Below, piece after piece: positions 1 to 64,000 of a stretch of 64,000 nucleotides of DNA. Origin of the DNA: an uncultured bacterium (lineage in GTDB: Bacteria > Bacteroidota > Ignavibacteria > UBA10030 > BY39); NCBI GenBank assembly GCA_937967455.1, contig CALCJK010000018.1, positions 1 through 64,000 on the forward strand, written 5' to 3'. Numbering within the stretch: the first letter of the stretch is position 1; the number at the start of each line of letters is the position of its first letter. A program made the position numbers and the translations under genes. Below the pieces are notes generated by a model. That model did not search any database. It was not told the origin of the DNA and saw only the letters and a list, made by a program, of their open reading frames with translations.

Positions 1-509
1 ACACTGCCGCCCCCATCTCCCAAATATGTTATCTCCCAGCTAAATTCATGACTCGTTGTGTCCATCGTAGTTACTCTTAACTCCGAACTCGAGTCTACTT
101 CCAAACCTCCATCTAAACGATACGCTCTGTATCTATATTCACGCCTTGGTAAAAGTCCTTCATCAATAACTAATGTGTCGAGTTGCGAGCTTATATTACT
201 TATCTCAATCCTTGTAGAACCTTCTCGTCTAAGTTGTATAACTCCACTCTCAAACGCTTTTGTCGTCTTTATCCTTATAAAAGCATCTGTGCAGGAGGTA
301 TCTTCAACTGCAAGAATTATCGGTGATATATATCGCGGCAGATCAGGTGGTGTTACTCGCTCGCGACAGGAAATGAAAATAAATAATATGAAGAGTAATA
401 TGGGATAAGTGATTAGTGATAAGATATTGGTGATGGTTTTTTTTTGATCAGCATGAGTTTGGGATTTAAGATTTGCGATCGGCGAATTGCGATTTAGGAT
501 GGTTCGCAT
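1..509 (-). CDS. Lipoprotein with fibronectin type III-like domain, 5' part only
   Basis: This minus-strand reading frame is open from the window edge back to an ATG at 509-507. It contains a strongly hydrophobic stretch ending in a lipobox-like Cys (ILFIFISC, around residue 48). A beta-rich segment resembling a fibronectin type III domain follows, then TTSHEFSWEITYLGDGGG at the cut. Ignavibacterial surface lipoproteins with an Fn3-like domain followed by a similar TTSH-F-W stretch are familiar to me from memory; no search was made. The first 30 or so residues before the hydrophobic segment are polar and are encoded by degenerate 7-bp repeats, so the true start is uncertain. No in-frame ATG, GTG or TTG lies closer to the signal peptide. 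The C-terminal part is outside the window. Confidence 0.6.
   Translation of the reverse strand, partial: MRTILNRNSPIANLKSQTHADQKKTITNILSLITYPILLFILFIFISCRERVTPPDLPRYISPIILAVEDTSCTDAFIRIKTTKAFESGVIQLRREGSTRIEISNISSQLDTLVIDEGLLPRREYRYRAYRLDGGLEVDSSSELRVTTMDTTSHEFSWEITYLGDGGGS
402..436. repeat. Degenerate heptamer tandem repeat, array 1
   Basis: Five consecutive 7-bp units can be read: GGGATAA, GTGATTA, GTGATAA, GATATTG, GTGATGG. They share a GAT core with a 7-bp period. The array overlaps the coding sequence of the signal peptide of the left-edge lipoprotein gene. Confidence 0.6.
463..504. repeat. Degenerate heptamer tandem repeat, array 2
   Basis: Six consecutive 7-bp units can be read: GATTTAA, GATTTGC, GATCGGC, GAATTGC, GATTTAG, GATGGTT. 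The array is bracketed by an imperfect 13-bp direct repeat, TCAGCAYGAGTTT, at 448-460 and 514-526. It resembles the short tandem heptamer repeats known from filamentous cyanobacteria and other genomes, though relationship is not shown. Confidence 0.65.
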
Positions 510-714
510 TAGTTCAGCACGAGTTTTTAATACAATAATCTTTGCACAGAAATTTTTAGTAGTGGGCGCGCCATCTATTTTCTTACACACTTTTTAAGCC
601 TCTATTAATTTTGTTGTGTAATGTTATTTATCTATTGTAACTATAACAAACAAAATAATGAAAGTCAAGTGCTTTAAAAAAATCCTTAAAAATAGCTCAT
701 TTTTGCAGAATTTT

Positions 715-747
715 AAACAAAAAACCCCGCTCTATAATTAAGCGGGG
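715..747 (-). terminator. Intrinsic terminator of the exported hydrolase gene
   Basis: The arms CCCCGCT (725-731) and AGCGGGG (741-747) form a GC-rich stem with a 9-nt loop. Read on the minus strand the stem is followed by a T-rich run. It lies about 40 bp beyond the stop codon at 790. Confidence 0.9.
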
Positions 748-789
748 CTTGTGTTGAAATATCTGACAGAATAACGATGTGTAAACTTA

Positions 790-2469
790 TTACCTCATCA
801 GCAACATCTTTTTTACTGAAGTGAAGTTACCAGCATTCAGTTTGTAGAAATATACGCCGCTTGGAACATTTGTCGCATCCCAACTAACTTCATAAAATCC
901 AGCTTCTTTATAACCGTCAACTAATGTAGCAATTTCTTGCCCAAGTATATCATAAATTTTAAGTGTGGTATAATTAGCTTCGGGTAATGCAAAATTTATT
1001 TGTGTCACGGGATTAAAAGGATTGGGATAATTTTGTGATAAATAAATTTGCTCAGGAATCTCTTCGGTAAAGACAATCTTAGGTATACCAGTTGTAACTG
1101 CATATCTTACAAAATCACCTGAGCACTTAAATGTACCTGCTGTAGAAGTACCAAGCACCCGTAAGCGAATAATACCAGTTGTTGAAATATAATTAGAAGG
1201 TGTTGTTGGTGAATAAGTAATTGTGACATCAGTAGTTCCAACTGTACGGGAATCAATTTGATTCCACGCACCTGTATTATAATTAAACAAATAAAGTTTT
1301 TGTGTTACACTTCGCGAATACTTGCCATCATAAGTAATTGTAAGTTTACTAACACTAGATCTATTTTCAGATATAGTAACACTACTATACCAATCAGTTG
1401 TATAAGTTGAGCTGGTACTTGAATTAACAACAAAATAACTTCCATCATTTGCGCTGAGATTCGAAACACTGCCAGAACTAATTGTTCCGACACTTACTGT
1501 AACTGATGTAGGAGAATAATTTTTAGTGCCATCTCCTGGATAAGAATGAGTTGTTGAGCCATAGCTTACTGTATAACTTTTTCCTGTTGTTTTAATTATT
1601 ATATTTCCATTTGCCACAACACCTTTACCAGTGGGAACAGTACCTCCAGAACCCGCTTCTGTTAAATACATAAAACAATTTGCGTTTGCTAATCTATCAA
1701 GAACAACTTGTGTAGGATGGCCATATGTATTTGTTCCAACAGTAATAATACCAACTTCTGGTTTAAGTGTATTCACAAATGTTTGGTTGGTACTATACTG
1801 GCTGCCATGATGGTTAATTTTAAATGCATCAACATCACCTACTTGAGGAGCAAGTGGAGTTTCATTATCAGCATAATATGTTGATTCACCACCTAAGTCA
1901 CCGCCGGTAAAGTATTGGAAAGAACTATAATTCAACAAAAAACCTACACTCAAATCGTTTTCGCTTGAGGTTGAATTTACAACTTTACCATAGTTTATAA
2001 CATATCCATCTGTTGCCACACATTTCATAGTTACACCACCACCTATATCAATAGTCTGGCCTAATTGAATTGCATATCTTCTACCTGTAGCGTTTGCAGC
2101 ATTTTCATATTCAGTAAATGCGGTTGAGGTTGGAAGAGGAGCGTTCCTGCCTCTATCGTATACAGAGCCAATGTTAGAGGTGCCCAATCCATAAATTACC
2201 TCATCCAGCCCTCCGAGATGATCTGCATGGTAATGTGAACAAATGACATAATCAAGGTAATTGATTCCAAGACTTGTTAGATAAGGTTTTACAACATTAG
2301 TACCTTTGCCAGTATTGCCAGCATCAATTAACACTTTTTTACCTGTTGGTGAAATAATTAGTGTAGCATCACCCTGTCCAACATTAATGTGATGAATCTG
2401 AAGTTCTTGAGAATAAATTACAAATGATAAAAATAAAAAACATACCATTGTAAAGAATAATTTTTTCAT
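790..2469 (-). CDS. T9SS-exported metallo-beta-lactamase-fold hydrolase (ComEC C-terminal domain type)
   Basis: The protein has 559 residues. An N-terminal signal peptide (about 1-20) precedes a metallo-beta-lactamase fold beginning with the INVGQGDATLI stretch seen in ComEC/Rec2 hydrolase domains. The metal-binding motif HYHADH is at 79-84 and a second NHHGS motif near residue 219. The middle (about 300-465) is beta-rich and Ser/Thr-rich. The last 85 residues, starting QNYPNPFNP, are a type A T9SS sorting domain, so the protein should cross the outer membrane and be released or anchored. The start is supported by AGGAG 6-7 bp upstream. It is probably a phosphodiesterase or nuclease acting outside the cell; the substrate is unknown. 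It is transcribed alone between two terminators. Confidence 0.85.
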   Translation of the reverse strand: MKKLFFTMVCFLFLSFVIYSQELQIHHINVGQGDATLIISPTGKKVLIDAGNTGKGTNVVKPYLTSLGINYLDYVICSHYHADHLGGLDEVIYGLGTSNIGSVYDRGRNAPLPTSTAFTEYENAANATGRRYAIQLGQTIDIGGGVTMKCVATDGYVINYGKVVNSTSSENDLSVGFLLNYSSFQYFTGGDLGGESTYYADNETPLAPQVGDVDAFKINHHGSQYSTNQTFVNTLKPEVGIITVGTNTYGHPTQVVLDRLANANCFMYLTEAGSGGTVPTGKGVVANGNIIIKTTGKSYTVSYGSTTHSYPGDGTKNYSPTSVTVSVGTISSGSVSNLSANDGSYFVVNSSTSSTYTTDWYSSVTISENRSSVSKLTITYDGKYSRSVTQKLYLFNYNTGAWNQIDSRTVGTTDVTITYSPTTPSNYISTTGIIRLRVLGTSTAGTFKCSGDFVRYAVTTGIPKIVFTEEIPEQIYLSQNYPNPFNPVTQINFALPEANYTTLKIYDILGQEIATLVDGYKEAGFYEVSWDATNVPSGVYFYKLNAGNFTSVKKMLLMR

Positions 2470-2501
2470 AACAGCTCCTAACTATTAGTTATTAAATAAA
2501 T

Positions 2502-2531
2502 AAGCCGTCTTCAATATTTTAAAGACGGCTT
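2502..2531 (-). terminator. Intrinsic terminator at the end of the dcw cluster
   Basis: The arms AAGCCGTCTT (2502-2511) and AAGACGGCTT (2522-2531) form a perfect 10-bp stem just after the ftsZ stop codon. On the minus strand it is followed by TTATTTATTT. It ends transcription of the long division cluster before the exported hydrolase gene. Confidence 0.88.
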
Positions 2532-2536
2532 GTTAA

Positions 2537-3706
2537 TTAATCCATAATTTTTCTTAAGAATGGTGGTTTCTCTGATCCTGTTCTTTCATTCCGTTCAGTT
2601 ATATCTGAAGCTATACTCCTTGCTTGTGGATTATTTATATTTAGACCTTTTCTAAATACGGTTGGTTCATCCATTTCTTTAATGTCGTGAATCCCGGTAG
2701 GAATTCTGTCAATAATTGTAGGTTGTGTTTTTGGAATTTTAGCAACACCCTTCTTACCGAAACCTGTTGCTATAACTGTAACCATTAGCTGGTCGTCGAA
2801 AGTCTCATCAATAGCATAACCTAGTAAAATGTTAGCTTCATCACCAGCAGCATCTTTAATCACACTAACAGCTTCATCTGCTTCAATTAAAGACATATTA
2901 TGTCCACCCACAACATTTACCAAGACGCCCTGAGCCCCTGCAATAGATATACCATCTAAAAGCGGGCTGGAAATTGCAAGCTGGGCTGCTTCTACTGCAC
3001 GGTTATCTCCTTTTGCAACACCAGTACCCATAAGTGCATCACCAGCTTCTTTCATTACTGTTTTAATATCGGCAAAATCACGATTTATATATCCCGGTTT
3101 GGTGATAATATCAGATATACCTCGAGTGGCATTATAAAGTACTTCGTTAGCTTTATCAAATGCTTGTGTCAATGGTGTATTTGCTTCTACTATCGAAAGT
3201 AATTTTTGATTTGGAATCACAATTAGTGTATCGACATACTTTCTCAATTCCTCGATACCTTTTTCTGCGTTCGACATACGCACTTTGCCTTCAACATGGA
3301 ATGGTTTTGTAACAATACCGACTACAAGAGCTTGAAGACTTTTAGCAATGCTTGCTACGATTGGTGCTCCACCTGTTCCAGTTCCACCACCCATTCCAGC
3401 CGTTATGAAGATCATATCACTTCCAGTCAGGGCTCGTGCAATTTCATCTCGGTCTTCTTCTACAGCTCTTTGTCCAATATTAGGGTCTGCACCTGCGCCT
3501 AAACCTCTGGTTAAATTTTTACCAACTTGAATTTTATTAGGGGCTTGGTTTCTTTCGAGAGCTTGCAAATCGGTATTGATAGCAAAAAACTCAACACCCT
3601 GCAAACCCATCTCAATCATACTGTTGATGGCATTCCCACCACCGCCACCCACGCCCACTACACGAATTTTTGCCCCTGGGTCTGATTTGATATCTAGATC
3701 AATCAC
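2537..3706 (-). CDS. ftsZ: Cell division GTPase FtsZ
   Basis: FtsZ is the tubulin-like GTPase that polymerises into the division ring. The 389-residue product has the nucleotide-binding GVGGGGGNAI near residue 20, the tubulin signature GGGTGTG near 107, and the usual synergy-loop region near 200. A variable linker follows, and the C-terminal tail KPPFLRKIMD is the conserved peptide that binds FtsA. The start is GTG: a strong AAGGAG lies 10 bp upstream at about 3716-3721, and no ATG fits. Length is normal. It is the last gene of the cluster, with a terminator right after it, and ftsA lies just upstream. Confidence 0.98.
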   Translation of the reverse strand: MIDLDIKSDPGAKIRVVGVGGGGGNAINSMIEMGLQGVEFFAINTDLQALERNQAPNKIQVGKNLTRGLGAGADPNIGQRAVEEDRDEIARALTGSDMIFITAGMGGGTGTGGAPIVASIAKSLQALVVGIVTKPFHVEGKVRMSNAEKGIEELRKYVDTLIVIPNQKLLSIVEANTPLTQAFDKANEVLYNATRGISDIITKPGYINRDFADIKTVMKEAGDALMGTGVAKGDNRAVEAAQLAISSPLLDGISIAGAQGVLVNVVGGHNMSLIEADEAVSVIKDAAGDEANILLGYAIDETFDDQLMVTVIATGFGKKGVAKIPKTQPTIIDRIPTGIHDIKEMDEPTVFRKGLNINNPQARSIASDITERNERTGSEKPPFLRKIMD

Positions 3707-3765
3707 TTTTATAGCTCCTTTTTTGTTAATGATAAATGTTTATTATAAAATTCTTTGTTTTTTTT

Positions 3766-5004
3766 CTACATATTTTTAAACCATTCTTTAATCTCATGGA
3801 ATATCTTTTTAAGCGAATGTTTTTTATATCCATTTGTATTTCCATAAATTCGGTCTCTATTCTGCAATGTATACAAAACAAGTCCCACACTTGTTGTATA
3901 AATTGGACTTTCAATTTCCCTCACTAAACCTGCCGTAAAACCCGTTGGAAAACCAATTTTAACTGGCATACCGAGTACTTCCTGAGCCAATTCCTTAGTA
4001 CCTTTAATTAACGAACCACCTCCAGTAAGAACAGCACCAGCAGAAAGATGTTTGAATGATCCTGATCTTTTAATTTCCATTAAAGCAACTCCAAGGATTT
4101 CTTCCATTCTTGGCTGGATAATTTGGGCTACAAGCCGTTTGTCAATTTCTAAAGGAGGTCTACCGCCAATTCCTGGTAAGATAATTGGACTATCATCATT
4201 TACGCATGGTAGATAAGCAAATCCATACTGTTTCTTTAATTTTTCTGCTTGTTCGGTTAAAATTCCAAGCACCTTCCTCAAATCGTTCGTTACTTGATTT
4301 CCCGCGAAAGGAATTACGGCTGTATGTCGAATCACACTATCTTCAAATACTGCTAAATCGGTTGTGCCGCCACCGATATCAATCAAAGCAACACCAACTT
4401 CTTTTTCCTCTTCATTGAGCACAGCATAACTTGATGCTAATGGTTCCAAAACCATATCATACACTTCAAGTCCTGCTCTTTCAACACATTTATATATATT
4501 TTCAGCAGCAGATACCAAACCTGTGATTATATGCACATGAGCTTCTAAGCGTACACCCGACATTCCTATTGGATCCTTTATACCATCCTGACTATCCACA
4601 ATAAATTCCTGTGGAATTACATGAATAATTTTTCGATCCATGGGCAAAGCAACTTTTTTAGTATCTTCAAGTAATCGTTCTACATCTTCTTTCTTAATAT
4701 CTTTTTCGGGATTACTTATAGCTACAACACCACGGCTCTGGAAACTTTGTATGTGCTCACCAGCAATTCCCACTACCACTGAACGTATCCTTATACCAGA
4801 ACGAACTTCAGCTTCTTCAATAGCATTTCGTATTGACCTTACTGTCTTCTCGATATTAGTTACCACACCTCTGGTAAGCCCTTCTGAATGGCTATATCCA
4901 ACACCAAGTATATTCAGGTTCGATTGCTCGCCAACTTGAGCTACAACAGCGCAAACTTTGGTTGTCCCAATATCCAGACCTACAATAATTTCTTGATTAT
5001 TCAT
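3766..5004 (-). CDS. ftsA: Cell division protein FtsA
   Basis: FtsA is an actin-like ATPase that tethers FtsZ to the membrane. The product (412 residues) begins with VGLDIGTTKVCAVVAQ, the phosphate 1 loop of the fold. A second phosphate loop reads IDIGGGTTDLAVF near 217, and the adenosine motif LTGGGSLIKG lies near 333. The last 20 residues (KKIFHEIKEWFKNM) form an amphipathic helix suited to membrane targeting. An in-frame GTG lies two codons upstream at 5010. I chose the ATG at 5004 because the AAAGG ribosome binding site is correctly spaced for it and almost touches the GTG. ftsQ ends only a few bases upstream. Confidence 0.97.
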   Translation of the reverse strand: MNNQEIIVGLDIGTTKVCAVVAQVGEQSNLNILGVGYSHSEGLTRGVVTNIEKTVRSIRNAIEEAEVRSGIRIRSVVVGIAGEHIQSFQSRGVVAISNPEKDIKKEDVERLLEDTKKVALPMDRKIIHVIPQEFIVDSQDGIKDPIGMSGVRLEAHVHIITGLVSAAENIYKCVERAGLEVYDMVLEPLASSYAVLNEEEKEVGVALIDIGGGTTDLAVFEDSVIRHTAVIPFAGNQVTNDLRKVLGILTEQAEKLKKQYGFAYLPCVNDDSPIILPGIGGRPPLEIDKRLVAQIIQPRMEEILGVALMEIKRSGSFKHLSAGAVLTGGGSLIKGTKELAQEVLGMPVKIGFPTGFTAGLVREIESPIYTTSVGLVLYTLQNRDRIYGNTNGYKKHSLKKIFHEIKEWFKNM

Positions 5005-5013
5005 ATTCACCCT

Positions 5014-5775
5014 TTATAAAATATTTTTGTTATTATTATCTTTCCATTTTACTACAAGTTGATTCTTAAATCTTGCATCTATATATATCAAATTCTGTGA
5101 GCCATTTCGCATAACAAATTGTCTCCAGAACGAGCTTAACATTAAAATCTTTTCAGCATAATTTTCTTTACCTATTATTATCGGAATAGCATAATCATCC
5201 GTCAATAGCACAAAATCACCATTTCTATTTATTTTAAGCTCAGAAATTAATAAATAAAACTCCTCATCGATATTTTTAGTGGTATCCAACATTCTTATTG
5301 CAGTCAATATATATTCACTATTAAAAATTTCTCCTGATATATTATTTTCTTTTAGGGATTCAACACCTGAAATTACAGGCACATTCGGAATAGTTTTTAA
5401 TCTAAGTTTAGGCAATAATCTCGCTTCACTATCCAGATAATAAAATTTATCCAAAAAAATTGATGCTTTTATTTCTCGTTCAAAAATTATTATATCTATT
5501 GATCCATATATCTGTTTTACCATTATAACATCGTGAATGTATGGATTTGATAATAATCTTTCTCGTACGGTATCCAAATCGATGGAGTATAAAAGTTTTC
5601 CATTCACTAATCCAGTCAGTTTATAGACATCATCTTCATATAAATATTTAGTTTCAGCAATATTTACATTTTCCAGAATGATGATCTGTTTCCACTGATG
5701 TGCAAAACCACAAAGCAAAAAAAACGAAATCACAATTAAGAGCATCCAGATTATATATGTAGTCTTCAAATTCAT
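5014..5775 (-). CDS. ftsQ: Cell division protein FtsQ/DivIB
   Basis: The 253-residue product is a bitopic membrane protein. It has one transmembrane segment near the N-terminus (about 7-24), then a POTRA-like domain (about 33-105, containing VNGKLLYSIDLDTVRERLL and NPYIHDVIMVKQ) and a beta domain ending near 243. FtsQ/DivIB links the early division ring to peptidoglycan synthases through FtsB and FtsL. Primary sequence identity in this family is low. The call rests on length, topology, the POTRA pattern and position between murB and ftsA. Its ATG directly abuts the murB stop codon, so the two are probably translated together. Confidence 0.88.
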   Translation of the reverse strand: MNLKTTYIIWMLLIVISFFLLCGFAHQWKQIIILENVNIAETKYLYEDDVYKLTGLVNGKLLYSIDLDTVRERLLSNPYIHDVIMVKQIYGSIDIIIFEREIKASIFLDKFYYLDSEARLLPKLRLKTIPNVPVISGVESLKENNISGEIFNSEYILTAIRMLDTTKNIDEEFYLLISELKINRNGDFVLLTDDYAIPIIIGKENYAEKILMLSSFWRQFVMRNGSQNLIYIDARFKNQLVVKWKDNNNKNIL

Positions 5776-6690
5776 TTAAACATTTTCTAAAATTTGTTTT
5801 TTAAATCCAATTAATTTTATTTCTGGTTCTAATATAATTTTGAATTTTTGATAAACTTCTCTTCTGGCAAAATTAATTAATTCGATAATATCTTTAGCAC
5901 TGGCATTTCCCAGATTAACAATAAAATTTCCATGTTTTTCAGAAATCATTGCATTACCAATACGCTTTCCTTTAAGTCCGGCAGATTCTATCAATTTTGC
6001 TGCATAATTATCCGGAGGATTTTTAAATATGCTTCCTGAATTGGGGAAGTTTAATGGTTGAGATTTATTTCTTTTTAGTAAATATTCTGAACGTGTTGTT
6101 TGCAATTCTTTTATATCTCCATCAGGCAAACTAAATTCTGCGCTTAAAATTACTTTATCGTATAATGAGGACCATCGATATCTAAACTCGATATTTTCTT
6201 TTTTAACTTTTAAAACTTCAGATCCTTGAACAAATTCTACAGATAACAAAAAATCAGATATTTGAGTGTTATAAGCACCTGCGTTCATTGCAAGAGCACC
6301 ACCAATTGTACCGGGTATTCCTGCAAGTTTTTCTACTCCTTTTTTAGAATTTTGAATACAAAAATCTACAAACCTAGCAAGCATAACACCAGCTTCAACA
6401 TAAATTATATTTTTTTCTATATCCAGTTGATTTAAATTTGGAAACAAAGAAATTATTGTCTCTCGAACACCTTCATCTGAAACAAGGATATTGCTTCCGT
6501 TACCAATAACAATAAATCTTTTTTCTTTCTGATTTAAGTATTGAATTAAACTTACAGCATCAACCTTATTTTTTGGTATGAGGAACAAATCTGCTGGTCC
6601 ACCTACTCTTATAGAAGTATGATTACTCATCGGTTCGTTTACCAGAATTTCACCTTCAAAAAAACTTTTTATTTCATCAATAGAAATCAT
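5776..6690 (-). CDS. murB: UDP-N-acetylenolpyruvoylglucosamine reductase MurB
   Basis: MurB is the cytoplasmic FAD enzyme that reduces UDP-GlcNAc-enolpyruvate to UDP-MurNAc with NADPH. In 304 residues it shows the FAD-binding segment (VIGNGSNILVSDEG near 61-74) and AGIPGTIGGALAMNAGAYN near 123-141. The later SGSIFKNP segment near residue 217 carries the catalytic Ser, and the C-terminal Glu lies in LEPEIKLIG. It sits between murC and ftsQ; the murC-murB-ftsQ order is common. The 2-bp gap to murC suggests translational coupling. Confidence 0.96.
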   Translation of the reverse strand: MISIDEIKSFFEGEILVNEPMSNHTSIRVGGPADLFLIPKNKVDAVSLIQYLNQKEKRFIVIGNGSNILVSDEGVRETIISLFPNLNQLDIEKNIIYVEAGVMLARFVDFCIQNSKKGVEKLAGIPGTIGGALAMNAGAYNTQISDFLLSVEFVQGSEVLKVKKENIEFRYRWSSLYDKVILSAEFSLPDGDIKELQTTRSEYLLKRNKSQPLNFPNSGSIFKNPPDNYAAKLIESAGLKGKRIGNAMISEKHGNFIVNLGNASAKDIIELINFARREVYQKFKIILEPEIKLIGFKKQILENV

Positions 6691-6692
6691 AA

Positions 6693-8081
6693 TTAACGTA
6701 AATCTTTTCTAAGTTTATTAAGAAATTCAATACCATACTTATAAATATCACCAGCACCCATTGTGATAACAATATCACCTGAGTTTACAATTTTAATTAA
6801 ATAGTCGGGTAAATTATTTTTATTAGCTACATAATGCACATTTTTATGACCGAATTGCTTTGCTGCATTAGCAATTAATTCGCCACTTACACCTTGAATT
6901 GGTTCTTCCCTTGCAGGATATACATCCGTAACTACTAAAACATCCGAAAGTAGGAAAGCTTTACCAAACTCTTCATAAAAATCTCGAGTTCGAGTATACA
7001 GATGAGGTTGAAATACACAAACAATTCTTTTTTTCCATCCTTGTTTAGCACCAAGTAATGTTGCCTTACATTCAGTTGGATGATGTGCATAATCATCATA
7101 AACTGCAATACCTTTCACTTCACCCTTCTTTTCCCATCTGCGAAAAACTCCACTAAATTTCTCGATACCAGATTTAATTTTCTCAAACGGAATACTTAAT
7201 TCATAACCAACACTAATAGCAGCAAGTGCATTTTGTACATTATGAACACCAGGGCATTTGAGATTAATCTTACCAAGTTCTTTTTTATCTTTAGTAACAG
7301 TAAAGGTACTTGAATCTTTATTAAAATTAATATCGATTGCTTGCATATCTGATTGTGGAGTTAATCCATAAGTTATAATTTTTTTATGTGATAACTCTGA
7401 AATAATATCCTGAAGTGCTGGCTCATCCAGACATAATACAACAAAACCATAAAAAGGCACTTTACCAGCAAATTGAACAAAAGCACTTTTAATGTCTTCA
7501 AGATCTCTATAACAATCTAAGTGATCAGTTTCAAGGGTTGTAAGAACTGCAATTGTTGGGGTAATAGATAGAAACGACCTATCGAATTCATCTGCTTCTA
7601 CAACAATAAACTCACCTTTGCCGAGTCTTGCATTAGAACCACCTAAACCATGTAACCTTCCACCAACTATTACTGTTGGATCTAAGCCACCTTCCATGAG
7701 GATTAAACTTATCATTGAGGTAGTTGTAGTTTTACCATGAGTACCAGCAACTCCGATTCCATATTTCAAACGCATTACTTCTGCCAGCATTTCCGAGCGT
7801 CGGATTATAGGAATCTTTCTACGCTTTGCTTCTAAAATTTCAGGATTATCAAGCGGTACTGCTGAAGAATAAACCAGAGCATCTACATCATCTTTCACAT
7901 TTGCAGCTGAGTGACCTTCATAAATTTCTGCACCAAGTTCCCTCAAATGATCCGTTATTTCACTCAGCACCTTGTCTGAACCGCTTACTTTAAAATTCTG
8001 GTCGAGTAAAATTTCAGCAATACCGCTCATTCCAATACCGCCGATACCAACAAAATGTATTTTCTTAATTGAAGAAAACAT
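6693..8081 (-). CDS. murC: UDP-N-acetylmuramate--L-alanine ligase MurC
   Basis: MurC adds L-alanine to UDP-MurNAc with ATP, the first amino acid of the stem peptide. The 462-residue product has the Rossmann start HFVGIGGIGMSGIAEILL and the ATP loop GVAGTHGKTTTTSM near 110-123. The Mur ligase motifs VEADEFDRSF and YDDYAHHPTE follow, with a C-terminal domain containing VFQPHLYTRT. Length is normal. Only 2-3 bp separate it from its neighbours on both sides. Confidence 0.97.
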   Translation of the reverse strand: MFSSIKKIHFVGIGGIGMSGIAEILLDQNFKVSGSDKVLSEITDHLRELGAEIYEGHSAANVKDDVDALVYSSAVPLDNPEILEAKRRKIPIIRRSEMLAEVMRLKYGIGVAGTHGKTTTTSMISLILMEGGLDPTVIVGGRLHGLGGSNARLGKGEFIVVEADEFDRSFLSITPTIAVLTTLETDHLDCYRDLEDIKSAFVQFAGKVPFYGFVVLCLDEPALQDIISELSHKKIITYGLTPQSDMQAIDINFNKDSSTFTVTKDKKELGKINLKCPGVHNVQNALAAISVGYELSIPFEKIKSGIEKFSGVFRRWEKKGEVKGIAVYDDYAHHPTECKATLLGAKQGWKKRIVCVFQPHLYTRTRDFYEEFGKAFLLSDVLVVTDVYPAREEPIQGVSGELIANAAKQFGHKNVHYVANKNNLPDYLIKIVNSGDIVITMGAGDIYKYGIEFLNKLRKDLR

Positions 8082-8083
8082 AA

Positions 8084-8575
8084 TTAAAACTTATCTATTA
8101 TCCTTTCTGTTAATTTTTTCTTCTGTGGAACTTTTTTAGCAATCTCATTTATTAAATTCATTAACTCTTTTTGATGCTCATATCTACCTAATCTTATCCT
8201 ATACAATCTCAAGCGACCCTTCAATTTTATCACAACTGCTTGTGAACGACCAGCTGTTTTAACAGATCTTTCGATACCTATATAAATCCACTCAATATCA
8301 GGAATATTTAATTCTCGCTGATTAAATTTGTTGTAAAAAATAATTTTATCATCTTGAATTATCAGCTTCCGATTTCTAATCAAGTTTAGGATTAATACCA
8401 AAAATGAGCCAACTACAAATATGATAATTATGTATAATATTGGATCTTTAAATACTAGAGAGAATTCATTTTCTATAAAATTCCCCCTAAAACCTGCATA
8501 TACAATTAATGTAATCAAGTAAATGATAGATTGTTGATAATAAAAATCTAATTTATATTTAAATACTTTTTCCAT
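8084..8575 (-). CDS. Unknown membrane protein within the dcw cluster
   Basis: I do not recognise this 163-residue protein. It has two predicted transmembrane segments (about 15-30 and 46-66, IIIIFVVGSFLVLILNLI). A soluble part follows (about 70-150) with a beta pattern (KLIIQDDKIIFYN, LNIPDIEWIYIGI, QAVVIKLKG) reminiscent of a bacterial PH-like domain. The C-terminus is a basic helix. It is wedged between murG and murC with gaps of 1 and 2 bp, so it is co-transcribed and probably co-translated with the precursor enzymes. A role at the membrane in envelope synthesis is plausible but inferred only from position. Confidence 0.75.
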   Translation of the reverse strand: MEKVFKYKLDFYYQQSIIYLITLIVYAGFRGNFIENEFSLVFKDPILYIIIIFVVGSFLVLILNLIRNRKLIIQDDKIIFYNKFNQRELNIPDIEWIYIGIERSVKTAGRSQAVVIKLKGRLRLYRIRLGRYEHQKELMNLINEIAKKVPQKKKLTERIIDKF

Positions 8576-8576
8576 T

Positions 8577-9692
8577 TCAGCTAATCAGTTCTAGTATTTT
8601 TTTTGCTATAATTTCGCCTGCATTAGGTGTACCGAACACTTTAATATTTTCAGCCATCAACTTTAAACGTTTTTCATTTCTGATCAAATCTAAAACCACT
8701 GTTTCAATTTTTTGATATAACTCGTGGTCTTCTATCATAATAGCGGCTTGAGCATCTTCAAGTGTTTTAGCATTTATTCGCTGATGATCTGAAGTTGCAT
8801 GCGGATAAGGAACTAAGATTGCGGTTTTACCAAGTAATGTGATTTCTGCAATAGTAATCGCGCCTGCTCTACAAATTATCAAGTCTGCTGCAGCATAAGC
8901 ATATTGCATTTTATCAATAAACTTACCATACCATAGCCCTGATCTCAATTCATGTTCAAGTTTATCTACTTCTTTTTGAATTCTTCCATAATCCCGTTCA
9001 CCAGTCTGCCATATTACCTGTATATTAGATTTTAAAAATAACTCAAGAGATTTCAGGATAGCAGTATTGATAGATGTCGACCCTAAGCTTCCACCTATAA
9101 TCAACAAAACCTTTTTAAACTCGTGCAATCCAAAATATTCTAAACCTTCTTTCTTTGATACTCCAATTAAACTTTTTCTCGTAGGATTACCTACTTTTTC
9201 AACCTTTGAAACATCTTTAAGCCACTGTTTTGTAATCTCGAATGCAGTAAATACTCTATCTACTTTTGCAGAGAGTAATCTTGTGACCAATCCAGGATAA
9301 CTATTAGATTCATGAATAACAGTTTTAATATTTAACAATGATGCTACTATCAATACAGGTGCACAAACATATCCACCGGTTCCTATCACAACCGAAGGTT
9401 TAAATTTCATTATAGTAAGAACCGATTGTATTAGTGATACAATTAATTTTATTGGAACCATTAAGTTTTTAATATTAAATTTACGTGAAATTCCACTTAT
9501 CCAGATTGCTTTAAATTTATAACCATGTTGAGGAATTAAGTACGCTTCCATTTTACTTTTTGTACCCAAGAACATAAAATTAGCATTCTTATCAATTTTT
9601 TTAAGTTCTTCTGCTATAGATAAAGCTGGAAAAATGTGACCACCAGTTCCGCCGGCAGCAAATAGATAATTATTTTGTTTTGGATCAATCAC
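8577..9692 (-). CDS. murG: Lipid II synthase MurG
   Basis: MurG transfers GlcNAc from UDP-GlcNAc to lipid I at the inner face of the membrane, giving lipid II. The 371-residue GT28-family product has the N-terminal glycine loop FAAGGTGGHIFPALSIAEEL and TGGYVCAPV near 104-112. The donor-binding segments are GGSLGSTSIN near 200 and CRAGAITIAEI near 273. The start is GTG at 9692, which directly follows the ftsW TAG stop; an AAGGAAA-like site precedes it within the end of ftsW. The only other non-standard dcw gene in this half follows 1 bp downstream. Confidence 0.97.
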   Translation of the reverse strand: MIDPKQNNYLFAAGGTGGHIFPALSIAEELKKIDKNANFMFLGTKSKMEAYLIPQHGYKFKAIWISGISRKFNIKNLMVPIKLIVSLIQSVLTIMKFKPSVVIGTGGYVCAPVLIVASLLNIKTVIHESNSYPGLVTRLLSAKVDRVFTAFEITKQWLKDVSKVEKVGNPTRKSLIGVSKKEGLEYFGLHEFKKVLLIIGGSLGSTSINTAILKSLELFLKSNIQVIWQTGERDYGRIQKEVDKLEHELRSGLWYGKFIDKMQYAYAAADLIICRAGAITIAEITLLGKTAILVPYPHATSDHQRINAKTLEDAQAAIMIEDHELYQKIETVVLDLIRNEKRLKLMAENIKVFGTPNAGEIIAKKILELIS

Positions 9693-10904
9693 CTAAATTT
9701 TTCCTTCTGCATTAACTGTTCCAACTAAAGGCACATGAGAAATTTTTGGATTAAGATCAGTTTGTTTAGAAATATTCAATAACACACCAATTGCAAATGC
9801 AGTTGCTATAAAAGAACTTCCTCCATAACTAACTAACGGCATTGGTAATCCAGTAGCAGGAATAATTGCCAAACTGACTCCAGTATTAACAAGAGCAAAA
9901 TTTGTAATCATTAAGGTGATCCCAATTGCTAGATAACGACCAAAATCATCTTTAGCATATCGAGCAATTTTTAGCCCTCTTAAAAATAAAATCGTAAACA
10001 GGGTTATAATTGCTAAAGTACCTATTAAACCGTACTCTTCGCCAATAATAGAAAATATAAAATCGTTGTAAGCTTCAGGAATATAAAAATCCCTTTGTCT
10101 GCTGTTGCCTAATCCGACTCCTAATATTCCGCCATTACCAAAAGCAATAATGCTTTGCCATATTTGGCCAAGAGAATTATTCAAATTATTTGTAAACTGG
10201 AAATAATTATTAATCTCATTAATTTTTATAGCAATCATTTTTTCGAAATTTTCTATGTATAGTAAAATTCTTTTTAATCGATAATCCTCACTTAAAAGAA
10301 AATAAACTAAAACTGGGACCACTGTGAAGGCACTTAACATCAGGTGTTTTAATCGAACTCCACCAAGATAAATCATTATAATACAAGTTATAAATATTAT
10401 AGTTCCCATACTATAACTTTTTTGAAGAATTATTAAGGCAACAACAATACAAATCCATATTAATAATGGTAAGTATCCATTTTTAAAGTCTCTTACATTA
10501 TAGGATTTGACGGATAATAATTTTGCAATGTGAGCAACTAATAAAAACTTAACTAACTCTGATGGTTGTATTCGAACTGAACCAATTGAGATAAATCTTT
10601 TCGTATTATGAACTTCGTCTCCGAGCTTTAAAGTTAATATCAGTAATAAAATACCAAATAGTAGAGCAAACTTTGTAAACTTTTTATATTTCTTATAATC
10701 TATCAGTATTCCTAAAAGTAATACTATAACCGCAACAACTATTTTTATTACATGATGATTTAAAAAATATTCACTATCTCCAAGTTTTGACAATGCTACA
10801 GATGAAGAAGCTGTATAAACTACAAGCACACTGATTGCCATTAGAATAAATGCAACAATAAATGTGGTAAAGTCGATATAATTATATTTTTTTATATCAT
10901 TCAT
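9693..10904 (-). CDS. ftsW: Peptidoglycan glycosyltransferase FtsW (SEDS family)
   Basis: FtsW polymerises lipid II at the septum together with FtsI. The 403-residue product has about ten transmembrane segments and the SEDS signatures: RFISIGSVRIQPSELVKF near residues 102-119, FSIIGEEYGLIG near 283-294, and GLPMPLVSYGGSSFI near 353-367. An atypical insertion of polar sequence (about 215-245) lies in the extracytoplasmic loop region. It overlaps the end of murD by 4 bp. Its stop codon abuts the GTG start of murG. Confidence 0.96.
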   Translation of the reverse strand: MNDIKKYNYIDFTTFIVAFILMAISVLVVYTASSSVALSKLGDSEYFLNHHVIKIVVAVIVLLLGILIDYKKYKKFTKFALLFGILLLILTLKLGDEVHNTKRFISIGSVRIQPSELVKFLLVAHIAKLLSVKSYNVRDFKNGYLPLLIWICIVVALIILQKSYSMGTIIFITCIIMIYLGGVRLKHLMLSAFTVVPVLVYFLLSEDYRLKRILLYIENFEKMIAIKINEINNYFQFTNNLNNSLGQIWQSIIAFGNGGILGVGLGNSRQRDFYIPEAYNDFIFSIIGEEYGLIGTLAIITLFTILFLRGLKIARYAKDDFGRYLAIGITLMITNFALVNTGVSLAIIPATGLPMPLVSYGGSSFIATAFAIGVLLNISKQTDLNPKISHVPLVGTVNAEGKI

Positions 10905-12247
10905 AATCTCATTACCAGTTCTTTAAATACATTACCACGATGCTCATAATTATTGAACCAGTCGAACGAAGCACAGGCTGGTGAGAGCAAGACTATATCG
11001 CCTGCAATTGCACGATTAGATGCAATGTTAACAGCTTCTTGCATAGAATTAGCAATTTCAACATTACTAAATTCTTTTTTAATTTTTTCAGCCGATTCTC
11101 CAATGGCTATGATTTTTTTTACTTTTTTTTGCACAACAGCCTTAAGTTTTGAATAATCATTCCCTTTATCTCTTCCTCCTAATATGAGCACAATTGGATT
11201 TTCAAAAGCAGTCAGAGCATAATACACAGAATCTACATTTGTGGCTTTAGAATCATTGATATATTTGACACCATTGATTTCACGAACTAATTCCAACCTG
11301 TGTTCGACACCTTTGAAATCGTTTAAAGCTGTAGATATAGAATTTAAACTTACGTTCATCTGTCTTGCTACTAAAACTGCAGCCAAAGAATTATAAAGGT
11401 TATGTATTCCCTTTATTCCTATTTCATCAATACTAATAACTGGATATCGATCCATATTATTGGCAATTATTAACTTTTTATTATTCCAATCTATAAAGGC
11501 TCCAAAGCTTAACTCAATTTTTGTGCTGAACGGAATTGTAGTACATTTCGCAGTATAGACTAATTTCGAGATTACAGGATCATCACAGTTATATATCAGG
11601 AAATCTTCTGCTGTTTGGTTTTTAAATATTTTACTCTTTGAGATCGAGTATTTTTCCATCGAATTGTCATATCTATCCAGGTGATCTGGAGTTATATTTA
11701 GTAGCACGGAGATTTTAGGTTTGAATTTATCTATATGATCTAGCTGAAAGCTTGAAACCTCAACTATTGCTGTTGATTTTTCTGTTAAAGATTCTACAAC
11801 TGAAGAAAACGCTACACCAATATTTCCAGCAACGACATAATCTTTACCTGCGGTTTCAAAAATTTTACCAATCAAACTGGTTGTAGTAGTTTTTCCATTT
11901 GAACCTGTAATAGCAATTATTGGTGCTGGACAAAATTGATAAGCAAGCTCTAATTCACTTATAACCTTAATACCTCTGGATATAGCTTTCTTAACTATTG
12001 ATGAATTTGATGGAACACCTGGGCTTATTACCAGCAATGAGCAATCAAAAACTTTTTCAGAGTGCGCACCTGTTTCATATTGAATATCATTAGATTTTAA
12101 AATCTTTAAATATTCTTCAATTTTTTCAGCAACTGAGAAATCGCTTACAAAAACATCTGCACCTCTTTTTTTAAGTAAAAGAGCTGCTGAAACTCCGCTT
12201 CGTGCAGCACCAATTATAGTTATTTTCTTATTATTTAAATCCAACAA
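10901..12247 (-). CDS. murD: UDP-N-acetylmuramoylalanine--D-glutamate ligase MurD
   Basis: MurD adds D-glutamate to UDP-MurNAc-L-Ala in the cytoplasm. The 448-residue product has an N-terminal Rossmann segment (ITIIGAARSGVSAALLLKKRG), the ATP loop ITGSNGKTTTTS near 112-123, and NITPDHLDRY near 183. The ligase motif INDSKATN near 309 and the C-terminal LLSPACASFDWFNNYEHRG follow. The start appears to be TTG at 12247, one base after the stop of the preceding small gene; no ATG fits the N-terminal Rossmann strand. It ends with a 4-bp overlap into ftsW. Confidence 0.95.
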   Translation of the reverse strand: MLDLNNKKITIIGAARSGVSAALLLKKRGADVFVSDFSVAEKIEEYLKILKSNDIQYETGAHSEKVFDCSLLVISPGVPSNSSIVKKAISRGIKVISELELAYQFCPAPIIAITGSNGKTTTTSLIGKIFETAGKDYVVAGNIGVAFSSVVESLTEKSTAIVEVSSFQLDHIDKFKPKISVLLNITPDHLDRYDNSMEKYSISKSKIFKNQTAEDFLIYNCDDPVISKLVYTAKCTTIPFSTKIELSFGAFIDWNNKKLIIANNMDRYPVISIDEIGIKGIHNLYNSLAAVLVARQMNVSLNSISTALNDFKGVEHRLELVREINGVKYINDSKATNVDSVYYALTAFENPIVLILGGRDKGNDYSKLKAVVQKKVKKIIAIGESAEKIKKEFSNVEIANSMQEAVNIASNRAIAGDIVLLSPACASFDWFNNYEHRGNVFKELVMRL

Positions 12248-12248
12248 T

Positions 12249-12572
12249 TTACTTACCGATTCTTAATGTGAAATTTTTCTCATTAATTTTTTCAAAAATA
12301 AGTTTAATGCCAGTTTTCCAAGGTAACAATTGTTTAATTTTAGTATCCTGAATCCAGTAATGTTCATGTGGTTTTTGTGGACCCATACACTGGCAGGCTA
12401 CAGATTCAATATGTAATGCAATTTTAGTGCCTTCAAAATCAAGCCAGAAATCTTTCCATGGTTTTGGGAAAAATTTCAAAGCTTGTTTGGTTATACTAAT
12501 TCTTTTCTCTGCCACCTCAGCAGCTGAAAGAATTTTTTCAAAATAGTTTTTTGATATTTTGATGTCTGTCAT
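12249..12572 (-). CDS. Small conserved-looking cysteine protein of unknown function in the dcw cluster
   Basis: I do not recognise this 107-residue soluble protein. It lacks a signal peptide and transmembrane helix. An N-terminal helix (about 10-33) is followed by a beta-rich half. The centre carries Cys and His residues in a compact pattern, VACQCMGPQKPHEHYWI (about 58-74), which could bind a metal. The C-terminus (TGIKLIFEKINEKNFTLRIG) looks like two beta strands. It sits between mraY and murD with 1-bp gaps on both sides, so it is made together with them. Its presence here suggests a role linked to precursor synthesis, which is inference. Confidence 0.75.
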   Translation of the reverse strand: MTDIKISKNYFEKILSAAEVAEKRISITKQALKFFPKPWKDFWLDFEGTKIALHIESVACQCMGPQKPHEHYWIQDTKIKQLLPWKTGIKLIFEKINEKNFTLRIGK

Positions 12573-12573
12573 T

Positions 12574-13698
12574 TTATCTCACCTTAAATGTTGCTAAACT
12601 TAGTATTACAAATAATACAGTTATAATATAGAATCTTGTGACAATTTTTGGTTCTTCCCAACCTAGCATTTCGAAATGATGATGAAGAGGTGCCATCTTA
12701 AAGATCCTTTTACCCTCACCATATTTTTTCCTGGTATATTTGAAGTAATACCGTTGGACTAAGACAGAAAGAGTTTCAATAAGAAAAATACCGCCAAGAG
12801 TTGGAAGTAGGAGTTCTTTTTTAATTAATACAGTTATAGCGCCTATTGCACCGCCAAGCGCAAGTGAGCCGGTATCACCCATAAACACTTGCGCTGGATA
12901 GGAGTTGAACCAGAGAAATCCCAGGGCGGCTCCCACCATTGCCGCACAAAAGATACTCAGTTCTCCACTCCCTCTTAAAAAAGGAATGGTTAGATATTCA
13001 CTCCATATTGCATTGCCGCTTATATATGAAATAATGGCCAATGCTAAGGCAACAATTCCTACTGTGCCTATTGCAAGTCCATCCAATCCATCTGTTAAAT
13101 TAACGGCATTGCTTGTGGCGGTGATTATAAATACTACCATAGGTATATAAAGATATCCAAAATCCAACTCCATATGCTTAAAAAATGGCATTGTAGTAGC
13201 CGACCTGTATTTAATCACTGATGCATCTAAAAACTGTGGATAAAAATAAATTACACTTCCAATCACCAATCCAACTATTATTTGTCCTATCAGTTTATAT
13301 TCCTCTATTAAGCCACGAGGTTTTTTCTTTACAACTTTTAAATAATCATCCAGAAAACCCACTAATCCAAGAGAAATTGTAACAAACAAAATCAACTGAA
13401 TAAAACCGTTACTCAAATCTCCCCAAAATAAAGTTGGAATGAGAATTCCACCTAAAACTATTAATCCCCCCATAGTTGGAGTTCCTGCTTTTTTTAGATG
13501 TGTCTTTGGGGCTTCTAATTTTGCAGATTCCCCAATTTGATACTTCTTCAACAAACGAATAATTTTAGGACCAATCCAAAATGCAACAATAAGTGCTGTA
13601 ATGGTCGCTAACCCTGCTCTAAATGTAATATATTTGAAAACTCCAAAGCCAGGTATAGAAAATTTTTTATTTAATATATCGAATAAATAATATAACAC
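12574..13698 (-). CDS. mraY: Phospho-N-acetylmuramoyl-pentapeptide transferase MraY
   Basis: MraY moves phospho-MurNAc-pentapeptide onto undecaprenyl phosphate, giving lipid I. The 374-residue membrane protein has about ten transmembrane segments. Its catalytic motifs are KKAGTPTMGGLI near 70-81, GFLDDYLKVVKKKPRGL near 114-130, NAVNLTDGLDGLA near 197-209, and FMAPLHHHFE-like KMAPLHHHFEMLGW near 335-348. The start is GTG at 13698, whose codon overlaps the murF TAG stop by one base (TAGTG). Length is slightly above the usual 360 residues. Confidence 0.97.
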   Translation of the reverse strand: MLYYLFDILNKKFSIPGFGVFKYITFRAGLATITALIVAFWIGPKIIRLLKKYQIGESAKLEAPKTHLKKAGTPTMGGLIVLGGILIPTLFWGDLSNGFIQLILFVTISLGLVGFLDDYLKVVKKKPRGLIEEYKLIGQIIVGLVIGSVIYFYPQFLDASVIKYRSATTMPFFKHMELDFGYLYIPMVVFIITATSNAVNLTDGLDGLAIGTVGIVALALAIISYISGNAIWSEYLTIPFLRGSGELSIFCAAMVGAALGFLWFNSYPAQVFMGDTGSLALGGAIGAITVLIKKELLLPTLGGIFLIETLSVLVQRYYFKYTRKKYGEGKRIFKMAPLHHHFEMLGWEEPKIVTRFYIITVLFVILSLATFKVR

Positions 13699-15131
13699 TA
13701 TCTTTGTTTTATTTTTTCAACAATTGAGTTAACAACTTCTTCCATCTTCATTCCACGTGAACCTTTAACTAAAATTAGATCATTTGAGTTTACTAATTCA
13801 CTTAAATGATTTATTAGCTGTTTTTTATTCATAAAATGTACTTTTTTAACATTACCAGCAGCTTTATATGTATACTTCGTATCCTTACCATATGTTATTA
13901 GATACATCTGTGAATGACTTTTACTTGCGTATTCAGAAAATTTTTTTCCAACTTTCGTATGGTTAGGATAGGATTCTTTTCCAAGTTCTAGCATATCACC
14001 AAACACAAATATTTTTTTCCCTTTAACTTTTATAGAATTCATTACTTGCAACGCATGAATTGTTGAATCCAAATTAGCATTATATGTATCATTGAGAATA
14101 ATTGTATCTCTAATATTTAAAACTTCCATTCTCTTATCAACAGATTTAAAATTTTCTAAAGCAAATTTGATCTTTCTTATTGGAATCCCAAATACAATTC
14201 CAACAGAAGCTGCAGCAAGAGCATTTTCAACATTGTGAATCCCAGGTATGTTTAGTTTAATAAAAACTTTTTCTTTTGTTTTATCATTTAAGATATCAAA
14301 TGAATATTTTCCTTCTCGTTCACTCAAATTATTGATTTTTAAATCTACCCTGGTATTTTTGATTCCATACAAAATTCTATTCTTAACCTTTTTACCAGCA
14401 TCTCGAATTTCTTTATAATCTGCATTCACAAATGCAAAACTCCCATAATCTTTGGAAGCTAGATATTCGAAAAGAGATAATTCTTCTTTTGCGACACCTT
14501 TCAAGTTCTTGAAAAATTCTAAATGTTCATTTCCAAGGTTAGTTACCAACCCATAAGATGGTTCGAGAATTTTACATAAATAATTGATTTCACCAAAATT
14601 ATTTGTACCAAGTTCCAAAACACCAATCTCGTGATTTTCATTCAATTTGAATAAAGTAAGAGGTACCCCAATTTGATTATTATAATTACCTTCACTGGCT
14701 AAAATATTATACTTTTGTGATAACACAGCTGATATCATTTCTTTTGTTGTCGTTTTACCATTACTTCCAGCTATTGCTAAAAAAGGAATACTAAATTTTT
14801 TTCTATAGACATTAGCAAGCTCACCCAATGCAGATAATGTATCTTCTACAACGACAATTGGTGAGTTTATTTTATATTTTTCCAAAATTTCTTTTTGATT
14901 CTTAACGAAATACTTTTTATCAATTACAAATGCTGTTGCTCCATTTTTATATGACTGTAACAGGTAATTATGCCCATCTGTATTTCTACCTCTTAAAGCA
15001 ATAAATATCTCACCTTTTTTAATTTTGCGAGAGTCAATTGAAATTCCTTTAAATGCTTGTGTACCAATACCGTTTAGATGAATAATTTCTAAGAAATTTA
15101 TTTGCAATATGTCATTAAAAGTTATATTCAT
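13698..15131 (-). CDS. murF: UDP-MurNAc-tripeptide--D-Ala-D-Ala ligase MurF
   Basis: MurF attaches the D-Ala-D-Ala dipeptide to complete the pentapeptide precursor. The 477-residue product has the N-terminal uridine-binding domain (IDSRKIKKGEIFIALRG near 30-46), the ATP loop IAGSNGKTTTKEM near 119-131, TNLGNEHLEFF near 192, and LNDTYNANLDS near 341. No ddl gene for the D-Ala-D-Ala dipeptide lies in the window. It overlaps mraY by one base and its start abuts the murE stop. Confidence 0.96.
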   Translation of the reverse strand: MNITFNDILQINFLEIIHLNGIGTQAFKGISIDSRKIKKGEIFIALRGRNTDGHNYLLQSYKNGATAFVIDKKYFVKNQKEILEKYKINSPIVVVEDTLSALGELANVYRKKFSIPFLAIAGSNGKTTTKEMISAVLSQKYNILASEGNYNNQIGVPLTLFKLNENHEIGVLELGTNNFGEINYLCKILEPSYGLVTNLGNEHLEFFKNLKGVAKEELSLFEYLASKDYGSFAFVNADYKEIRDAGKKVKNRILYGIKNTRVDLKINNLSEREGKYSFDILNDKTKEKVFIKLNIPGIHNVENALAAASVGIVFGIPIRKIKFALENFKSVDKRMEVLNIRDTIILNDTYNANLDSTIHALQVMNSIKVKGKKIFVFGDMLELGKESYPNHTKVGKKFSEYASKSHSQMYLITYGKDTKYTYKAAGNVKKVHFMNKKQLINHLSELVNSNDLILVKGSRGMKMEEVVNSIVEKIKQR

Positions 15132-16657
15132 TAAATTTTTTGAATTATATTTTTTACTATTTCCTTATCAGAAAATTTTATTTTCTCTTTTCCAATAATT
15201 TGATAATCTTCATGACCTTTACCAGCTATCAAAATTACATCATTATTTTTTGCAATTTCGAAAGCCTTCTCAATTGCTTTTTTCCTATCAACTTCTATAA
15301 AAACATTTTTATTTTCTGATATTCCTGTTAATATATCTGCAATTATCTTTTCAGGATTTTCAGTTCTTGGATTATCCGAAGTAATTATTACATAATCTGA
15401 AATTTCACTCACAACCTTTCCCATAATAGGTCTTTTAGTTTTATCTCTATCGCCCCCAGCCCCAAAAACGCTGATTATTTTTCCAAATTTTTTATTTGTA
15501 GCAATAATTTCTTTTATAGTGCCTAAACATTTTTCCAACGCATCTGGCGTATGTGCATAATCAATAATAACGACAGGTGCATTGGGATGTTTAATTGATT
15601 CAAATCTGCCATTCACAGGTTTTAAGTTCATTAAAGATTTTTTAATTAAATTGAGATCTATTCCTAACAATAATGCAGCTGAAATAGCGGCTAAACAATT
15701 ATAAACATTAAACTTGCCAACTATAGGTGTTTCAATTTCAATAGTATCTATCCCGTAATGAATTTTAAACTTTAAATTTTCAAAATTAATTTGAATATCT
15801 GTAGCATAAACATCCGCACTTTTGTTTAATCCATAGAAGAATTTTGTTGCTTTTGTATCCATAACAATATCTTTTCCATACATATCATCGAAATTCGAGA
15901 TGGCATAAGCATCGTTATTCAAATTATCGAATAATATTTTTTTTGCTTTAAAATAATTTCCCATATCCCCATGGTAATCCAGATGCTCAGGTGTTAGATT
16001 TGTAAAAATAGCAATTTTATAATCAATACCATGCACTCTCTGCTGAATTAGTGAATGGGAGGATACTTCCATAACAACCCATTTAGCACCTTCTTCATAA
16101 AAATTTGCTAACAATTTTTGAAGTTCTATAGAATCAGGAGTAGTTAATTTAGTTGGTATTTGCCTATCGTTGATAAGATTTGCAATTGTTCCTATCAAAC
16201 CAACTTTGTAATTAATATTTTGAGCTTTTATGTAATTTTCAATGATTGATTTCAGGATATATGTAGTTGTGGTTTTACCATTAGTACCTGTTATTCCTAT
16301 CAATTGCAATTTTTTAGATGGGTATTTATAGTAACTTGCAGCAATAACTGCTAATGCTTGTCGTGAATCTTCAACTACTATCTTAGCCACATTGTTATGC
16401 ATAAAATAAGAATCAGGATAAAGTTTATCATCCTCAAGTATTACAGCAATTGCACCGTTTGCAAGTGCATCTGGGATGTATTTGTGTCCGTCAGCAACAT
16501 TTCCCCGAATTGCAACAAACAAATCGCCATGAGTTACATTTCTTGAATCACATTCAATTTTATTAATTTGAATATCATGAAATGGAACAGATTTTCCATA
16601 CTTTGTCTGGAAAATTTTTTTAACTCTTAAATTATTTATTAAGTCAGATAATAACAT
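15131..16657 (-). CDS. murE: UDP-MurNAc-L-Ala-D-Glu--meso-diaminopimelate ligase MurE
   Basis: MurE adds the third amino acid of the stem peptide. The 508-residue product has the N-terminal domain (IECDSRNVTHGDLFVAIRG), the ATP loop GITGTNGKTTTTY near 121-133, and TNLTPEHLDYHG near 212. The motif SDNPRTENP lies near 416-424. DNPR at this place is the known signature of MurE enzymes that take meso-diaminopimelate, so the cell wall should be of the mDAP type. The exported-protein gene ends 6 bp upstream and murF follows directly. Confidence 0.97.
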   Translation of the reverse strand: MLLSDLINNLRVKKIFQTKYGKSVPFHDIQINKIECDSRNVTHGDLFVAIRGNVADGHKYIPDALANGAIAVILEDDKLYPDSYFMHNNVAKIVVEDSRQALAVIAASYYKYPSKKLQLIGITGTNGKTTTTYILKSIIENYIKAQNINYKVGLIGTIANLINDRQIPTKLTTPDSIELQKLLANFYEEGAKWVVMEVSSHSLIQQRVHGIDYKIAIFTNLTPEHLDYHGDMGNYFKAKKILFDNLNNDAYAISNFDDMYGKDIVMDTKATKFFYGLNKSADVYATDIQINFENLKFKIHYGIDTIEIETPIVGKFNVYNCLAAISAALLLGIDLNLIKKSLMNLKPVNGRFESIKHPNAPVVIIDYAHTPDALEKCLGTIKEIIATNKKFGKIISVFGAGGDRDKTKRPIMGKVVSEISDYVIITSDNPRTENPEKIIADILTGISENKNVFIEVDRKKAIEKAFEIAKNNDVILIAGKGHEDYQIIGKEKIKFSDKEIVKNIIQKI

Positions 16658-16663
16658 AAAATA

Positions 16664-17389
16664 TCAATAAAACTCATAATTATATTTCACTACCTTTACA
16701 ATTTTTTCTTTTCCTGAGTAGTTTGTTTCTTTATGTTCGAGAGGTAAACCAGATTTATCATTCTTATATTTTATTAATTTTATTAGATTATTTTTACCAT
16801 CAAATTGTTTTTTTTCAATTAAATATTTTTTCTTATCGTATTTAAGGAGAAATCTGTATTTGGGTGTACCACGATCATAGCCCCTCTCTTCTACTAAATT
16901 TCCTTTCGGATCATAAAAGTATTCTTTTAATGTAAAGAGTACACCATCTGGACTAAAAAGTTGTTCTTTTATTTTTTGTTTTTTTTCATTGTAATAATAT
17001 TTTGCCTTAAAAGACTTTTTACCATTAGGTAAAATCTCCACTGCTCCAATTTCAAGACCTGATGAATCTGTCTCATTTTCAACTTTAAGTAAAAGTTTAT
17101 CTCCCTCGAAAACAAGTGTAGAGTCTAAGACAACATCGTTAGTGTAATAATATTTTTTTATATAATTAACTTGTTTATTTACTTCGGACCAAAAAGTATT
17201 ATTAGATTCAAATATTATTTTTCCTGATTTGTTATAATGCTTTTCAATTACATTACCATCTGGGATTAATTTACCATCTTTGTTTAATATAAAGCTTGTT
17301 TGAGTTTCCTTTTTAATAATTTTATTTTGCGAAAAGGAAATATAAAAAAAACTCAAAAATATTAATATGTAAATAAATAATTTCATCAA
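16664..17389 (-). CDS. Exported protein with YwqK/RHS-like repeats, unknown role
   Basis: The 241-residue product starts with a signal peptide (about 1-20). The rest consists of short repeats of the form YYYN-KKQKIKEQ, YFYDPKGNLVEERGYD, and KYDKKKYLIEKKQFDGKNN. These resemble the beta-hairpin repeats of YwqK/MORN-like or RHS-like proteins. No enzyme motif is visible. It lies in the dcw cluster between ftsI and murE; its ATG overlaps the ftsI stop by 4 bp, so expression is tied to septal synthase. It should be periplasmic or surface-exposed. Function is unknown; a structural or envelope-binding role is a guess. Confidence 0.7.
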   Translation of the reverse strand: MMKLFIYILIFLSFFYISFSQNKIIKKETQTSFILNKDGKLIPDGNVIEKHYNKSGKIIFESNNTFWSEVNKQVNYIKKYYYTNDVVLDSTLVFEGDKLLLKVENETDSSGLEIGAVEILPNGKKSFKAKYYYNEKKQKIKEQLFSPDGVLFTLKEYFYDPKGNLVEERGYDRGTPKYRFLLKYDKKKYLIEKKQFDGKNNLIKLIKYKNDKSGLPLEHKETNYSGKEKIVKVVKYNYEFY

Positions 17390-19566
17390 TATATCTCTGC
17401 AATTTTTCTTTCTTCACACGATAAAGCTACAATAGTATTTGGTGCAGCTTTAACACCTGAATCCGGTGATTGACTTACTACAACTCCAGTCCCATAAACT
17501 GAGAACTGCAATCCAGCAGACATTAAAATATTAATTGCTCTTTTTACGGGTAACCCAATCACATTTGGCACTTCGATTAAATCATTGTTATAATTTTCTT
17601 TTTTCGAATAACAAAACAATTTTACTTCAGAACCTTTTTGAACTAATGAACCAGCTTGTGGAATTTGGTCTAAAATAAGTTCTCCATCTCCAATCACATT
17701 AACTTTTAATGAATATTTCTCCAATATATTAATAGCTACAGAACGAGAGAGGTTTCGCAGATCTATCATCTCAACTTCCGAAGATTTATCGTAATCAAAT
17801 GCATATTTTATCTCAGGAGATTTTTCGTATAAATCAAAGTGAGTCCTGAGCCGATCGGCAATTTCTCTAAAAATTACCGCACTTGTAGTTCCACCCATTC
17901 CCGCTACATTACCGTTAATCTTAGGATTGCGCAACATAACAAGACATACTACCTTAGGATTTTCTGCAGGGAAATAACCAACAAAAGAGGCTAAAAGATT
18001 TTCATTAGAGTATTTTCCATTAACCAATAAACGAGCAGTGCCTGTTTTTCCAGCAATTTTTATATTTTCAATACGGGCTAATCTGGCGGTACCGTGCTCC
18101 CCATCAACAACTGATACTAACATATCTGTAAGAATTTTAGCATTAGATTCACTTAAAACTCTTCTAATAATAACTGGTTGATTTTCATATACAGTTTCAG
18201 AATTTTGATCAACAATCTTTTTAACTATGTATGGTTTAACGAGAATTCCGTTGTTGGCAATTGCAGCGAAAGCGGTAATAATTTGCAAAGGAGAAGCTTG
18301 AACTTCATATCCTCTTGACATTGCCTGTAATGTACTACCTGACCATCGAATTGGTGGGACTAATCTTCCCATTGTTTCACCAGGCAATTCAATACCTGTT
18401 TTACTTCCAAAACCCATATCACGAGCCATTCTATAAAACAATTCTCCTCCCACTAAATAAGAAATTTTAGCAAATACAATATTACTTGATACCTCTAAGG
18501 CCTGTTTAAATGTTAGATTACCATATGGATGTGTATCTGAGATATTAACAAAGCTTTTTTTACCAATTTGACATCTATAATTGCCATTTTCAGCGAAAAA
18601 TAACTGATTGGGTTTTACCTTTTTATGTTCAAGGGCTGCAGCGGCTGTAACAATTTTAAACATTGAACCAGGTTCAACAGCATCAGCAATCGCATGTATA
18701 GACTGATTTTGTAGATTTTGAGAATCTGAACTAGAAGGATCATATTCAGGATATTGAGCTATTGCAAGCACTTCTCCAGTTTTAGGATTCATAATAATTA
18801 CCAATCCATTTTCAGCTGTAAATTTTTTAGCACCCTTCTTTAATTCTTCTTCTGCTATCGATTGATAAGCTAAATCAAGTGTGAGATAAATATTATTACC
18901 ATTTATAGGTTCAATTTTTGGATAGTCAATTACTCTTTTTATTTCTCTCTTTCCATTTCTGTAATTTACAACACTTCCATCCTTTCCTTTTAAATCATAT
19001 TCGAAAAACTTCTCTATACCATTCCTCCCCTCGTTTTCAAGGAACATCCCACCTAAAATCTGACCAGCAATCGTACCATATGGGTAGAGCCTTTTTTGTA
19101 CTTCTTCTACAATGACACCAAATTTTTTATGTTTAAAAAGTTCATCTTTATATATTGGGTTTAATTCCTTTTCAAGGCAAATATAATTTTTTGAAGTTTT
19201 AAGTTTGGTACGATAGAAATTTTGATCACGAGAAGTTATTCTTGATAAAAATTCTGTTAAGGCAATTTCAGTTTCAGGTTTTATAAATCTTGTATCAACT
19301 GCAACTTTTAAAGCTATTGTACTTGAAGCCAATACATTACCATTTGTGTCAAAAATTTTACCCCTTATTGCAGGCAATTTACTTGGACGAACATATTGTG
19401 AAAGGGCTTCTTTTTGCAAATCTTCAGATCTAAAAACCTGTATATGTATTAAACGAGCAACAATTACTAAAAAAACAAAAAGAATCAAGAATTTAAAAAA
19501 TATTGTTCTCCTAGCTATTGTTTGAATATATTTTTGTTTTTCAATATTTATAAATTCATTAAACAT
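17386..19566 (-). CDS. ftsI: Septal peptidoglycan transpeptidase FtsI/PBP with two PASTA domains
   Basis: The 726-residue class B penicillin-binding protein cross-links peptidoglycan at the septum with FtsW. It has one transmembrane segment (about 23-43), a dimerisation domain (about 55-215) and a transpeptidase domain (about 225-570). The active-site motifs are S301-MF-K304, S360-S-N362 and K507-T-G509. Two PASTA domains follow (about 595-650, and about 655-720 starting VPNVIGLPVKRAINIL). C-terminal PASTA domains bind muropeptides or beta-lactams and are unusual in FtsI of well-studied Gram-negatives. Only 3 bp separate it from ftsL upstream. Confidence 0.95.
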   Translation of the reverse strand: MFNEFINIEKQKYIQTIARRTIFFKFLILFVFLVIVARLIHIQVFRSEDLQKEALSQYVRPSKLPAIRGKIFDTNGNVLASSTIALKVAVDTRFIKPETEIALTEFLSRITSRDQNFYRTKLKTSKNYICLEKELNPIYKDELFKHKKFGVIVEEVQKRLYPYGTIAGQILGGMFLENEGRNGIEKFFEYDLKGKDGSVVNYRNGKREIKRVIDYPKIEPINGNNIYLTLDLAYQSIAEEELKKGAKKFTAENGLVIIMNPKTGEVLAIAQYPEYDPSSSDSQNLQNQSIHAIADAVEPGSMFKIVTAAAALEHKKVKPNQLFFAENGNYRCQIGKKSFVNISDTHPYGNLTFKQALEVSSNIVFAKISYLVGGELFYRMARDMGFGSKTGIELPGETMGRLVPPIRWSGSTLQAMSRGYEVQASPLQIITAFAAIANNGILVKPYIVKKIVDQNSETVYENQPVIIRRVLSESNAKILTDMLVSVVDGEHGTARLARIENIKIAGKTGTARLLVNGKYSNENLLASFVGYFPAENPKVVCLVMLRNPKINGNVAGMGGTTSAVIFREIADRLRTHFDLYEKSPEIKYAFDYDKSSEVEMIDLRNLSRSVAINILEKYSLKVNVIGDGELILDQIPQAGSLVQKGSEVKLFCYSKKENYNNDLIEVPNVIGLPVKRAINILMSAGLQFSVYGTGVVVSQSPDSGVKAAPNTIVALSCEERKIAEIY

Positions 19567-19569
19567 AAG

Positions 19570-19923
19570 TTACTTTTCTACATTCAATTCAAACCAAATT
19601 ACTTGAGAAGCCGAAAGCTTTTTCATTCCCAACTCTGTTTCTGCAATTGGTATAATATTTTCATAGCTGGTTCTATTATTAATTTCTGCCAGTAAAGCTT
19701 CATTAATACTAACAATGTATTTATATTCCTTTTCCAGTTCGTAATTGGTCTTTACAAGTTGATTGATCACAATAATATTATTTATCACCATAACACCTAT
19801 AAGTGTGATAAAAAAAATTATCATAATAATTTTAAAAACCGAAGGCCTCTTTTTTAAAACTGGCCTATTCTTTCTAAGTAATTCAGAAGAATAATAATTA
19901 TTATTTTTCGGTTCACTGTACAT
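19570..19923 (-). CDS. ftsL: Cell division protein FtsL-like
   Basis: The 117-residue product has a basic cytoplasmic N-terminus, one transmembrane helix (about 31-54, FKIIMIIFFITLIGVMVINN) and a coiled-coil stretch (about 55-85). The C-terminus contains ENIIPIAETELGM near 84-96, a pattern common in FtsL proteins. FtsL families share little sequence. The call relies on this architecture and on the position between rsmH and ftsI, where ftsL is normally found. It overlaps the end of rsmH by 11 bp. Confidence 0.85.
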   Translation of the reverse strand: MYSEPKNNNYYSSELLRKNRPVLKKRPSVFKIIMIIFFITLIGVMVINNIIVINQLVKTNYELEKEYKYIVSINEALLAEINNRTSYENIIPIAETELGMKKLSASQVIWFELNVEK

Positions 19924-20818
19924 TAGCTAATGTTTTAATATTCAAAATTTTCTCAGCTGCTCTCAATTTTGCACTCCTTGAACGTGGATTGAATTTTATT
20001 TCATCTTCGTCAGGAATAATTGGTTTTTTGGTTAGAATCTTTACCAACTTTTGTTCTGCAGAAGTTTTAAAAATATTTTTTACGATTCGATCTTCGAGTG
20101 AATGATACGATATAACAACAATTCTACCATTCACCTTTAATAAATTTATTGCATCGATTAAGCCTTTTTTTAATACATCCAGTTCCTGATTTACTTCAAT
20201 ACGTAAAGCTTGAAAAATCCTTGCGAGCGTTTTATTGATAAATTTTTTATTCACAACATTTTTAATAATATTAGACAACTCTGTTGTTGTATCTATAGAT
20301 TTATATTTTCTCTGTTTAATTATTTCTTTTGAAATCTTGCTTGAAAACTTTTCTTCACCATAAAGTTTAAACAATCGAGTAAGCTCTGATTCCTTATAAT
20401 TATTAATTACATATCGAGCATTCAAAGCTTGATTCTTATCAAAGCGCATATCTAGAATTCCCTCTTTAGAAAAACTAAAACCTTTTTCAGCATTATCGAT
20501 TTGATAGGAAGAAATTCCCAAATCGAACAAGATGCCATCAATATTGGAGATTTTGAGATCGGAAAGTAAATCGGAAAGATTTGAAAAATTGCAATTATAT
20601 ATTGAAACTCTTTCTCCAAAACGCTTTCTTGAAAAAACAACTGCATCTTCATCAGCATCTATTCCGATAAGTTTTCCTGTGGGAAGGAGTTTTTTAAATA
20701 TTCTTTCCGAATGCCCACCACCTCCAATTGTAGCATCAACATAAACACCACCTGGATTAGTAATCAACAAATCAAGGACTTTTTCAACCAATACTGGATT
20801 ATGAAATTCATAATTCAT
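19913..20818 (-). CDS. rsmH: 16S rRNA (cytosine-1402-N4)-methyltransferase RsmH
   Basis: RsmH (MraW) methylates C1402 in the decoding centre of 16S rRNA with SAM. The 301-residue product has the SAM-binding YVDATIGGGGHSERI near 26-40, IGIDADEDAV near 53, LFDLGISSYQID near 97-108, and GFSFSKEGILDMR near 115. ARIFQALRIEVNQEL near 200 and VISYHSLEDRIVK near 235 follow. All are typical, and the length is usual. It follows mraZ by 19 bp, the usual start of a dcw cluster. Confidence 0.97.
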   Translation of the reverse strand: MNYEFHNPVLVEKVLDLLITNPGGVYVDATIGGGGHSERIFKKLLPTGKLIGIDADEDAVVFSRKRFGERVSIYNCNFSNLSDLLSDLKISNIDGILFDLGISSYQIDNAEKGFSFSKEGILDMRFDKNQALNARYVINNYKESELTRLFKLYGEEKFSSKISKEIIKQRKYKSIDTTTELSNIIKNVVNKKFINKTLARIFQALRIEVNQELDVLKKGLIDAINLLKVNGRIVVISYHSLEDRIVKNIFKTSAEQKLVKILTKKPIIPDEDEIKFNPRSRSAKLRAAEKILNIKTLANVQ

Positions 20819-20837
20819 TTAATTATTTCAAGGAACG

Positions 20838-21287
20838 TCATTTTAAATTTGTCATAACTCTCTCAGCTACATCCTCATAACTTGAAGTTCTGTTGTTTAG
20901 ATATTCCTCATAAATTTTTGGATTCCAGATCTCGATCCTGTTCGAAACTCCAATAATAAAAACTTCATCTTTTATCTGAGCATATTCTCGTAATACAGCT
21001 GGAATAATTATTCTTGCTTGAACATCTAAAACAACATCTTCAGCAGTTGAGTATATTTGTCTTTCAAGATATCTATGATCAGAATTAAACTCTGAAAGGT
21101 CTTTTAATTTTTCTTCAACTTCTAACCATATATTGTGAGGATACAAAAACAAACATTTATCAAAGCCACGAGTTATTACAAAATGATCTTTACTATCATC
21201 AGATAATTGTTTACGCAACTTTGATGGTATATTGATACGTCCTTTGGTATCAACACTATACTTATATGTTCCTTTGAAAGAAGCCAT
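20838..21287 (-). CDS. mraZ: Transcriptional regulator MraZ
   Basis: MraZ is the DNA-binding regulator that heads dcw clusters and usually represses or tunes its own operon. The 149-residue product has two SpoVT/AbrB-like halves. The first carries DTKGRINIPSKLR near 14-26. The second carries DVQARIIIPAVLR near 87-99, with Ala in place of the usual Gly of DxxGR. It is the first gene of the 18.7-kb minus-strand cluster. A candidate promoter and three TGGGTAA elements lie just upstream. Confidence 0.96.
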   Translation of the reverse strand: MASFKGTYKYSVDTKGRINIPSKLRKQLSDDSKDHFVITRGFDKCLFLYPHNIWLEVEEKLKDLSEFNSDHRYLERQIYSTAEDVVLDVQARIIIPAVLREYAQIKDEVFIIGVSNRIEIWNPKIYEEYLNNRTSSYEDVAERVMTNLK

Positions 21288-21314
21288 TTAGTTAAAATAA
21301 ATTTTTTGAAAATT

Positions 21315-21431
21315 TGGGTAAATTCTTAAACACTTTTACCCACTTAATTATAAATTTAACACTAAATTTAATATTTTTATTGTAAAAGTCAAGTAAAAAA
21401 AACAATTTTTTGAACTTTTTTAGGTGGGTAA
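21315..21431. promoter_or_regulatory. Candidate MraZ operator elements
   Basis: TGGGTAA occurs three times before mraZ: at 21315-21321 (plus), 21336-21342 (minus) and 21425-21431 (plus). The last two extend to GTGGGTAA. MraZ proteins are known to bind TGGG-type repeats at their own promoters. Here the copies are not in the usual close tandem order, so the assignment is tentative. Confidence 0.45.
21365..21392 (-). promoter_or_regulatory. Possible promoter of the dcw cluster
   Basis: On the minus strand TTGACT (21392-21387) is followed after 16 bp by TAAATT (about 21370-21365). It lies about 80 bp before the mraZ start and between the TGGGTAA elements. The -10 match is weak. Confidence 0.35.
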
Positions 21432-21551
21432 GAAATTTAATTTAAAAAACTCAAAAAATAAGCAAATTTCAAAGGTTTTTAAGCCTTAATAATAAATATA
21501 CTCTCCCCCATTTTATTGAATTCTTCCCGAAAATGAGACTTATAAGAAAAT

Positions 21552-22409
21552 CTACACTTTTTTTAATATTTTATAAATAGATGAATAATCTTCTTCTGCT
21601 AAACCTTTTTTTATTGCCTCCTCAAATAAATCTTGAACTTTTTTCATTATTGGTAACTCCACATTCAAATTACAAGCTGCATCAATTATTAAATTGATAT
21701 CCTTCAAAAGGTGCTTCGTCATAAATCTTGGAGTATAGTTTCCTTCCTTTATAGATCTACCTTTTATCTGATACATAGCGGAATTTAATGTAGATTCGCT
21801 TAAAACATCTAAAACCGTGTCAATTGATATACCTGCCTTATCTGCAATAATGAATCCTTGTGATAATGAAATAATCATAGTTGCAATAAACTGATTTGCA
21901 AGAAGTTTTAGATATCCTGCTTTTTTAATATCTTCAAAAAAATAAATTTTTTTCCCGAGTGATCTAAATATATGTTCACATTTTTCATAAACCTCTTTAT
22001 CACCTCCTACAAAAATTAACAGCGAACCTTCAATAACATTTTGTACACTTCCAAGAACCGGCGAATGCATAAAATTTTTCTGATGCTTTTTATATTGATA
22101 ATACAATTGTAAAGTCATTTCCGGGGATACAGTGCTCATATCTATATGAATAGTGCTAAGTCCTTTTATTACCCCATCATTACTAATAGAAATTTCTTTT
22201 AACACCCCTGTATCAGAAATCATCGAAATAACTACTTCGGATTGCTCAGCTACTTCTTTAGGGTTATTAGCCCACAGTGCTCCTTTGTTTAATAATTCCT
22301 CAGCTTTGGATTTAGTCCTATTGTAAACAACCAGTTGATAATTTGCATTAAGCAATCTTTTTGCCATTGGTAAACCCATCATTCCAGTACCTATAAATCC
22401 AATTTTCAT
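21552..22409 (-). CDS. NAD(P)-dependent beta-hydroxyacid dehydrogenase (3-hydroxyisobutyrate dehydrogenase family)
   Basis: The 285-residue product begins with the dinucleotide-binding GFIGTGMMGLPMAKRLL. DMSTVSPEMT near 112-121 and the SPVLGSVQNVIEGSLLIFVGG segment follow. A catalytic-type Lys lies in KAGYLKLLANQF (about 163-174). These are the signatures of the family that includes 3-hydroxyisobutyrate, tartronate semialdehyde and glyoxylate/succinic semialdehyde reductases. The PVLGS substrate-loop variant resembles the glyoxylate reductase side, but I cannot fix the substrate. It is followed at 1-bp spacing by the HAD gene on the same strand. Cytoplasmic. Confidence 0.85.
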   Translation of the reverse strand: MKIGFIGTGMMGLPMAKRLLNANYQLVVYNRTKSKAEELLNKGALWANNPKEVAEQSEVVISMISDTGVLKEISISNDGVIKGLSTIHIDMSTVSPEMTLQLYYQYKKHQKNFMHSPVLGSVQNVIEGSLLIFVGGDKEVYEKCEHIFRSLGKKIYFFEDIKKAGYLKLLANQFIATMIISLSQGFIIADKAGISIDTVLDVLSESTLNSAMYQIKGRSIKEGNYTPRFMTKHLLKDINLIIDAACNLNVELPIMKKVQDLFEEAIKKGLAEEDYSSIYKILKKV

Positions 22410-22410
22410 T

Positions 22411-23076
22411 TTAATACTCCATTAACTTAATAAATTTTAAATATTTGTTTAATTCCAGTGAATTTATAAATTTATAAGATATTATTCCAAATTCTTTTGC
22501 CGCTTCAAGATTTTCTAATTTATCATCAATATATAAAATCTCTTTAGGATTAACATTCAATTTCTCGAGCATAACTTTATAAATTTTCTGTTCGGGTTTC
22601 ATACTACCTATTTTATATGATAAAAACATCTCTCTAAAATACTTTAATATTCGAAATTTATCCAGAATATATTCCAGATGAGCTTCATTAGTATTACTCA
22701 AGAGATAAAGCGGATAAACATTATTTAACTTTTCAACAATTTCTTCCATACCCTCTACTACTTCTGAAGCAACACTACACCATGCATTATAAAAGTATTC
22801 GTAATCAACATTTATTGAAATTTTGTTAATTGCCTTTTCATAAAAAGTTCTGGAATCGATTATACCTTTCTCATATAAACTCGTGGGTTCGACAAGCAAA
22901 TTGTATATCTCCTTCTCGTTATATCTGCCATCCAAAGATAAATTTTTAAGAAATCTTGTATAATCAATTTTTATTAGAACATTACCTAAATCAAAAATAA
23001 TTGTTTGAATACTATTTTTATTTTTTGTTTCCAACTCAATATCTTGCCGTATGATTAGTGATATTAATTTGGTCAT
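22411..23076 (-). CDS. HAD-superfamily hydrolase (YihX-like)
   Basis: The product is a haloacid dehalogenase-type hydrolase. The nucleophile motif IIFDLGNVLIKID begins near residue 27, with the nucleophile Asp at 29. Motif II (LLSNTNEAH) lies near 125, the motif III Lys in SMKPEQKIYK near 158, and motif IV is YIDDKLENLEAA near 182. Members of this branch dephosphorylate small sugars or nucleotides; the substrate is unknown. With the ATG at 23076 it overlaps the phosphoesterase gene by 41 bp and has about 24 residues before the fold. A TTG at 23034, just after that gene's stop, is an alternative giving 207 residues. Confidence 0.82.
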   Translation of the reverse strand: MTKLISLIIRQDIELETKNKNSIQTIIFDLGNVLIKIDYTRFLKNLSLDGRYNEKEIYNLLVEPTSLYEKGIIDSRTFYEKAINKISINVDYEYFYNAWCSVASEVVEGMEEIVEKLNNVYPLYLLSNTNEAHLEYILDKFRILKYFREMFLSYKIGSMKPEQKIYKVMLEKLNVNPKEILYIDDKLENLEAAKEFGIISYKFINSLELNKYLKFIKLMEY

Positions 23077-23695
23077 CTAATATCTCAATAGTTGCATATT
23101 GCATTTTTGCTGCTGTACCACAATTAACAATTTTTGTATTATAAAGCAAATCAGTACCTCGCCCCTCATGAATATGACCACAAATTACTAAATCTATTTT
23201 AGAATTTTCAATAAAATCTCTCACAGCAGTACTTCCTACATGAATACCAGAATGAATAATGTCTAATTTAGTTCCATATGGGGGTGAATGCGAAACCAAA
23301 ACCTTATATTTTGCATCTTTTACAGCTTCATATCCACTGTGTAAAATTTCATTGATGCGACTCTCGTTAATTTCATATGGTGTTCGAAGTGGTGAAATTG
23401 GAGCAGCTGAACAACCGAAAAATCCTACATCCTCGATTATGATACCTCTACCATTTATAGAATACCCAAGCTCCAAAATCAAATTATCATGTTGAGGTAA
23501 ATCCATATTACCAACTACGGCTAAAAGTTGCCGAGCAAATTTTTCCCAATTACTCAGGTTCGTTCTAACTTCACCCAAAGTACCAACATTTGTTATATCT
23601 CCGCCAATAACAAGTATATCAAACTTTTCGGATTCTATTATTTTTTGGACTTTTTGATAAGCTGAATGAATATCTGTAAATGCTAAAATTTTCAT
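23036..23695 (-). CDS. Calcineurin-like metallophosphoesterase
   Basis: The 219-residue product carries the full set of metallophosphoesterase motifs. They are ILAFTDIHSAY near the start, VIGGDITNVG, VVGNMDLPQHD, a VSHSPPYG segment, and ICGHIHEGRG near the C-terminus. These residues bind two metal ions. The family includes YfcE-like phosphodiesterases and many uncharacterised proteins. I placed the start at the ATG at 23695, directly before the first beta strand; an upstream ATG at 23743 would add a 16-residue hydrophobic extension. It is divergent to the repressor gene at 23845. Confidence 0.85.
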   Translation of the reverse strand: MKILAFTDIHSAYQKVQKIIESEKFDILVIGGDITNVGTLGEVRTNLSNWEKFARQLLAVVGNMDLPQHDNLILELGYSINGRGIIIEDVGFFGCSAAPISPLRTPYEINESRINEILHSGYEAVKDAKYKVLVSHSPPYGTKLDIIHSGIHVGSTAVRDFIENSKIDLVICGHIHEGRGTDLLYNTKIVNCGTAAKMQYATIEILDDQINITNHTARY

Positions 23696-23747
23696 AATCA
23701 ATCTGAATTTTATAAAACCTAATAAAAATGAAATTAAATTCAAAAAC

Positions 23748-23826
23748 TTGACATTTGTTATTTTATTTATTATCTTTATTGCGACAAAAATGACACTTAT
23801 AATAACTTAAAAGACATATTTGTCAA
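23748..23826 (+). promoter_or_regulatory. Promoter and candidate operator half-sites of the XRE/S24 repressor gene
   Basis: TTGACA (23748-23753) with TATCTT 17 bp on (23771-23776), and a consensus TATAAT at 23798-23803, are possible promoter elements. TGACA/TGTCA-type half-sites recur: TTGACA at 23748, TGACA at 23791-23795 and TGTCAA at 23821-23826; the last is inverted relative to the first. This spacing fits autoregulation by the dimeric repressor encoded downstream, which is inference. Confidence 0.45.
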
Positions 23827-23844
23827 TTTAAATAGGAAATAAAT

Positions 23845-24498
23845 ATGAAAACAACAATTGGAAGTCGAATACACGAAGCCAGAATTAATAAAGAATTAGA
23901 TCAACACACTCTTGCGCAGAAAGTGGGTATAGCCACCAGAACATTACAAAGATGGGAAAAAGGTGAACAGGTACCAGATAGCATTTATTTGATGAAGATA
24001 GCTAAAGCAACAAGTGTAAGACCTGAATGGTTGTTAACAGGTGAAGGTGAAATGTATGCATATCCACAAGAAAAAGGAAAAATAATTTCGCTGCAAAAGG
24101 AAACAATTCTCAGAAAAGTTCCAATTGTTGACATTCCAGTCCTATCATCAGTTCCAGCTGGTAAAACAACAGCAATTTTTCATCCAGACTATATCGAAAG
24201 ATACGTAGCAGTTGACAACATCAATGATCCAAATGCTTTTGCTCTAATTGTAAAAGGAACAAGTATGTCTCCTAAAATAGAAGATGGCGATATAGTAGTT
24301 GTAAGCCCCAGAAGAGAAGTTCGTAACGGTGACATCTGCGTTGTGCGAGTAAATGATGAAGATGTTTTAAAAAAAATAAAAATCGATACAACACATATTC
24401 ATTTAATCCCCCTCAATCCAGAATTTGAACCAGTTTCCGTTAAAAAGAAAGATGTAGTTTTCATCTGGAAAGTAGTAAAAGTTATCAAAAATCTATAA
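23845..24498 (+). CDS. XRE-family repressor with S24 self-cleavage domain (CI/LexA type)
   Basis: The 217-residue product has an N-terminal helix-turn-helix (about 5-60, with TLAQKVGIATRTLQRWEKG) and a C-terminal S24 peptidase domain (about 92-215). The self-cleavage dyad is Ser140 in KGTSMSP and Lys176 in EDVLKK. The expected cleavage bond Ala105-Gly106 lies in SSVPAGK. Such proteins repress target genes until RecA-stimulated self-cleavage after DNA damage. No phage gene is near, so this may be a chromosomal stress regulator. AGGAAA precedes the ATG. It is transcribed alone, ends at a terminator, and is divergent from the phosphoesterase gene. Confidence 0.88.
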   Translation: MKTTIGSRIHEARINKELDQHTLAQKVGIATRTLQRWEKGEQVPDSIYLMKIAKATSVRPEWLLTGEGEMYAYPQEKGKIISLQKETILRKVPIVDIPVLSSVPAGKTTAIFHPDYIERYVAVDNINDPNAFALIVKGTSMSPKIEDGDIVVVSPRREVRNGDICVVRVNDEDVLKKIKIDTTHIHLIPLNPEFEPVSVKKKDVVFIWKVVKVIKNL

Positions 24499-24540
24499 AT
24501 ATTTGATTATTGTATTTTTTTCACTTAAATTAATCCGTAT

Positions 24541-24576
24541 AATTAAAGAGAGGCGCTATGCCTCTTTAATTTTATT
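24541..24576 (+). terminator. Intrinsic terminator of the XRE/S24 gene
   Basis: AGAGGC (24549-24554), a 5-nt loop and GCCTCT (24560-24565) form the core, extended by AT pairs. TTAATTTTATT follows. It separates the repressor gene from the exported PLD protein gene. Confidence 0.8.
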
Positions 24577-24597
24577 AATAATATAAAGGAAAAATTA

Positions 24598-27500
24598 ATG
24601 AGAAGAACAATTTTCTACTTAGTTCTTTTTCTGCTAACCTTAGCTTATAGCACTGTTTTCACACAACCAATTATCATCAATGAAATATATAATTCAAGTG
24701 GAAACGATGAATGGATAGAACTTCTGGTAGTTCAGGATGGTTTGGATATCAGAAACTGGGATATTAGAGACTTTTCAAGTGCTGGCAGTCCGCAAGCACC
24801 ACTTGTATTCAGTAATAACACAATTTGGAGCAATCTTAAATCTGGAACCATAATTGTTGTTGCAAGACCAGAGAATACATTTTCAGAAGATTTAGACCCA
24901 TCTGACTATACTATGGTTGTGAAATCAAACAACACTACATTTTTTTCAGGAAACGTATTTTCGATAGCGGGAACGAGTGAGGCGATCCAGATACGAAACT
25001 CTTCACAGACGCACATATTTGGAGTTTCCTGGGGCACAGCTAATGCTAACAGTATTCCTGATCCAAAAGCCCATTTTACTGGCACATCCACTTCCAACAC
25101 TGCTACTGCATTTAAAGAAGATGCTGTCTCTAAACTAACAGATGTCGCAAACTGGGCACAAAATACAGCAACGATAACAAGAGGTACGGGAAATACAACT
25201 GCCAACTCTGCATGGATAGCTCTGTTAAGAGCCAGGCCAGAAGGATCGGGTAGTGTCTCGTTAAATCCAACCGTAGTTAATGGGAATACTGATACAACAA
25301 TCAACATTACTTATACTCGGGATCCAGCTTTTAATATTAACAATTTACGAATAATAATACCAAATGAATTTGTTTGGTCGCATAATACTAATGATATTTC
25401 TTTTATAGGAATGTCGGCTGATATTTCAATATCTGGGGATACAATTTATTTTTTGAACACTTTAATTGCTGATTCAACTGTAATCACAATTACGAATATA
25501 CTAACACCGGTTTATACTGGATATTACAAAATTAAAGTTCAATCTGGAATTAACGGAAGTTATGGAGATGTGGCACCTGTTCCAGTGTTAACAGTTTATG
25601 GTGCACCTATACCAATTTCTGAAGTAAAAGTAAACGATGAAAATGGTGTTTCATTGAGAATAGGTGATTTGGTAACTGTTCGTGGAATAATTACAGTCGC
25701 TAACGAGTTTGGAAGTCCAAGTTACATTCAAGATAACACTGCTGGTATGTCGATTTTTGGTCCAATATTTTCACAGCAGGTGAACATTGGCGATGAAGTT
25801 CTTGTAAGCGGTCGAGTTACACAGTTCAACGGACTCAATCAAATTGAATACCCAATTTTACATCAAATCATCAGTACAGGCAATACAATTGATCCGATAC
25901 TTTCAACTCCAACTATTTTGAACTTTGATGGAATTGGTGGTATTGAAAATTATGAAGGAAAGCTTGTTCAGGTTAATAATGTTACTGTTACAAACCTAAA
26001 TGGTACACCTGTAAGCACCTGGGCAGCTAATACAAATTACAGATTAACAGGTAGTTCTTCAGCAGATACTATACAATTAAGAATTGATAACAATACAAAT
26101 CTAGTTGGTGAACCTGCCCCTGCAGGTCCGTTCGATATAATTGGAGTTCTTGGTCAATATAAAACCTCTTCTCCTTTCATTGGTGGATACCAATTGATGC
26201 CTAGATCAAAATCAGATATAATTTCAACTGGTCCAATAATTACATATTTTCCTGAAGAAACCTACATTGATTCAAACTCAATTTCAATATATTGGAAAAC
26301 ATTAAATCCAGGTACCTCATTAGTAAGGTACGGTATAACCCAGAATTATGAAATAGGTGTTGCTGGTGATGCAGGTTCAAACACAACAGAACATAATGTT
26401 ACTGTTACAGGTCTTACTCCAGCCACAATTTATAATATGCAAGCATTTTCTGTTTCTGGAGGAGATACAAGTTTTGCGGGTAATCTAATTGTAAGTACAA
26501 CATCAGCCTCACCAACTACCGGGAAAATAAATGTTTACTTTAACAAGAGTGTTAACACATCGATATCTATTGGTGAATATGCTCTGGGAAATTATAATTT
26601 AATGAACAAACTAATCGAAAGAATAAATAATTCACGCTACTCAATTGATGCAGCAATTTACAATATAAGTGGTACAGTTGGTGCTACAGTTGCGTCTGCA
26701 TTAGTAAATGCTAAAAATCGTGGTGTTAAAGTGCGTATTGTCGCCGAATATGACAGTCGAAATAATGCACCTTTTTCAACATTAATTTCAAATGGTATTC
26801 CTGTACTATATGATTTATCTGGAGCAAATGATGGAACCGGTTTAATGCATAACAAATTTTTTGTTTTCGATTATAGAGGTGGTAAGCCTGACAGTATCTG
26901 GGTATGGACAGGTTCTTGGAATCCAACAGACCCTGGTACAAACGATGATCGTCAAAATGTAATTGAATTTCAGGATGTAGCACTGGCAGCCACCTATACC
27001 AGAGAATTCGAAGAAATGTTTGGAAGTAGTAACGAAACACCCAATCCAACAAATGCTCGATTCGGTGCACGCAAGTTAAACAATACCCCACATAAATTTT
27101 ATATTGGTGAAAAATATCTAGAATGTTATTTCAGTCCAAGCGACAAAACTTCCAAAGCAATAGCGAAAACTCTTGGAAAGGCTCAACAATCAATAAACAT
27201 TGGAATGCTTACATTTACCTGGAAAGAATTCGCTGATACGCTGATATCAAAGAAAAATACAGGCAAAAAAGTCCGAGTAATAATGGATAATAATACTGAT
27301 ACTGGTAATCAATATGATTATCTTCTTACTAATGGGGTTGATGTTCGATTAAAATCTGGTAATGGACTTTTCCATCATAAATATGCAATCATTGATGCAG
27401 AACCATTTGGCTACCAATCCTGGCTCCTAACAGGTTCTCACAACTGGTCAAGTTCGGCAGAAAATCGAAACGACGAAAATACAATTATTCTAAAAGATAA

Positions 27501-27867
27501 TCGTGTTGCAAATTTATATTTACAGGAATTTGCAGCAAGATATTACGAAGCTGGTGGGAGCGACTCAATTCGAGTTGGCATTGAACAGATAAATGAAGCA
27601 CCTACATCATTCGAATTGAAGCAAAACTACCCAAATCCGTTTAATCCCAAAACAACAATAGAATTCAGCATACCTGTAACGAGTCATGTAACGCTGAAAA
27701 TATACAATTTACTTGGACAGGAAGTTTCCTCACTGGTTGATGAAGAATTAAAAGCGGGAAGTTATCAGATCAACTTTGATGCTACCAACCTTGCAAGTGG
27801 TGTATATTTTTATAAATTGAATACATCAGCTTACAACTCGATAAAGAAACTTTTACTTCTTAAATAA
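24598..27867 (+). CDS. T9SS-exported phospholipase D-fold protein with lamin-tail and OB-like domains
   Basis: The 1089-residue protein has a signal peptide (about 1-22). A lamin-tail-like domain follows, starting IIINEIYNSSGNDEWIELL (about 25-150). Next comes a YhcR-type OB-like region near 340-545 (VSLRIGDLVTVRGIITV) and an Fn3-like segment near 555-640. A phospholipase D fold runs from about 650 to 990 with two HKD-type motifs: H751-N-K753 and H926-H-K928, each followed by a GSWN/GSHNWS stretch. The last 80 residues from about 1009 (QNYPNPFNP) are a T9SS sorting domain. The layout suggests a surface or secreted nuclease or phosphodiesterase. It has its own terminators on both sides. Confidence 0.88.
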   Translation: MRRTIFYLVLFLLTLAYSTVFTQPIIINEIYNSSGNDEWIELLVVQDGLDIRNWDIRDFSSAGSPQAPLVFSNNTIWSNLKSGTIIVVARPENTFSEDLDPSDYTMVVKSNNTTFFSGNVFSIAGTSEAIQIRNSSQTHIFGVSWGTANANSIPDPKAHFTGTSTSNTATAFKEDAVSKLTDVANWAQNTATITRGTGNTTANSAWIALLRARPEGSGSVSLNPTVVNGNTDTTINITYTRDPAFNINNLRIIIPNEFVWSHNTNDISFIGMSADISISGDTIYFLNTLIADSTVITITNILTPVYTGYYKIKVQSGINGSYGDVAPVPVLTVYGAPIPISEVKVNDENGVSLRIGDLVTVRGIITVANEFGSPSYIQDNTAGMSIFGPIFSQQVNIGDEVLVSGRVTQFNGLNQIEYPILHQIISTGNTIDPILSTPTILNFDGIGGIENYEGKLVQVNNVTVTNLNGTPVSTWAANTNYRLTGSSSADTIQLRIDNNTNLVGEPAPAGPFDIIGVLGQYKTSSPFIGGYQLMPRSKSDIISTGPIITYFPEETYIDSNSISIYWKTLNPGTSLVRYGITQNYEIGVAGDAGSNTTEHNVTVTGLTPATIYNMQAFSVSGGDTSFAGNLIVSTTSASPTTGKINVYFNKSVNTSISIGEYALGNYNLMNKLIERINNSRYSIDAAIYNISGTVGATVASALVNAKNRGVKVRIVAEYDSRNNAPFSTLISNGIPVLYDLSGANDGTGLMHNKFFVFDYRGGKPDSIWVWTGSWNPTDPGTNDDRQNVIEFQDVALAATYTREFEEMFGSSNETPNPTNARFGARKLNNTPHKFYIGEKYLECYFSPSDKTSKAIAKTLGKAQQSINIGMLTFTWKEFADTLISKKNTGKKVRVIMDNNTDTGNQYDYLLTNGVDVRLKSGNGLFHHKYAIIDAEPFGYQSWLLTGSHNWSSSAENRNDENTIILKDNRVANLYLQEFAARYYEAGGSDSIRVGIEQINEAPTSFELKQNYPNPFNPKTTIEFSIPVTSHVTLKIYNLLGQEVSSLVDEELKAGSYQINFDATNLASGVYFYKLNTSAYNSIKKLLLLK

Positions 27868-27884
27868 TATCAAGATTTATTTCA

Positions 27885-27917
27885 AAAACCCTGAGTTAAA
27901 CTCAGGGTTTTTTTATT
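27885..27917 (+). terminator. Intrinsic terminator of the exported PLD protein gene
   Basis: CCCTGAG (27889-27895) and CTCAGGG (27901-27907) form a perfect stem flanked by an A run before and TTTTTTTATTTT after. The symmetry allows function in both directions. Confidence 0.92.
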
Positions 27918-27953
27918 TTCTAAAAAGTTGTATTTTATTTAAAAAATCTTAAT

Positions 27954-28751
27954 ATGAACACAAATCCAATAGGAATATTTGATTCTGGAATAGGTGGCTT
28001 AACAGTTGTTAAGTCATTGATGGAACAACTGCCTTATGAAAATTTAATTTACTTTGGAGATACAGCACGAGTTCCATACGGGCCAAAGTCTCCACAGGTA
28101 ATTCGTGAATATGCGCTCCAGGATACAGAATTTCTGCTCTCTAAAAATGTAAAAATGATTGTTATTGCTTGCAATACAGTGTCATCTGTTGCGTTAGATG
28201 TGGTTCAAAAAGTATCTAAATTACCTGTAATAGGAGTGATTCAACCCGGCGCAGAGAAAGCTATTGAAGAAACTAAAAATAAAAGAATTGGGGTAATAGG
28301 AACTATTAATACAATTTTGAGCAAAACATATCCAAACATTATCAGACAGATTGATTCATCTATCGAAACATTTTCGAAAGCATGCCCATTATTTGTACCA
28401 TTAGCAGAAGAAGGTTTTATTAATCATACAGCAACTGAGTTAATTGCAAAAGAATATTTATTCGAATTGAAAATAAAAAAGATAGATACCTTGATACTTG
28501 GATGCACACACTATCCTATCTTATCAAATGTTATTCAAAAAGTAATCGGGGACAAGGTGAAACTAATCGATTCAGGCAAATGTGCAGCGGAAAAAGTAGA
28601 AATTTTATTAAACGAGAAAGGGCTTAAGAACCCAAGTAAATTAAAGGCTAATGTTGAGTTTTATGTAAGCGATATACCACACAAATTTACTGAAATTGGA
28701 GAACTTTTCCTTGGGAAAAAAATGGGGAGAGTAAAGACTGTACATTTATAA
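27954..28751 (+). CDS. murI: Glutamate racemase MurI
   Basis: MurI converts L-glutamate to D-glutamate for MurD, so it supplies the dcw pathway encoded earlier in the window. The 265-residue product has GIFDSGIGGLTVVKSL near the start, FGDTARVPYGPKS near 35-47, and the first catalytic Cys in IACNTVSS near 70-77. The second is in LILGCTHYPIL near 179-189. No cofactor is needed. It is the first of a plus-strand series; pyrE starts 47 bp downstream. Confidence 0.96.
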   Translation: MNTNPIGIFDSGIGGLTVVKSLMEQLPYENLIYFGDTARVPYGPKSPQVIREYALQDTEFLLSKNVKMIVIACNTVSSVALDVVQKVSKLPVIGVIQPGAEKAIEETKNKRIGVIGTINTILSKTYPNIIRQIDSSIETFSKACPLFVPLAEEGFINHTATELIAKEYLFELKIKKIDTLILGCTHYPILSNVIQKVIGDKVKLIDSGKCAAEKVEILLNEKGLKNPSKLKANVEFYVSDIPHKFTEIGELFLGKKMGRVKTVHL

Positions 28752-28798
28752 AGCTATTACCTTTTGAACTCTTTTACTTTTTCATTATATTTTGACAA

Positions 28799-29401
28799 AT
28801 GAATAAAGAAGAAATTTTATCTATATTCAAATCTACAGGAGCTTTGCTTGAAGGACATTTTAGATTAACTTCAGGTTTACACAGCTCACAATATTTTCAA
28901 TGTGCAAAAGTATTGCAATTCCCAAAATATGCCGAAATACTATGTAAAATCATTGTTCAAAATTTCTTGAATAAAAATATTGATGTTGTTGCTGCACCTG
29001 CAATAGGTGCTATAGTTGTAGCACAAGAAGTGGGTAGACAATTAAACTCTCGAACAATTTTTGCAGAACGTTCTGAAGGTAAGATGCAATTTCGAAGAGG
29101 TTTTGAAATTAAACCAGGAGAAAATGTACTTGTGTGTGAAGATGTTATTACAACAGGTGGCTCAATTGCAGAAGTAATCGAACTTGTAAAAAACTTGAAT
29201 GGCAACGTAGTTGGTGCCGCAAGCATAGTTGACCGAAGTAATGGCAAAGTGAAGCTTAATGTTCCACAACAATTTTCTATACTGCAAATGAATATTTTAA
29301 ATTATCAACCAGAAGAATGTCCATTATGTAAACAAAATATCCCTATTGTTAAACCTGGTAGTCGGGAAATTTTTCCGGAGGAGAGAAATGTTCGAAAATA
29401 A
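28799..29401 (+). CDS. pyrE: Orotate phosphoribosyltransferase PyrE
   Basis: PyrE makes orotidine monophosphate from orotate and PRPP in pyrimidine synthesis. The 200-residue product shows HFRLTSGLHSSQYFQC near 20-35, VVAAPAIGAIVVAQEVGRQ near 59-77, and FAERSEGKMQFRRGF near 88. The PRPP loop is VLVCEDVITTGGSIAEVI near 109-126. The C-terminal CPLCKQNIPIVKPGSRE adds a Cys pair seen in many long bacterial PyrE proteins. Its end overlaps the mscS start by 14 bp. Confidence 0.95.
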   Translation: MNKEEILSIFKSTGALLEGHFRLTSGLHSSQYFQCAKVLQFPKYAEILCKIIVQNFLNKNIDVVAAPAIGAIVVAQEVGRQLNSRTIFAERSEGKMQFRRGFEIKPGENVLVCEDVITTGGSIAEVIELVKNLNGNVVGAASIVDRSNGKVKLNVPQQFSILQMNILNYQPEECPLCKQNIPIVKPGSREIFPEERNVRK

Positions 29402-30467
29402 ATTATTAAGCCATATAATAATTTCAGTTTTTATAATTGTTTCTTCTTATTTTCTTGGAAAAATAGGAAAATTCTTATTAAAAATTATTGGAAAATATAT
29501 ATCCAGTAGAACAAAGAACACACTTGACGATCAATTAATAAATGAATCTCGCAAGCACATTACATTATTATTTGTTTTGCTCGGAATTTATTTTGCTATT
29601 CAAGAACTACGCAAGGCATTCCTTCCCGCAGACATAACTGCTACGCAATTCCTAAAATACGCTGAAATTGTTTTATATATTGTTGCAGTTTTTGCTGTTG
29701 CAAGATTTGTTAGCAGATTGATTGAAACTATATTTAAATGGTATATAGACAATGTTTCCGACCGAACACAATCAAATGTATCTGCTACAATTGCACCATT
29801 GACTAATAAAATTATCAGAGTTGTAATATTCTTGATTGGAGTCATTGTAGTATTAGATCATTTCGGCATAAATATTGGGAGTTTGCTCGTATCACTCGGT
29901 GTTGGCTCTCTTGCAATCGCTCTTGCAGCTCAGGATACAATTGCAAACATGATAGCTGGTTTTGTTATTATGCTTGACCAACCTTATCGTATTGGAGATA
30001 GAATCCAACTCCCTACTGGAGAAGTTGGAGACGTAGTTGAAATTGGACTAAGAAGTACAAGAATTTTAAATTTCGATAATAATTATATAATAGCACCAAA
30101 TGCTGATCTAGTAAAATCAAAAATTATAAATTATTCTTTCCCATTTGAATCAATTCGTGCATTTGTAGACGTTTCAGTAGCGTATGGAACAGACATTGAT
30201 AAAGCAAGGGAAATATTATTAAAGTTAGCAGATCAGCATCCCAAAGTATTAAAGGACCCACCTCCAGAAGTTTTTGTCATTGAACTCGCACCTTCAGGAA
30301 TCATACTGAGATTAAACATGAGAACAAGTGAATTCAAAAATAAATGGTTTGTTGAAACATCGATCCGCGAAAGTATTTATAAAATATTTCAACAAGAAGA
30401 TATTATTATTCCGCTACCTCAACATGTAGTAAGAATCATAAAAGAAGATGGAACTCAAACTACTTAA
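29388..30467 (+). CDS. mscS: Small-conductance mechanosensitive channel (MscS family)
   Basis: The 359-residue product has about four transmembrane helices; the last (near 160-200) is glycine- and alanine-rich as in the pore helix TM3 of MscS (GSLLVSLGVGSLAIALAAQDTI). The family loop FVIMLDQPYRIGDRI follows, then a cytoplasmic beta and alpha-beta domain. MscS channels open on hypo-osmotic shock to release solutes. I chose the ATG at 29388 because GGAGGAG lies 6-8 bp upstream; an in-frame ATG at 29346 would extend it inside pyrE with no comparable site. It overlaps pyrE at one end and the NUDIX gene (by 20 bp) at the other. Confidence 0.9.
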   Translation: MFENKLLSHIIISVFIIVSSYFLGKIGKFLLKIIGKYISSRTKNTLDDQLINESRKHITLLFVLLGIYFAIQELRKAFLPADITATQFLKYAEIVLYIVAVFAVARFVSRLIETIFKWYIDNVSDRTQSNVSATIAPLTNKIIRVVIFLIGVIVVLDHFGINIGSLLVSLGVGSLAIALAAQDTIANMIAGFVIMLDQPYRIGDRIQLPTGEVGDVVEIGLRSTRILNFDNNYIIAPNADLVKSKIINYSFPFESIRAFVDVSVAYGTDIDKAREILLKLADQHPKVLKDPPPEVFVIELAPSGIILRLNMRTSEFKNKWFVETSIRESIYKIFQQEDIIIPLPQHVVRIIKEDGTQTT

Positions 30468-30996
30468 TCGAAATATAATTTACAATGGTAAAGTTTTTAC
30501 AGTAATTGTAGATGATGTAATGTATCAATCCGGTAATCGTTCAATTAGAGAAGTGGCTGAACATCCAGGTGGTTCGGTAATTCTTGCTGTCTTCCCTAAT
30601 AATGATATTATACTGATAAAACAGCACAGATACCCAATCAACAAATTTATTTATGAACTCCCAGCCGGAAAATTGGACACAAATGAAGATCCACTTGACT
30701 GCGCAAAAAGAGAATTGGAAGAAGAAACAGGATATATAGCCAATAAATGGGAAAAACTAACTGCAATTTATACCACACCTGGGTTCTGTACCGAACAATT
30801 ACATATTTATCTTGCTTCCGATTTGCGTTTATCAAGGAATGGAAGAAATCTAGAGGAAGGTGAGATGACTATGACATTGGAAATAGTACCTTTAAAAAAA
30901 GCTATCGAAATGATAGAAAAACAGGAAATTGTTGATGCAAAAACAATATGCGGAATATTACTTGCTTATCATAAATTGAATAAGAAAAATAAATGA
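30448..30996 (+). CDS. NUDIX hydrolase, ADP-ribose pyrophosphatase-like
   Basis: The 182-residue product has the NUDIX box starting at GKLDTNEDPLDCAKRELEEE (about 73-92), which fits GX5EX7REUXEEXGU. It is preceded by IKQHRYPINKFIYELPAGKL, the pattern of ADP-ribose pyrophosphatases of the NudF/YqkG kind. A Pro/Gly stretch YTTPGFCTEQLHIYLA after the box also fits this branch. It would hydrolyse ADP-ribose or a similar sugar nucleotide to AMP and a sugar phosphate. It overlaps mscS by 20 bp and the phosphorylase gene by 4 bp, so these form one operon. Confidence 0.9.
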   Translation: MELKLLNRNIIYNGKVFTVIVDDVMYQSGNRSIREVAEHPGGSVILAVFPNNDIILIKQHRYPINKFIYELPAGKLDTNEDPLDCAKRELEEETGYIANKWEKLTAIYTTPGFCTEQLHIYLASDLRLSRNGRNLEEGEMTMTLEIVPLKKAIEMIEKQEIVDAKTICGILLAYHKLNKKNK

Positions 30997-32336
30997 GTTT
31001 AAAAATTATGAATCCTGTTGAAATAATTAGAAAAAAAAGAGATGGGCAAAAACTTACAAGAGAAGAAATGGAATTCCTGATTAAAGGTTATGTGGATGGC
31101 AAAATTCCCGATTATCAAATGTCGGCATTTTTAATGGCAGTATACTTCAACAAAATGGACTTTGATGAGACATCAATTTTTACTGATATAATGCTAAGAT
31201 CAGGAATAATTGTAGATTTATCAGATATTCCAGGTATAAAAGTAGATAAACATTCAACAGGTGGTATTGGGGATAAGGTTTCGATCATACTTGCACCGAT
31301 GGTAGCTTCTTGTGGAGTTCCTGTACCTATGATTTCTGGTCGTGGACTAGGCCATACAGGCGGAACATTAGATAAACTTGAATCAATTCCTGGTTTTAAA
31401 ACCAACTTATCAATTGCTGAATATAAATCTGTAATTTCAGAAATTGGAATTGTAATGATTGGTCAGACCGCAGAAATTGCACCCGCTGATAAAAAAATGT
31501 ATGCTTTAAGAGATGTTACAGGAACTGTAGAGTGTATTCCACTAATTGCTGGTAGTATAATGAGTAAAAAATTAGCTGAAGGTATCGATGCTTTAGTTTT
31601 AGATATAAAGGTGGGAAGAGGTGCTTTTATGAAAACAAAAGAAGATGCTATAGAACTGGCAAGAACTCTAATTGCAATTGGGAACAAATTTGGTAAGCAG
31701 ACAATAGGATTTCTTACTGATATGTCGCAACCACTTGGATATGCAGTTGGCAACTGGCTCGAAATAAAAGAATGTATAGAATGCTTAAAGGGTAAAAACA
31801 TTTCCGATTTGATGGAGGTAACTTATTTACTTGGTGGTGCTATGTTAACGCTTGGGAAAAAAGCAAACTCAATTGAAGAAGGAATTGAAATTTGTAGGGG
31901 AGCTATTAAATCAGGTAATGCTTATAATAAATTTCTGCAGATGGTCAAACGACAGGGTGGAAAGGTAGAATATATTGAGGATCCATCAAAATATCCAGAA
32001 AGCAAGTATGTAAAAGAATTAAAAAGCAAAAATGAAGGAGATATAGTGAACATTGATGCATTAGAAGTTGGTTTAATATGCATAACTCTTGGTGCTGGAA
32101 GAACGAAAGTAGATGATGTGATTGACCCTAAAGCAGGAATAGTTTTTCATAAAAAAGTTGGGGATTCTGTAGAAAAGGGGGATACCATCGCAACAATATA
32201 TTGTGATAACATTGAAAAATTAGACCAGTCTATCAAACGCCTTGAAAAGGCAATTCTTATAGCAACCGAACCATCCACTCCACCAAAACTAGTCCATGCA
32301 TTCATAGATGAGAAAGGGATACACGACTGGAATTAA
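30993..32336 (+). CDS. Pyrimidine-nucleoside phosphorylase (or thymidine phosphorylase)
   Basis: The 447-residue product belongs to the nucleoside phosphorylase family II (PDP/DeoA). Visible signatures are VDKHSTGGIGDKVSII near 84-99, the family signature SGRGLGHTGGTLDKLESIPG near 114-133, KKMYALRDVTGTVECIPLI near 167-185, and KVGRGAFMKTKEDA near 205-218. The C-terminal lipoyl-like domain is present. The enzyme splits thymidine, uridine or deoxyuridine with phosphate, in pyrimidine salvage. Pdp and DeoA cannot be told apart safely from sequence alone. It follows the NUDIX gene with a 4-bp overlap. A second ATG 5 codons on (31008) could be the start. Confidence 0.92.
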   Translation: MSLKIMNPVEIIRKKRDGQKLTREEMEFLIKGYVDGKIPDYQMSAFLMAVYFNKMDFDETSIFTDIMLRSGIIVDLSDIPGIKVDKHSTGGIGDKVSIILAPMVASCGVPVPMISGRGLGHTGGTLDKLESIPGFKTNLSIAEYKSVISEIGIVMIGQTAEIAPADKKMYALRDVTGTVECIPLIAGSIMSKKLAEGIDALVLDIKVGRGAFMKTKEDAIELARTLIAIGNKFGKQTIGFLTDMSQPLGYAVGNWLEIKECIECLKGKNISDLMEVTYLLGGAMLTLGKKANSIEEGIEICRGAIKSGNAYNKFLQMVKRQGGKVEYIEDPSKYPESKYVKELKSKNEGDIVNIDALEVGLICITLGAGRTKVDDVIDPKAGIVFHKKVGDSVEKGDTIATIYCDNIEKLDQSIKRLEKAILIATEPSTPPKLVHAFIDEKGIHDWN

Positions 32337-32424
32337 ATATAAAACAGAGATAATCTAACAATTCTTCAAATGTTATAATCCATTAAAGAATTGATTTTAC
32401 ATTAATCAATAGACTTTAAAATTT

Positions 32425-32480
32425 AAATACCCCATCCTGAAGTTTCAAAAATAAGAAAATTATTCCAAGATGGAGTATTT
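32425..32480 (-). other. Long wobble-paired hairpin in the 3' region of the ARPP-1-like gene
   Basis: AAATACCCCATC (32425-32436) and GATGGAGTATTT (32469-32480) are near-perfect inverted repeats. Read as minus-strand RNA the stem extends to about 17 pairs with three G-U pairs in place of the mismatches, around a loop of about 20 nt. The wobble pairs exist only in the minus transcript, which fits an RNA from the gene ending at 32531. No proper U-run follows, so it is not a typical terminator. The rest of 32337-32530 holds only weaker AT-rich inverted repeats. Confidence 0.55.
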
Positions 32481-32530
32481 ACATTAAGCACTAAAAATTC
32501 AAATATAAATCTCAGATTTCATCTTAAACA

Positions 32531-33442
32531 TCACTTGATAATATTTAGAATAGAAAGGTGTATCAAATGATTTTCATAACTCAATATAAATCCTGAAATT
32601 TTGTCATCACAAAAACTTTTAAATTCTCCTACACCTGGAGTTTTTTTGGAAATATAATTCTGATTTTGCAGTTTTGATAGCATGTCATTAGTTTGTTTCA
32701 TTGCTAATTCTTCACTAAAATCTATCTCCTTATCCATCAAGTAATAAGTTTCTGCTGCACAACTTCGAATAAGTTTTGGGAAATATTCTTTAAAGATTTC
32801 ATCTCTATTAAAAATATCAATACTTAAAATTTTATCGCCAAAAAATAATGCCGTACCATTAGATTCTTTATCAGCAGTGAAATGATTTAAGTATTCTTCC
32901 ATTGTTTCCCTGTTTGCATCAAAACTTGAATTAAGATCTCTAGTTGGTGATTCAGAAAATTTTATCCGCTTAAAATAGTGATCTATTGAATTCCAAACTT
33001 TCGCTTGATCAGCATAAAATGAACCACCTTTTTCTAAATTCTCATAGATTGATTCTCGTGTCAAAAATCTTAAAAATACTGGGGCAATATTATCCGAACT
33101 GGTAAAATGCCTGGAAACATGATGCCACCTTCCTGCTTCTACGCAACTAACGGGTATTGTAGTTTTTGAATTTGGTTCTAATAACATTGAGGAATTTATA
33201 ACCCTGTTCTGTTTTGCCCCTATTAAAATATCCCCATCACTAAAAAACAAGAATTTATCAAGTAAATTTTCTACAATTAGATCGTTAACACTTCCTGCCA
33301 TACTAATCTCAGAGACTTTTACTAAACCGGATTTGATGGCACTTGGACCTGAAATATACTCAAACGAATTTTTCTCCTCAGTCGAGAACTGTAACACTGA
33401 TAAATTCTTATACCTATAAAACGAGTTGACTTTGATGTTCAT
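32531..33442 (-). CDS. ARPP-1-like (DUF6569-like) protein
   Basis: The 303-residue soluble protein contains a stretch near 68-108 (SDGDILIGAKQNRVINSS, then TIPVSCVEAGRWHH). I recognise it from memory as the core of the ARPP-1 domain, named for association with ADP-ribosylglycohydrolases and phosphatases. The biochemical role of that domain is not known to me. Later parts show a conserved-looking ALFFGDKILSIDIF segment (about 198-211) and a C-terminal GFILSYENHLIHLSIL. There is no signal peptide. It stands alone between converging pyrimidine-salvage genes and an unknown gene on the same strand, with a 230-bp upstream gap that can hold its own promoter. Confidence 0.7.
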   Translation of the reverse strand: MNIKVNSFYRYKNLSVLQFSTEEKNSFEYISGPSAIKSGLVKVSEISMAGSVNDLIVENLLDKFLFFSDGDILIGAKQNRVINSSMLLEPNSKTTIPVSCVEAGRWHHVSRHFTSSDNIAPVFLRFLTRESIYENLEKGGSFYADQAKVWNSIDHYFKRIKFSESPTRDLNSSFDANRETMEEYLNHFTADKESNGTALFFGDKILSIDIFNRDEIFKEYFPKLIRSCAAETYYLMDKEIDFSEELAMKQTNDMLSKLQNQNYISKKTPGVGEFKSFCDDKISGFILSYENHLIHLSILNIIK

Positions 33443-33674
33443 AAAATTCCTCTTTTTTAAAAAGTTTAATGTTTAGTTAATTATTAATTAAAATAATGTT
33501 AATTGTACTTCTTAGAAAATCCGCACAAAAATGTGGTAATTCAAAAATATTAATAACAACCATATTTTTGCCATTTTATAATTGGATATTATTTTGATGC
33601 TTTACTTTTTTAGCAATTCCTCCTTATTTAATTATAAAAACAATTATAATTTTGATTACAAGAAGCTTTAATCT

Positions 33675-34250
33675 TCAAAAGCAAAATTTTTTCTTTATAA
33701 TTTTACTCATAGCCAATGTGAGAACATCTTCATATTTTACGCCGTATTTGTAAAGATAATCGGCAGCATTTTGAACGGCATTCTCAAAATTTTCCTTTGC
33801 TTCATCAATTTTCTTTTCAAGTTTCATTCTTTTAAGGTCCTCATTTGGGTATAGATATTCAAGTATAAGCAGGTCCCTATCTGAAAAATTCATTGTTAAC
33901 TCAATTGTATGTTGACATTCAGGGTCAACAAACATTATATCATCCCTCTTAAGTGTTTTTCCATCAAATGTTACAGAATTTTCATCTAAATAAATTACAA
34001 AATTTTTATTTGGATAGACTGATGTAATTCGTTCAAGTAGAATAAAGGGTAAAATAACTTTTTGATATAATCCTGTCGAAATAAGCATTTTATATACAGC
34101 ACCTATTACAGAAAGACGTATTTCCTGTGGAAGGAAGAAGATTTCCAGCATTGCATCATTTCTGTCACATATACGTTTAGGAAGAGCTGCACCTAAGTAG
34201 GAGAAAGCTTTTCTGATTTCATCCAAACTACATTCAAGTTTAATAGACAT
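33675..34250 (-). CDS. Unknown protein, faint resemblance to a sliding-clamp fold
   Basis: I do not recognise this 191-residue protein. It has no signal or membrane segment. The first 110 residues show a beta-alpha-beta pattern (EIRLSVIGAVYKMLI, VILPFILLERITSVYP, NFVIYLDENSVTFDGKTL) whose rhythm is reminiscent of a DnaN/PCNA-type domain. The match is only visual. The second half is helical and charged (LKRMKLEKKIDEAKENFENA) and ends in a short basic tail. A strong AAGGAG precedes the ATG at 34250. Upstream lies the longest gene-free stretch in the window. Function unknown. Confidence 0.65.
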   Translation of the reverse strand: MSIKLECSLDEIRKAFSYLGAALPKRICDRNDAMLEIFFLPQEIRLSVIGAVYKMLISTGLYQKVILPFILLERITSVYPNKNFVIYLDENSVTFDGKTLKRDDIMFVDPECQHTIELTMNFSDRDLLILEYLYPNEDLKRMKLEKKIDEAKENFENAVQNAADYLYKYGVKYEDVLTLAMSKIIKKKFCF

Positions 34251-34761
34251 AATAATAATTCTCCTTATTTTTATTTATTTTAATTTCCTCTGGGAATCTG
34301 GAACTAATAAAAAAAATATACGAACTCCGCTATCGACAAAATATATGCAATTGTTAAACCATTTTAATTAATTAGAAGTTCCCGGTACAAATATAAAATT
34401 TATAAAAATCACAAATTCTTAGAGAAAACAACAAGTTTAATCTTCGACAATTTGCCTTAATTAACTGGTAAATTTAATAAATTAGGGTTTTCAGTTCGCG
34501 TTTGAAATTTATAAAATAGAGGGTCAGAAATCTTTAATTTCTCAAAAAATCAAGACACAAAATCATTATAAAACTTTGTTTTTATTTAAATTATTATAAA
34601 ATCTTTTAAAACTCCCGATAAATTGAAATCGTCTATCCATATTTAAATATTCCATAATTGATATTAAATATCACCTTTATTTACTTGTATATTTGAAAAA
34701 ATTATCATATACTTGAATGAAATTATATCCGTATGCACCAACAATAATTTAAGGAGAAAAC
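34251..34761. other. Gene-free AT-rich region between divergent genes
   Basis: No open frame of note, RNA gene or clear repeat is visible in these 511 bp. It holds the ribosome binding site of the minus gene near 34260 and a small hairpin AGAAAT/ATTTCT near 34527-34543. A candidate promoter for the plus-strand operon lies near its right end. The length is unusual for this compact region. Confidence 0.6.
34685..34713 (+). promoter_or_regulatory. Candidate promoter of the acyl-CoA dehydrogenase operon
   Basis: TTGTAT (34685-34690) and TATACT (34708-34713) are separated by exactly 17 bp, 48 bp before the start codon. The -10 matches five of six consensus positions, the -35 three of six. AAGGAG lies 5-10 bp before the ATG. 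Confidence 0.4.
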
Positions 34762-35928
34762 ATGTCTACCAATTTTGAAAATCTACCAGATTTTCAGATG
34801 ACCGATAGTCAAAAAATGGTACAACAAATGGCAAGAGATTTTGCAGAGAAAGAAATTAAGCCAGTAATTTCAAAATTTGATGAATCACAGGAATTTCCTT
34901 TTGAGATTGTGGAGAAAATGGCCAAACTTGGATTTATGGGAATTATCTTTCCGGAAGAATATGGAGGAGCTGGATTTGGATATTTTGAATATGTAACAAT
35001 CATCGAAGAAATTTCAAAAGTGGATCCTTCACTTGGACTTACAATTGCTGCACATAACAGTTTATGTACAAATCACATTTACATGTTCGGAAACGAAGAA
35101 CAGAAGAAAAAATACTTACCTGATTTGACAAGCGGAAGAAAAATTGGTGCCTGGGCATTGACTGAACCAACTTCTGGAAGTGATGCAGGAAGTTTAAAAA
35201 CAACTGCAACTCGTGATGGTAATTATTATGTTTTAAACGGAAGCAAAAATTTTATAACACATGGATCGGTAGGAAAAATAACTGTTGTACTTGCTCTTAC
35301 TGACAAATCAAAAGGCAAAAAAGGTATTTCTGCATTCATAGTAGAAAACGACACACCAGGATTTATAGTCAGCAAGAAAGAAAACAAACTTGGTATGCGT
35401 TCATCTGATACGGCAGCACTCGCTTTTGATAATTGTCGTGTACCTGCTGAAAATTTAATTGGAGAAGAGGGTACTGGATTCAGACAAGCATTAACGATAT
35501 TAGATGGTGGAAGGATAAGTATTGCAGCGAACGCTCTTGGCATTGCTCAAGGAGCCTACGAAGCGAGTGTGAAATATGCAAAAGAAAGACAACAATTTGG
35601 AAAACCAATTGCGGAATTTCAAGCTATACAATGGAAATTATCCGAGATGGCAGTTCAAATAGAAGCAGCTCGATTATTAACATTTAAAGCTGCTTATTTA
35701 AAAAATCTTGGAAAAGAAGTTATACTTGAATCATCGATGGCAAAATACTATGCTGGGGAAGTCGCAGTTATGGTAACAAACGAAGCTGTTCAAATTCACG
35801 GAGGATATGGATTTATAAAAGATTTTCCTGTTGAAAAGTTTTATCGAGATGTAAAATTAGTTACAATTGGTGAAGGTACATCAGAAATTCAAAAGCTTGT
35901 TATATCAAGAATGTTATTGGGAATGTAA
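34762..35928 (+). CDS. Acyl-CoA dehydrogenase (short-chain/butyryl type)
   Basis: The 388-residue flavoprotein oxidises acyl-CoA to enoyl-CoA and passes electrons to ETF. It has the helical N-terminal domain and the middle FAD/substrate signature GAWALTEPTSGSDAGSLKT near 129-147. The C-terminal family signature includes QIHGGYGFIKDFPVEKFYRD near 342-361. The catalytic base is Glu371 in TIGEGTSEIQ, the position used by short- and medium-chain enzymes. Chain specificity cannot be read off. It heads a plus-strand operon with an acyl-CoA carboxylase subunit 18 bp downstream, which suggests branched-chain or short fatty acid breakdown. Confidence 0.93.
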   Translation: MSTNFENLPDFQMTDSQKMVQQMARDFAEKEIKPVISKFDESQEFPFEIVEKMAKLGFMGIIFPEEYGGAGFGYFEYVTIIEEISKVDPSLGLTIAAHNSLCTNHIYMFGNEEQKKKYLPDLTSGRKIGAWALTEPTSGSDAGSLKTTATRDGNYYVLNGSKNFITHGSVGKITVVLALTDKSKGKKGISAFIVENDTPGFIVSKKENKLGMRSSDTAALAFDNCRVPAENLIGEEGTGFRQALTILDGGRISIAANALGIAQGAYEASVKYAKERQQFGKPIAEFQAIQWKLSEMAVQIEAARLLTFKAAYLKNLGKEVILESSMAKYYAGEVAVMVTNEAVQIHGGYGFIKDFPVEKFYRDVKLVTIGEGTSEIQKLVISRMLLGM

Positions 35929-35946
35929 AAACAAATCAAGAAAAAT

Positions 35947-37599
35947 ATGACAAATATTGGAACAGAAATTCAGAGAGATATAAATTTTAGTCGGAATGAA
36001 GATTTTATGAAAAATCTTCTGCGAAAATTAAATGCTAAAGCTGAGCAAATTAAACTTGGAGGAGGAAAGGAAGCAATAGAGAAACAGCATAAACGGGGCA
36101 AGCTTACAGCAAGGGAAAGAATTGAAAAACTGATAGATCAAGGTAGTTACTTTATGGAGCTTGGGCTTTTCGCAGCATATGGAATGTATGAGGAATACGG
36201 AGGTGCACCTGCTTCAGGAACAATTTTTGGTATTGGAAAAATTCATGGTCGAGATGTTGTAATTGTTGCAAACGACGCAACAGTAAAAGCTGGTGCCTGG
36301 TTTCCAATTACCTGTAAGAAAAACTTAAGAGCTCAGGAAATTTCAATTGAAAATAGATTGCCAATAGTTTATTTAGTAGATTCGGCTGGTGTTTTTCTAC
36401 CAATGCAGGATGAGATCTTCCCTGACAAGGAACATTTTGGCAGAATTTTTAGAAACAATGCTATTATGTCGTCGATGGGTATTACACAAATTGCTGCAAT
36501 AATGGGACCTTGTGTTGCCGGTGGAGCATATTTACCAATTATGAGTGATGAAGCATTAATAGTTGATAAAACTGGAAGTGTATTTCTTGCAGGTCCATAT
36601 CTTGTAAAAGCTGCAATTGGTGAAGATGCTGACATTGAAGAACTTGGTGGTGCAACAATGCACTGTGAAATTAGCGGTGTAACGGACTACAAAATGCCAA
36701 ATGATGAAGTGTGCCTTGAAACCATAAGGAATATTATCTCAAAACTTGGTCATTCACAAAAAGCTGGATTTGATAGAACTAACGCTAAACCTCCTAAGTT
36801 TGATCCAAGAGAAATATATGGAATAATTCCAGATGATCGAACTAAACCTTTCGACACATATCAACTCCTGGCAAGAATAGTTGATACTGACTCATTCGAT
36901 GAATATAAAGCTGGTTATGGTAAAACCATAATTACTGCATATGCCAGAATAGATGGTTGGGCAGTTGGAATTGTTGCAAACCAAAGAGCAATAGTTAAAA
37001 CAAGGAAGGGAGAAATGCAATTTGGGGGTGTAATTTATAGTGACAGTGCAGATAAAGCAACCCGTTTCATACTTAATTGTAATCAAAAAATGATTCCTCT
37101 TATATTTTTTCAGGATGTAACAGGTTTTATGGTTGGCACTCGCGCTGAACAAGGAGGAATTATTAAAGATGGTGCAAAAATGGTAAATGCGGTCGCAAAT
37201 AGCGTTGTTCCCAAAATTACATTTATAATTGGAAACAGTTATGGTGCAGGCAACTATGCAATGTGCGGAAAAGCATACGATCCAAGATTTATATTTGCCT
37301 GGCCAACAGCACAAATCGCTGTTATGGGAGGAAAACAGGCAAGTGAAACACTTTTAAGCATACGACTTCAATCGGGTTCCAAAAAAGAACAAATTTCCGA
37401 AGAAGAAAAACAAAAACTCCTTAATGAAATTCAAAACAGATATTCCTCGCAATTAGATCCTCTTTATGCAGCTGCCCGTCTATGGGTTGATGAAATTATC
37501 GATCCAGTTGAAACAAGAAAAATTATCTCGTACTGTATTGAAATTGCTGCAAATAATCCGAACATTCCAAGATTTAACCCTGGTGTTATCCAAACCTGA
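35947..37599 (+). CDS. Biotin-dependent acyl-CoA carboxylase, carboxyltransferase subunit (MccB-like)
   Basis: The 550-residue protein has two crotonase-fold halves typical of carboxyltransferase beta subunits. Visible segments are KRGKLTARERIEKLIDQGSY near 50-69, the MCC-like stretch FPDKEHFGRIFRNNAIMSS, and GPCVAGGAYLPIMSDEALIV with its oxyanion loop. LGGATMHCEISGVTDYK and, in the second half, FFQDVTGFMVGTRAEQGGII and GNSYGAGNYAMCGKAYDPRF follow. The pattern is closest to 3-methylcrotonyl-CoA carboxylases, as I recall them; propionyl- or geranyl-type is possible. No biotin carboxylase or carrier subunit lies nearby. With the dehydrogenase upstream it fits leucine/isovalerate breakdown. Confidence 0.9.
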   Translation: MTNIGTEIQRDINFSRNEDFMKNLLRKLNAKAEQIKLGGGKEAIEKQHKRGKLTARERIEKLIDQGSYFMELGLFAAYGMYEEYGGAPASGTIFGIGKIHGRDVVIVANDATVKAGAWFPITCKKNLRAQEISIENRLPIVYLVDSAGVFLPMQDEIFPDKEHFGRIFRNNAIMSSMGITQIAAIMGPCVAGGAYLPIMSDEALIVDKTGSVFLAGPYLVKAAIGEDADIEELGGATMHCEISGVTDYKMPNDEVCLETIRNIISKLGHSQKAGFDRTNAKPPKFDPREIYGIIPDDRTKPFDTYQLLARIVDTDSFDEYKAGYGKTIITAYARIDGWAVGIVANQRAIVKTRKGEMQFGGVIYSDSADKATRFILNCNQKMIPLIFFQDVTGFMVGTRAEQGGIIKDGAKMVNAVANSVVPKITFIIGNSYGAGNYAMCGKAYDPRFIFAWPTAQIAVMGGKQASETLLSIRLQSGSKKEQISEEEKQKLLNEIQNRYSSQLDPLYAAARLWVDEIIDPVETRKIISYCIEIAANNPNIPRFNPGVIQT

Positions 37600-38300
37600 T
37601 GCAAAAAACTATTACTATAATTTTGATATTTATATTTTCGTTCAATACCTACTCACACAACGATTCTATAAAAGCTTCTAATTTTAAATTCGAATCAATT
37701 TTAACTTCACTACCTCCATTTTTATTATCAAATATTTATAAACTAAAAGAATATATCCGAAGTAACGAATTCGAATCAATACGAAAAAAAGATGGAGACC
37801 TTGCAGCAGTTGATTCTATTTTCCAATATTCTTTAAAAATTACAAATAACAATATTGGTTTCTCACTTCTCGTTTCTTCAATTGCTTGCTTCGATCATTA
37901 TACTCTGGAGATAAAACTTCCAATCTTAAATCTACCTATTCCAATTACAAATGAATCTAAATCTGAATTTGAAAAACGCCTTAAGAATATCCCATCACAT
38001 TTCCTTCCAGATTCACCTAAATATTATTATGGTGATAAAGATAAACTCCAACATATATTCGGTTCAGCATTTTTGTCTTATGCTTTTGAATCATCAAGTG
38101 TAACTAATTTATATTCAATTTTTGTAGAAAAGTTCGAAGATAGATATATTAAAGATGGTTCATACGATAAACGAGATTTAATTGCAAATGAAATTGGAAA
38201 AACATTTGGTTTCTCACTCATAAATAATAAAAAAACAAAATTAAGTGATGTTATAAAAAACTATTACAACAAACATGAAAACAATTTTAATAACAGATGA
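37599..38300 (+). CDS. Exported protein with a DKLQH motif, unknown function
   Basis: The 233-residue product has a signal peptide (about 1-19). The C-terminal half contains GDKDKLQHIFGSAFLSYAF (about 147-165) and later KRDLIANEIGKTFG (about 198-211). The combination recalls the DKxxH...G pattern of the YfiM/DUF2279-like group, but length and the rest differ. Its ATG overlaps the carboxylase stop codon (TGATG), and its end overlaps the regulator gene by 26 bp, so it belongs to this operon. Probably periplasmic or membrane-associated; function unknown. Confidence 0.75.
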   Translation: MQKTITIILIFIFSFNTYSHNDSIKASNFKFESILTSLPPFLLSNIYKLKEYIRSNEFESIRKKDGDLAAVDSIFQYSLKITNNNIGFSLLVSSIACFDHYTLEIKLPILNLPIPITNESKSEFEKRLKNIPSHFLPDSPKYYYGDKDKLQHIFGSAFLSYAFESSSVTNLYSIFVEKFEDRYIKDGSYDKRDLIANEIGKTFGFSLINNKKTKLSDVIKNYYNKHENNFNNR

Positions 38301-39633
38301 TGAAAAAAGTATCCGTGACTCAGTCGGAATAATACTTAATTACGAAAAATACAATCCATTATATGCTGAAAACGGTAAAAAAGCACTTGAGTTAATAGAA
38401 AATTCCGAACATCAAATCGACTTAGTAATTCTTGATGTCAAAATGCCAGAAATGGATGGTATAGAAGTTTTACAGGAAATTAAAAAACTGAATAAAGACT
38501 TACCTGTAATTATGATTTCAGGTCATGGTACAATTGAAACAGCAGTTGAAGCTACAAAACTTGGTGCATATGATTTCATAACGAAACCACTTGATAGAGA
38601 TAAACTATTAATCACAATTAGAAATGCTCTTGAACATAAAAAATTATTAACTGAGTTTGAAGAAATTAAGGTTCAGCTTGAGGGTAAAGAAAGAATCTTA
38701 GGTGAAAGTGCGAAAATAAAAGAAATTATTGAATTGATTGAAAGAATAGCTCCAACTGAATCAAGAGTTTTAATTACAGGTGAAAATGGCACTGGAAAAG
38801 AATTAGTTGCCAAAGCAATTTATAGACTAAGTAAAAGAAAAGATAAACCATTTGTTGAAGTTAACTGTGCAGCAATCCCTAATGAATTAATTGAATCAGA
38901 ATTATTTGGACACGAAAAAGGAGCCTTTACAGGTGCAACTTCACAAAGAATTGGAAAATTTGAACAGGCAAATGGTGGAACAATTTTTCTTGATGAGGTC
39001 GGAGATATGAATTTATCGGCTCAGGCTAAAGTATTACGAACGCTTGAAGAAGGTAAAATTGAGAGAGTTGGTGGAAACAAGCTTATTGAAGTAGATGTGC
39101 GCGTAATTGCGGCTACAAATAAAAATTTGCTGGAAGAGATTAAAAAAGGAAACTTTAGAGAAGATCTTTACCATAGATTAAATGTGATACCGATAAATGT
39201 TCCACCACTTCGTGAGCGGCTTGAGGATATTCCAATTTTAATAAAAGCATTTACAGAAGAAATATGTAGAAGGAACGGCATTCCAATTAAAAATTTTACT
39301 GAAAGAGCAATTAATTACTTAAAGGGATTGGAGTGGAGTGGAAATGTTAGGGAGTTAAAAAATGTTGTAGAAAGATTCATAATATTAACACGCAAAGACA
39401 CGATTGACATTCAAGATATTGAAATTTTAACAGTAACAAAGGGTTCAGTGGTAGATGATATTATTTTTACCAGTAAAACTTTTCAGGAATTCAAAGAGCG
39501 AGCAGAAGCAGCTTTTATAAAACATCAGCTTGAAATTCACAACTGGAACATCAGCAAAGCAGCTGAGTCGATGGACATAGAAAGAGCACATCTTTATACA
39601 AAAATGAAAAAATATGGACTCGAAAGGAAGTAA
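38275..39633 (+). CDS. Sigma-54-dependent response regulator, NtrX/NtrC family
   Basis: The 452-residue protein has a receiver domain (about 1-120) with phosphoacceptor Asp54 in VILDVKMPEMDG. The AAA+ sigma-54 activator domain (about 140-370) has the Walker A loop GENGTGKE near 169-176 and the sigma-54 contact loop GAFTGA at 216-221. Walker B is GGTIFLDEVGDM. The C-terminal Fis-type HTH (about 405-450) ends SIDMERAHLYTKMKKYGL-like (SMDIERAHLYTKMKKYGLER), as in NtrX. No partner kinase is adjacent. It is the last gene of the acyl-CoA operon and overlaps the previous gene. Confidence 0.92.
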   Translation: MKTILITDDEKSIRDSVGIILNYEKYNPLYAENGKKALELIENSEHQIDLVILDVKMPEMDGIEVLQEIKKLNKDLPVIMISGHGTIETAVEATKLGAYDFITKPLDRDKLLITIRNALEHKKLLTEFEEIKVQLEGKERILGESAKIKEIIELIERIAPTESRVLITGENGTGKELVAKAIYRLSKRKDKPFVEVNCAAIPNELIESELFGHEKGAFTGATSQRIGKFEQANGGTIFLDEVGDMNLSAQAKVLRTLEEGKIERVGGNKLIEVDVRVIAATNKNLLEEIKKGNFREDLYHRLNVIPINVPPLRERLEDIPILIKAFTEEICRRNGIPIKNFTERAINYLKGLEWSGNVRELKNVVERFIILTRKDTIDIQDIEILTVTKGSVVDDIIFTSKTFQEFKERAEAAFIKHQLEIHNWNISKAAESMDIERAHLYTKMKKYGLERK

Positions 39634-39683
39634 TTAAATAATTCCAACATAACTTTTCTTATAACATCAATTCTAACTTCTGT

Positions 39684-40457
39684 TCACTTTTTTAAAAACC
39701 AGATAATTGAAGATACTAATTTTCTTGGTATAAACCTGATCAAATATAAATAAATCTTATTTAAAGTTCCAGGAATTGCAATGGTCTTACCTTTTAGAAA
39801 TGCTTTATATCCATATTCAGCAACAAATTTTGCAGTGTGGAACTTAGTAAACTTCATCAAATTTATTTCAGTCATACCTGCTCGTGTTTGAAAATCAGTC
39901 TTTGTTGGACCTGGGCACAAAGCCATAATTTTAATTTTACTATTTTTTAATTCATGAGCGATTGCCAAAGTAAAATTTAAAACAAAAGCTTTAGTTGCAT
40001 AATAGATTGCCATCCTGGGTCCAGGCTGAAAAGCCGCAGTTGAAGCAACATTTAATATACCTCCGTAACCTCTCTCCTTCATATCCTCTATAAACAACTT
40101 TGTCAAATAAACCAATGAGATAACATTAACTTTTATCATATCTCTCTGAAGTTCCCAATTCAGTTCATCAAAATTTCCTAAAGCCCCAAAACCAGCATTG
40201 TTTATAAGTAAATCAATATCTATTTTTTCATTTTTTAGTTGATCATAAACCTCTTTTGAGGAATTTTCTGCCGATAAATCAATTGGTAAAATTTTTACTT
40301 CAATTTGATATTCTTTCTCAAGTTGGGTCTTCAATAAATTAAGTTTAGCCCCATCCCTTGAAACTAATACCAAATTGTATTTTTCCTTAGCTAGCAATTT
40401 TGCAAATTCTAAACCAATACCACTTGAAGCACCTGTAATTAATGCTGTTTTGTTCAT
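39684..40457 (-). CDS. Short-chain dehydrogenase/reductase
   Basis: The 257-residue SDR has the cofactor loop TALITGASSGIGLEFAKLLA at the start, NNAGFGALG near 85-93, a catalytic Ser in NVASTAAFQPGP near 137-148, and YYATKAF near 153-159. CPGPTKTDF follows. The R residues after the second strand (SRDG) favour NADPH. Members of this branch reduce ketoacyl or aldehyde groups on lipid-like substrates; the substrate is unknown. It converges with the regulator gene; 11 bp separate it from the glycosyltransferase gene upstream. Confidence 0.87.
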   Translation of the reverse strand: MNKTALITGASSGIGLEFAKLLAKEKYNLVLVSRDGAKLNLLKTQLEKEYQIEVKILPIDLSAENSSKEVYDQLKNEKIDIDLLINNAGFGALGNFDELNWELQRDMIKVNVISLVYLTKLFIEDMKERGYGGILNVASTAAFQPGPRMAIYYATKAFVLNFTLAIAHELKNSKIKIMALCPGPTKTDFQTRAGMTEINLMKFTKFHTAKFVAEYGYKAFLKGKTIAIPGTLNKIYLYLIRFIPRKLVSSIIWFLKK

Positions 40458-40468
40458 TACTAATCCCT

Positions 40469-41089
40469 CTAATTGAAATTTTTCGTTATGCTATCAGTGT
40501 TAATTCTATTGTATATGTAAGTCGGGAAATCAACTTTTTCAATAACAAACTTTTTTTTAGCTCTGTCAAAAAATTCTGAATCCTCACTGTAATCAATATT
40601 TTTAAATCCCTCAAGTTCTACGAAAACTTTCCTTCTGCCGAAGAATGTTCCACCTACAACACAATCATTAATATGAATTTTCCTTTTCCGATTTAACTTA
40701 TCCGGGACAAATGGATTTCCTATAATTTCAATTCCACCATGTATTAAATCAACATTAATATTTTTATTCATAAAATCGATCCTTAATTTTAAGTGATCTC
40801 TTTTATATTCGTCATCACTATCCAGGAATGTTATAAAATCTCCTTGTGCTAATTTAATACCAATATTTCTGGCTGCCCAGAGTTTTGAATTTTTTTGTTT
40901 TAGATAAATCAGGTTATCAATCTTTTGAAAAAATTTATTCACAACAACAAAAGTATTGTCCGTTGAGCCATCATCAACAATTATTAATTCCCAATTGGTG
41001 TAGGTTTGTGCGATTACAGATTGAATGGCTTTTTTTAATAATTTCGATCTGTTATATGTCGCAATTATTACTGTAACCTTTTCATTCAT
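40469..41089 (-). CDS. Family 2 glycosyltransferase
   Basis: The 206-residue GT-A fold enzyme has the N-terminal VTVIIATYNRSKLLKKAIQS and IVDDGSTDNTF with the first Asp pair near 37-38. The DxD-type motif is in FITFLDSDDEY near 86-96. The GGIEIIG and YSEDSEFFDRAKK segments near 118 and 168 complete the acceptor side. There is no membrane anchor. It would add a sugar to a polysaccharide, glycolipid or protein. Its start overlaps the end of phhB by 4 bp. Confidence 0.87.
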   Translation of the reverse strand: MNEKVTVIIATYNRSKLLKKAIQSVIAQTYTNWELIIVDDGSTDNTFVVVNKFFQKIDNLIYLKQKNSKLWAARNIGIKLAQGDFITFLDSDDEYKRDHLKLRIDFMNKNINVDLIHGGIEIIGNPFVPDKLNRKRKIHINDCVVGGTFFGRRKVFVELEGFKNIDYSEDSEFFDRAKKKFVIEKVDFPTYIYNRINTDSITKNFN

Positions 41090-41412
41090 ACTCTATCAAT
41101 TTTTGAGGCAAGTATAAAATCATTTATCGATAGACCACCAATGGCATGGGTGGTTAACATAATTTTTACTTTATTCCAACCAAATAGTAAGATATCCGGA
41201 TGATGTCCCTCTTCTTCAGCTATTTGAGCAACTGCATTAATAAATTCAATTGCTTTTACAAAGTCTTTAAATAAAAAAGTTTTTTCAATCAACTTATCTT
41301 CAACAACCTGCCAATTATTTATCATCGAAAGATAATTTGAAAATTCTTCTGGTTTCATTGGTTCGACACCACCTTCACAGGGTGTACATTTTTTTGTATG
41401 AAGTGTACTCAT
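41086..41412 (-). CDS. phhB: Pterin-4a-carbinolamine dehydratase PhhB
   Basis: This enzyme recycles the pterin cofactor of aromatic amino acid hydroxylases by removing water from 4a-carbinolamine. The 108-residue product carries the active-site stretch AEEEGHHPDILLFGWNKVKI near 64-83, LTTHAIGGLSINDF near 86-99 and the common N-terminal WQVVEDKLIEKTF. No phenylalanine hydroxylase lies in the window, so the partner is elsewhere or the protein has another role. It overlaps the glycosyltransferase gene by 4 bp. AAGGAG precedes its ATG. Confidence 0.92.
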   Translation of the reverse strand: MSTLHTKKCTPCEGGVEPMKPEEFSNYLSMINNWQVVEDKLIEKTFLFKDFVKAIEFINAVAQIAEEEGHHPDILLFGWNKVKIMLTTHAIGGLSINDFILASKIDRV

Positions 41413-41422
41413 AAGTTTCTCC

Positions 41423-42148
41423 TTATATTTTATTGTTTTTCCTTAATTGGTTTAATATAGCTTTAAAATCTCTGGGTAATTGTGCTTCGATCTTTACGAC
41501 TTTATTTGTACGATAATGCACAAATTCGATAGATTTTGCATGAAGAGTTAATCTCTTAATCAGTGGTCTTTCTTCCTCTTCTTCTTTTTTTTGATATTTC
41601 GATTTTATTTCGGATAGGAATAAAGCTTCTCTTCCACCATAAACTGGATCAACAGCCAATGGATGCCCTATTGCCTGGAAATGTACTCTTATCTGATGCA
41701 TTCTACCTGTTAGTAATTCAACTTCCACGAGAGTGAAGTCTCTAAATTCTTCAATCACTTTATAATTTGTGACAGCTTTTTTACCATTATACTTATAAAT
41801 TTTCATTGTTCCAGGTTTACTTTTTCTTTCAGCAACAGGCAGATTAATTTGGGAATCTTTATTTATTAAGCGACCATTTAATAGTGCGATGTAAATTTTT
41901 TTTACACTTCTTTTTTCAAACTTAATTGATAAGTCGCGATGGGCAGTTTGATTTTTCGCAAACACAATAACGCCACTTGTATCAGCATCAAGCCGATGCA
42001 CAGTAAAAATATTTCCATATTTTTGTTTTAATTTCTCGTAGATGTTTGGTAATGCTGGATTAAACCGATCTGGTAAAGTAAGAAGTCCAGCAGTTTTGTT
42101 TACTATTACGAAGTCGTCATCTTCGAATAATATTTCTATATCTTTCAT
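41423..42148 (-). CDS. RluA-family 23S rRNA/tRNA pseudouridine synthase
   Basis: The 241-residue product isomerises uridine to pseudouridine in RNA. It shows LFEDDDFVIVNKTAGLL near the start and the catalytic HRLDADTSGVIVFAKN (Asp in LDADTSG). TGRMHQIRVHFQAIGHPLAVD, the usual RluA core, follows. No S4 domain is present. I placed the start at the ATG at 42148, which is followed at once by the conserved N-terminal strand. An in-frame ATG at 42244 lies within the amidase gene and adds sequence without family resemblance. It begins 4 bp after the amidase stop. Confidence 0.9.
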   Translation of the reverse strand: MKDIEILFEDDDFVIVNKTAGLLTLPDRFNPALPNIYEKLKQKYGNIFTVHRLDADTSGVIVFAKNQTAHRDLSIKFEKRSVKKIYIALLNGRLINKDSQINLPVAERKSKPGTMKIYKYNGKKAVTNYKVIEEFRDFTLVEVELLTGRMHQIRVHFQAIGHPLAVDPVYGGREALFLSEIKSKYQKKEEEEERPLIKRLTLHAKSIEFVHYRTNKVVKIEAQLPRDFKAILNQLRKNNKI

Positions 42149-42152
42149 ATTA

Positions 42153-43541
42153 TCATAAATTGGGATGTTTTTTATGCCATTCAGTGGCAGATTGATATGC
42201 TGCAGCCAGTTCAAGAATAGTTTTCTCATCAAAGTAATTTCCAATAATTTTAAGTCCTATTGGAAGCTTTTTGCTATCAAATCCACAAGGGATAGAAACA
42301 GCTGGAATACCTAAAATATTTTCAGCTGCTTCTATAATATTACCACCTTTGAATACATCACTCATCTTTGCATTTATAGGTGGTGCTGTTGTTAAAGTAC
42401 TAGATCCTAAAATTGCATCATACTTCTCAAATATTTTTTCAAAATCAGCTTGCATCATTGTTTTTATTCTAAGACATTTTAAGTAATCGACAGCAGTTAA
42501 AGTTTGTCCGCCTAAAATTTCACCACTCCTTTCTGGATCAATCAGATCTTTTATTCTAGCAGTTCTGACGAGTGGTTCAAAAATTGAGGCTTCTTCTGCA
42601 ACAATTATCGTAAGTGCAATTGCTTCATATTCATATTCAGGTAATTGTAACTCTTCAAATGTAAGTCCCATTGTCTTAAATACATCAATAGCATTATAAA
42701 AAGCTTTGCCAACTTCTATATCCCCAAATTTTTCATAATCTTCCTTTACGAAGCAAAGTTTTAAATTAGAAATTTTTTCAGATATTTTTTTAGTACTAAA
42801 ACTGAAAGGTGCATCAATACTGAATGGATCAGATTCAGATGAACCAGAAATTTCTTTAAACACAAGCGCACAGTCTTCTGCTGAACGAGCCATAACACCA
42901 ATTTTATCCATAGACCAGGAGAGGGGCATTGTACCAGTGCGAGGAATTCGTCCGAAGGTTGGGCGTAAACCTGTTATACCGCAATATGAGGATGGAGTCA
43001 TAATAGAACCCCAAGTTTCTGTACCAAGAGCAAAAGCACAAAGACCCACAGCAACTGCTGAACCTGAACCGCTTGAAGATCCACCGGACCAGCGAGATAA
43101 ATCCCATGGATTACGACAAGCACCGGTTGCAGTTGCAAAAGGCGGACCTCCAGCAAGTTCACTCATTGCTGCTTTTCCGATCAATATAGCTCCATTATTT
43201 CTTAGTCTTTTTATAACCTCAGCATCATAATCAAAAATTTGCTGACTATAAATATTCGACCCCCAACTTGTCGGATAACCCTTAACAGCAAACAAATCCT
43301 TTGCTGCATAAGGAATACCGTGAAGTTTACCTCGATAATTATTATTCATTATTTCTGTTTCAGCAATCTTTGCCTCTTGAAGTGCCAGTTCAGAAGTTAC
43401 AATTGCAAATGCATTTAGTTTAGGTGAAATTTTCTCAATTTCTTTTAGATATATCTTTGTTAACTCTAATGGTGAAAGCTTCCTGAATTTTATAAGTTTG
43501 CTTAATTCGGTAATTGATTTAAAAATTATTTCTTTTGACAC
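42153..43541 (-). CDS. Amidase-signature hydrolase (GatA-like fold)
   Basis: The 462-residue enzyme has the amidase signature with the Ser-cisSer-Lys triad: Lys in GIPYAAKDLFAVKGYP near 71, cis-Ser in WSGGSSSGSGSAVAVGL near 153-169, and the nucleophile in LGTETWGSIMTPSSYCG near 175-191. RPTFGRIPRTGTMPLSWSMD follows. The start is GTG at 43541. The closely related amidases I recall carry an extra N-terminal stretch with LPNxVxPAxxF; here that stretch seems to be a separate gene just upstream. It is unlikely to be the tRNA amidotransferase subunit, as gatB and gatC are absent. Confidence 0.88.
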   Translation of the reverse strand: MSKEIIFKSITELSKLIKFRKLSPLELTKIYLKEIEKISPKLNAFAIVTSELALQEAKIAETEIMNNNYRGKLHGIPYAAKDLFAVKGYPTSWGSNIYSQQIFDYDAEVIKRLRNNGAILIGKAAMSELAGGPPFATATGACRNPWDLSRWSGGSSSGSGSAVAVGLCAFALGTETWGSIMTPSSYCGITGLRPTFGRIPRTGTMPLSWSMDKIGVMARSAEDCALVFKEISGSSESDPFSIDAPFSFSTKKISEKISNLKLCFVKEDYEKFGDIEVGKAFYNAIDVFKTMGLTFEELQLPEYEYEAIALTIIVAEEASIFEPLVRTARIKDLIDPERSGEILGGQTLTAVDYLKCLRIKTMMQADFEKIFEKYDAILGSSTLTTAPPINAKMSDVFKGGNIIEAAENILGIPAVSIPCGFDSKKLPIGLKIIGNYFDEKTILELAAAYQSATEWHKKHPNL

Positions 43542-43557
43542 AACTTTTCTCTAAAGT

Positions 43558-43830
43558 TTATTTTTTTCTTGAACGTTTTTCTGGATATTTAGGTATAAAT
43601 CCCGGGAAAACTTCTATCGGTAAACTAATACTTCTCACACTTTTCATACTTTTATCATATTCTGCCAGAAATTTCTTCATCCACAGCTTTTCATCATCAG
43701 TCAAAACACGGCCACATAGTTCATCTATATCATTTTTTTGATAATTTTTTGATTCTAATATTTTAATTGGAGATATAGCTGGTAATATTGCAATACTGCT
43801 CAATGCCTTTGCGAAGGTTCTCCTCTTCAT
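43558..43830 (-). CDS. Small exported-type protein, probable detached N-terminal region of the amidase
   Basis: The 90-residue product starts MKRRTFAKALSSIAIL, a twin-arginine-like signal. It continues LTDDEKLWMKKFLAEYDK and ends SLPIEVFPGFIPKYPEKR. Amidases from related bacteria, as I recall them, carry a similar stretch (an acidic helix with a Leu-Pro-x-x-Val-x-Pro end) before the catalytic domain. This gene lies only 16 bp upstream of the amidase, and its stop breaks the fusion. AAGGAG at 43840-43845 supports the ATG at 43830 over one at 43863. An alternative is an unrelated small Tat protein. Confidence 0.65.
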   Translation of the reverse strand: MKRRTFAKALSSIAILPAISPIKILESKNYQKNDIDELCGRVLTDDEKLWMKKFLAEYDKSMKSVRSISLPIEVFPGFIPKYPEKRSRKK

Positions 43831-43843
43831 AATAAGATTCTCC

Positions 43844-45010
43844 TTATGGATATTTAAATTCAACTTTCTCTGAATTTTTAATTAACATTTTAATCATCTC
43901 ATCGATCTCAAGATTTTTCTCTGCTTCTAAAACTTCGTTAATATCTGCCCAGGTTTCGGGATTTCTGGGTGTTAGATAAGAACAACAATCGTCATATGGC
44001 TCTTTTGATATTTCGTAAGTCCCAATCTGGTTTGCAATTTTAACTATTTCCTCTTTATCGTATCCTATTAGAGGTCTAAAAATTGGTAAGTTTGATGATG
44101 CATCAATAACTCTGATGTTTTGAAGCGTTTGCGAAGCTACCTGTCCAAGTGCTTCTCCTGTAATAAGTGCATTTGCTTTTTCTAACTCAGCGAACTTTTC
44201 AGCAACTCTAATCATCATTCGGCGATATAGTATAACCCGCAATTTGGGATCCGTTTTAAGCACAATTTCTTTCTGACATTCAGCAAAAGGCACAAGATAA
44301 AGTTTCGAATGATATTGAAAAGGAGTCAATTTATTAACAATACTTTTAACCTGCTCAATTGAATTATTTGAAACATATGGATAGCTATGAAAATGTACAA
44401 ATATTACATATGCACCCCGCTTCATAATTTTATAAGAAGCAACGGGTGAATCAAACCCTGCAGATATTAGGGATACAACTCTACCACTTATTCCTGCTGG
44501 CAAACCACCTGCTCCATCAATTTTTGAAAGATAAATGTAAGCCTTTTTATTTGCTAATTCTATAAAAATTGTTACATCTGGATTAGAGAGATTTGCTCGC
44601 ACGTTAAATCTTTTACAAAGATATTCACCAACTTGAGAGTTAATTTGAACAGAATTCATCGGAAAATTTTTATCAGCACGTGATGATTTGACTTTAATTG
44701 TATTAAACTGCTTATTACGCAATAATATTTCTGCAGTAGTATTGAATAAATCTATAGATTGTTCAACCTCATAACCAGAGCAAATATTTGATAAACCAAA
44801 TACCATCTTCAATTGCTCAATTACTTTATCCTGAATATTTTCTTGATTCAAGTAAATTATAAATCTACCGTATCCGCCAGTTATGTTATTTTGAGGAATC
44901 AAATTTTTGATCGAGAGTCGTACATTTCTAAGAAGATGTTTTTCAAAATATGAGCGATTTTTCCCTTTTAATCCAATTTCATGATGATGTACAACTATAA
45001 TTGGTTTCAT
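43844..45010 (-). CDS. thiI: tRNA 4-thiouridine synthase ThiI (no rhodanese domain)
   Basis: ThiI adenylates U8 of tRNA and transfers sulphur to it; some versions also serve thiazole synthesis. The 388-residue product has an N-terminal ferredoxin-like plus THUMP region (about 1-165). The PP-loop is VSLISAGFDSPVASYKI near 179-195. A Cys pair lies at 342-343 in EPYDDCCSYLTPRNPE. The protein ends at 388, so it lacks the C-terminal rhodanese domain of the E. coli type and needs a separate sulphur donor. Its start overlaps the rhomboid gene end by 4 bp. The small Tat-like gene follows after 13 bp. Confidence 0.93.
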   Translation of the reverse strand: MKPIIVVHHHEIGLKGKNRSYFEKHLLRNVRLSIKNLIPQNNITGGYGRFIIYLNQENIQDKVIEQLKMVFGLSNICSGYEVEQSIDLFNTTAEILLRNKQFNTIKVKSSRADKNFPMNSVQINSQVGEYLCKRFNVRANLSNPDVTIFIELANKKAYIYLSKIDGAGGLPAGISGRVVSLISAGFDSPVASYKIMKRGAYVIFVHFHSYPYVSNNSIEQVKSIVNKLTPFQYHSKLYLVPFAECQKEIVLKTDPKLRVILYRRMMIRVAEKFAELEKANALITGEALGQVASQTLQNIRVIDASSNLPIFRPLIGYDKEEIVKIANQIGTYEISKEPYDDCCSYLTPRNPETWADINEVLEAEKNLEIDEMIKMLIKNSEKVEFKYP

Positions 45011-45699
45011 AAAAAGTTATATGTTCTAAAAATTTTCTTTCTTCTAAAAATAAGTAGTAAAAATGTGCCCGATACAAATCCACCGATGTGTGCCCACCAG
45101 GCAACACCACCTGCATCGCTCCCAATTCCAAGCATTAACATACCACTTAGAAATTGCATAAAAAACCAGATTCCTAAAAATACAAACGCTGGGAGCTCAA
45201 CAAACTGGATAAAATAAAAAATTGGAACAAGTGTTAATATCTTTGCTCTCGGAAACATAAAAATATATGCACCTAAAACTCCTGCAATAGCACCACTTGC
45301 CCCTACCATTGGAATTTCCGAAGCTGGATTTATTAGATATTGAGACATTGCTGCTCCAACACCAGATAAAATATAAAATATCATATATTTTAAGTGACCA
45401 AGTCGATCTTCTACATTGTCACCAAAAATATATAAAAATAACATATTCCCAATAAGATGCATCCAACCACCATGCATAAACATAGAGCTTAAAATTGGGA
45501 AAAAAGTTCTCAATCCAAAATCATAATATTGAATTTGCTCTGTTAATCGAGAAGGAACAAGTCCAAAGGCATATATAAAGCTTTCAAAATTTCTTCCTAA
45601 TGAAATTTGAAATAAAAAAACCAAAACATTCATTGTTATCAGTGCATAGTTTACAACTGGAAAAGTATATCTGGGATTAGTATCACGTAATGGTATCAT
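45007..45699 (-). CDS. Rhomboid-family intramembrane serine protease
   Basis: The 230-residue protein has six transmembrane segments. The N-terminal extracytoplasmic loop is followed by FMHGGWMHLIGNMLFLY with His76, His81 and Asn85. The catalytic Ser135 sits in MVGASGAIAGVLGAYI, and the catalytic His204 in WWAHIGGFVSG. Rhomboids cleave membrane proteins within the bilayer; the substrate is unknown. It is flanked by thiI and an esterase gene, each overlapping by 4 bp. Confidence 0.92.
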   Translation of the reverse strand: MIPLRDTNPRYTFPVVNYALITMNVLVFLFQISLGRNFESFIYAFGLVPSRLTEQIQYYDFGLRTFFPILSSMFMHGGWMHLIGNMLFLYIFGDNVEDRLGHLKYMIFYILSGVGAAMSQYLINPASEIPMVGASGAIAGVLGAYIFMFPRAKILTLVPIFYFIQFVELPAFVFLGIWFFMQFLSGMLMLGIGSDAGGVAWWAHIGGFVSGTFLLLIFRRKKIFRTYNFL

Positions 45700-46337
45700 T
45701 TTTTATCCAGTAATTTTGTAATCCATTTTGAAATATCATCTATACTCTCTTCACAAATATGATGTTCAATTGGATATTCTTTATAGTTCACATCGGCTTC
45801 GAGCTCTTTAAAAACTTTTTTAGTTTCTCTACCCAGCATTACAGGAATTATGGAATCGTAAATTCCATGAGCAATGAATACTGGTTTATTTGGAATTTTT
45901 TTATACTCATACTCCGAAATTGCAGGTAAGTATCCACTGTGAGAAATATTCGCAAAAACTTTTTCAGGATACAATGTTGAAAACAAATTTCCTATCATTG
46001 CGCCCATGCTAAACCCAAAAATGAATATCTTATTTTTATCAATTTCGTAATCATTTATTACCTTTGAAAGAAATTCATCTAATAGCTTTAAACTTGTATT
46101 TAAACCTTTCAAATCTGGTGTAAAATCTGAATTCATATCAAACCAGGTATAACCAAAACCAAATTCCCATTTATATGGAGCTCGAAGACTTAAAATTAAA
46201 AAACGCTTGTCTAAATAATCGCTTAGACCAATTAGATCGTTCTCATCAGCTCCTCTGCCATGCAACAGTATCATACAAGGAGATTTAGCATCTGATTTTT
46301 TTTGAGGTTGTATTATTTTATGATAAATTGAACTCAT
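45696..46337 (-). CDS. Phospholipase/carboxylesterase (alpha/beta hydrolase)
   Basis: The 213-residue hydrolase has CMILLHGRGADENDLIGLSD near 22-41 and the nucleophile motif IFGFSMGAMIG near 105-115. An Asp in GIYDSIIPVMLGRE near 158 and a C-terminal His in PIEHHICEES near 194 complete the triad. This is the group of predicted esterases related to YpfH and to acyl-protein thioesterases. Cytoplasmic, no signal peptide. It overlaps the rhomboid gene by 4 bp. Confidence 0.88.
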   Translation of the reverse strand: MSSIYHKIIQPQKKSDAKSPCMILLHGRGADENDLIGLSDYLDKRFLILSLRAPYKWEFGFGYTWFDMNSDFTPDLKGLNTSLKLLDEFLSKVINDYEIDKNKIFIFGFSMGAMIGNLFSTLYPEKVFANISHSGYLPAISEYEYKKIPNKPVFIAHGIYDSIIPVMLGRETKKVFKELEADVNYKEYPIEHHICEESIDDISKWITKLLDKK

Positions 46338-46383
46338 TTTTTTCCTTTATTGAAATGTATTAAAGATTTTGTTATTATCAAAA

Positions 46384-47511
46384 CTAAATAATTCTTTTAT
46401 AAATAGATAAAATCTTTTCTGCAGCTGTTTTTCGATCGAATTTTTTAATTCTTTCCAACCCTTTATTGATTAAATTCTTCTTCAGGTTGGTATCCTCACA
46501 TAGATTTAGTATTGCATCTCTAAGTTTATCTGAGTCAGAAGGTTCAAAAAAGAGTGCTGAATCACCTGCAATTTCAATAAGCGATGATGACCGTGATGTA
46601 ATGACAGCAGTTCCAGATGCCATTGCCTCGAGTACTGGAACACCATAACCTTCATAAATTGAGGGATAAACCAGAAATTCTGCAAGCCTATAAATTGCTA
46701 CAAGATCATCTAATGGAATGTAATGAAGCAAGTGTATTTTATTTTTGATTGAGGATTTACTTATTCTATCAAGAATCGGTTTATAATACCAGCCCAGTTT
46801 ACCTACTAAAACAAGATGTAATTCAAGTTTTTTTAACTTGTGTAACTTTTCAAAAGCTTCAATTAACACTGTGATATTTTTTCTTGGTTCTATAGTCCCT
46901 ACAAAAAGAATGAAAGGAAATAAAAGTTTGTATTTTTCTTTTACTTTTTCGATTAACAATTTATCAATCGAGTGATAAAATTTATCATCTACAGGTAAAT
47001 ATATTGCATTTACCATATCTTCAGGCACTTTGAAAGCATTTATAACATCATTTTTTGTTTGTTCTGAAGGAACAATTATAGAGTCCGTTCTATAAACATT
47101 TTGAGCAATAATTTTATCCCATTTTAACACCTGTGATTGGAATAAATTTGGAAACTTTTTATATGCAAGATCATGTATTGTAATAATTGATTTTTTATTT
47201 TTAATTGGTGGCATTAATGGTTCACAGCTGTGAAATATGTCATAATCACCAACAATATATTTTACGTCTGGAAATTTCAATTTATTAAAATAAAATCTTT
47301 TAATAAATCCTGGAATTTTTGATAATTTAATTACAACATTTTCCCTTGCAAATTTACAGACAGCTTTTTTATCAATAGAAAATGACCAACCCCATAATAT
47401 ATACTCATTTTCCCTATCATAATTTAACAATGTGTTTAACAATTCAGTAGTATGATGTCCATAGCCCGCACGTTCAATCTGAAAATAACTTATATCCAAA
47501 ACAATTTTCAT
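46384..47511 (-). CDS. Family 4 glycosyltransferase
   Basis: The 375-residue GT-B enzyme has FVGTIEPRKNITVLIEAF near 195-212, the donor-binding LVYPSIYEGYGVPVLEAMAS near 296-315, and the catalytic EX7E of GT4 in this stretch. The N-terminal half starts VLDISYFQIERAGYGHHTTE. The start at 47511 is preferred over one at 47610 because it falls 7 bp after the preceding gene and directly before the first strand. The alternative would run 100 bp back into that gene. It acts in an exopolysaccharide or glycan pathway with the next two genes. Confidence 0.88.
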   Translation of the reverse strand: MKIVLDISYFQIERAGYGHHTTELLNTLLNYDRENEYILWGWSFSIDKKAVCKFARENVVIKLSKIPGFIKRFYFNKLKFPDVKYIVGDYDIFHSCEPLMPPIKNKKSIITIHDLAYKKFPNLFQSQVLKWDKIIAQNVYRTDSIIVPSEQTKNDVINAFKVPEDMVNAIYLPVDDKFYHSIDKLLIEKVKEKYKLLFPFILFVGTIEPRKNITVLIEAFEKLHKLKKLELHLVLVGKLGWYYKPILDRISKSSIKNKIHLLHYIPLDDLVAIYRLAEFLVYPSIYEGYGVPVLEAMASGTAVITSRSSSLIEIAGDSALFFEPSDSDKLRDAILNLCEDTNLKKNLINKGLERIKKFDRKTAAEKILSIYKRII

Positions 47512-47518
47512 AACAAAC

Positions 47519-48631
47519 TCAACTATTGCAACCAAGCTTGTGAAAAAGTTCATATATAACAGCCACAGCTTTGTCGACACTATAATTTTCTTCAACCATC
47601 TTTCTGGCATTAAAAAGAAGATTGTCCGGCACTTGTTTATTTTTTATTCTTTCAATTAATCCTGATAATTCATCAACATTTTCTTCATTAAAAACAAAGC
47701 CATATTCCCTAATAACATTGGGGATATCGCCAGAATTGGATCCAATAACATATACACCACTTGCCATCGCTTCAATTAATATTCGACCAAACTGTTCCTT
47801 CCACTTCTGGGTTGTGCGTGATGGTAAAACTAACACTTTTATTTTATTTAAATAATTAGGTACTTCGCTATATTTTACAGCATCAACCCAGGCTATTTTA
47901 TTTTCAATCCCCAATTCAGCAGCTAAATTCATCAAATATTTTTGTTCAGGTCCACGACCGACTATTAAACAGTTTAAATTAAGCTTTGCGATAGCTTTTA
48001 TAAGTACATCCACACCTTTTTCGTATGATAATCTGCCAATATAACCAACAAAAAATTCTTTTTCATTATTAGGATTGAATGCAAAATTATTTAAATCAAC
48101 TGTTGGCGGTACAAAGACTACTTTCCAGTTAGAAATATTTCCCATAATATTCACAGCTGAATAAGAATGAGCAATGCATACATTTATTCTTTTTATTGTG
48201 TATTTTTCTATAATTCTATTTAAAAAACCCATTTTATAAGGGAATGGATTGAAACGGTAATCAATGTTCCTCCATGTAGCACAAACAATTTTTGTGTTTG
48301 GAAAATATTTGTTAACTAATCTTACTAAATGATATGTATTGAAATTTTCTGGTTCACTGCTTATAAAAACAATTCGTGGTTTTACCTTCATCATTATAGA
48401 TTTTAATTTAATATAAACTATTCTCTGATGCCGATGCCCAAATATAAATGGGCTGGTATAAACTTTTAATAGTTCGCTCTCTTCTTCCTCACAATGTGTA
48501 ACGATTCCTTGTTCCTTCCAGGATTTAGGAACTAACAGAAAAACCGGTTCCCCAATTTTTCTGGCTAATTCTCTATAAATCCCTCTTCTGCTCGAATTAA
48601 CAGCAAGGTTATCAATTATTAATATTTTCAT
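47519..48631 (-). CDS. Family 4 glycosyltransferase
   Basis: The 370-residue enzyme has FVGYIGRLSYEKGVDVLIKA near 190-209 and LIVGRGPEQKYLMNLA near 218. The donor-site stretch VLPSRTTQKWKEQFGRILIE is near 267-286, with EX7E. The N-terminal domain carries ERELARKIGEP-like start (YRELARKIGEPVFLLVPKSW). It is of the GT4 kind that transfers nucleotide-sugar glucosyl or mannosyl groups to lipid-linked oligosaccharides. Its start overlaps the flippase-methyltransferase gene by 4 bp, so the three genes form one polysaccharide-assembly set. Confidence 0.88.
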   Translation of the reverse strand: MKILIIDNLAVNSSRRGIYRELARKIGEPVFLLVPKSWKEQGIVTHCEEEESELLKVYTSPFIFGHRHQRIVYIKLKSIMMKVKPRIVFISSEPENFNTYHLVRLVNKYFPNTKIVCATWRNIDYRFNPFPYKMGFLNRIIEKYTIKRINVCIAHSYSAVNIMGNISNWKVVFVPPTVDLNNFAFNPNNEKEFFVGYIGRLSYEKGVDVLIKAIAKLNLNCLIVGRGPEQKYLMNLAAELGIENKIAWVDAVKYSEVPNYLNKIKVLVLPSRTTQKWKEQFGRILIEAMASGVYVIGSNSGDIPNVIREYGFVFNEENVDELSGLIERIKNKQVPDNLLFNARKMVEENYSVDKAVAVIYELFHKLGCNS

Positions 48632-50781
48632 ATCTTCTTAGCTTTCAAAATTATATTGTAACTCAACCGTCCCCACGAGATGCTATTGTCAAGGTCTCCC
48701 AATTTTCTCCAGAAATTACTCAAATCCCATCCAAAATGCCGCTTCGTAAAATTATTTAATCCAAAAGTAATTGGATATAAAAACAAACCACCATAGTGAA
48801 GCTTTTCTATTTTAAATAATCTAAACAACAAAATTCTTAAATCTTTATATGAATAATGTTTATGATGCCGTGCATATTTTTTGTGTTTTAATTTTATTGA
48901 AAGATTTTCTGGGTCAAGAAAAGTAAATAAACCTTTATAAGGAACAGATAAAATTAAAATTCCATCTTTTTTCAATACTCTCCAAGCTTCTGCTATTGCC
49001 ATCTTATCACTACTCAAGTGTTCTATAACATCAAGCATTAGAACGGTATCAATTACTTCAGATTCAATTGGTAAATTCTCTGCTGATGCTGCAATTAGAT
49101 AAGAATTTTTTTTATTTATAGATCTTAAGGCATTCAAATCGGTATCTATACCAATCACAATTCTACTTTTTGCTGATAGATAATTGAGCAATGGTGTATT
49201 CGAACAACCAACATCTAGAACAATATCTGATTCTGGTAACCAGCTAAATGCCCATTTTTGTCTGTCCGTTAGTGGAATGCTTAAACCTGCAAATTTTTTT
49301 GCAATACCTGCTATGCGAGGGTTAATCTTGGAAATAATTTCAATATCTCTATAATTAAGTGGTTTGAATATTCTAAAAACAACAAATATAAGAATCAAAT
49401 ATATAATAATTGTGATGAGGAGATTTGAATAATTTAAAAATTTGTTAATTTCAAGCACTGAAATACCGCAAATTATACTTATAGCTAATATTTTCGATGC
49501 AAATTTTGTATTCAATTTTGCATTAAATGCTTGCTTAACAAAATGGAAATGTAACAATGCAATTAATAAGTTTGAGATAGCGAGAGCGATAACAGCACCG
49601 TATATTCCAATATAATAAATTAATATTGGAGCAAGTGTAATATTTAAAACACCACATATAATACTCGAAATTAAAAGTTCTTTAACCATTCCCTTAGATT
49701 GTAAATAATCTGCTGACAATCCCCCACCAAATATTCTTGTTGCAATAAAAACAGTGGAAAATAGTTGAAACCATAATACACTTTTCAGATATTGTTCAGA
49801 ATAAACCGTTAAGATAATACTTTTAGCAAATATTATAAAAAAAACAAAAGAAGGAATTATGAGAATTAAAATAAATCTATTAATCGTAATCCAGTAATCT
49901 TCTAAGATCTTTTTCCCTTTTTCCTCAACAGTCGAGAATGCAGCTACAGAAACACCATATAAACCAATCGTAAGTCCGAAATTAAGTGCTTGCGCAAAGC
50001 TAAATGATACATCTAAGTTACCTATTTCATAAAAGCCCACAGCAAGAATTCCAGAAATAAGAATCGTTGCTTGCTTACCGAACAGAAATTCAAGCATCGA
50101 GTTAAACCAAAATCTTACACCCAGAGATAAAATATTCTTAATGGCTATATATTGTCCATCAACTTTAAAAATAAAACCTTTTAAAAAAATCAACAACATC
50201 AATACCTGTAATAAATTTGAAGCAACGAGCAAAATGAATATTTCTCTAAGCCCAAATCCATAAATTAAAATAACATAAGCAGTAATTACTTCCATGATTC
50301 GCGTAGAAACTGCTATTGAATAGACAACTTTTGTTTTAAAAAAAGAGATCAAAAAAGAATTCAGGAGGGATATAATATTTTTCAATGTAAAAAAACAGAT
50401 TACAAAAACAAGATAATTCAGAACATGTTCAGAAATATTAAGTAGTTCAAGAAGATTATTTTTGAAAAAGTATATTATTAGGCTAATAAGAATTGTGGTA
50501 GAAACGCGAAATAACAATAATTTTCTAATGGTTGTTGCAGCTTTGGAAATCTCGGCACCGAAATATTTAGGAAAGGTAGAATTTATTGAAGTTTCAAGTC
50601 CAAATGAAGACAGTGCACCGAACAAAAACACCATGCTAAGTACTGATGCATATATTCCGTTTAATTGAGAACCCAGATATTTTGCAATCAATACTGAAAG
50701 TATGAAGATCAGGATAAACTCAAATGATCTTCCTAATTGGTTCCAAAAAAAACCCTTGATTATGCGTTTGGTATCGTCCAT
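48628..50781 (-). CDS. Fusion of a Wzx-type polysaccharide flippase and a SAM-dependent methyltransferase
   Basis: The 717-residue protein has about 13-14 transmembrane segments in its first 475 residues, in the pattern of oligosaccharide-lipid flippases (MOP/PST). A soluble C-terminal domain of about 215 residues starts near 503. It has a class I methyltransferase fold: motif I at 519-526 (IVLDVGCS), an acidic strand end IGIDTD, VLMLDVIEHLSSDKMAIAE near 580 and LKKDGILILSVPYKG near 603. No frameshift or stop lies between the parts. The methyltransferase may act on the sugar carried by the flippase. Separate genes are the common arrangement. Glycosyltransferase genes follow. Confidence 0.88.
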   Translation of the reverse strand: MDDTKRIIKGFFWNQLGRSFEFILIFILSVLIAKYLGSQLNGIYASVLSMVFLFGALSSFGLETSINSTFPKYFGAEISKAATTIRKLLLFRVSTTILISLIIYFFKNNLLELLNISEHVLNYLVFVICFFTLKNIISLLNSFLISFFKTKVVYSIAVSTRIMEVITAYVILIYGFGLREIFILLVASNLLQVLMLLIFLKGFIFKVDGQYIAIKNILSLGVRFWFNSMLEFLFGKQATILISGILAVGFYEIGNLDVSFSFAQALNFGLTIGLYGVSVAAFSTVEEKGKKILEDYWITINRFILILIIPSFVFFIIFAKSIILTVYSEQYLKSVLWFQLFSTVFIATRIFGGGLSADYLQSKGMVKELLISSIICGVLNITLAPILIYYIGIYGAVIALAISNLLIALLHFHFVKQAFNAKLNTKFASKILAISIICGISVLEINKFLNYSNLLITIIIYLILIFVVFRIFKPLNYRDIEIISKINPRIAGIAKKFAGLSIPLTDRQKWAFSWLPESDIVLDVGCSNTPLLNYLSAKSRIVIGIDTDLNALRSINKKNSYLIAASAENLPIESEVIDTVLMLDVIEHLSSDKMAIAEAWRVLKKDGILILSVPYKGLFTFLDPENLSIKLKHKKYARHHKHYSYKDLRILLFRLFKIEKLHYGGLFLYPITFGLNNFTKRHFGWDLSNFWRKLGDLDNSISWGRLSYNIILKAKKI

Positions 50782-50802
50782 TAAAACAAATATATAAAAA
50801 TT

Positions 50803-50843
50803 AACTCAATGTAAAAATTCTTATTTAGAAAAATACATGAGTT
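50803..50843 (-). terminator. Intrinsic terminator-like hairpin after the hybrid kinase gene
   Basis: AACTCAATGTA (50803-50813) and TACATGAGTT (50834-50843) form a ten-pair stem with one bulged base. On the minus strand AATTTTTATAT follows. It begins right at the stop codon of the kinase gene. Confidence 0.55.
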
Positions 50844-53229
50844 ATTTTTTAGCCATATCGAGTGTGGTTCGAATAGTTTTTAGGATTTGATCAAAATGCA
50901 ATGGTTTAGATAAAATTTCCTTAATCCCAAGTTTATAAAGCTCTGACCTCTTCTCTAGTTGTATATAACCCGTCATAATAATTGTGTATACATCCGGTTT
51001 AATTTTTTTAATTTCTAAAAACATTTCATCCCCTGTCATTTTAGGAAGCCCCAGATCAGTAATAACTAGGTCAATATTATTATGTTTATCCATAAAAAGT
51101 TTTAAACCTTCATAACCATTTGATGCTGTAAAAACTGAATAACCTGCATCCTGTAACAAATTTTTTATAGTCGACAACAAAAATTCTTCATCTTCAACAA
51201 GTAATATAGTTTCTGTACCTCTATAATCAACAATTGTTGTTATATCTTGTGGCTGGGGTTCAATAATTTCTAAAGTTGGGAAATATATTCTAAATGTTGT
51301 ACCTTTTCCCGGTTCTGATTCAACATCAATAAATGCATTGTGTGCATTAACAATTCCATATATAATTGAGAGACCCAGACCCGTACCTTTTCCAATTTCT
51401 TTTGTTGTAAAAAACGGATCAAAAATTCTACTCAATATTTCTTTTGTCATTCCAATCCCTGAATCTTTTACTTCTAAAACGACATACAACTCTTTGTTAG
51501 CTTGTGAAAATTTATTTATTATTTCTGACCCTAAAATATTATAAATTGAGATTGTTAATTTACCACCATTGGGCATTGCATCTCTTGAATTTACACATAA
51601 GTTGAGAAGCACCATATGTAATTGTGTGCTATCAGCATAAACATTTTCATTCTGAGCTTTAAGGACTACTTCAATCTCTATATTTTTTGGGAAGGAATGT
51701 CTTAATATATTAACAACTTCTCTAACAATTGTAGAAAATTTTACAGGGGCAAATTTACCTTTTTCTGCTCTTGCAAATAAAAGGAGTTGCTTAGCAACAC
51801 CAGCTCCTCTTTCTATTGCTTTTTTCCCCATATCCAATAATTTTTGTATTTCATCTGATTGAATCTTCATTCCAATCATATCCAAAACACCCAGTACAAT
51901 TCCCATTACATTATTAAAGTCGTGTGCTATACCTCCTGCAAGAGTACCAATTGCTTCCATTTTTTGAGAATGTAACAACTTTTCTTCAAGTTTTTTTCTC
52001 TCTGTGTTATCAAATAGGTAACCTCTTATAATTTTAATTTCACCATTCTCATCGAGTTCAGCGAAAACATTTTCAATAATGTACAATGGAGTACCATCTT
52101 TTTTCCGTAGCTCTATTTCATAGTTATATAATCTTTTTTGTTCTTTCAATAATCTTAAAAATTCCTCTCTAACCTGGAAAGATGGATATCTTTGATATGT
52201 ATTTTCTTTTATTACCTCTTCTACAGAATCATAGCCAAATATTTTAGCATATGCTGGATTACATTCCAATAATTTCCCATCTGGAGTAGAAATAAAATCG
52301 CCTGTTAAATCATCTTCAAAAAATCTTCTATATTTCTCTTCAGATGCTCTTAATTTTTCATTAGCTTCTTTAATATCCATTAAAATATTTAAAAGAGCTT
52401 TTTCTGATCTTTCGAGCTGGATAGTTCTTTCCTGCACCTTATTTTCAAGTTCTTTACCCCATCTTTCTATTTCTTCGTGAGAATTTTTTAAATCATCAAT
52501 CATCTTATTGAATGATTTTGCAAGTATTCCTATTTCATCATCTGCCTCAACTTCAACCTTTACATTTAAATCTCCACCTGCAATTTTTTCAGTTGCCTCA
52601 ATCATGCGATTTAAAGGTTTGAAAACAATTCTTGATAGATATCTTGAACCAATAACTACAATAAAAATCACAATGAGACCTAAAGAAAGAAACAACATCT
52701 CAACATTTTTAATAGAGGAATATAAATAATCAAGTGACATAGCCAATCTTAATGTTCCCCAAGTCTGATCATTATATTTAATAGGTAGTGTTAATTCTCT
52801 CAAATTATATTCAACTTGATTTATAATTACATTTTTTCTATCAATTTTATTACTTTCAAAACTTTGAACTTTTTCTTCAAGAGCTTTTTCAAGTAACACT
52901 TTATATTTTTCAGAATAATATTTAGAGGCAACCGGAGAATTATTTCTGTCATAAACTATTATATAACTCAAATCATTAACACCTGAGATATTACTAATAT
53001 CCCTCTGTATTGTTGTGTAATCATAAATAAACAAGGGCCTAAGGCTCGAAGATGCTATATTATTTCCCAAAGCTAATAATGTTTCTTTTTGAAGATCAAA
53101 AAGCTGATTTGATATCTGAATCCTGAAAATTATCAACAAAGTTAAAAATATCATAATAAATAGAAAACATATGGAAAATATCAATTTACTCTGCAGACTC
53201 AAATTTTTAAAAAACACGTTTAACTTCAT
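50842..53229 (-). CDS. Hybrid sensor histidine kinase (HAMP-PAS-HisKA-HATPase-REC)
   Basis: The 795-residue protein has a transmembrane helix (about 16-36), a periplasmic domain (about 37-172) and a second helix (about 176-197). A HAMP domain runs about 198-250, then a PAS domain (about 295-410). The HisKA domain has phosphorylated His436 in LAGGIAHDFNNVMG, a form usual in PAS-containing hybrid kinases. The HATPase has DSGIGMTKEIL and GTGLGLSIIYGIV. A C-terminal receiver runs 673-795 with Asp725 in VITDLGLPKMTG. It overlaps the upstream peptide-binding protein gene by 4 bp. It has no output domain, so signals pass to another regulator. Confidence 0.93.
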   Translation of the reverse strand: MKLNVFFKNLSLQSKLIFSICFLFIMIFLTLLIIFRIQISNQLFDLQKETLLALGNNIASSSLRPLFIYDYTTIQRDISNISGVNDLSYIIVYDRNNSPVASKYYSEKYKVLLEKALEEKVQSFESNKIDRKNVIINQVEYNLRELTLPIKYNDQTWGTLRLAMSLDYLYSSIKNVEMLFLSLGLIVIFIVVIGSRYLSRIVFKPLNRMIEATEKIAGGDLNVKVEVEADDEIGILAKSFNKMIDDLKNSHEEIERWGKELENKVQERTIQLERSEKALLNILMDIKEANEKLRASEEKYRRFFEDDLTGDFISTPDGKLLECNPAYAKIFGYDSVEEVIKENTYQRYPSFQVREEFLRLLKEQKRLYNYEIELRKKDGTPLYIIENVFAELDENGEIKIIRGYLFDNTERKKLEEKLLHSQKMEAIGTLAGGIAHDFNNVMGIVLGVLDMIGMKIQSDEIQKLLDMGKKAIERGAGVAKQLLLFARAEKGKFAPVKFSTIVREVVNILRHSFPKNIEIEVVLKAQNENVYADSTQLHMVLLNLCVNSRDAMPNGGKLTISIYNILGSEIINKFSQANKELYVVLEVKDSGIGMTKEILSRIFDPFFTTKEIGKGTGLGLSIIYGIVNAHNAFIDVESEPGKGTTFRIYFPTLEIIEPQPQDITTIVDYRGTETILLVEDEEFLLSTIKNLLQDAGYSVFTASNGYEGLKLFMDKHNNIDLVITDLGLPKMTGDEMFLEIKKIKPDVYTIIMTGYIQLEKRSELYKLGIKEILSKPLHFDQILKTIRTTLDMAKK

Positions 53230-54815
53230 TTTTCAATCCACACATTCTTAAGATTAAGATTTATAAAACCGAGAGGTGTTATGTTGAAATTTTCTATATA
53301 ATCATATGTGGCAACTGTATTCATTCCGTAATATAAAGGTATTATTATTGCTTCTGATTCGAGTTCTTTTTCAATTTGTTGATATATTTCTATTCTTTTA
53401 TTAGTATTGCTTTCTTTTTTACCCAAAATTAATAAACTATCAATCTTCTTATTTTTCAAATTAAAGAAATTTGCACTTCCTGAAGAATGAAGCAAACTAT
53501 AGAAAAAAGCATCAGGGTCTGGGAAATCAGCTACCCAGCCAAGTGTAAACATAGGAAGCGATCTACTATCCAACCTTTTTGAGAGCTCAATCCAATTCAA
53601 ACCCACAATATCGATTTCTAAACCAAGTTCTTTAAGATCGTTTTTGATTTCTTTTTCTTCATTCCCTGAGATTGTAAAAAGTTTAAGCCGAGGAATTTTA
53701 TTAGTAAAATTAAGCTTAAACTTGTTAAGGATTTTTTTTGCAGAATCAAGATTATAAAATTGATGAGTATTAGCTGGATCGTAGCCCAGAAGTCCTGGAG
53801 GAATAAATCCATTAGCACTTAGTCTACTTGTACCATATAAGATATTAAATTTATCTTTATTAATTGCATAAAAAATTGCTCTTCGAATATTTTCATCATT
53901 GAAAGGTGAGATACTACTGTTTATACCTAAAAAATATATTGATAATTCTGGACGCTGGTAAATTTTGTAATTTTTAGAATTTTTTATTTCATTCAATCTT
54001 TTAAATGAGACATGAGTTATATCTAATTCACCTTTTATAAACTTATCTATTTCATCATCATAAGTAAAATGTGTTGGAGTATAAATAATTATAGAGTCTA
54101 AGAACGGTCGACCCTCAAAATACTTTTCATTTGCTTCAAGAATTATGTGATCGTTTTCTTTCCAACTTCCAAACTTAAATGGACCTGTTCCTACTGGTGA
54201 GGACCCAAAATTAAGATTGCCTTCTACTACCTCTTTGGGTACAACGCTAAAATTATTCATTGATAGAACTGTCAGAAACGGCATACTGGGTTCTGTTAAA
54301 GTTATTTCTAATGTTAAAGAATCAATTAATCTTAATCCTGAAATATCATTTGTTTTATTATTTAAGAAATCTTTTGCACCTTCAATTAACAGGATATATT
54401 CTATACCAAGGAATGGTTCTCTTTTGCTAAAGTTTAATATTCTTTTAAAAGTATACACAAAATCATCTGCTGTAAGTTTTCTCCCATTATGGAAAAAAAC
54501 ACTATCATGGAGGTAAAATCTATATGTTCTTCTATCTTCTGATATTTCCCAATATTTTGCTATACTTGGCACTATATTTAAATTATCATCTAAATCCAAA
54601 AGTCCATTAAAAATCTGATTCAGGATTGTGCTTTCATAAACATTTCTCATGTAAAGTGGATCAAGGGAATAAGGAACATCTTGCATAAAGCGGAGTGTTC
54701 CACCATATTTCTTTTTGTCTTCTGATTTATATTTGTCTTCTGTTTTTTGATTGCATGTACACAATCCGAGTATAAAAAACAAAATAAACAATATTATTTT
54801 AAAATTAAATTTCAT
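53226..54815 (-). CDS. Peptide/solute-binding lipoprotein of SBP_bac_5 family
   Basis: The 529-residue protein starts with a hydrophobic signal and LGLCTC, with Cys19 or Cys21 as lipidation candidates (neither gives a perfect lipobox). The body is a family 5 extracellular binding protein: GGTLRFMQDVPYSLDPLYMR near 38, YRFYLHDSVFFHNGRKLTADDF near 96, PVGTGPFKFGSW near 212 and a C-terminal domain with IIPLYYG. No permease or ATPase genes are near. The gene overlaps the hybrid kinase by 4 bp, so it may serve as the ligand-binding partner of that sensor instead of transport. Confidence 0.9.
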   Translation of the reverse strand: MKFNFKIILFILFFILGLCTCNQKTEDKYKSEDKKKYGGTLRFMQDVPYSLDPLYMRNVYESTILNQIFNGLLDLDDNLNIVPSIAKYWEISEDRRTYRFYLHDSVFFHNGRKLTADDFVYTFKRILNFSKREPFLGIEYILLIEGAKDFLNNKTNDISGLRLIDSLTLEITLTEPSMPFLTVLSMNNFSVVPKEVVEGNLNFGSSPVGTGPFKFGSWKENDHIILEANEKYFEGRPFLDSIIIYTPTHFTYDDEIDKFIKGELDITHVSFKRLNEIKNSKNYKIYQRPELSIYFLGINSSISPFNDENIRRAIFYAINKDKFNILYGTSRLSANGFIPPGLLGYDPANTHQFYNLDSAKKILNKFKLNFTNKIPRLKLFTISGNEEKEIKNDLKELGLEIDIVGLNWIELSKRLDSRSLPMFTLGWVADFPDPDAFFYSLLHSSGSANFFNLKNKKIDSLLILGKKESNTNKRIEIYQQIEKELESEAIIIPLYYGMNTVATYDYIENFNITPLGFINLNLKNVWIEK

Positions 54816-54852
54816 TTGTTATCTTTTCCGATATTAGTTATATAACTATTAT

Positions 54853-55083
54853 TTATCTCATAATTATTGATTGTTGAGAAAGAAGATAGTTCGAAGATAT
54901 TTGTATGATTAAATTAAGATTTGCCTCGCTATAAAAACTAATAATTACCAGATAAGGATTAAACCTTTTTATTAAAATATTTTCTGCAGTTTTAATCAGT
55001 ATAATTTCAATATCCGCAAAATTATATTTAATAACATAAAAGAGCTTTGGGAAATCTCTTTCGATAAAAACAAAAATTTGCAT
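54853..55083 (-). CDS. Possible small protein, degenerate receiver-like (doubtful)
   Basis: The 76-residue frame lies alone in the 304-bp gap between the binding-protein gene and the oxidoreductase operon, on the same strand. Its pattern loosely recalls a receiver domain: an acidic turn after strand 1 (IFVFIERDF), then AENILIKRFNPYLVIISF. The phosphoacceptor Asp position reads Ser/Phe. No good ribosome binding site is seen (weak GGA at about 15 bp), and composition matches AT-rich background. It may not be real. Confidence 0.3.
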   Translation of the reverse strand: MQIFVFIERDFPKLFYVIKYNFADIEIILIKTAENILIKRFNPYLVIISFYSEANLNLIIQISSNYLLSQQSIIMR

Positions 55084-55119
55084 TTATATCTTTAAAGTCC
55101 TCTAACTTTATTCAACAAT

Positions 55120-55674
55120 TCAGTTGGACTTTCCACTAACAACATTCAATCCATATTGATAACCCTTATCAAATGCTTTTAAGTTAAGATCTTCAGTACC
55201 TTTAGGGACCGAAGCTATGACAGCTTTGCGCATTGCTTCTGGATTGATGAGTTTTGTAACAGCAGTCATAAAACCAATCATAACTATATTCACAACTAAC
55301 TTTTTCCCCAGCTCTTCAGCGAATCTAGTAGCAGGAATAGAGTAGTGCTTAACATCTTTTCTGAGATTTATCGGATTAACTAACTCTTCTTCAGTGATCA
55401 AAATTCCACCAGGTGCAAGTTCAGAGGAAAACTTTGCATAAGCTTCCTGAGACATTACTACAAGTATCTGTGGGTTTGTAATATAAGGATAATCTATAAT
55501 ATTGGGATCTACAATTACTTGAGCACTACAGGCACTTCCTCTTGCTTCTGGACCAAATGCTTGGATCATTGTGGCGTATTTGTTATCGTAAATTGAAGCA
55601 GCTCTCCCAAGTATGTAACCACTTAAGATTACGCCTTGTCCACCAAATCCACCTATTTTAATTTCTGTTCTCAT
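55120..55674 (-). CDS. korC: 2-oxoacid:ferredoxin oxidoreductase, gamma subunit
   Basis: The 184-residue protein has the gamma-subunit signature EIKIGGFGGQGVILSGYILGR at its start. GPEARGSACSAQVIVD near 44-59 and a QEAYAKFSSELAPGG segment follow. It is the smallest of the three non-ferredoxin subunits and helps route CoA and electrons. It lies 11 bp after the beta subunit, at the end of the four-gene set. The subunit set is closest in pattern to 2-oxoglutarate oxidoreductase (Kor); a branched 2-oxoacid or pyruvate form cannot be ruled out. Confidence 0.9.
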   Translation of the reverse strand: MRTEIKIGGFGGQGVILSGYILGRAASIYDNKYATMIQAFGPEARGSACSAQVIVDPNIIDYPYITNPQILVVMSQEAYAKFSSELAPGGILITEEELVNPINLRKDVKHYSIPATRFAEELGKKLVVNIVMIGFMTAVTKLINPEAMRKAVIASVPKGTEDLNLKAFDKGYQYGLNVVSGKSN

Positions 55675-55685
55675 AATTGATTCCT

Positions 55686-56561
55686 TTATCCTTTATATGG
55701 GGTATATTTATCACCAAACTTTTTTTGATAATGTTCATTCATTAAAGTTAAGTAATCAGGTCGATCGCGATCTACAAACTTCCCGACGATAATTTTACTT
55801 TGAAATTCCAGTGCGACTTCTTTCGTGTTTGCACCGTGTTTAATTTCACTATTTTCTTTATAATACAACATTTGATCAAGCCCATCGCCTAATTTATTCC
55901 TTCTACTATAAAGAGTTGGGCAAGGAGCTAGTATTTCAATAAATGAGAATCCTTTTTTTGCTAAGGCTTCCTTAATAGATTTTGTAAGGTGGCGAACATG
56001 ATAAGCTGTCCAACGTGCCACATAAACAGCACCACATGAATCAGCAAGATATGGTAAATTAAATGGTTGTTCAAAGTTTCCATGAGGTGTTGTGCTTGCC
56101 GTTGCAAATATTGGAGTTGTAGGGGCAACCTGCCCACCTGTCATACCATAAATCGAGTTATTCACACAAATTACAGTCATATCCAGATTCCTTCTTGCAG
56201 CATGTATAAAATGATTGCCACCGATTGCAAATAAATCTCCATCCCCACTATACACAACCACCTTTAATTCTGGATTTGCTAATTTTAAGCCTGTGGCAAA
56301 CGGAATAGGTCTTCCATGAGTAGTGTGGAATGAATCCAAGTTCAAATAACCTGCAACTCTTCCAGTACAACCGATACCTGAAACTATACTAACTTTATTT
56401 AAATCCAATCCACTAGTTTCAAGTGCTCTTGTAAAACAATTTACAGTTGTACCTATACCGCAACCTGGACACCAGATATGAGGTATGCGATCAGTTCTTA
56501 AAAATGATTCAATAGGATTTACAGGAATTGATTCTTCGATTTCTAAAATTTGTTCGTCCAT
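55686..56561 (-). CDS. korB: 2-oxoacid:ferredoxin oxidoreductase, beta subunit (thiamine diphosphate)
   Basis: The 291-residue subunit binds thiamine diphosphate. It has HIWCPGCGIGTTVNCFTRAL near 28-47 with the Cys pair of the family. GIGCTGRVAGYLNLDSFHTTHGR follows near 62-84. The ThDP-Mg site is VVYSGDGDLFAIGGNHFIHA near 101-120, with CVNNSIYGMTGGQVAPTTP. The Kor-like beta subunits have this GDGD...NN motif. It directly abuts the alpha subunit gene, without intergenic bases. Confidence 0.94.
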   Translation of the reverse strand: MDEQILEIEESIPVNPIESFLRTDRIPHIWCPGCGIGTTVNCFTRALETSGLDLNKVSIVSGIGCTGRVAGYLNLDSFHTTHGRPIPFATGLKLANPELKVVVYSGDGDLFAIGGNHFIHAARRNLDMTVICVNNSIYGMTGGQVAPTTPIFATASTTPHGNFEQPFNLPYLADSCGAVYVARWTAYHVRHLTKSIKEALAKKGFSFIEILAPCPTLYSRRNKLGDGLDQMLYYKENSEIKHGANTKEVALEFQSKIIVGKFVDRDRPDYLTLMNEHYQKKFGDKYTPYKG

Positions 56562-57725
56562 TTATTTTCCTTTTAAACTTTTTATAATTGCATTATAAAT
56601 ATCTTTTGGATTATGAACAGTACCTCCAGCATGAGGGACCAAATAAACAGGTGCTTTTCCGTAAGCATTTCTTTCTACCTCGTAGAAAATTTGCCCCTGA
56701 TTTAATTCAGGCACAATGAAACTCTTTATTCTTCCAGCAAGTTCAGTAATTCTTTTTTCAGGGAATGGCCAAACTACAATTAATCTCAGATGTCCAACTT
56801 TGATTCCTTCTTGACGCGCTTGATTGATTGCTGGAATAGCTACACGGGAAGTAATTCCATAAGTAACAACTACGACTTCAGCATCATCGATATTATCTTC
56901 TTTATATTCGATTATCTTTTCAGCATTCAACTTAATTTTATTAACCAACCTTGGGATTAGTTTTTCCTGAGCAGCTGCTGTCATAACAGGGTATCCTTTC
57001 TCATCATGGGTCAATCCAGTTACATGAATCTTATAACCATCACCTGCTTTTACTATTTTTGGTACTAGATCTTCATCTGGTTTAAAGGGCAAGTATTCAT
57101 CTCGAGGTCCTTCATAAAATCTTCTTGGGAAGATATTAATTTCCTCTGCGGGTGGAATTATCACACGTTCTGTCATATGCCCAACACACTCATCCATCAT
57201 AAATAGAACCGGAACTCGGTATTGTTCAGAAAGATTAAAAGCTTTTATAGTTAAATCGAAGCATTCTTGAGGAGAATTTGGTGAGAGTGCAATGATACCA
57301 TAATCTCCGTGAGAACCCCAACGAGCTTGCATCATATCACCCTGGGCTGGTTGAGTTGGCAATCCTGTCGATGGTCCTCCTCGTTGTACATCTACAAAAA
57401 CACAAGGAGTTTCTGTCATTGCAGCTAAACCTATATGTTCCATCATTAAAGAAAATCCTGGACCAGAAGTAACAGTCATTGCTTTTTTACCAGCCCAAAC
57501 AGCACCTTGAATTGCGATTGATGAAGCTATTTCATCTTCCATCTGAATAAATACACCACCGATAAGAGGAAATCGTTCTGCAATACGTTCCACAACTTCA
57601 GTAGATGGTGTAATAGGATAACCGGCTACAAATCGACAGCCTGCAGCAATTGCACCTTCGCTACAAGCATGATCTCCGTCAAGGAAATGAGCACCAGTTA
57701 GAACTGCTTTTGGATCTGCTTTCAT
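56562..57725 (-). CDS. korA: 2-oxoacid:ferredoxin oxidoreductase, alpha subunit
   Basis: The 387-residue subunit carries the PYR domain: AIAAGCRFVAGYPITPSTEV near 25-44, IQMEDEIASSIAIQGAVWAG near 59-78, TVTSGPGFSLMMEHIGLA and DVQRGGPSTGLPTQPAQGDM near 112-131. The C-terminal domain II (about 255-380) is of the type that ends near VPHAGGTVHNPKDIYNAI. The TGLPT motif and length fit 2-oxoglutarate oxidoreductases. The complex makes succinyl-CoA, CO2 and reduced ferredoxin from 2-oxoglutarate, or works in reverse in reductive carboxylation. It follows the ferredoxin gene by 15 bp. Confidence 0.94.
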   Translation of the reverse strand: MKADPKAVLTGAHFLDGDHACSEGAIAAGCRFVAGYPITPSTEVVERIAERFPLIGGVFIQMEDEIASSIAIQGAVWAGKKAMTVTSGPGFSLMMEHIGLAAMTETPCVFVDVQRGGPSTGLPTQPAQGDMMQARWGSHGDYGIIALSPNSPQECFDLTIKAFNLSEQYRVPVLFMMDECVGHMTERVIIPPAEEINIFPRRFYEGPRDEYLPFKPDEDLVPKIVKAGDGYKIHVTGLTHDEKGYPVMTAAAQEKLIPRLVNKIKLNAEKIIEYKEDNIDDAEVVVVTYGITSRVAIPAINQARQEGIKVGHLRLIVVWPFPEKRITELAGRIKSFIVPELNQGQIFYEVERNAYGKAPVYLVPHAGGTVHNPKDIYNAIIKSLKGK

Positions 57726-57740
57726 TTTATCTCCTAATTA

Positions 57741-57977
57741 TTACTTTATTCTTATACCATATATTGCGAAGTCTGGACACAATAGTCCACACATATCACA
57801 ACCGTTACAAAGGTCTTGTGATATTAACACAGGTGGGTGATAACCTTTTGAATTAAATTGATCAGATAGTTTAAGAGCTTTTGAAGGGCAGAATTCAACA
57901 CAGAATCCACAACCTTTACAACGCTCTACATTTATTACTACAGTGCCTTTTATCTTTTTTTCTGTTGTTGTTGGCAT
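57741..57977 (-). CDS. korD: 2x[4Fe-4S] ferredoxin subunit of the 2-oxoacid oxidoreductase
   Basis: The 78-residue protein carries two cluster motifs: CKGCGFCVEFCPSKAL near 19-34 and CNGCDMCGLLCPDFAI near 57-72. Both are CX2CX2CX3CP. A short loop LSDQFNSKGYHPPVLISQ separates them. It is the first gene of the korDABC set and probably passes electrons from the catalytic subunits to free ferredoxin. It is divergent from the nfeD gene across a 198-bp AT-rich gap. Confidence 0.93.
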   Translation of the reverse strand: MPTTTEKKIKGTVVINVERCKGCGFCVEFCPSKALKLSDQFNSKGYHPPVLISQDLCNGCDMCGLLCPDFAIYGIRIK

Positions 57978-58175
57978 TTTATATATCCTTTTTTAATTAA
58001 ATACAATTAAATTATCGCAAATTTCAAGCCAAATTAGGATATTTTCTAAAAATTTAGAAAAAATCAAATTAAATATAATAATTTTTCTTATAATTCCATT
58101 TTTTAGTAAAATAAAATCTTGAAATTTTCAAAATTGCAATATAGGTTTATTTTGTTTATTTTTATTTAGAAATTT

Positions 58176-59489
58176 ATGAGCAAAAAATATAAAATATTAT
58201 CACTAATTTTACTAATAACTTCAGCTTTTTCAGTTTACCAAAATGTTATAGGCGATAATAGTTTAAAATCTAAAATTATCGTCATTACTATTGATGGTTC
58301 TATAAATCCTGCGAGTGCTGAATATATTAATTCAGGGATAAAAAAGGCAAAAGAACAAAATGCTGAATGCTTGATAATAAAACTTAACACACCTGGTGGA
58401 TTATTAAAATCAACAAGGGTAATTGTAAGCAATATTTTAAATTCAGACGTTCCAATCGTAGTTTATGTTGCGCCTTCAGGTTCTCAGGCTGCTTCAGCTG
58501 GGGTATTCGTAACACTTGCTGCTCACATAGCTATAATGTCGCCAGGCACAAATATTGGAGCAGCACATCCAGTTACACTTCAAGGTGAACGGGATTCAAT
58601 AATGAATGAGAAAGCTACTAATGATGCAGCTGCATTCATTAGAACGATAAGCGAAAAAAGAGCAAGGAATATACAATGGGCAGAAGATGCTGTAAGAAAA
58701 AGCTTATCAATTACAGAAACAGAAGCACTAAAACTTAAAGTAATTGATACAATTGCAGCAAATGTGTATGAAATACAAACAATAATTGATGGAAAAGAAA
58801 TCGATGTAAATGGAAATATAAAAAAACTAAACACAAAAAGCTCTGAGATAATTGATCTAGAAATGAACTTTCAGCAAAAAATATTAGACTTACTGAGCGA
58901 CCCAAACATTGCATATATTTTAATGATGATAGGAATTTATGGGATAATGTTTGAGCTTTATAACCCAGGTGCAATTTTCCCTGGCGTAATTGGTGTAATT
59001 AGTTTAATATTAGCATTCTATTCACTTCACACATTACCTATTAATTACGCAGGATTAGCACTTATAATATTTGCAATAATTTTGTTTATATTAGAGATAA
59101 AAATTATTAGCCATGGTATATTGACCATTGGTGGAGTAATTTCTTTAGTATTGGGTTCATTAATGTTAATAGATACGGAGTCAACCTTGGAAGTAATAGA
59201 AATATCCTGGCAAGTCATTTTAATAGCGGTTGTACTTACAACTGCCTTTTTCATTTTCGCAATTAGTTATGGGATAAAAGCACAACTTAAAAAACCTGCT
59301 ACTGGAATTGAAGGATTGATTGGAGAAACTGGAGAAGCGCTTGAAGATTTAAATCCTGAAGGACAGGTACGCGTACATGGTGAACTCTGGAACGCTATCA
59401 GCATTGAAGGATTTATAAGTCGAGGTTCAAAGATAAAAGTTGAAGAAATTTTAAATTTAAAATTAAAAGTTAGAAAATTAGAAAACTAA
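58176..59489 (+). CDS. nfeD: NfeD/ClpP-type membrane-bound serine protease
   Basis: The 437-residue protein has a signal or first helix (about 7-25) and a ClpP-like domain (about 30-215). Ser107 in SQAASAGVF and a probable catalytic Lys146 in MNEKATNDAA are visible. A membrane part follows (about 235-375, four or five helices), then a C-terminal OB domain with GLIGETGEALEDLNPEGQVRVHG-like features (VHGELWNAISIEG). Long NfeD proteins of this kind are known to pair with stomatin/slipin and to cleave its hydrophobic tail. The slipin gene follows 19 bp downstream. Confidence 0.93.
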   Translation: MSKKYKILSLILLITSAFSVYQNVIGDNSLKSKIIVITIDGSINPASAEYINSGIKKAKEQNAECLIIKLNTPGGLLKSTRVIVSNILNSDVPIVVYVAPSGSQAASAGVFVTLAAHIAIMSPGTNIGAAHPVTLQGERDSIMNEKATNDAAAFIRTISEKRARNIQWAEDAVRKSLSITETEALKLKVIDTIAANVYEIQTIIDGKEIDVNGNIKKLNTKSSEIIDLEMNFQQKILDLLSDPNIAYILMMIGIYGIMFELYNPGAIFPGVIGVISLILAFYSLHTLPINYAGLALIIFAIILFILEIKIISHGILTIGGVISLVLGSLMLIDTESTLEVIEISWQVILIAVVLTTAFFIFAISYGIKAQLKKPATGIEGLIGETGEALEDLNPEGQVRVHGELWNAISIEGFISRGSKIKVEEILNLKLKVRKLEN

Positions 59490-59508
59490 TTAAAAGAAGG
59501 AGAAAACT

Positions 59509-60267
59509 ATGCAACCGTTAATAACATTAATTTTTATGGCCGTAGTATTCTTTTTAATTATACTTGCAAATGCAATTAGAATTTTAAGAGAATATGAAAG
59601 AGGCGTAATTTTTCGTTTAGGGAGATTGATTGCGGTAAAAGGACCTGGTTTGATTTTATTAATTCCAATAATTGATCGAATGGTAAAAGTTAGCCTACGA
59701 ACTGTAGTTATGGATGTACCTCCTCAAGATGTTATAACAAAAGATAATGTTTCAATAAAAGTTAATGCTGTAGTTTACTTTAGAGTAATGCATCCAGATA
59801 AAGCAATTGTCGAAGTTGAAAATTATTTGTTTGCCACTTCACAACTTTCACAAACAACATTAAGAAGCGTTTTGGGACAGTCAGAATTAGATGAATTATT
59901 AGCAGAAAGAGAAAAAATTAATCGAGAGCTTCAAAAGATTATAGATCATCAAACCGAACCTTGGGGTATAAAAGTTTCAAATGTAGAAGTAAAGCATATT
60001 GATTTACCGCAGGAAATGCAAAGGGCAATGGCAAAACAAGCAGAAGCTGAGAGAGAAAGAAGAGCTAAAGTAATCCACGCCGAAGGTGAATTCCAGGCAA
60101 GTCAAAGATTGGCTGAAGCAGCAAATGAATTAAGCAAAAATGCAATGTCGTTGCAACTTAGATTTTTGCAAACTTTATCTGAAATTGCATCAGAGAAAAA
60201 CTCAACCACGATATTCCCAGTACCTATAGATCTTTTAACACCATTCATACAAAAAGATAAAAAGTAA
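59509..60267 (+). CDS. Slipin (SPFH/stomatin-family membrane protein)
   Basis: The 252-residue protein has an N-terminal membrane segment (about 3-22) and an SPFH domain. The domain begins [20 protein letters not shown] near 29-48 and includes [20 protein letters not shown] near 64-83. A charged coiled coil (about 165-215) and a hydrophobic C-terminal stretch complete the usual slipin layout. Slipins form large ring assemblies on membranes; with NfeD they are thought to guard membrane quality. GAAGGAG lies 6 bp upstream of the ATG. A DNA polymerase gene starts 3 bp after its stop. Confidence 0.93.
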
Positions 60268-60270
60268 ATT

Positions 60271-62589
60271 TTGATAGAAGCACTGATTTATGGACATAAT
60301 CCACAAGTAAGAGTTGTTGGACTTCACACAGTTGCTGATAACAAAATGCGGATTTATGTCCGTGAAGACAACACGGTTAAAAATTCTGATATCAATTTTT
60401 ATCCTTTCTTTTTTTTACAAAATATCCAATTCATTGAAAATTTTAAAAGAAAACATTATAAGAAGAAATTAGAAGGAAATAATTTTTTTCAATACATTGT
60501 AGCATTTGAAAAATGGTCAGATATGTGGGAGTGTGTGCATCAAATTTTAGATTTATATAACAAATCAAATCCCACACAAGCTACAAGTTATGAAGACTTA
60601 CCAATCATTTATCTCATACCCGATCAACAAACCCAATTTTTAATTCAAACCGGAATTACACATTACAAAAACATGGAGTTCGAAGAACTCCACCGCTTAC
60701 AAATCAGTCTTGATAAATTAATTACCACAGGGAAAAAATCAAGCGATCCACGCAGAGAATCAGATAAAATAACATTTATCGCATTAAGCGATAATAAAGG
60801 CTTTGAAACAATCTTAGGGAAAAAAGAAAAATCTGAAAAAGCAATATTACAAAAGTTGATACAAATAATTAATGAAATAAATCCTGATATTATTGAAGGG
60901 TTTGATCTACATAACGATATACTTTACTATATCTTAACCAGATGTGAACTATACGATATAAATTTTACAATAGGTAGAGATGAATCCATTCCTAAACTAA
61001 TCGAAAATCCTTTACAGATAAGAGAATCACTGCAAAATAAAAAGTATTCAATTGCCGGTAGAAATCTTGTCGATGTAATAAATTTACTTCAGGAATACGA
61101 TCCTTATAAAAGAATATTTTATAACTATGATATCAAAACCATTGCAGATTATTTCAAATTTGAATTTAAAAACAATACAGAATATCCCTCTGATCCAGCA
61201 AACTTATGCCTTGAAAAAAATAAGTTTGTAAATCACATAAGCAATCTTTTACTACCATCATTTATTGAGCAAGCTAAGATTTTTCCACTAAATCTGGGGA
61301 AAATAATTGATTTATCACCTTCACAAAAAATTGAATCGCTCTTTGTTAGGCGATATGTAAATCAAAAATACTCATTGCCCACACCACAAACTCCAAAATC
61401 TATATCTGGTGGTTATACAGACTTGTTTTATATAGGAGTCTTTGATAATGTTTATTATATAGATGTTGAGTCAATGTATCCAACCCTAATTTTATTGCAT
61501 AATCTGGGACCAAACTCAGATAACCTGAATGCATTTATAGATTCTTTGAGAGAATTAACCAAAATAAGAATTCTTAAAAAGAATGAATTTCTTGAAAACA
61601 AAAATTTAAAACACCTTTTCTACATGCAAGAGGATTTTAAAGTATTGATAAATACATATTATGGATACCTTGCCTACTATAAAGGTTTGTTTAATGATTA
61701 CGAAAAAGCTAGTAAAGTTTCTGAAATGGGGCAGGAAATTCTAAAAAAGATTATTTATCATATACAATTTCATAACGGTACTGTTATTGAGGTTGATACA
61801 GATGGAGTTTTCTTTGTACCACCTTATAAAATGGAATCGGATGATGATGTAGATAAACTGATAAAAGAAATTAAAAGTTACTTACCCAGTGAAGTTAATC
61901 TAATTTTAAGTAATAAATACAAAAAATTTTTGAGCTACAAAAAGAAAAACTATGCAATACTTAGATATGATGATAAGATTCAGATCAAAGGATCAGCACT
62001 TATTTCAAAAAACCTTGAAAAATTTGGAAAGATTTTGATCCAGAAATGTATTGAATACATTTTAAAAGAAGAATTTTATGATTTACACTTGTTTTACAAA
62101 AACCTACATAATAATATCGTAAACCACAGATGGAATATACAAGATTTTATTAGAGTTGAAACACTAAAAGATCCGATTTATAAGTATTTTAATGATATTC
62201 AAAAAGATCAAAGAAACAGAAATGCAGCATATGAATTAGCTATTAAATCCAGAAAAGAATTCAGTGTAGGTGACAAAATTGCATATTATGTCACAGGAAC
62301 AAATGCTAATGTTAAAGCTTACGATAATTGTAAATTTGCAGATGAATGGGATCCAAATTTCCCTGATGAGAATACCGCATATTATTTAAAAAGATTAGAA
62401 GAATACACAAACAAGTTTGAAATCTTTTTCACGAAAGAAGATTTTTTAAAAATATTTTCAACCACAGATTATAAAAAGGAAAGTTTTAAAACTATAAGAT
62501 TATTAACCACAAAAGTCGGTAAAGATATAAGCTCAGAAACCGAAGAGAAAGACGAACTTGAATATAAAATTTGGCTTTCAGAAGATTAA
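60271..62589 (+). CDS. Family B DNA polymerase with altered exonuclease motif I
   Basis: The 772-residue protein shows the family B polymerase motifs: motif [14 protein letters not shown] (395-407, Asp398), motif [10 protein letters not shown] (457-465) and motif C VDTDG (508-512). Motif C is a variant of the usual GDTDS. KKNYA (559-563) matches the KxY motif. In the exonuclease region, motif I reads HRLQISLDK at 141-149 where LDxET-type acidic residues are expected, so proofreading may be weak or lost. Motif II-like EGFDLHND lies at 209-216. The start is TTG at 60271, 3 bp after slipin, without a clear ribosome binding site. It is not in a phage context. Confidence 0.87.
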
Positions 62590-62999
62590 ATCACTGTTTT
62601 GCGATTCTTAAGTACCCAATCACGCACATAGTTGACAATTTCAGCAGTTGATGAACCAGGTGTAAATAATTTTCCAACACCAATTTTATTTAATTCTATA
62701 ATATCTTCTTCTGGGATAATTCCACCACCAAAAAGTAAAACATTATCTAAATTTTTTTCTTTCATCAGCTTCAATATTTTGGGGAATATAGTCATATGTG
62801 CACCACTTAAAATACTAACCCCTATTGCATCCACATCTTCTTGAAGAGCAGCTTCAACGATCATTTCAGGTGTTTTACGCAACCCTGTATAAATTACTTC
62901 CATACCAGCATCCCTTAAGGCAGCTGCAATTACTTTAGCTCCACGATCATGGCCATCTAAGCCGGCTTTTGCTACAATTACTCTAATTTTTTTATCCAT
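62586..62999 (-). CDS. Cobalamin-binding subunit of methylmalonyl-CoA mutase type
   Basis: The 137-residue B12-binding domain has the signature [20 protein letters not shown] with Asp15-x-His17-x-x-Gly20 (DxHxxG), which carries the lower axial ligand. [19 protein letters not shown] near 82-100 and [14 protein letters not shown] near 107-120 follow, as in the small subunit or C-terminal domain of methylmalonyl-CoA or isobutyryl-CoA mutases. The large catalytic subunit is not in the window. It converges with the polymerase gene: their stop codons overlap in TTAA. Confidence 0.92.
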
Positions 63000-63012
63000 A
63001 CTTTCTACCCTT

Positions 63013-63597
63013 TCAAATTTCTTCCTGGAATTTTTTTAATGTTAGATAAAATTTTGTAAGTGGGAAACCAACTACATTATAAAAACAGCCGTTAATTTTC
63101 TCCACAAAGATAGCTCCAAAATCGTCCTGTATACCATATGCACCAGCTTTGTCAATTGGTGATTGTGTGGCAATATACTCAATTATTTCTTCATCCTCAA
63201 TCTCACGAAATTTTACATGTGTCAATTCGTAATCTGAAATTTTTTTATTACTTGGTCTATCAATGATAGTAAATCCAGTAAAAACCTTATGTTCCCTGTT
63301 ACTCAATTTTTTAAGTATCTGAAATGCCTCTTGCTTATCGCTGGGTTTTCCGATTAACTCGCCATTTAAAACTACAATTGTATCAGCTCCTACTACAAAA
63401 CCATTTTCAACATTTTTTGCAACTTGATTAGCCTTTGCTTCTGAAATAAAAATAGCATTTTCAGATGGTGATTTTAGAGGATCAAAAATTTCCTCTATTT
63501 GACTTGGTTGAATTTCAAAATCAACACCAATCATACTCAGCAGATTGAATCTTCTGGGCGATGAAGATGCCAAAATTATTTTTTTTTTGAATTTCAT
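63013..63597 (-). CDS. maf: Maf-family nucleotide pyrophosphatase
   Basis: The 194-residue product has the N-terminal [17 protein letters not shown] signature and the central [20 protein letters not shown] near 70-89. [12 protein letters not shown] and [20 protein letters not shown] near 147-166 follow. Maf proteins hydrolyse dTTP/UTP or modified nucleotides to monophosphates and were linked to septum inhibition. The QDD...EKI form points to the dTTP/UTP branch, from memory. It follows a terminator and precedes the B12-binding gene by 13 bp on the same strand. Confidence 0.94.
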
Positions 63598-63606
63598 AAT
63601 AATTAA

Positions 63607-63640
63607 AAAAAAAGCGACAATAATAATGTCGCTTTTTTAA
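63607..63640 (-). terminator. Intrinsic terminator of the right-edge gene
   Basis: GCGACA (63614-63619) and TGTCGC (63627-63632) form a stem with a 7-nt loop. It is flanked by A and T runs so that it can end transcripts in both directions. On the minus strand it follows the stop at 63658. Confidence 0.9.
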
Positions 63641-63657
63641 ATACCTCAAACTTTATT

Positions 63658-64000
63658 TTATCTAAACATTGCTTTAATACTACCCCAGGTGCGTTTTACA
63701 CTGTTCACCGAATGAGACACAGTTATCGGACCAACAACTTCATCAGAACTGTTGTTAAAAAATATAACTCTGATTTGATATTGATAGATATTAGCACTAG
63801 CTTTAAAGGCTGTTTGGTCTATGTATTCATATAGTGATGGACCCTTTGGATTTAATGTAGCAATTCTAACAAAGCTACCTTCTGTTCCCTGTCTTCTTTC
63901 AATATAAAATTTTTCAACATTTATTTCAGATTCTGTATTGAATTTTATTGTTATAACTGATCCATCACTAAAAGCTTGTAGCGAATTTGGTTTGATTACC
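63658..64000 (-). CDS. Secreted or surface protein with a fibronectin-like end, 3' part only
   Basis: The open frame reads in from the right edge and ends with TAA at 63660-63658 after about 113 residues. The visible part has a beta-rich pattern (ITIKFNTESEINVEKFYIER, YQYQIRVIFFNNSS) like a fibronectin type III or similar domain. It ends with NSVKRTWGSIKAMFR. I recall similar WGSIKAMFR ends on ignavibacterial proteins, but cannot confirm. No T9SS QNYPNPFNP domain is present. The start and most of the protein are outside the window. Confidence 0.65.
   Translation of the reverse strand, partial: VIKPNSLQAFSDGSVITIKFNTESEINVEKFYIERRQGTEGSFVRIATLNPKGPSLYEYIDQTAFKASANIYQYQIRVIFFNNSSDEVVGPITVSHSVNSVKRTWGSIKAMFR

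Follow-up and report, generated by a model that had tools for sequence, protein, structure and literature searches.

A family 5 solute-binding protein gene overlapping a hybrid histidine kinase gene in the Ignavibacteria: a probable sensory pair without a visible importer

The window analysed here, a 64,000-nucleotide stretch of contig CALCJK010000018.1 from an uncultured member of the Ignavibacteria, contains a gene for a family 5 solute-binding protein (SBP) followed on the same strand by a gene for a hybrid histidine kinase (Table 1). Both open reading frames proved to be real, and the overlap between them, already reported in the preliminary description, was confirmed. It reads ...AAATGAAG... 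both in the window and in the one same-genus genome compared, the ATGA pattern expected for translational coupling. The absence of transporter genes beside the pair also held when eight neighbours were scanned with Pfam (43844-57725, minus one esterase-like ORF). The flippase-methyltransferase fusion downstream is possibly a member of the operon or a target of the pair.

Table 1. Features of the SBP-kinase locus and its surroundings in the window.
Feature	Position	Strand	Remarks
NtrC-type response regulator	38275..39633	+	REC + sigma54 activator + Fis HTH
Flippase-methyltransferase fusion	48628..50781	-	60 bp 3' of kinase; same strand in both species
Hybrid histidine kinase	50842..53229	-	795 aa; TM1, periplasmic domain, TM2, HAMP, PAS, HisKA, HATPase, REC
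Kinase periplasmic PDC/sCache-like domain	residues ~36-175		limits by eye, between TM1 and TM2
Kinase domain residues	HAMP 198-248, PAS 312-410, HisKA 428-491 (weak), HATPase 533-652, REC 675-787		
ATGA overlap, SBP stop / kinase start	53226..53229	-	4 bp; identical in same-genus genome
Family 5 SBP	53226..54815	-	529 aa; probable lipoprotein; sole PF00496 match in genome
Decayed remnant of gene preceding SBP in same-genus genome	54775..55083	-	42% match to its residues 1-104

The SBP matched SBP_bac_5 (PF00496) over residues 80-448 (E 9.8e-75), scoring 252.4 bits against a gathering cut-off of 32.4 and covering positions 1-367 of the 368-position profile. Its earlier labelling as a lipoprotein is plausible: a hydrophobic N-terminal stretch runs up to Cys21, which is present in both species, but the lipobox is weak, with Thr at -1. 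In an alignment to DppA at 27% identity, D408, which we take to be the Asp for the peptide N-terminus, pairs with the same residue in the SBP (D430), and R355, presumably the Arg for the C-terminus, pairs with K378 in a gapped stretch. Judging by the names of family entries, nickel, heme and agrocinopines are also ligands of family 5 proteins. A peptide specifically would therefore be a guess, the most likely ligand being either a short peptide or some other ligand of this family.

The kinase gave Pfam matches to HAMP (5.6e-15), PAS_9 (2.5e-10), HATPase_c (1.1e-23) and REC (2e-23), together with a HisKA match (E 0.0012) whose 19.3 bits fall below the 26.9-bit cut-off. H-, N- and G-box-like motifs and the receiver Asp were present when read by eye, and the transmembrane segments were likewise placed by eye. 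HisKA (below cut-off), HATPase_c and REC thus occur together on a single polypeptide that also has transmembrane segments, which bears out the description as a hybrid sensor kinase. A Pfam scan to E 0.01 showed no DNA-binding domain, and the receiver stops at residue 787 of 795. By profile comparison, the periplasmic domain resembles PDC/sCache domains, with matches to 4onx (7.5e-5), DcuS 3by8 (1.1e-4) and CitA 1p0z (0.0017). Single-sequence Pfam matches all remained below cut-off (CHASE8 at 0.042 for the window protein, sCache_3_2 at 0.11 for the sister protein), and the fold predicted from the single sequence was poor, with pLDDT <50 at residues 55-153. A search of 395 genomes returned sensor-domain matches in 74, of which only that in the same-genus genome was a close relative (72%); the remaining long matches were 17-29% identical or covered little beyond TM2 and HAMP.

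The same-genus copies were 78% (SBP) and 83% (kinase) identical, at a dS of 1.1-1.2. Both genes are under purifying selection, with dN/dS of 0.11 for the SBP and 0.08 for the kinase, as calculated with a simple Nei-Gojobori script from this single comparison, in which dS exceeds 1. The sensor part of the kinase is among the less constrained regions (0.19, vs. 0.05 for the kinase part and 0.02 for the receiver). Co-occurrence across genomes, proposed earlier as a check, was found to the extent that the same-genus genome carries both the pair and its ATGA overlap; only these two genomes have it. Since the flanking genes are collinear in both species too, the fact that the two genes have stayed neighbours says little more than the overlap already does. 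In the same-genus genome, the SBP gene is preceded by a gene for a 539-aa protein with three PAS domains (Pfam) and, by eye, a receiver-like N-terminus and a coiled coil; the corresponding remnant in the window holds four in-frame TAA codons.

The home genome, 99% complete in 39 contigs, shows no second PF00496 protein. The OppB-type permease family PF19300 was found in neither of the two genomes of the genus, compared to 20/20 other SBP-carrying genomes tested, which were chosen from SBP search matches and not at random. The Opp/Dpp ATPase tail PF08352 was likewise found in 0/2, vs. 11/14 controls. BPD_transp_1 gave only four matches in the home genome at E up to 0.001, namely a pair adjoining pstB/phoU-like ORFs and a MalFG-like pair (subtypes named by eye). 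With 39 contigs a gene could lie in a gap, yet both families are also missing from the same-genus genome, which leaves the SBP without a visible importer and with only the kinase beside it. A role of the SBP in an importer with scattered genes was considered and rejected, because neither PF19300 nor PF08352 was matched in either species. The failure to find matching uptake machinery, together with the overlap with the kinase gene, indicates that the SBP probably acts as the ear of a sensory pair and not as a transporter component.

We also rejected the view that it is simply one of the order's usual Dpp SBPs: the window SBP is only 21-28% identical to the SBPs found in 60 relatives, Dpp-type neighbours characterise 17 of the 22 order loci, and 13 of those order SBPs group in the tree as a clade of their own (100/100). 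Neighbours were assigned by phmmer with E. coli DppB, DppC and DppD and two kinase queries, within ~1.5 kb around the Pfam match for the 22 order loci and up to ~5.5 kb for 19 fetched distant loci. Permease or ATPase genes adjoin the SBP at 17/22 order loci over the Pfam cut-off, the window's own locus being included in the 22, and L131 (marginal DppB) and L132 (a fragment at a contig end) being counted as permease-type. Two loci, L129 (near a contig end) and L130, had neither a Dpp-type nor a kinase neighbour. A further contig scan added one relative (24%), beside Dpp genes. None of the 19 distant loci (L093-L111) has a kinase immediately adjacent to the SBP; at L093 the divergent neighbour encodes a receiver protein, and at L095 and L096 a kinase lies at least 3 kb away. 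Permeases beside the SBP of relatives, without an adjacent kinase, had been named as the finding that would speak against a sensing pair. The outcome was divided but for the most part favourable to the pair: the close relative has the kinase and no such permease, whereas most of the distant SBPs in the order have a permease or an ATPase gene as neighbour.

Measured by path, the SBPs that lie closest to the window SBP in the tree come from other classes of the phylum. The window SBP and its same-genus copy stand beside, not inside, a 28-row clade (97/98) of these, at a weakly supported fork (83/92) that also includes the permease-linked L053. A long stem (1.31), together with long branches or skewed composition in several rows, leaves the finer placement unsure. 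The row labels PERM, ORPH and KIN, which do not enter the tree, are rough: neighbours were checked for part of the ORPH rows, and at L030 a neighbour resembles DppD.

Another family of the order contains an SBP-kinase-NtrC triad (genome G022), apparently independent of the window pair: the tree does not join the two SBPs, although support there is weak. G022 also encodes a PF19300 permease, next to a different SBP. In a search for further kinases of the triad's type, comprising 98 genomes, the other matches listed start at residue 213 or later and hence share its kinase part and hardly its sensor.

Taken together, these results favour a two-gene sensory module, at a probability of about 0.68. 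The SBP would be exported, probably lipid-anchored, and would bind a small extracellular ligand; in one of its two states it would dock on the PDC/sCache-like domain and switch autophosphorylation, with either sign, via TM2, HAMP and PAS. It would have no remaining transport role in this genus. No Hpt protein was found in either genome of the genus, which argues against a classical phosphorelay and suggests that output probably passes directly to a distinct response regulator, with the receiver in the kinase itself serving as a brake or sink. The NtrC-type regulator, 11 kb from the pair in both species and with no kinase in its 1.5-kb flanks, is a candidate partner. Type IX secretion tails are present among the proteins, in keeping with a place in the Bacteroidota. 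The earlier idea that the SBP informs the kinase is more strongly supported by the lack of Opp/Dpp permease and ATPase matches in both genomes, its peptide part remaining a guess.

Small ligands can bind directly to PDC/sCache domains, as in DcuS and CitA, and the kinase may therefore be able to do without the SBP. The two proteins could then be co-transcribed non-partners, the kinase responding to a small ligand of its own or to the state of the membrane and the SBP scavenging, chaperoning or binding to the surface. The sensor profile resembles these domains, and the region collinear in the two species includes unrelated genes; against this stand the overlap, kept at dS above 1, the second SBP-kinase pairing in the order, and the few other jobs that we know of for an SBP without a transporter. 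We consider this explanation unlikely, but to be taken seriously. More doubtful is a stronger form of the sensory module, in which a former importer SBP is now a pure receptor, Opp/Dpp having been lost or never inherited, and forms the peptide-sensing half of the hybrid kinase, possibly for a self- or neighbour-made peptide signal; if true, a Gram-negative lineage would here have a periplasmic receptor for a peptide signal. Improbable, too, is a dual role in transport and sensing, the SBP still supplying an importer whose genes lie elsewhere, as may be the case for its nearest relatives in the phylum, and perhaps informing the kinase as well. Such separation is suggested by 16 of the 19 distant loci, which lack a flanking Dpp gene although PF19300 occurs in all 16 genomes, and by G022 with its additional permease, but PF19300 and PF08352 are missing from both genomes of the genus and the home genome's only BPD_transp_1 pairs look like Pst and MalFG. 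Ongoing loss of the operon in this species, leaving a pair that no longer functions, might be suggested by the decayed upstream PAS gene, but is very improbable: both the SBP and the kinase gene are intact, and their dN/dS is ~0.1.

Among known systems, LuxP is a dedicated SBP docked on the PDC-type periplasmic domain of the hybrid kinase LuxQ, the arrangement proposed here for the window pair; it differs in that LuxP is a sugar-binding-type SBP for AI-2 and that LuxQ has a tandem PDC and signals through an Hpt protein, none of which was found in the genomes of the window pair. DppA, a family 5 dipeptide SBP that also serves a transporter, reports to Tap; it shares with the window pair the combination of a family 5 SBP and a membrane receptor, but Tap is a chemoreceptor and not a kinase. 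CBP-ChiS of Vibrio likewise combines a family 5-type SBP with a hybrid sensor kinase, and ChiS carries a DNA-binding domain.

According to the available text of one report, ChiS itself binds DNA, whereas the window kinase ends at its receiver domain, and CBP also acts in uptake and in negative control of chitin signalling (PMC10667598). SBPs of at least 13 families are described as binding receptor domains in the available part of another (PMC9602780). In Ruminiclostridium cellulolyticum, CuaD binds the kinase CuaS; as in the window pair, the SBP gene adjoins the kinase gene and the SBP is dedicated, CuaD being separate from the transporter's SBP (available sections of PMC10384115). As described there, CuaD-CuaS-CuaR differs in its cellobiose ligand, its own response regulator gene and its control of a cognate importer present in its host (PMC10384115); the window SBP has no visible importer. 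Because uptake hardly explains the window SBP, sensing can be tested here free of confusion between transport and signalling, and an SBP with no cognate permease and an overlapping kinase gene offers a genome-wide criterion for other SBPs turned receptors. The window pair shows the gene linkage of the SBP-dependent sensor kinases (LuxPQ/CuaDS) and, as a probable sensory pair, adds a sensible new case to an arrangement already known; it is not a new kind.

The pairing reported in the preliminary description, of a family 5 solute-binding protein (SBP) and a hybrid histidine kinase whose genes share a 4-bp overlap, was confirmed by Pfam and by the junction itself, which reads ATGA both in the window and in G001, the sister-species genome that was the only one of the same genus compared; the listed G001 ORF at this overlap starts 12 bases earlier, at GTG. 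According to Pfam, the SBP is preceded on its 5′ side by three 2-oxoacid:ferredoxin oxidoreductase-type genes, and the kinase is followed, after a 60-bp gap, by a flippase-methyltransferase fusion and two glycosyltransferases, an order of genes that was the same in G001. One extra gene was present in G001 between the oxidoreductase and the SBP, overlapping the SBP start and encoding a 539-aa protein with three PAS domains (Pfam), a coiled coil and a receiver-like N-terminus (the latter two by eye; no Pfam receiver match for the N-terminus). Because this gene is intact in G001 and a remnant in the window, the region is not frozen, and SBP and kinase are nonetheless intact. Identities between the two genomes were 78% for the SBP and 83% for the kinase, with dN/dS values of 0.11 and 0.08, respectively (dS 1.1–1.2), and both genes are under purifying selection. 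Within the kinase, the periplasmic part (dN/dS 0.19) and TM2 (0.41) were more variable than the kinase part (0.05) and the receiver (0.02).

Features of the window and of related loci
Feature	Position	Strand	Remarks
Family 5 SBP, 529 aa	53226-54815	-	ORF and Pfam
Hybrid histidine kinase, 795 aa	50842-53229	-	ORF and Pfam; after SBP
Remnant of the triple-PAS gene	54775-55083		42% to residues 1-104 of the G001 protein; 4 in-frame TAA codons
Polysaccharide flippase-methyltransferase fusion	48628-50781		Single 717-aa protein; equal length in sister species
NtrC-type regulator	38275-39633		No kinase in ~1.5-kb flanks; 11 kb from kinase
NtrC-type regulator with overlapping 233-aa ORF	37599-39633		Both with adjoining counterparts in G001
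Metallo-beta-lactamase-fold protein	790-2469		Por secretion (type IX) sorting tail
PLD-like protein	24598-27867		Por secretion (type IX) sorting tail
Triple-PAS/coiled-coil gene of G001	L023 7631-9250		Protein lacks a kinase domain match
SBP_bac_5, membrane kinase and NtrC regulator triad	L092 (G022:C32:105000-122000) 6655-11456		Overlapping ORFs; other family of the order

The evidence weighing most heavily against an uptake role for the SBP is the absence from both genomes of the genus of PF19300, the OppB-type permease N-terminal domain, which was found in 20 of 22 genomes carrying SBP relatives (the 20 comparison genomes being chosen from earlier SBP matches); the two without it were G001 and the window's own genome, G000. 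The oligo_HPY tail of Opp/Dpp ATPases (PF08352) was matched in neither genome of the genus, vs. 11 of 14 controls. In G000 (99.19% complete, 39 contigs) the SBP was the sole PF00496 match, and BPD_transp_1 gave four matches, two adjoining a pstB-like ATPase and a phoU-like gene and two forming a MalFG-like pair (subtypes by eye). The proposal that the SBP reports its ligand to the kinase was largely borne out at the genome level; ligand, docking and regulator are inferred.

Permeases beside the SBPs of relatives, with no kinase adjacency, had been named as the observation that would speak against this proposal, and the outcome was mixed, leaning towards the proposal: G001, the one close relative, has the kinase and no such permease, whereas Dpp-type neighbours predominate among the distant SBPs of the order. 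There, PF00496 was matched at E up to 0.001 in 24 of 98 genomes and above the cut-off in 21, giving 22 loci, with a DppB, DppC or DppD homologue in the fetched flanks of 17, a kinase in three (the window, G001 and contig C32 of G022, an order member from another family) and neither in two. The remaining three genomes of the family that includes G000 and G001 gave no PF00496 match. Of 395 genomes surveyed across the phylum, 230 gave a match (E up to 0.001), the top-scoring one outside the genus being only 36% identical. The wider flanks of 19 loci (L093–L111) contained no Dpp gene in 16, permeases in two and DppD-like neighbours only in one; a divergent receiver gene was found near L093, and a kinase at least 3 kb away in L095 and L096. 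All 16 genomes with Dpp-less flanks (L094–L107, L110, L111) encoded a PF19300 permease at another site in the genome.

When 49 SBPs were placed in a tree, the window and G001 sequences grouped together (100/100) on a long stem, apart from a 13-row clade (100/100) of the order's permease-linked SBPs. They were placed beside, and outside, a 28-row clade (97/98) from other parts of the phylum, through a weak fork (83/92) that also includes a permease-linked clostridial SBP.

A second SBP-kinase case was found in G022, where the SBP gene (PF00496, E 1.7e-44) overlaps that of a membrane kinase with HAMP and HATPase_c but no HisKA matches, the longest ORF of which is overlapped by an NtrC-type response regulator ORF. 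This SBP matched that of the window at 28%, and the tree does not group the two, although its forks are weak there and the G022 branch is long; the triad seems to have arisen when a family 5 SBP was independently recruited to a kinase. No Dpp-type gene was found in the 17 kb fetched, and the PF19300 permease of G022 sits elsewhere in the genome, adjoining its other SBP, indicating that importer loss is not required for SBP-kinase linkage. The NtrC-type member of the triad also offers a hint about which type of regulator the window kinase might use.

Hpt was matched in neither G000 nor G001 (controls, 8 of 14). The regulator survey of G000 covered the sigma54 activator family PF00158, with 20 matches; the 15 fetched as loci included 10 NtrC-type regulators with a receiver, seven with a kinase in their ~1.5-kb flanks and three without. 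One of these three is the NtrC-type protein listed for the window, whose G001 counterpart shares a contig with the G001 pair and is about as far from it; as the output regulator of the kinase, this protein is no more than a lead. The 233-aa ORF overlapping it had no Pfam match at E 1e-4.

Alignment of the SBP with Escherichia coli DppA (27% identity) showed that Asp408, which holds the peptide N-terminus, is kept as Asp430, and that Arg355, which holds the dipeptide C-terminus, aligns with Lys378 in a gapped part of the alignment. The nearest solved sequences were 8upi (a peptide SBP per its deposition; 1.2e-50), then 5u4o, DppE (8ay0) and OppA (2z23). A peptide is a reasonable candidate ligand; by entry names, family 5 also extends to nickel, heme and agrocinopine. 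For the sensor, a profile built from 19 aligned sensor regions and searched against solved structures matched, besides many HAMP domains, the PDC/sCache sensors 4onx (7.5e-5), DcuS (1.1e-4) and CitA (0.0017). The window sensor sequence alone gave only CHASE8 in Pfam, at 0.042 and below the cut-off, and unaided fold prediction failed in that region. The periplasmic domain is likely PDC/sCache-like.

SBP-dependent kinases are already an established kind. Published sources give about 10 cases characterised by 2022 and receptor domains bound by SBPs of at least 13 families (PMC9602780), adjoining SBP and kinase genes for many such kinases (PMC11113362), and binding of CuaS by CuaD, which aids cellobiose sensing (PMC10384115). 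In Vibrio, a chitooligosaccharide SBP is described as functioning in uptake and also as helping to control chitin signalling negatively (PMC10667598), so the sign of the switch in the window system could be either. In a literature coverage that omits most subscription journals, neither titles nor abstracts dealt with this pair, or with an importer-less genome in which a family 5 SBP is kept to serve a kinase; on such coverage, no priority is claimed. The window pair would be a further example of the known SBP-dependent kinases, with an unusually clean genomic argument.
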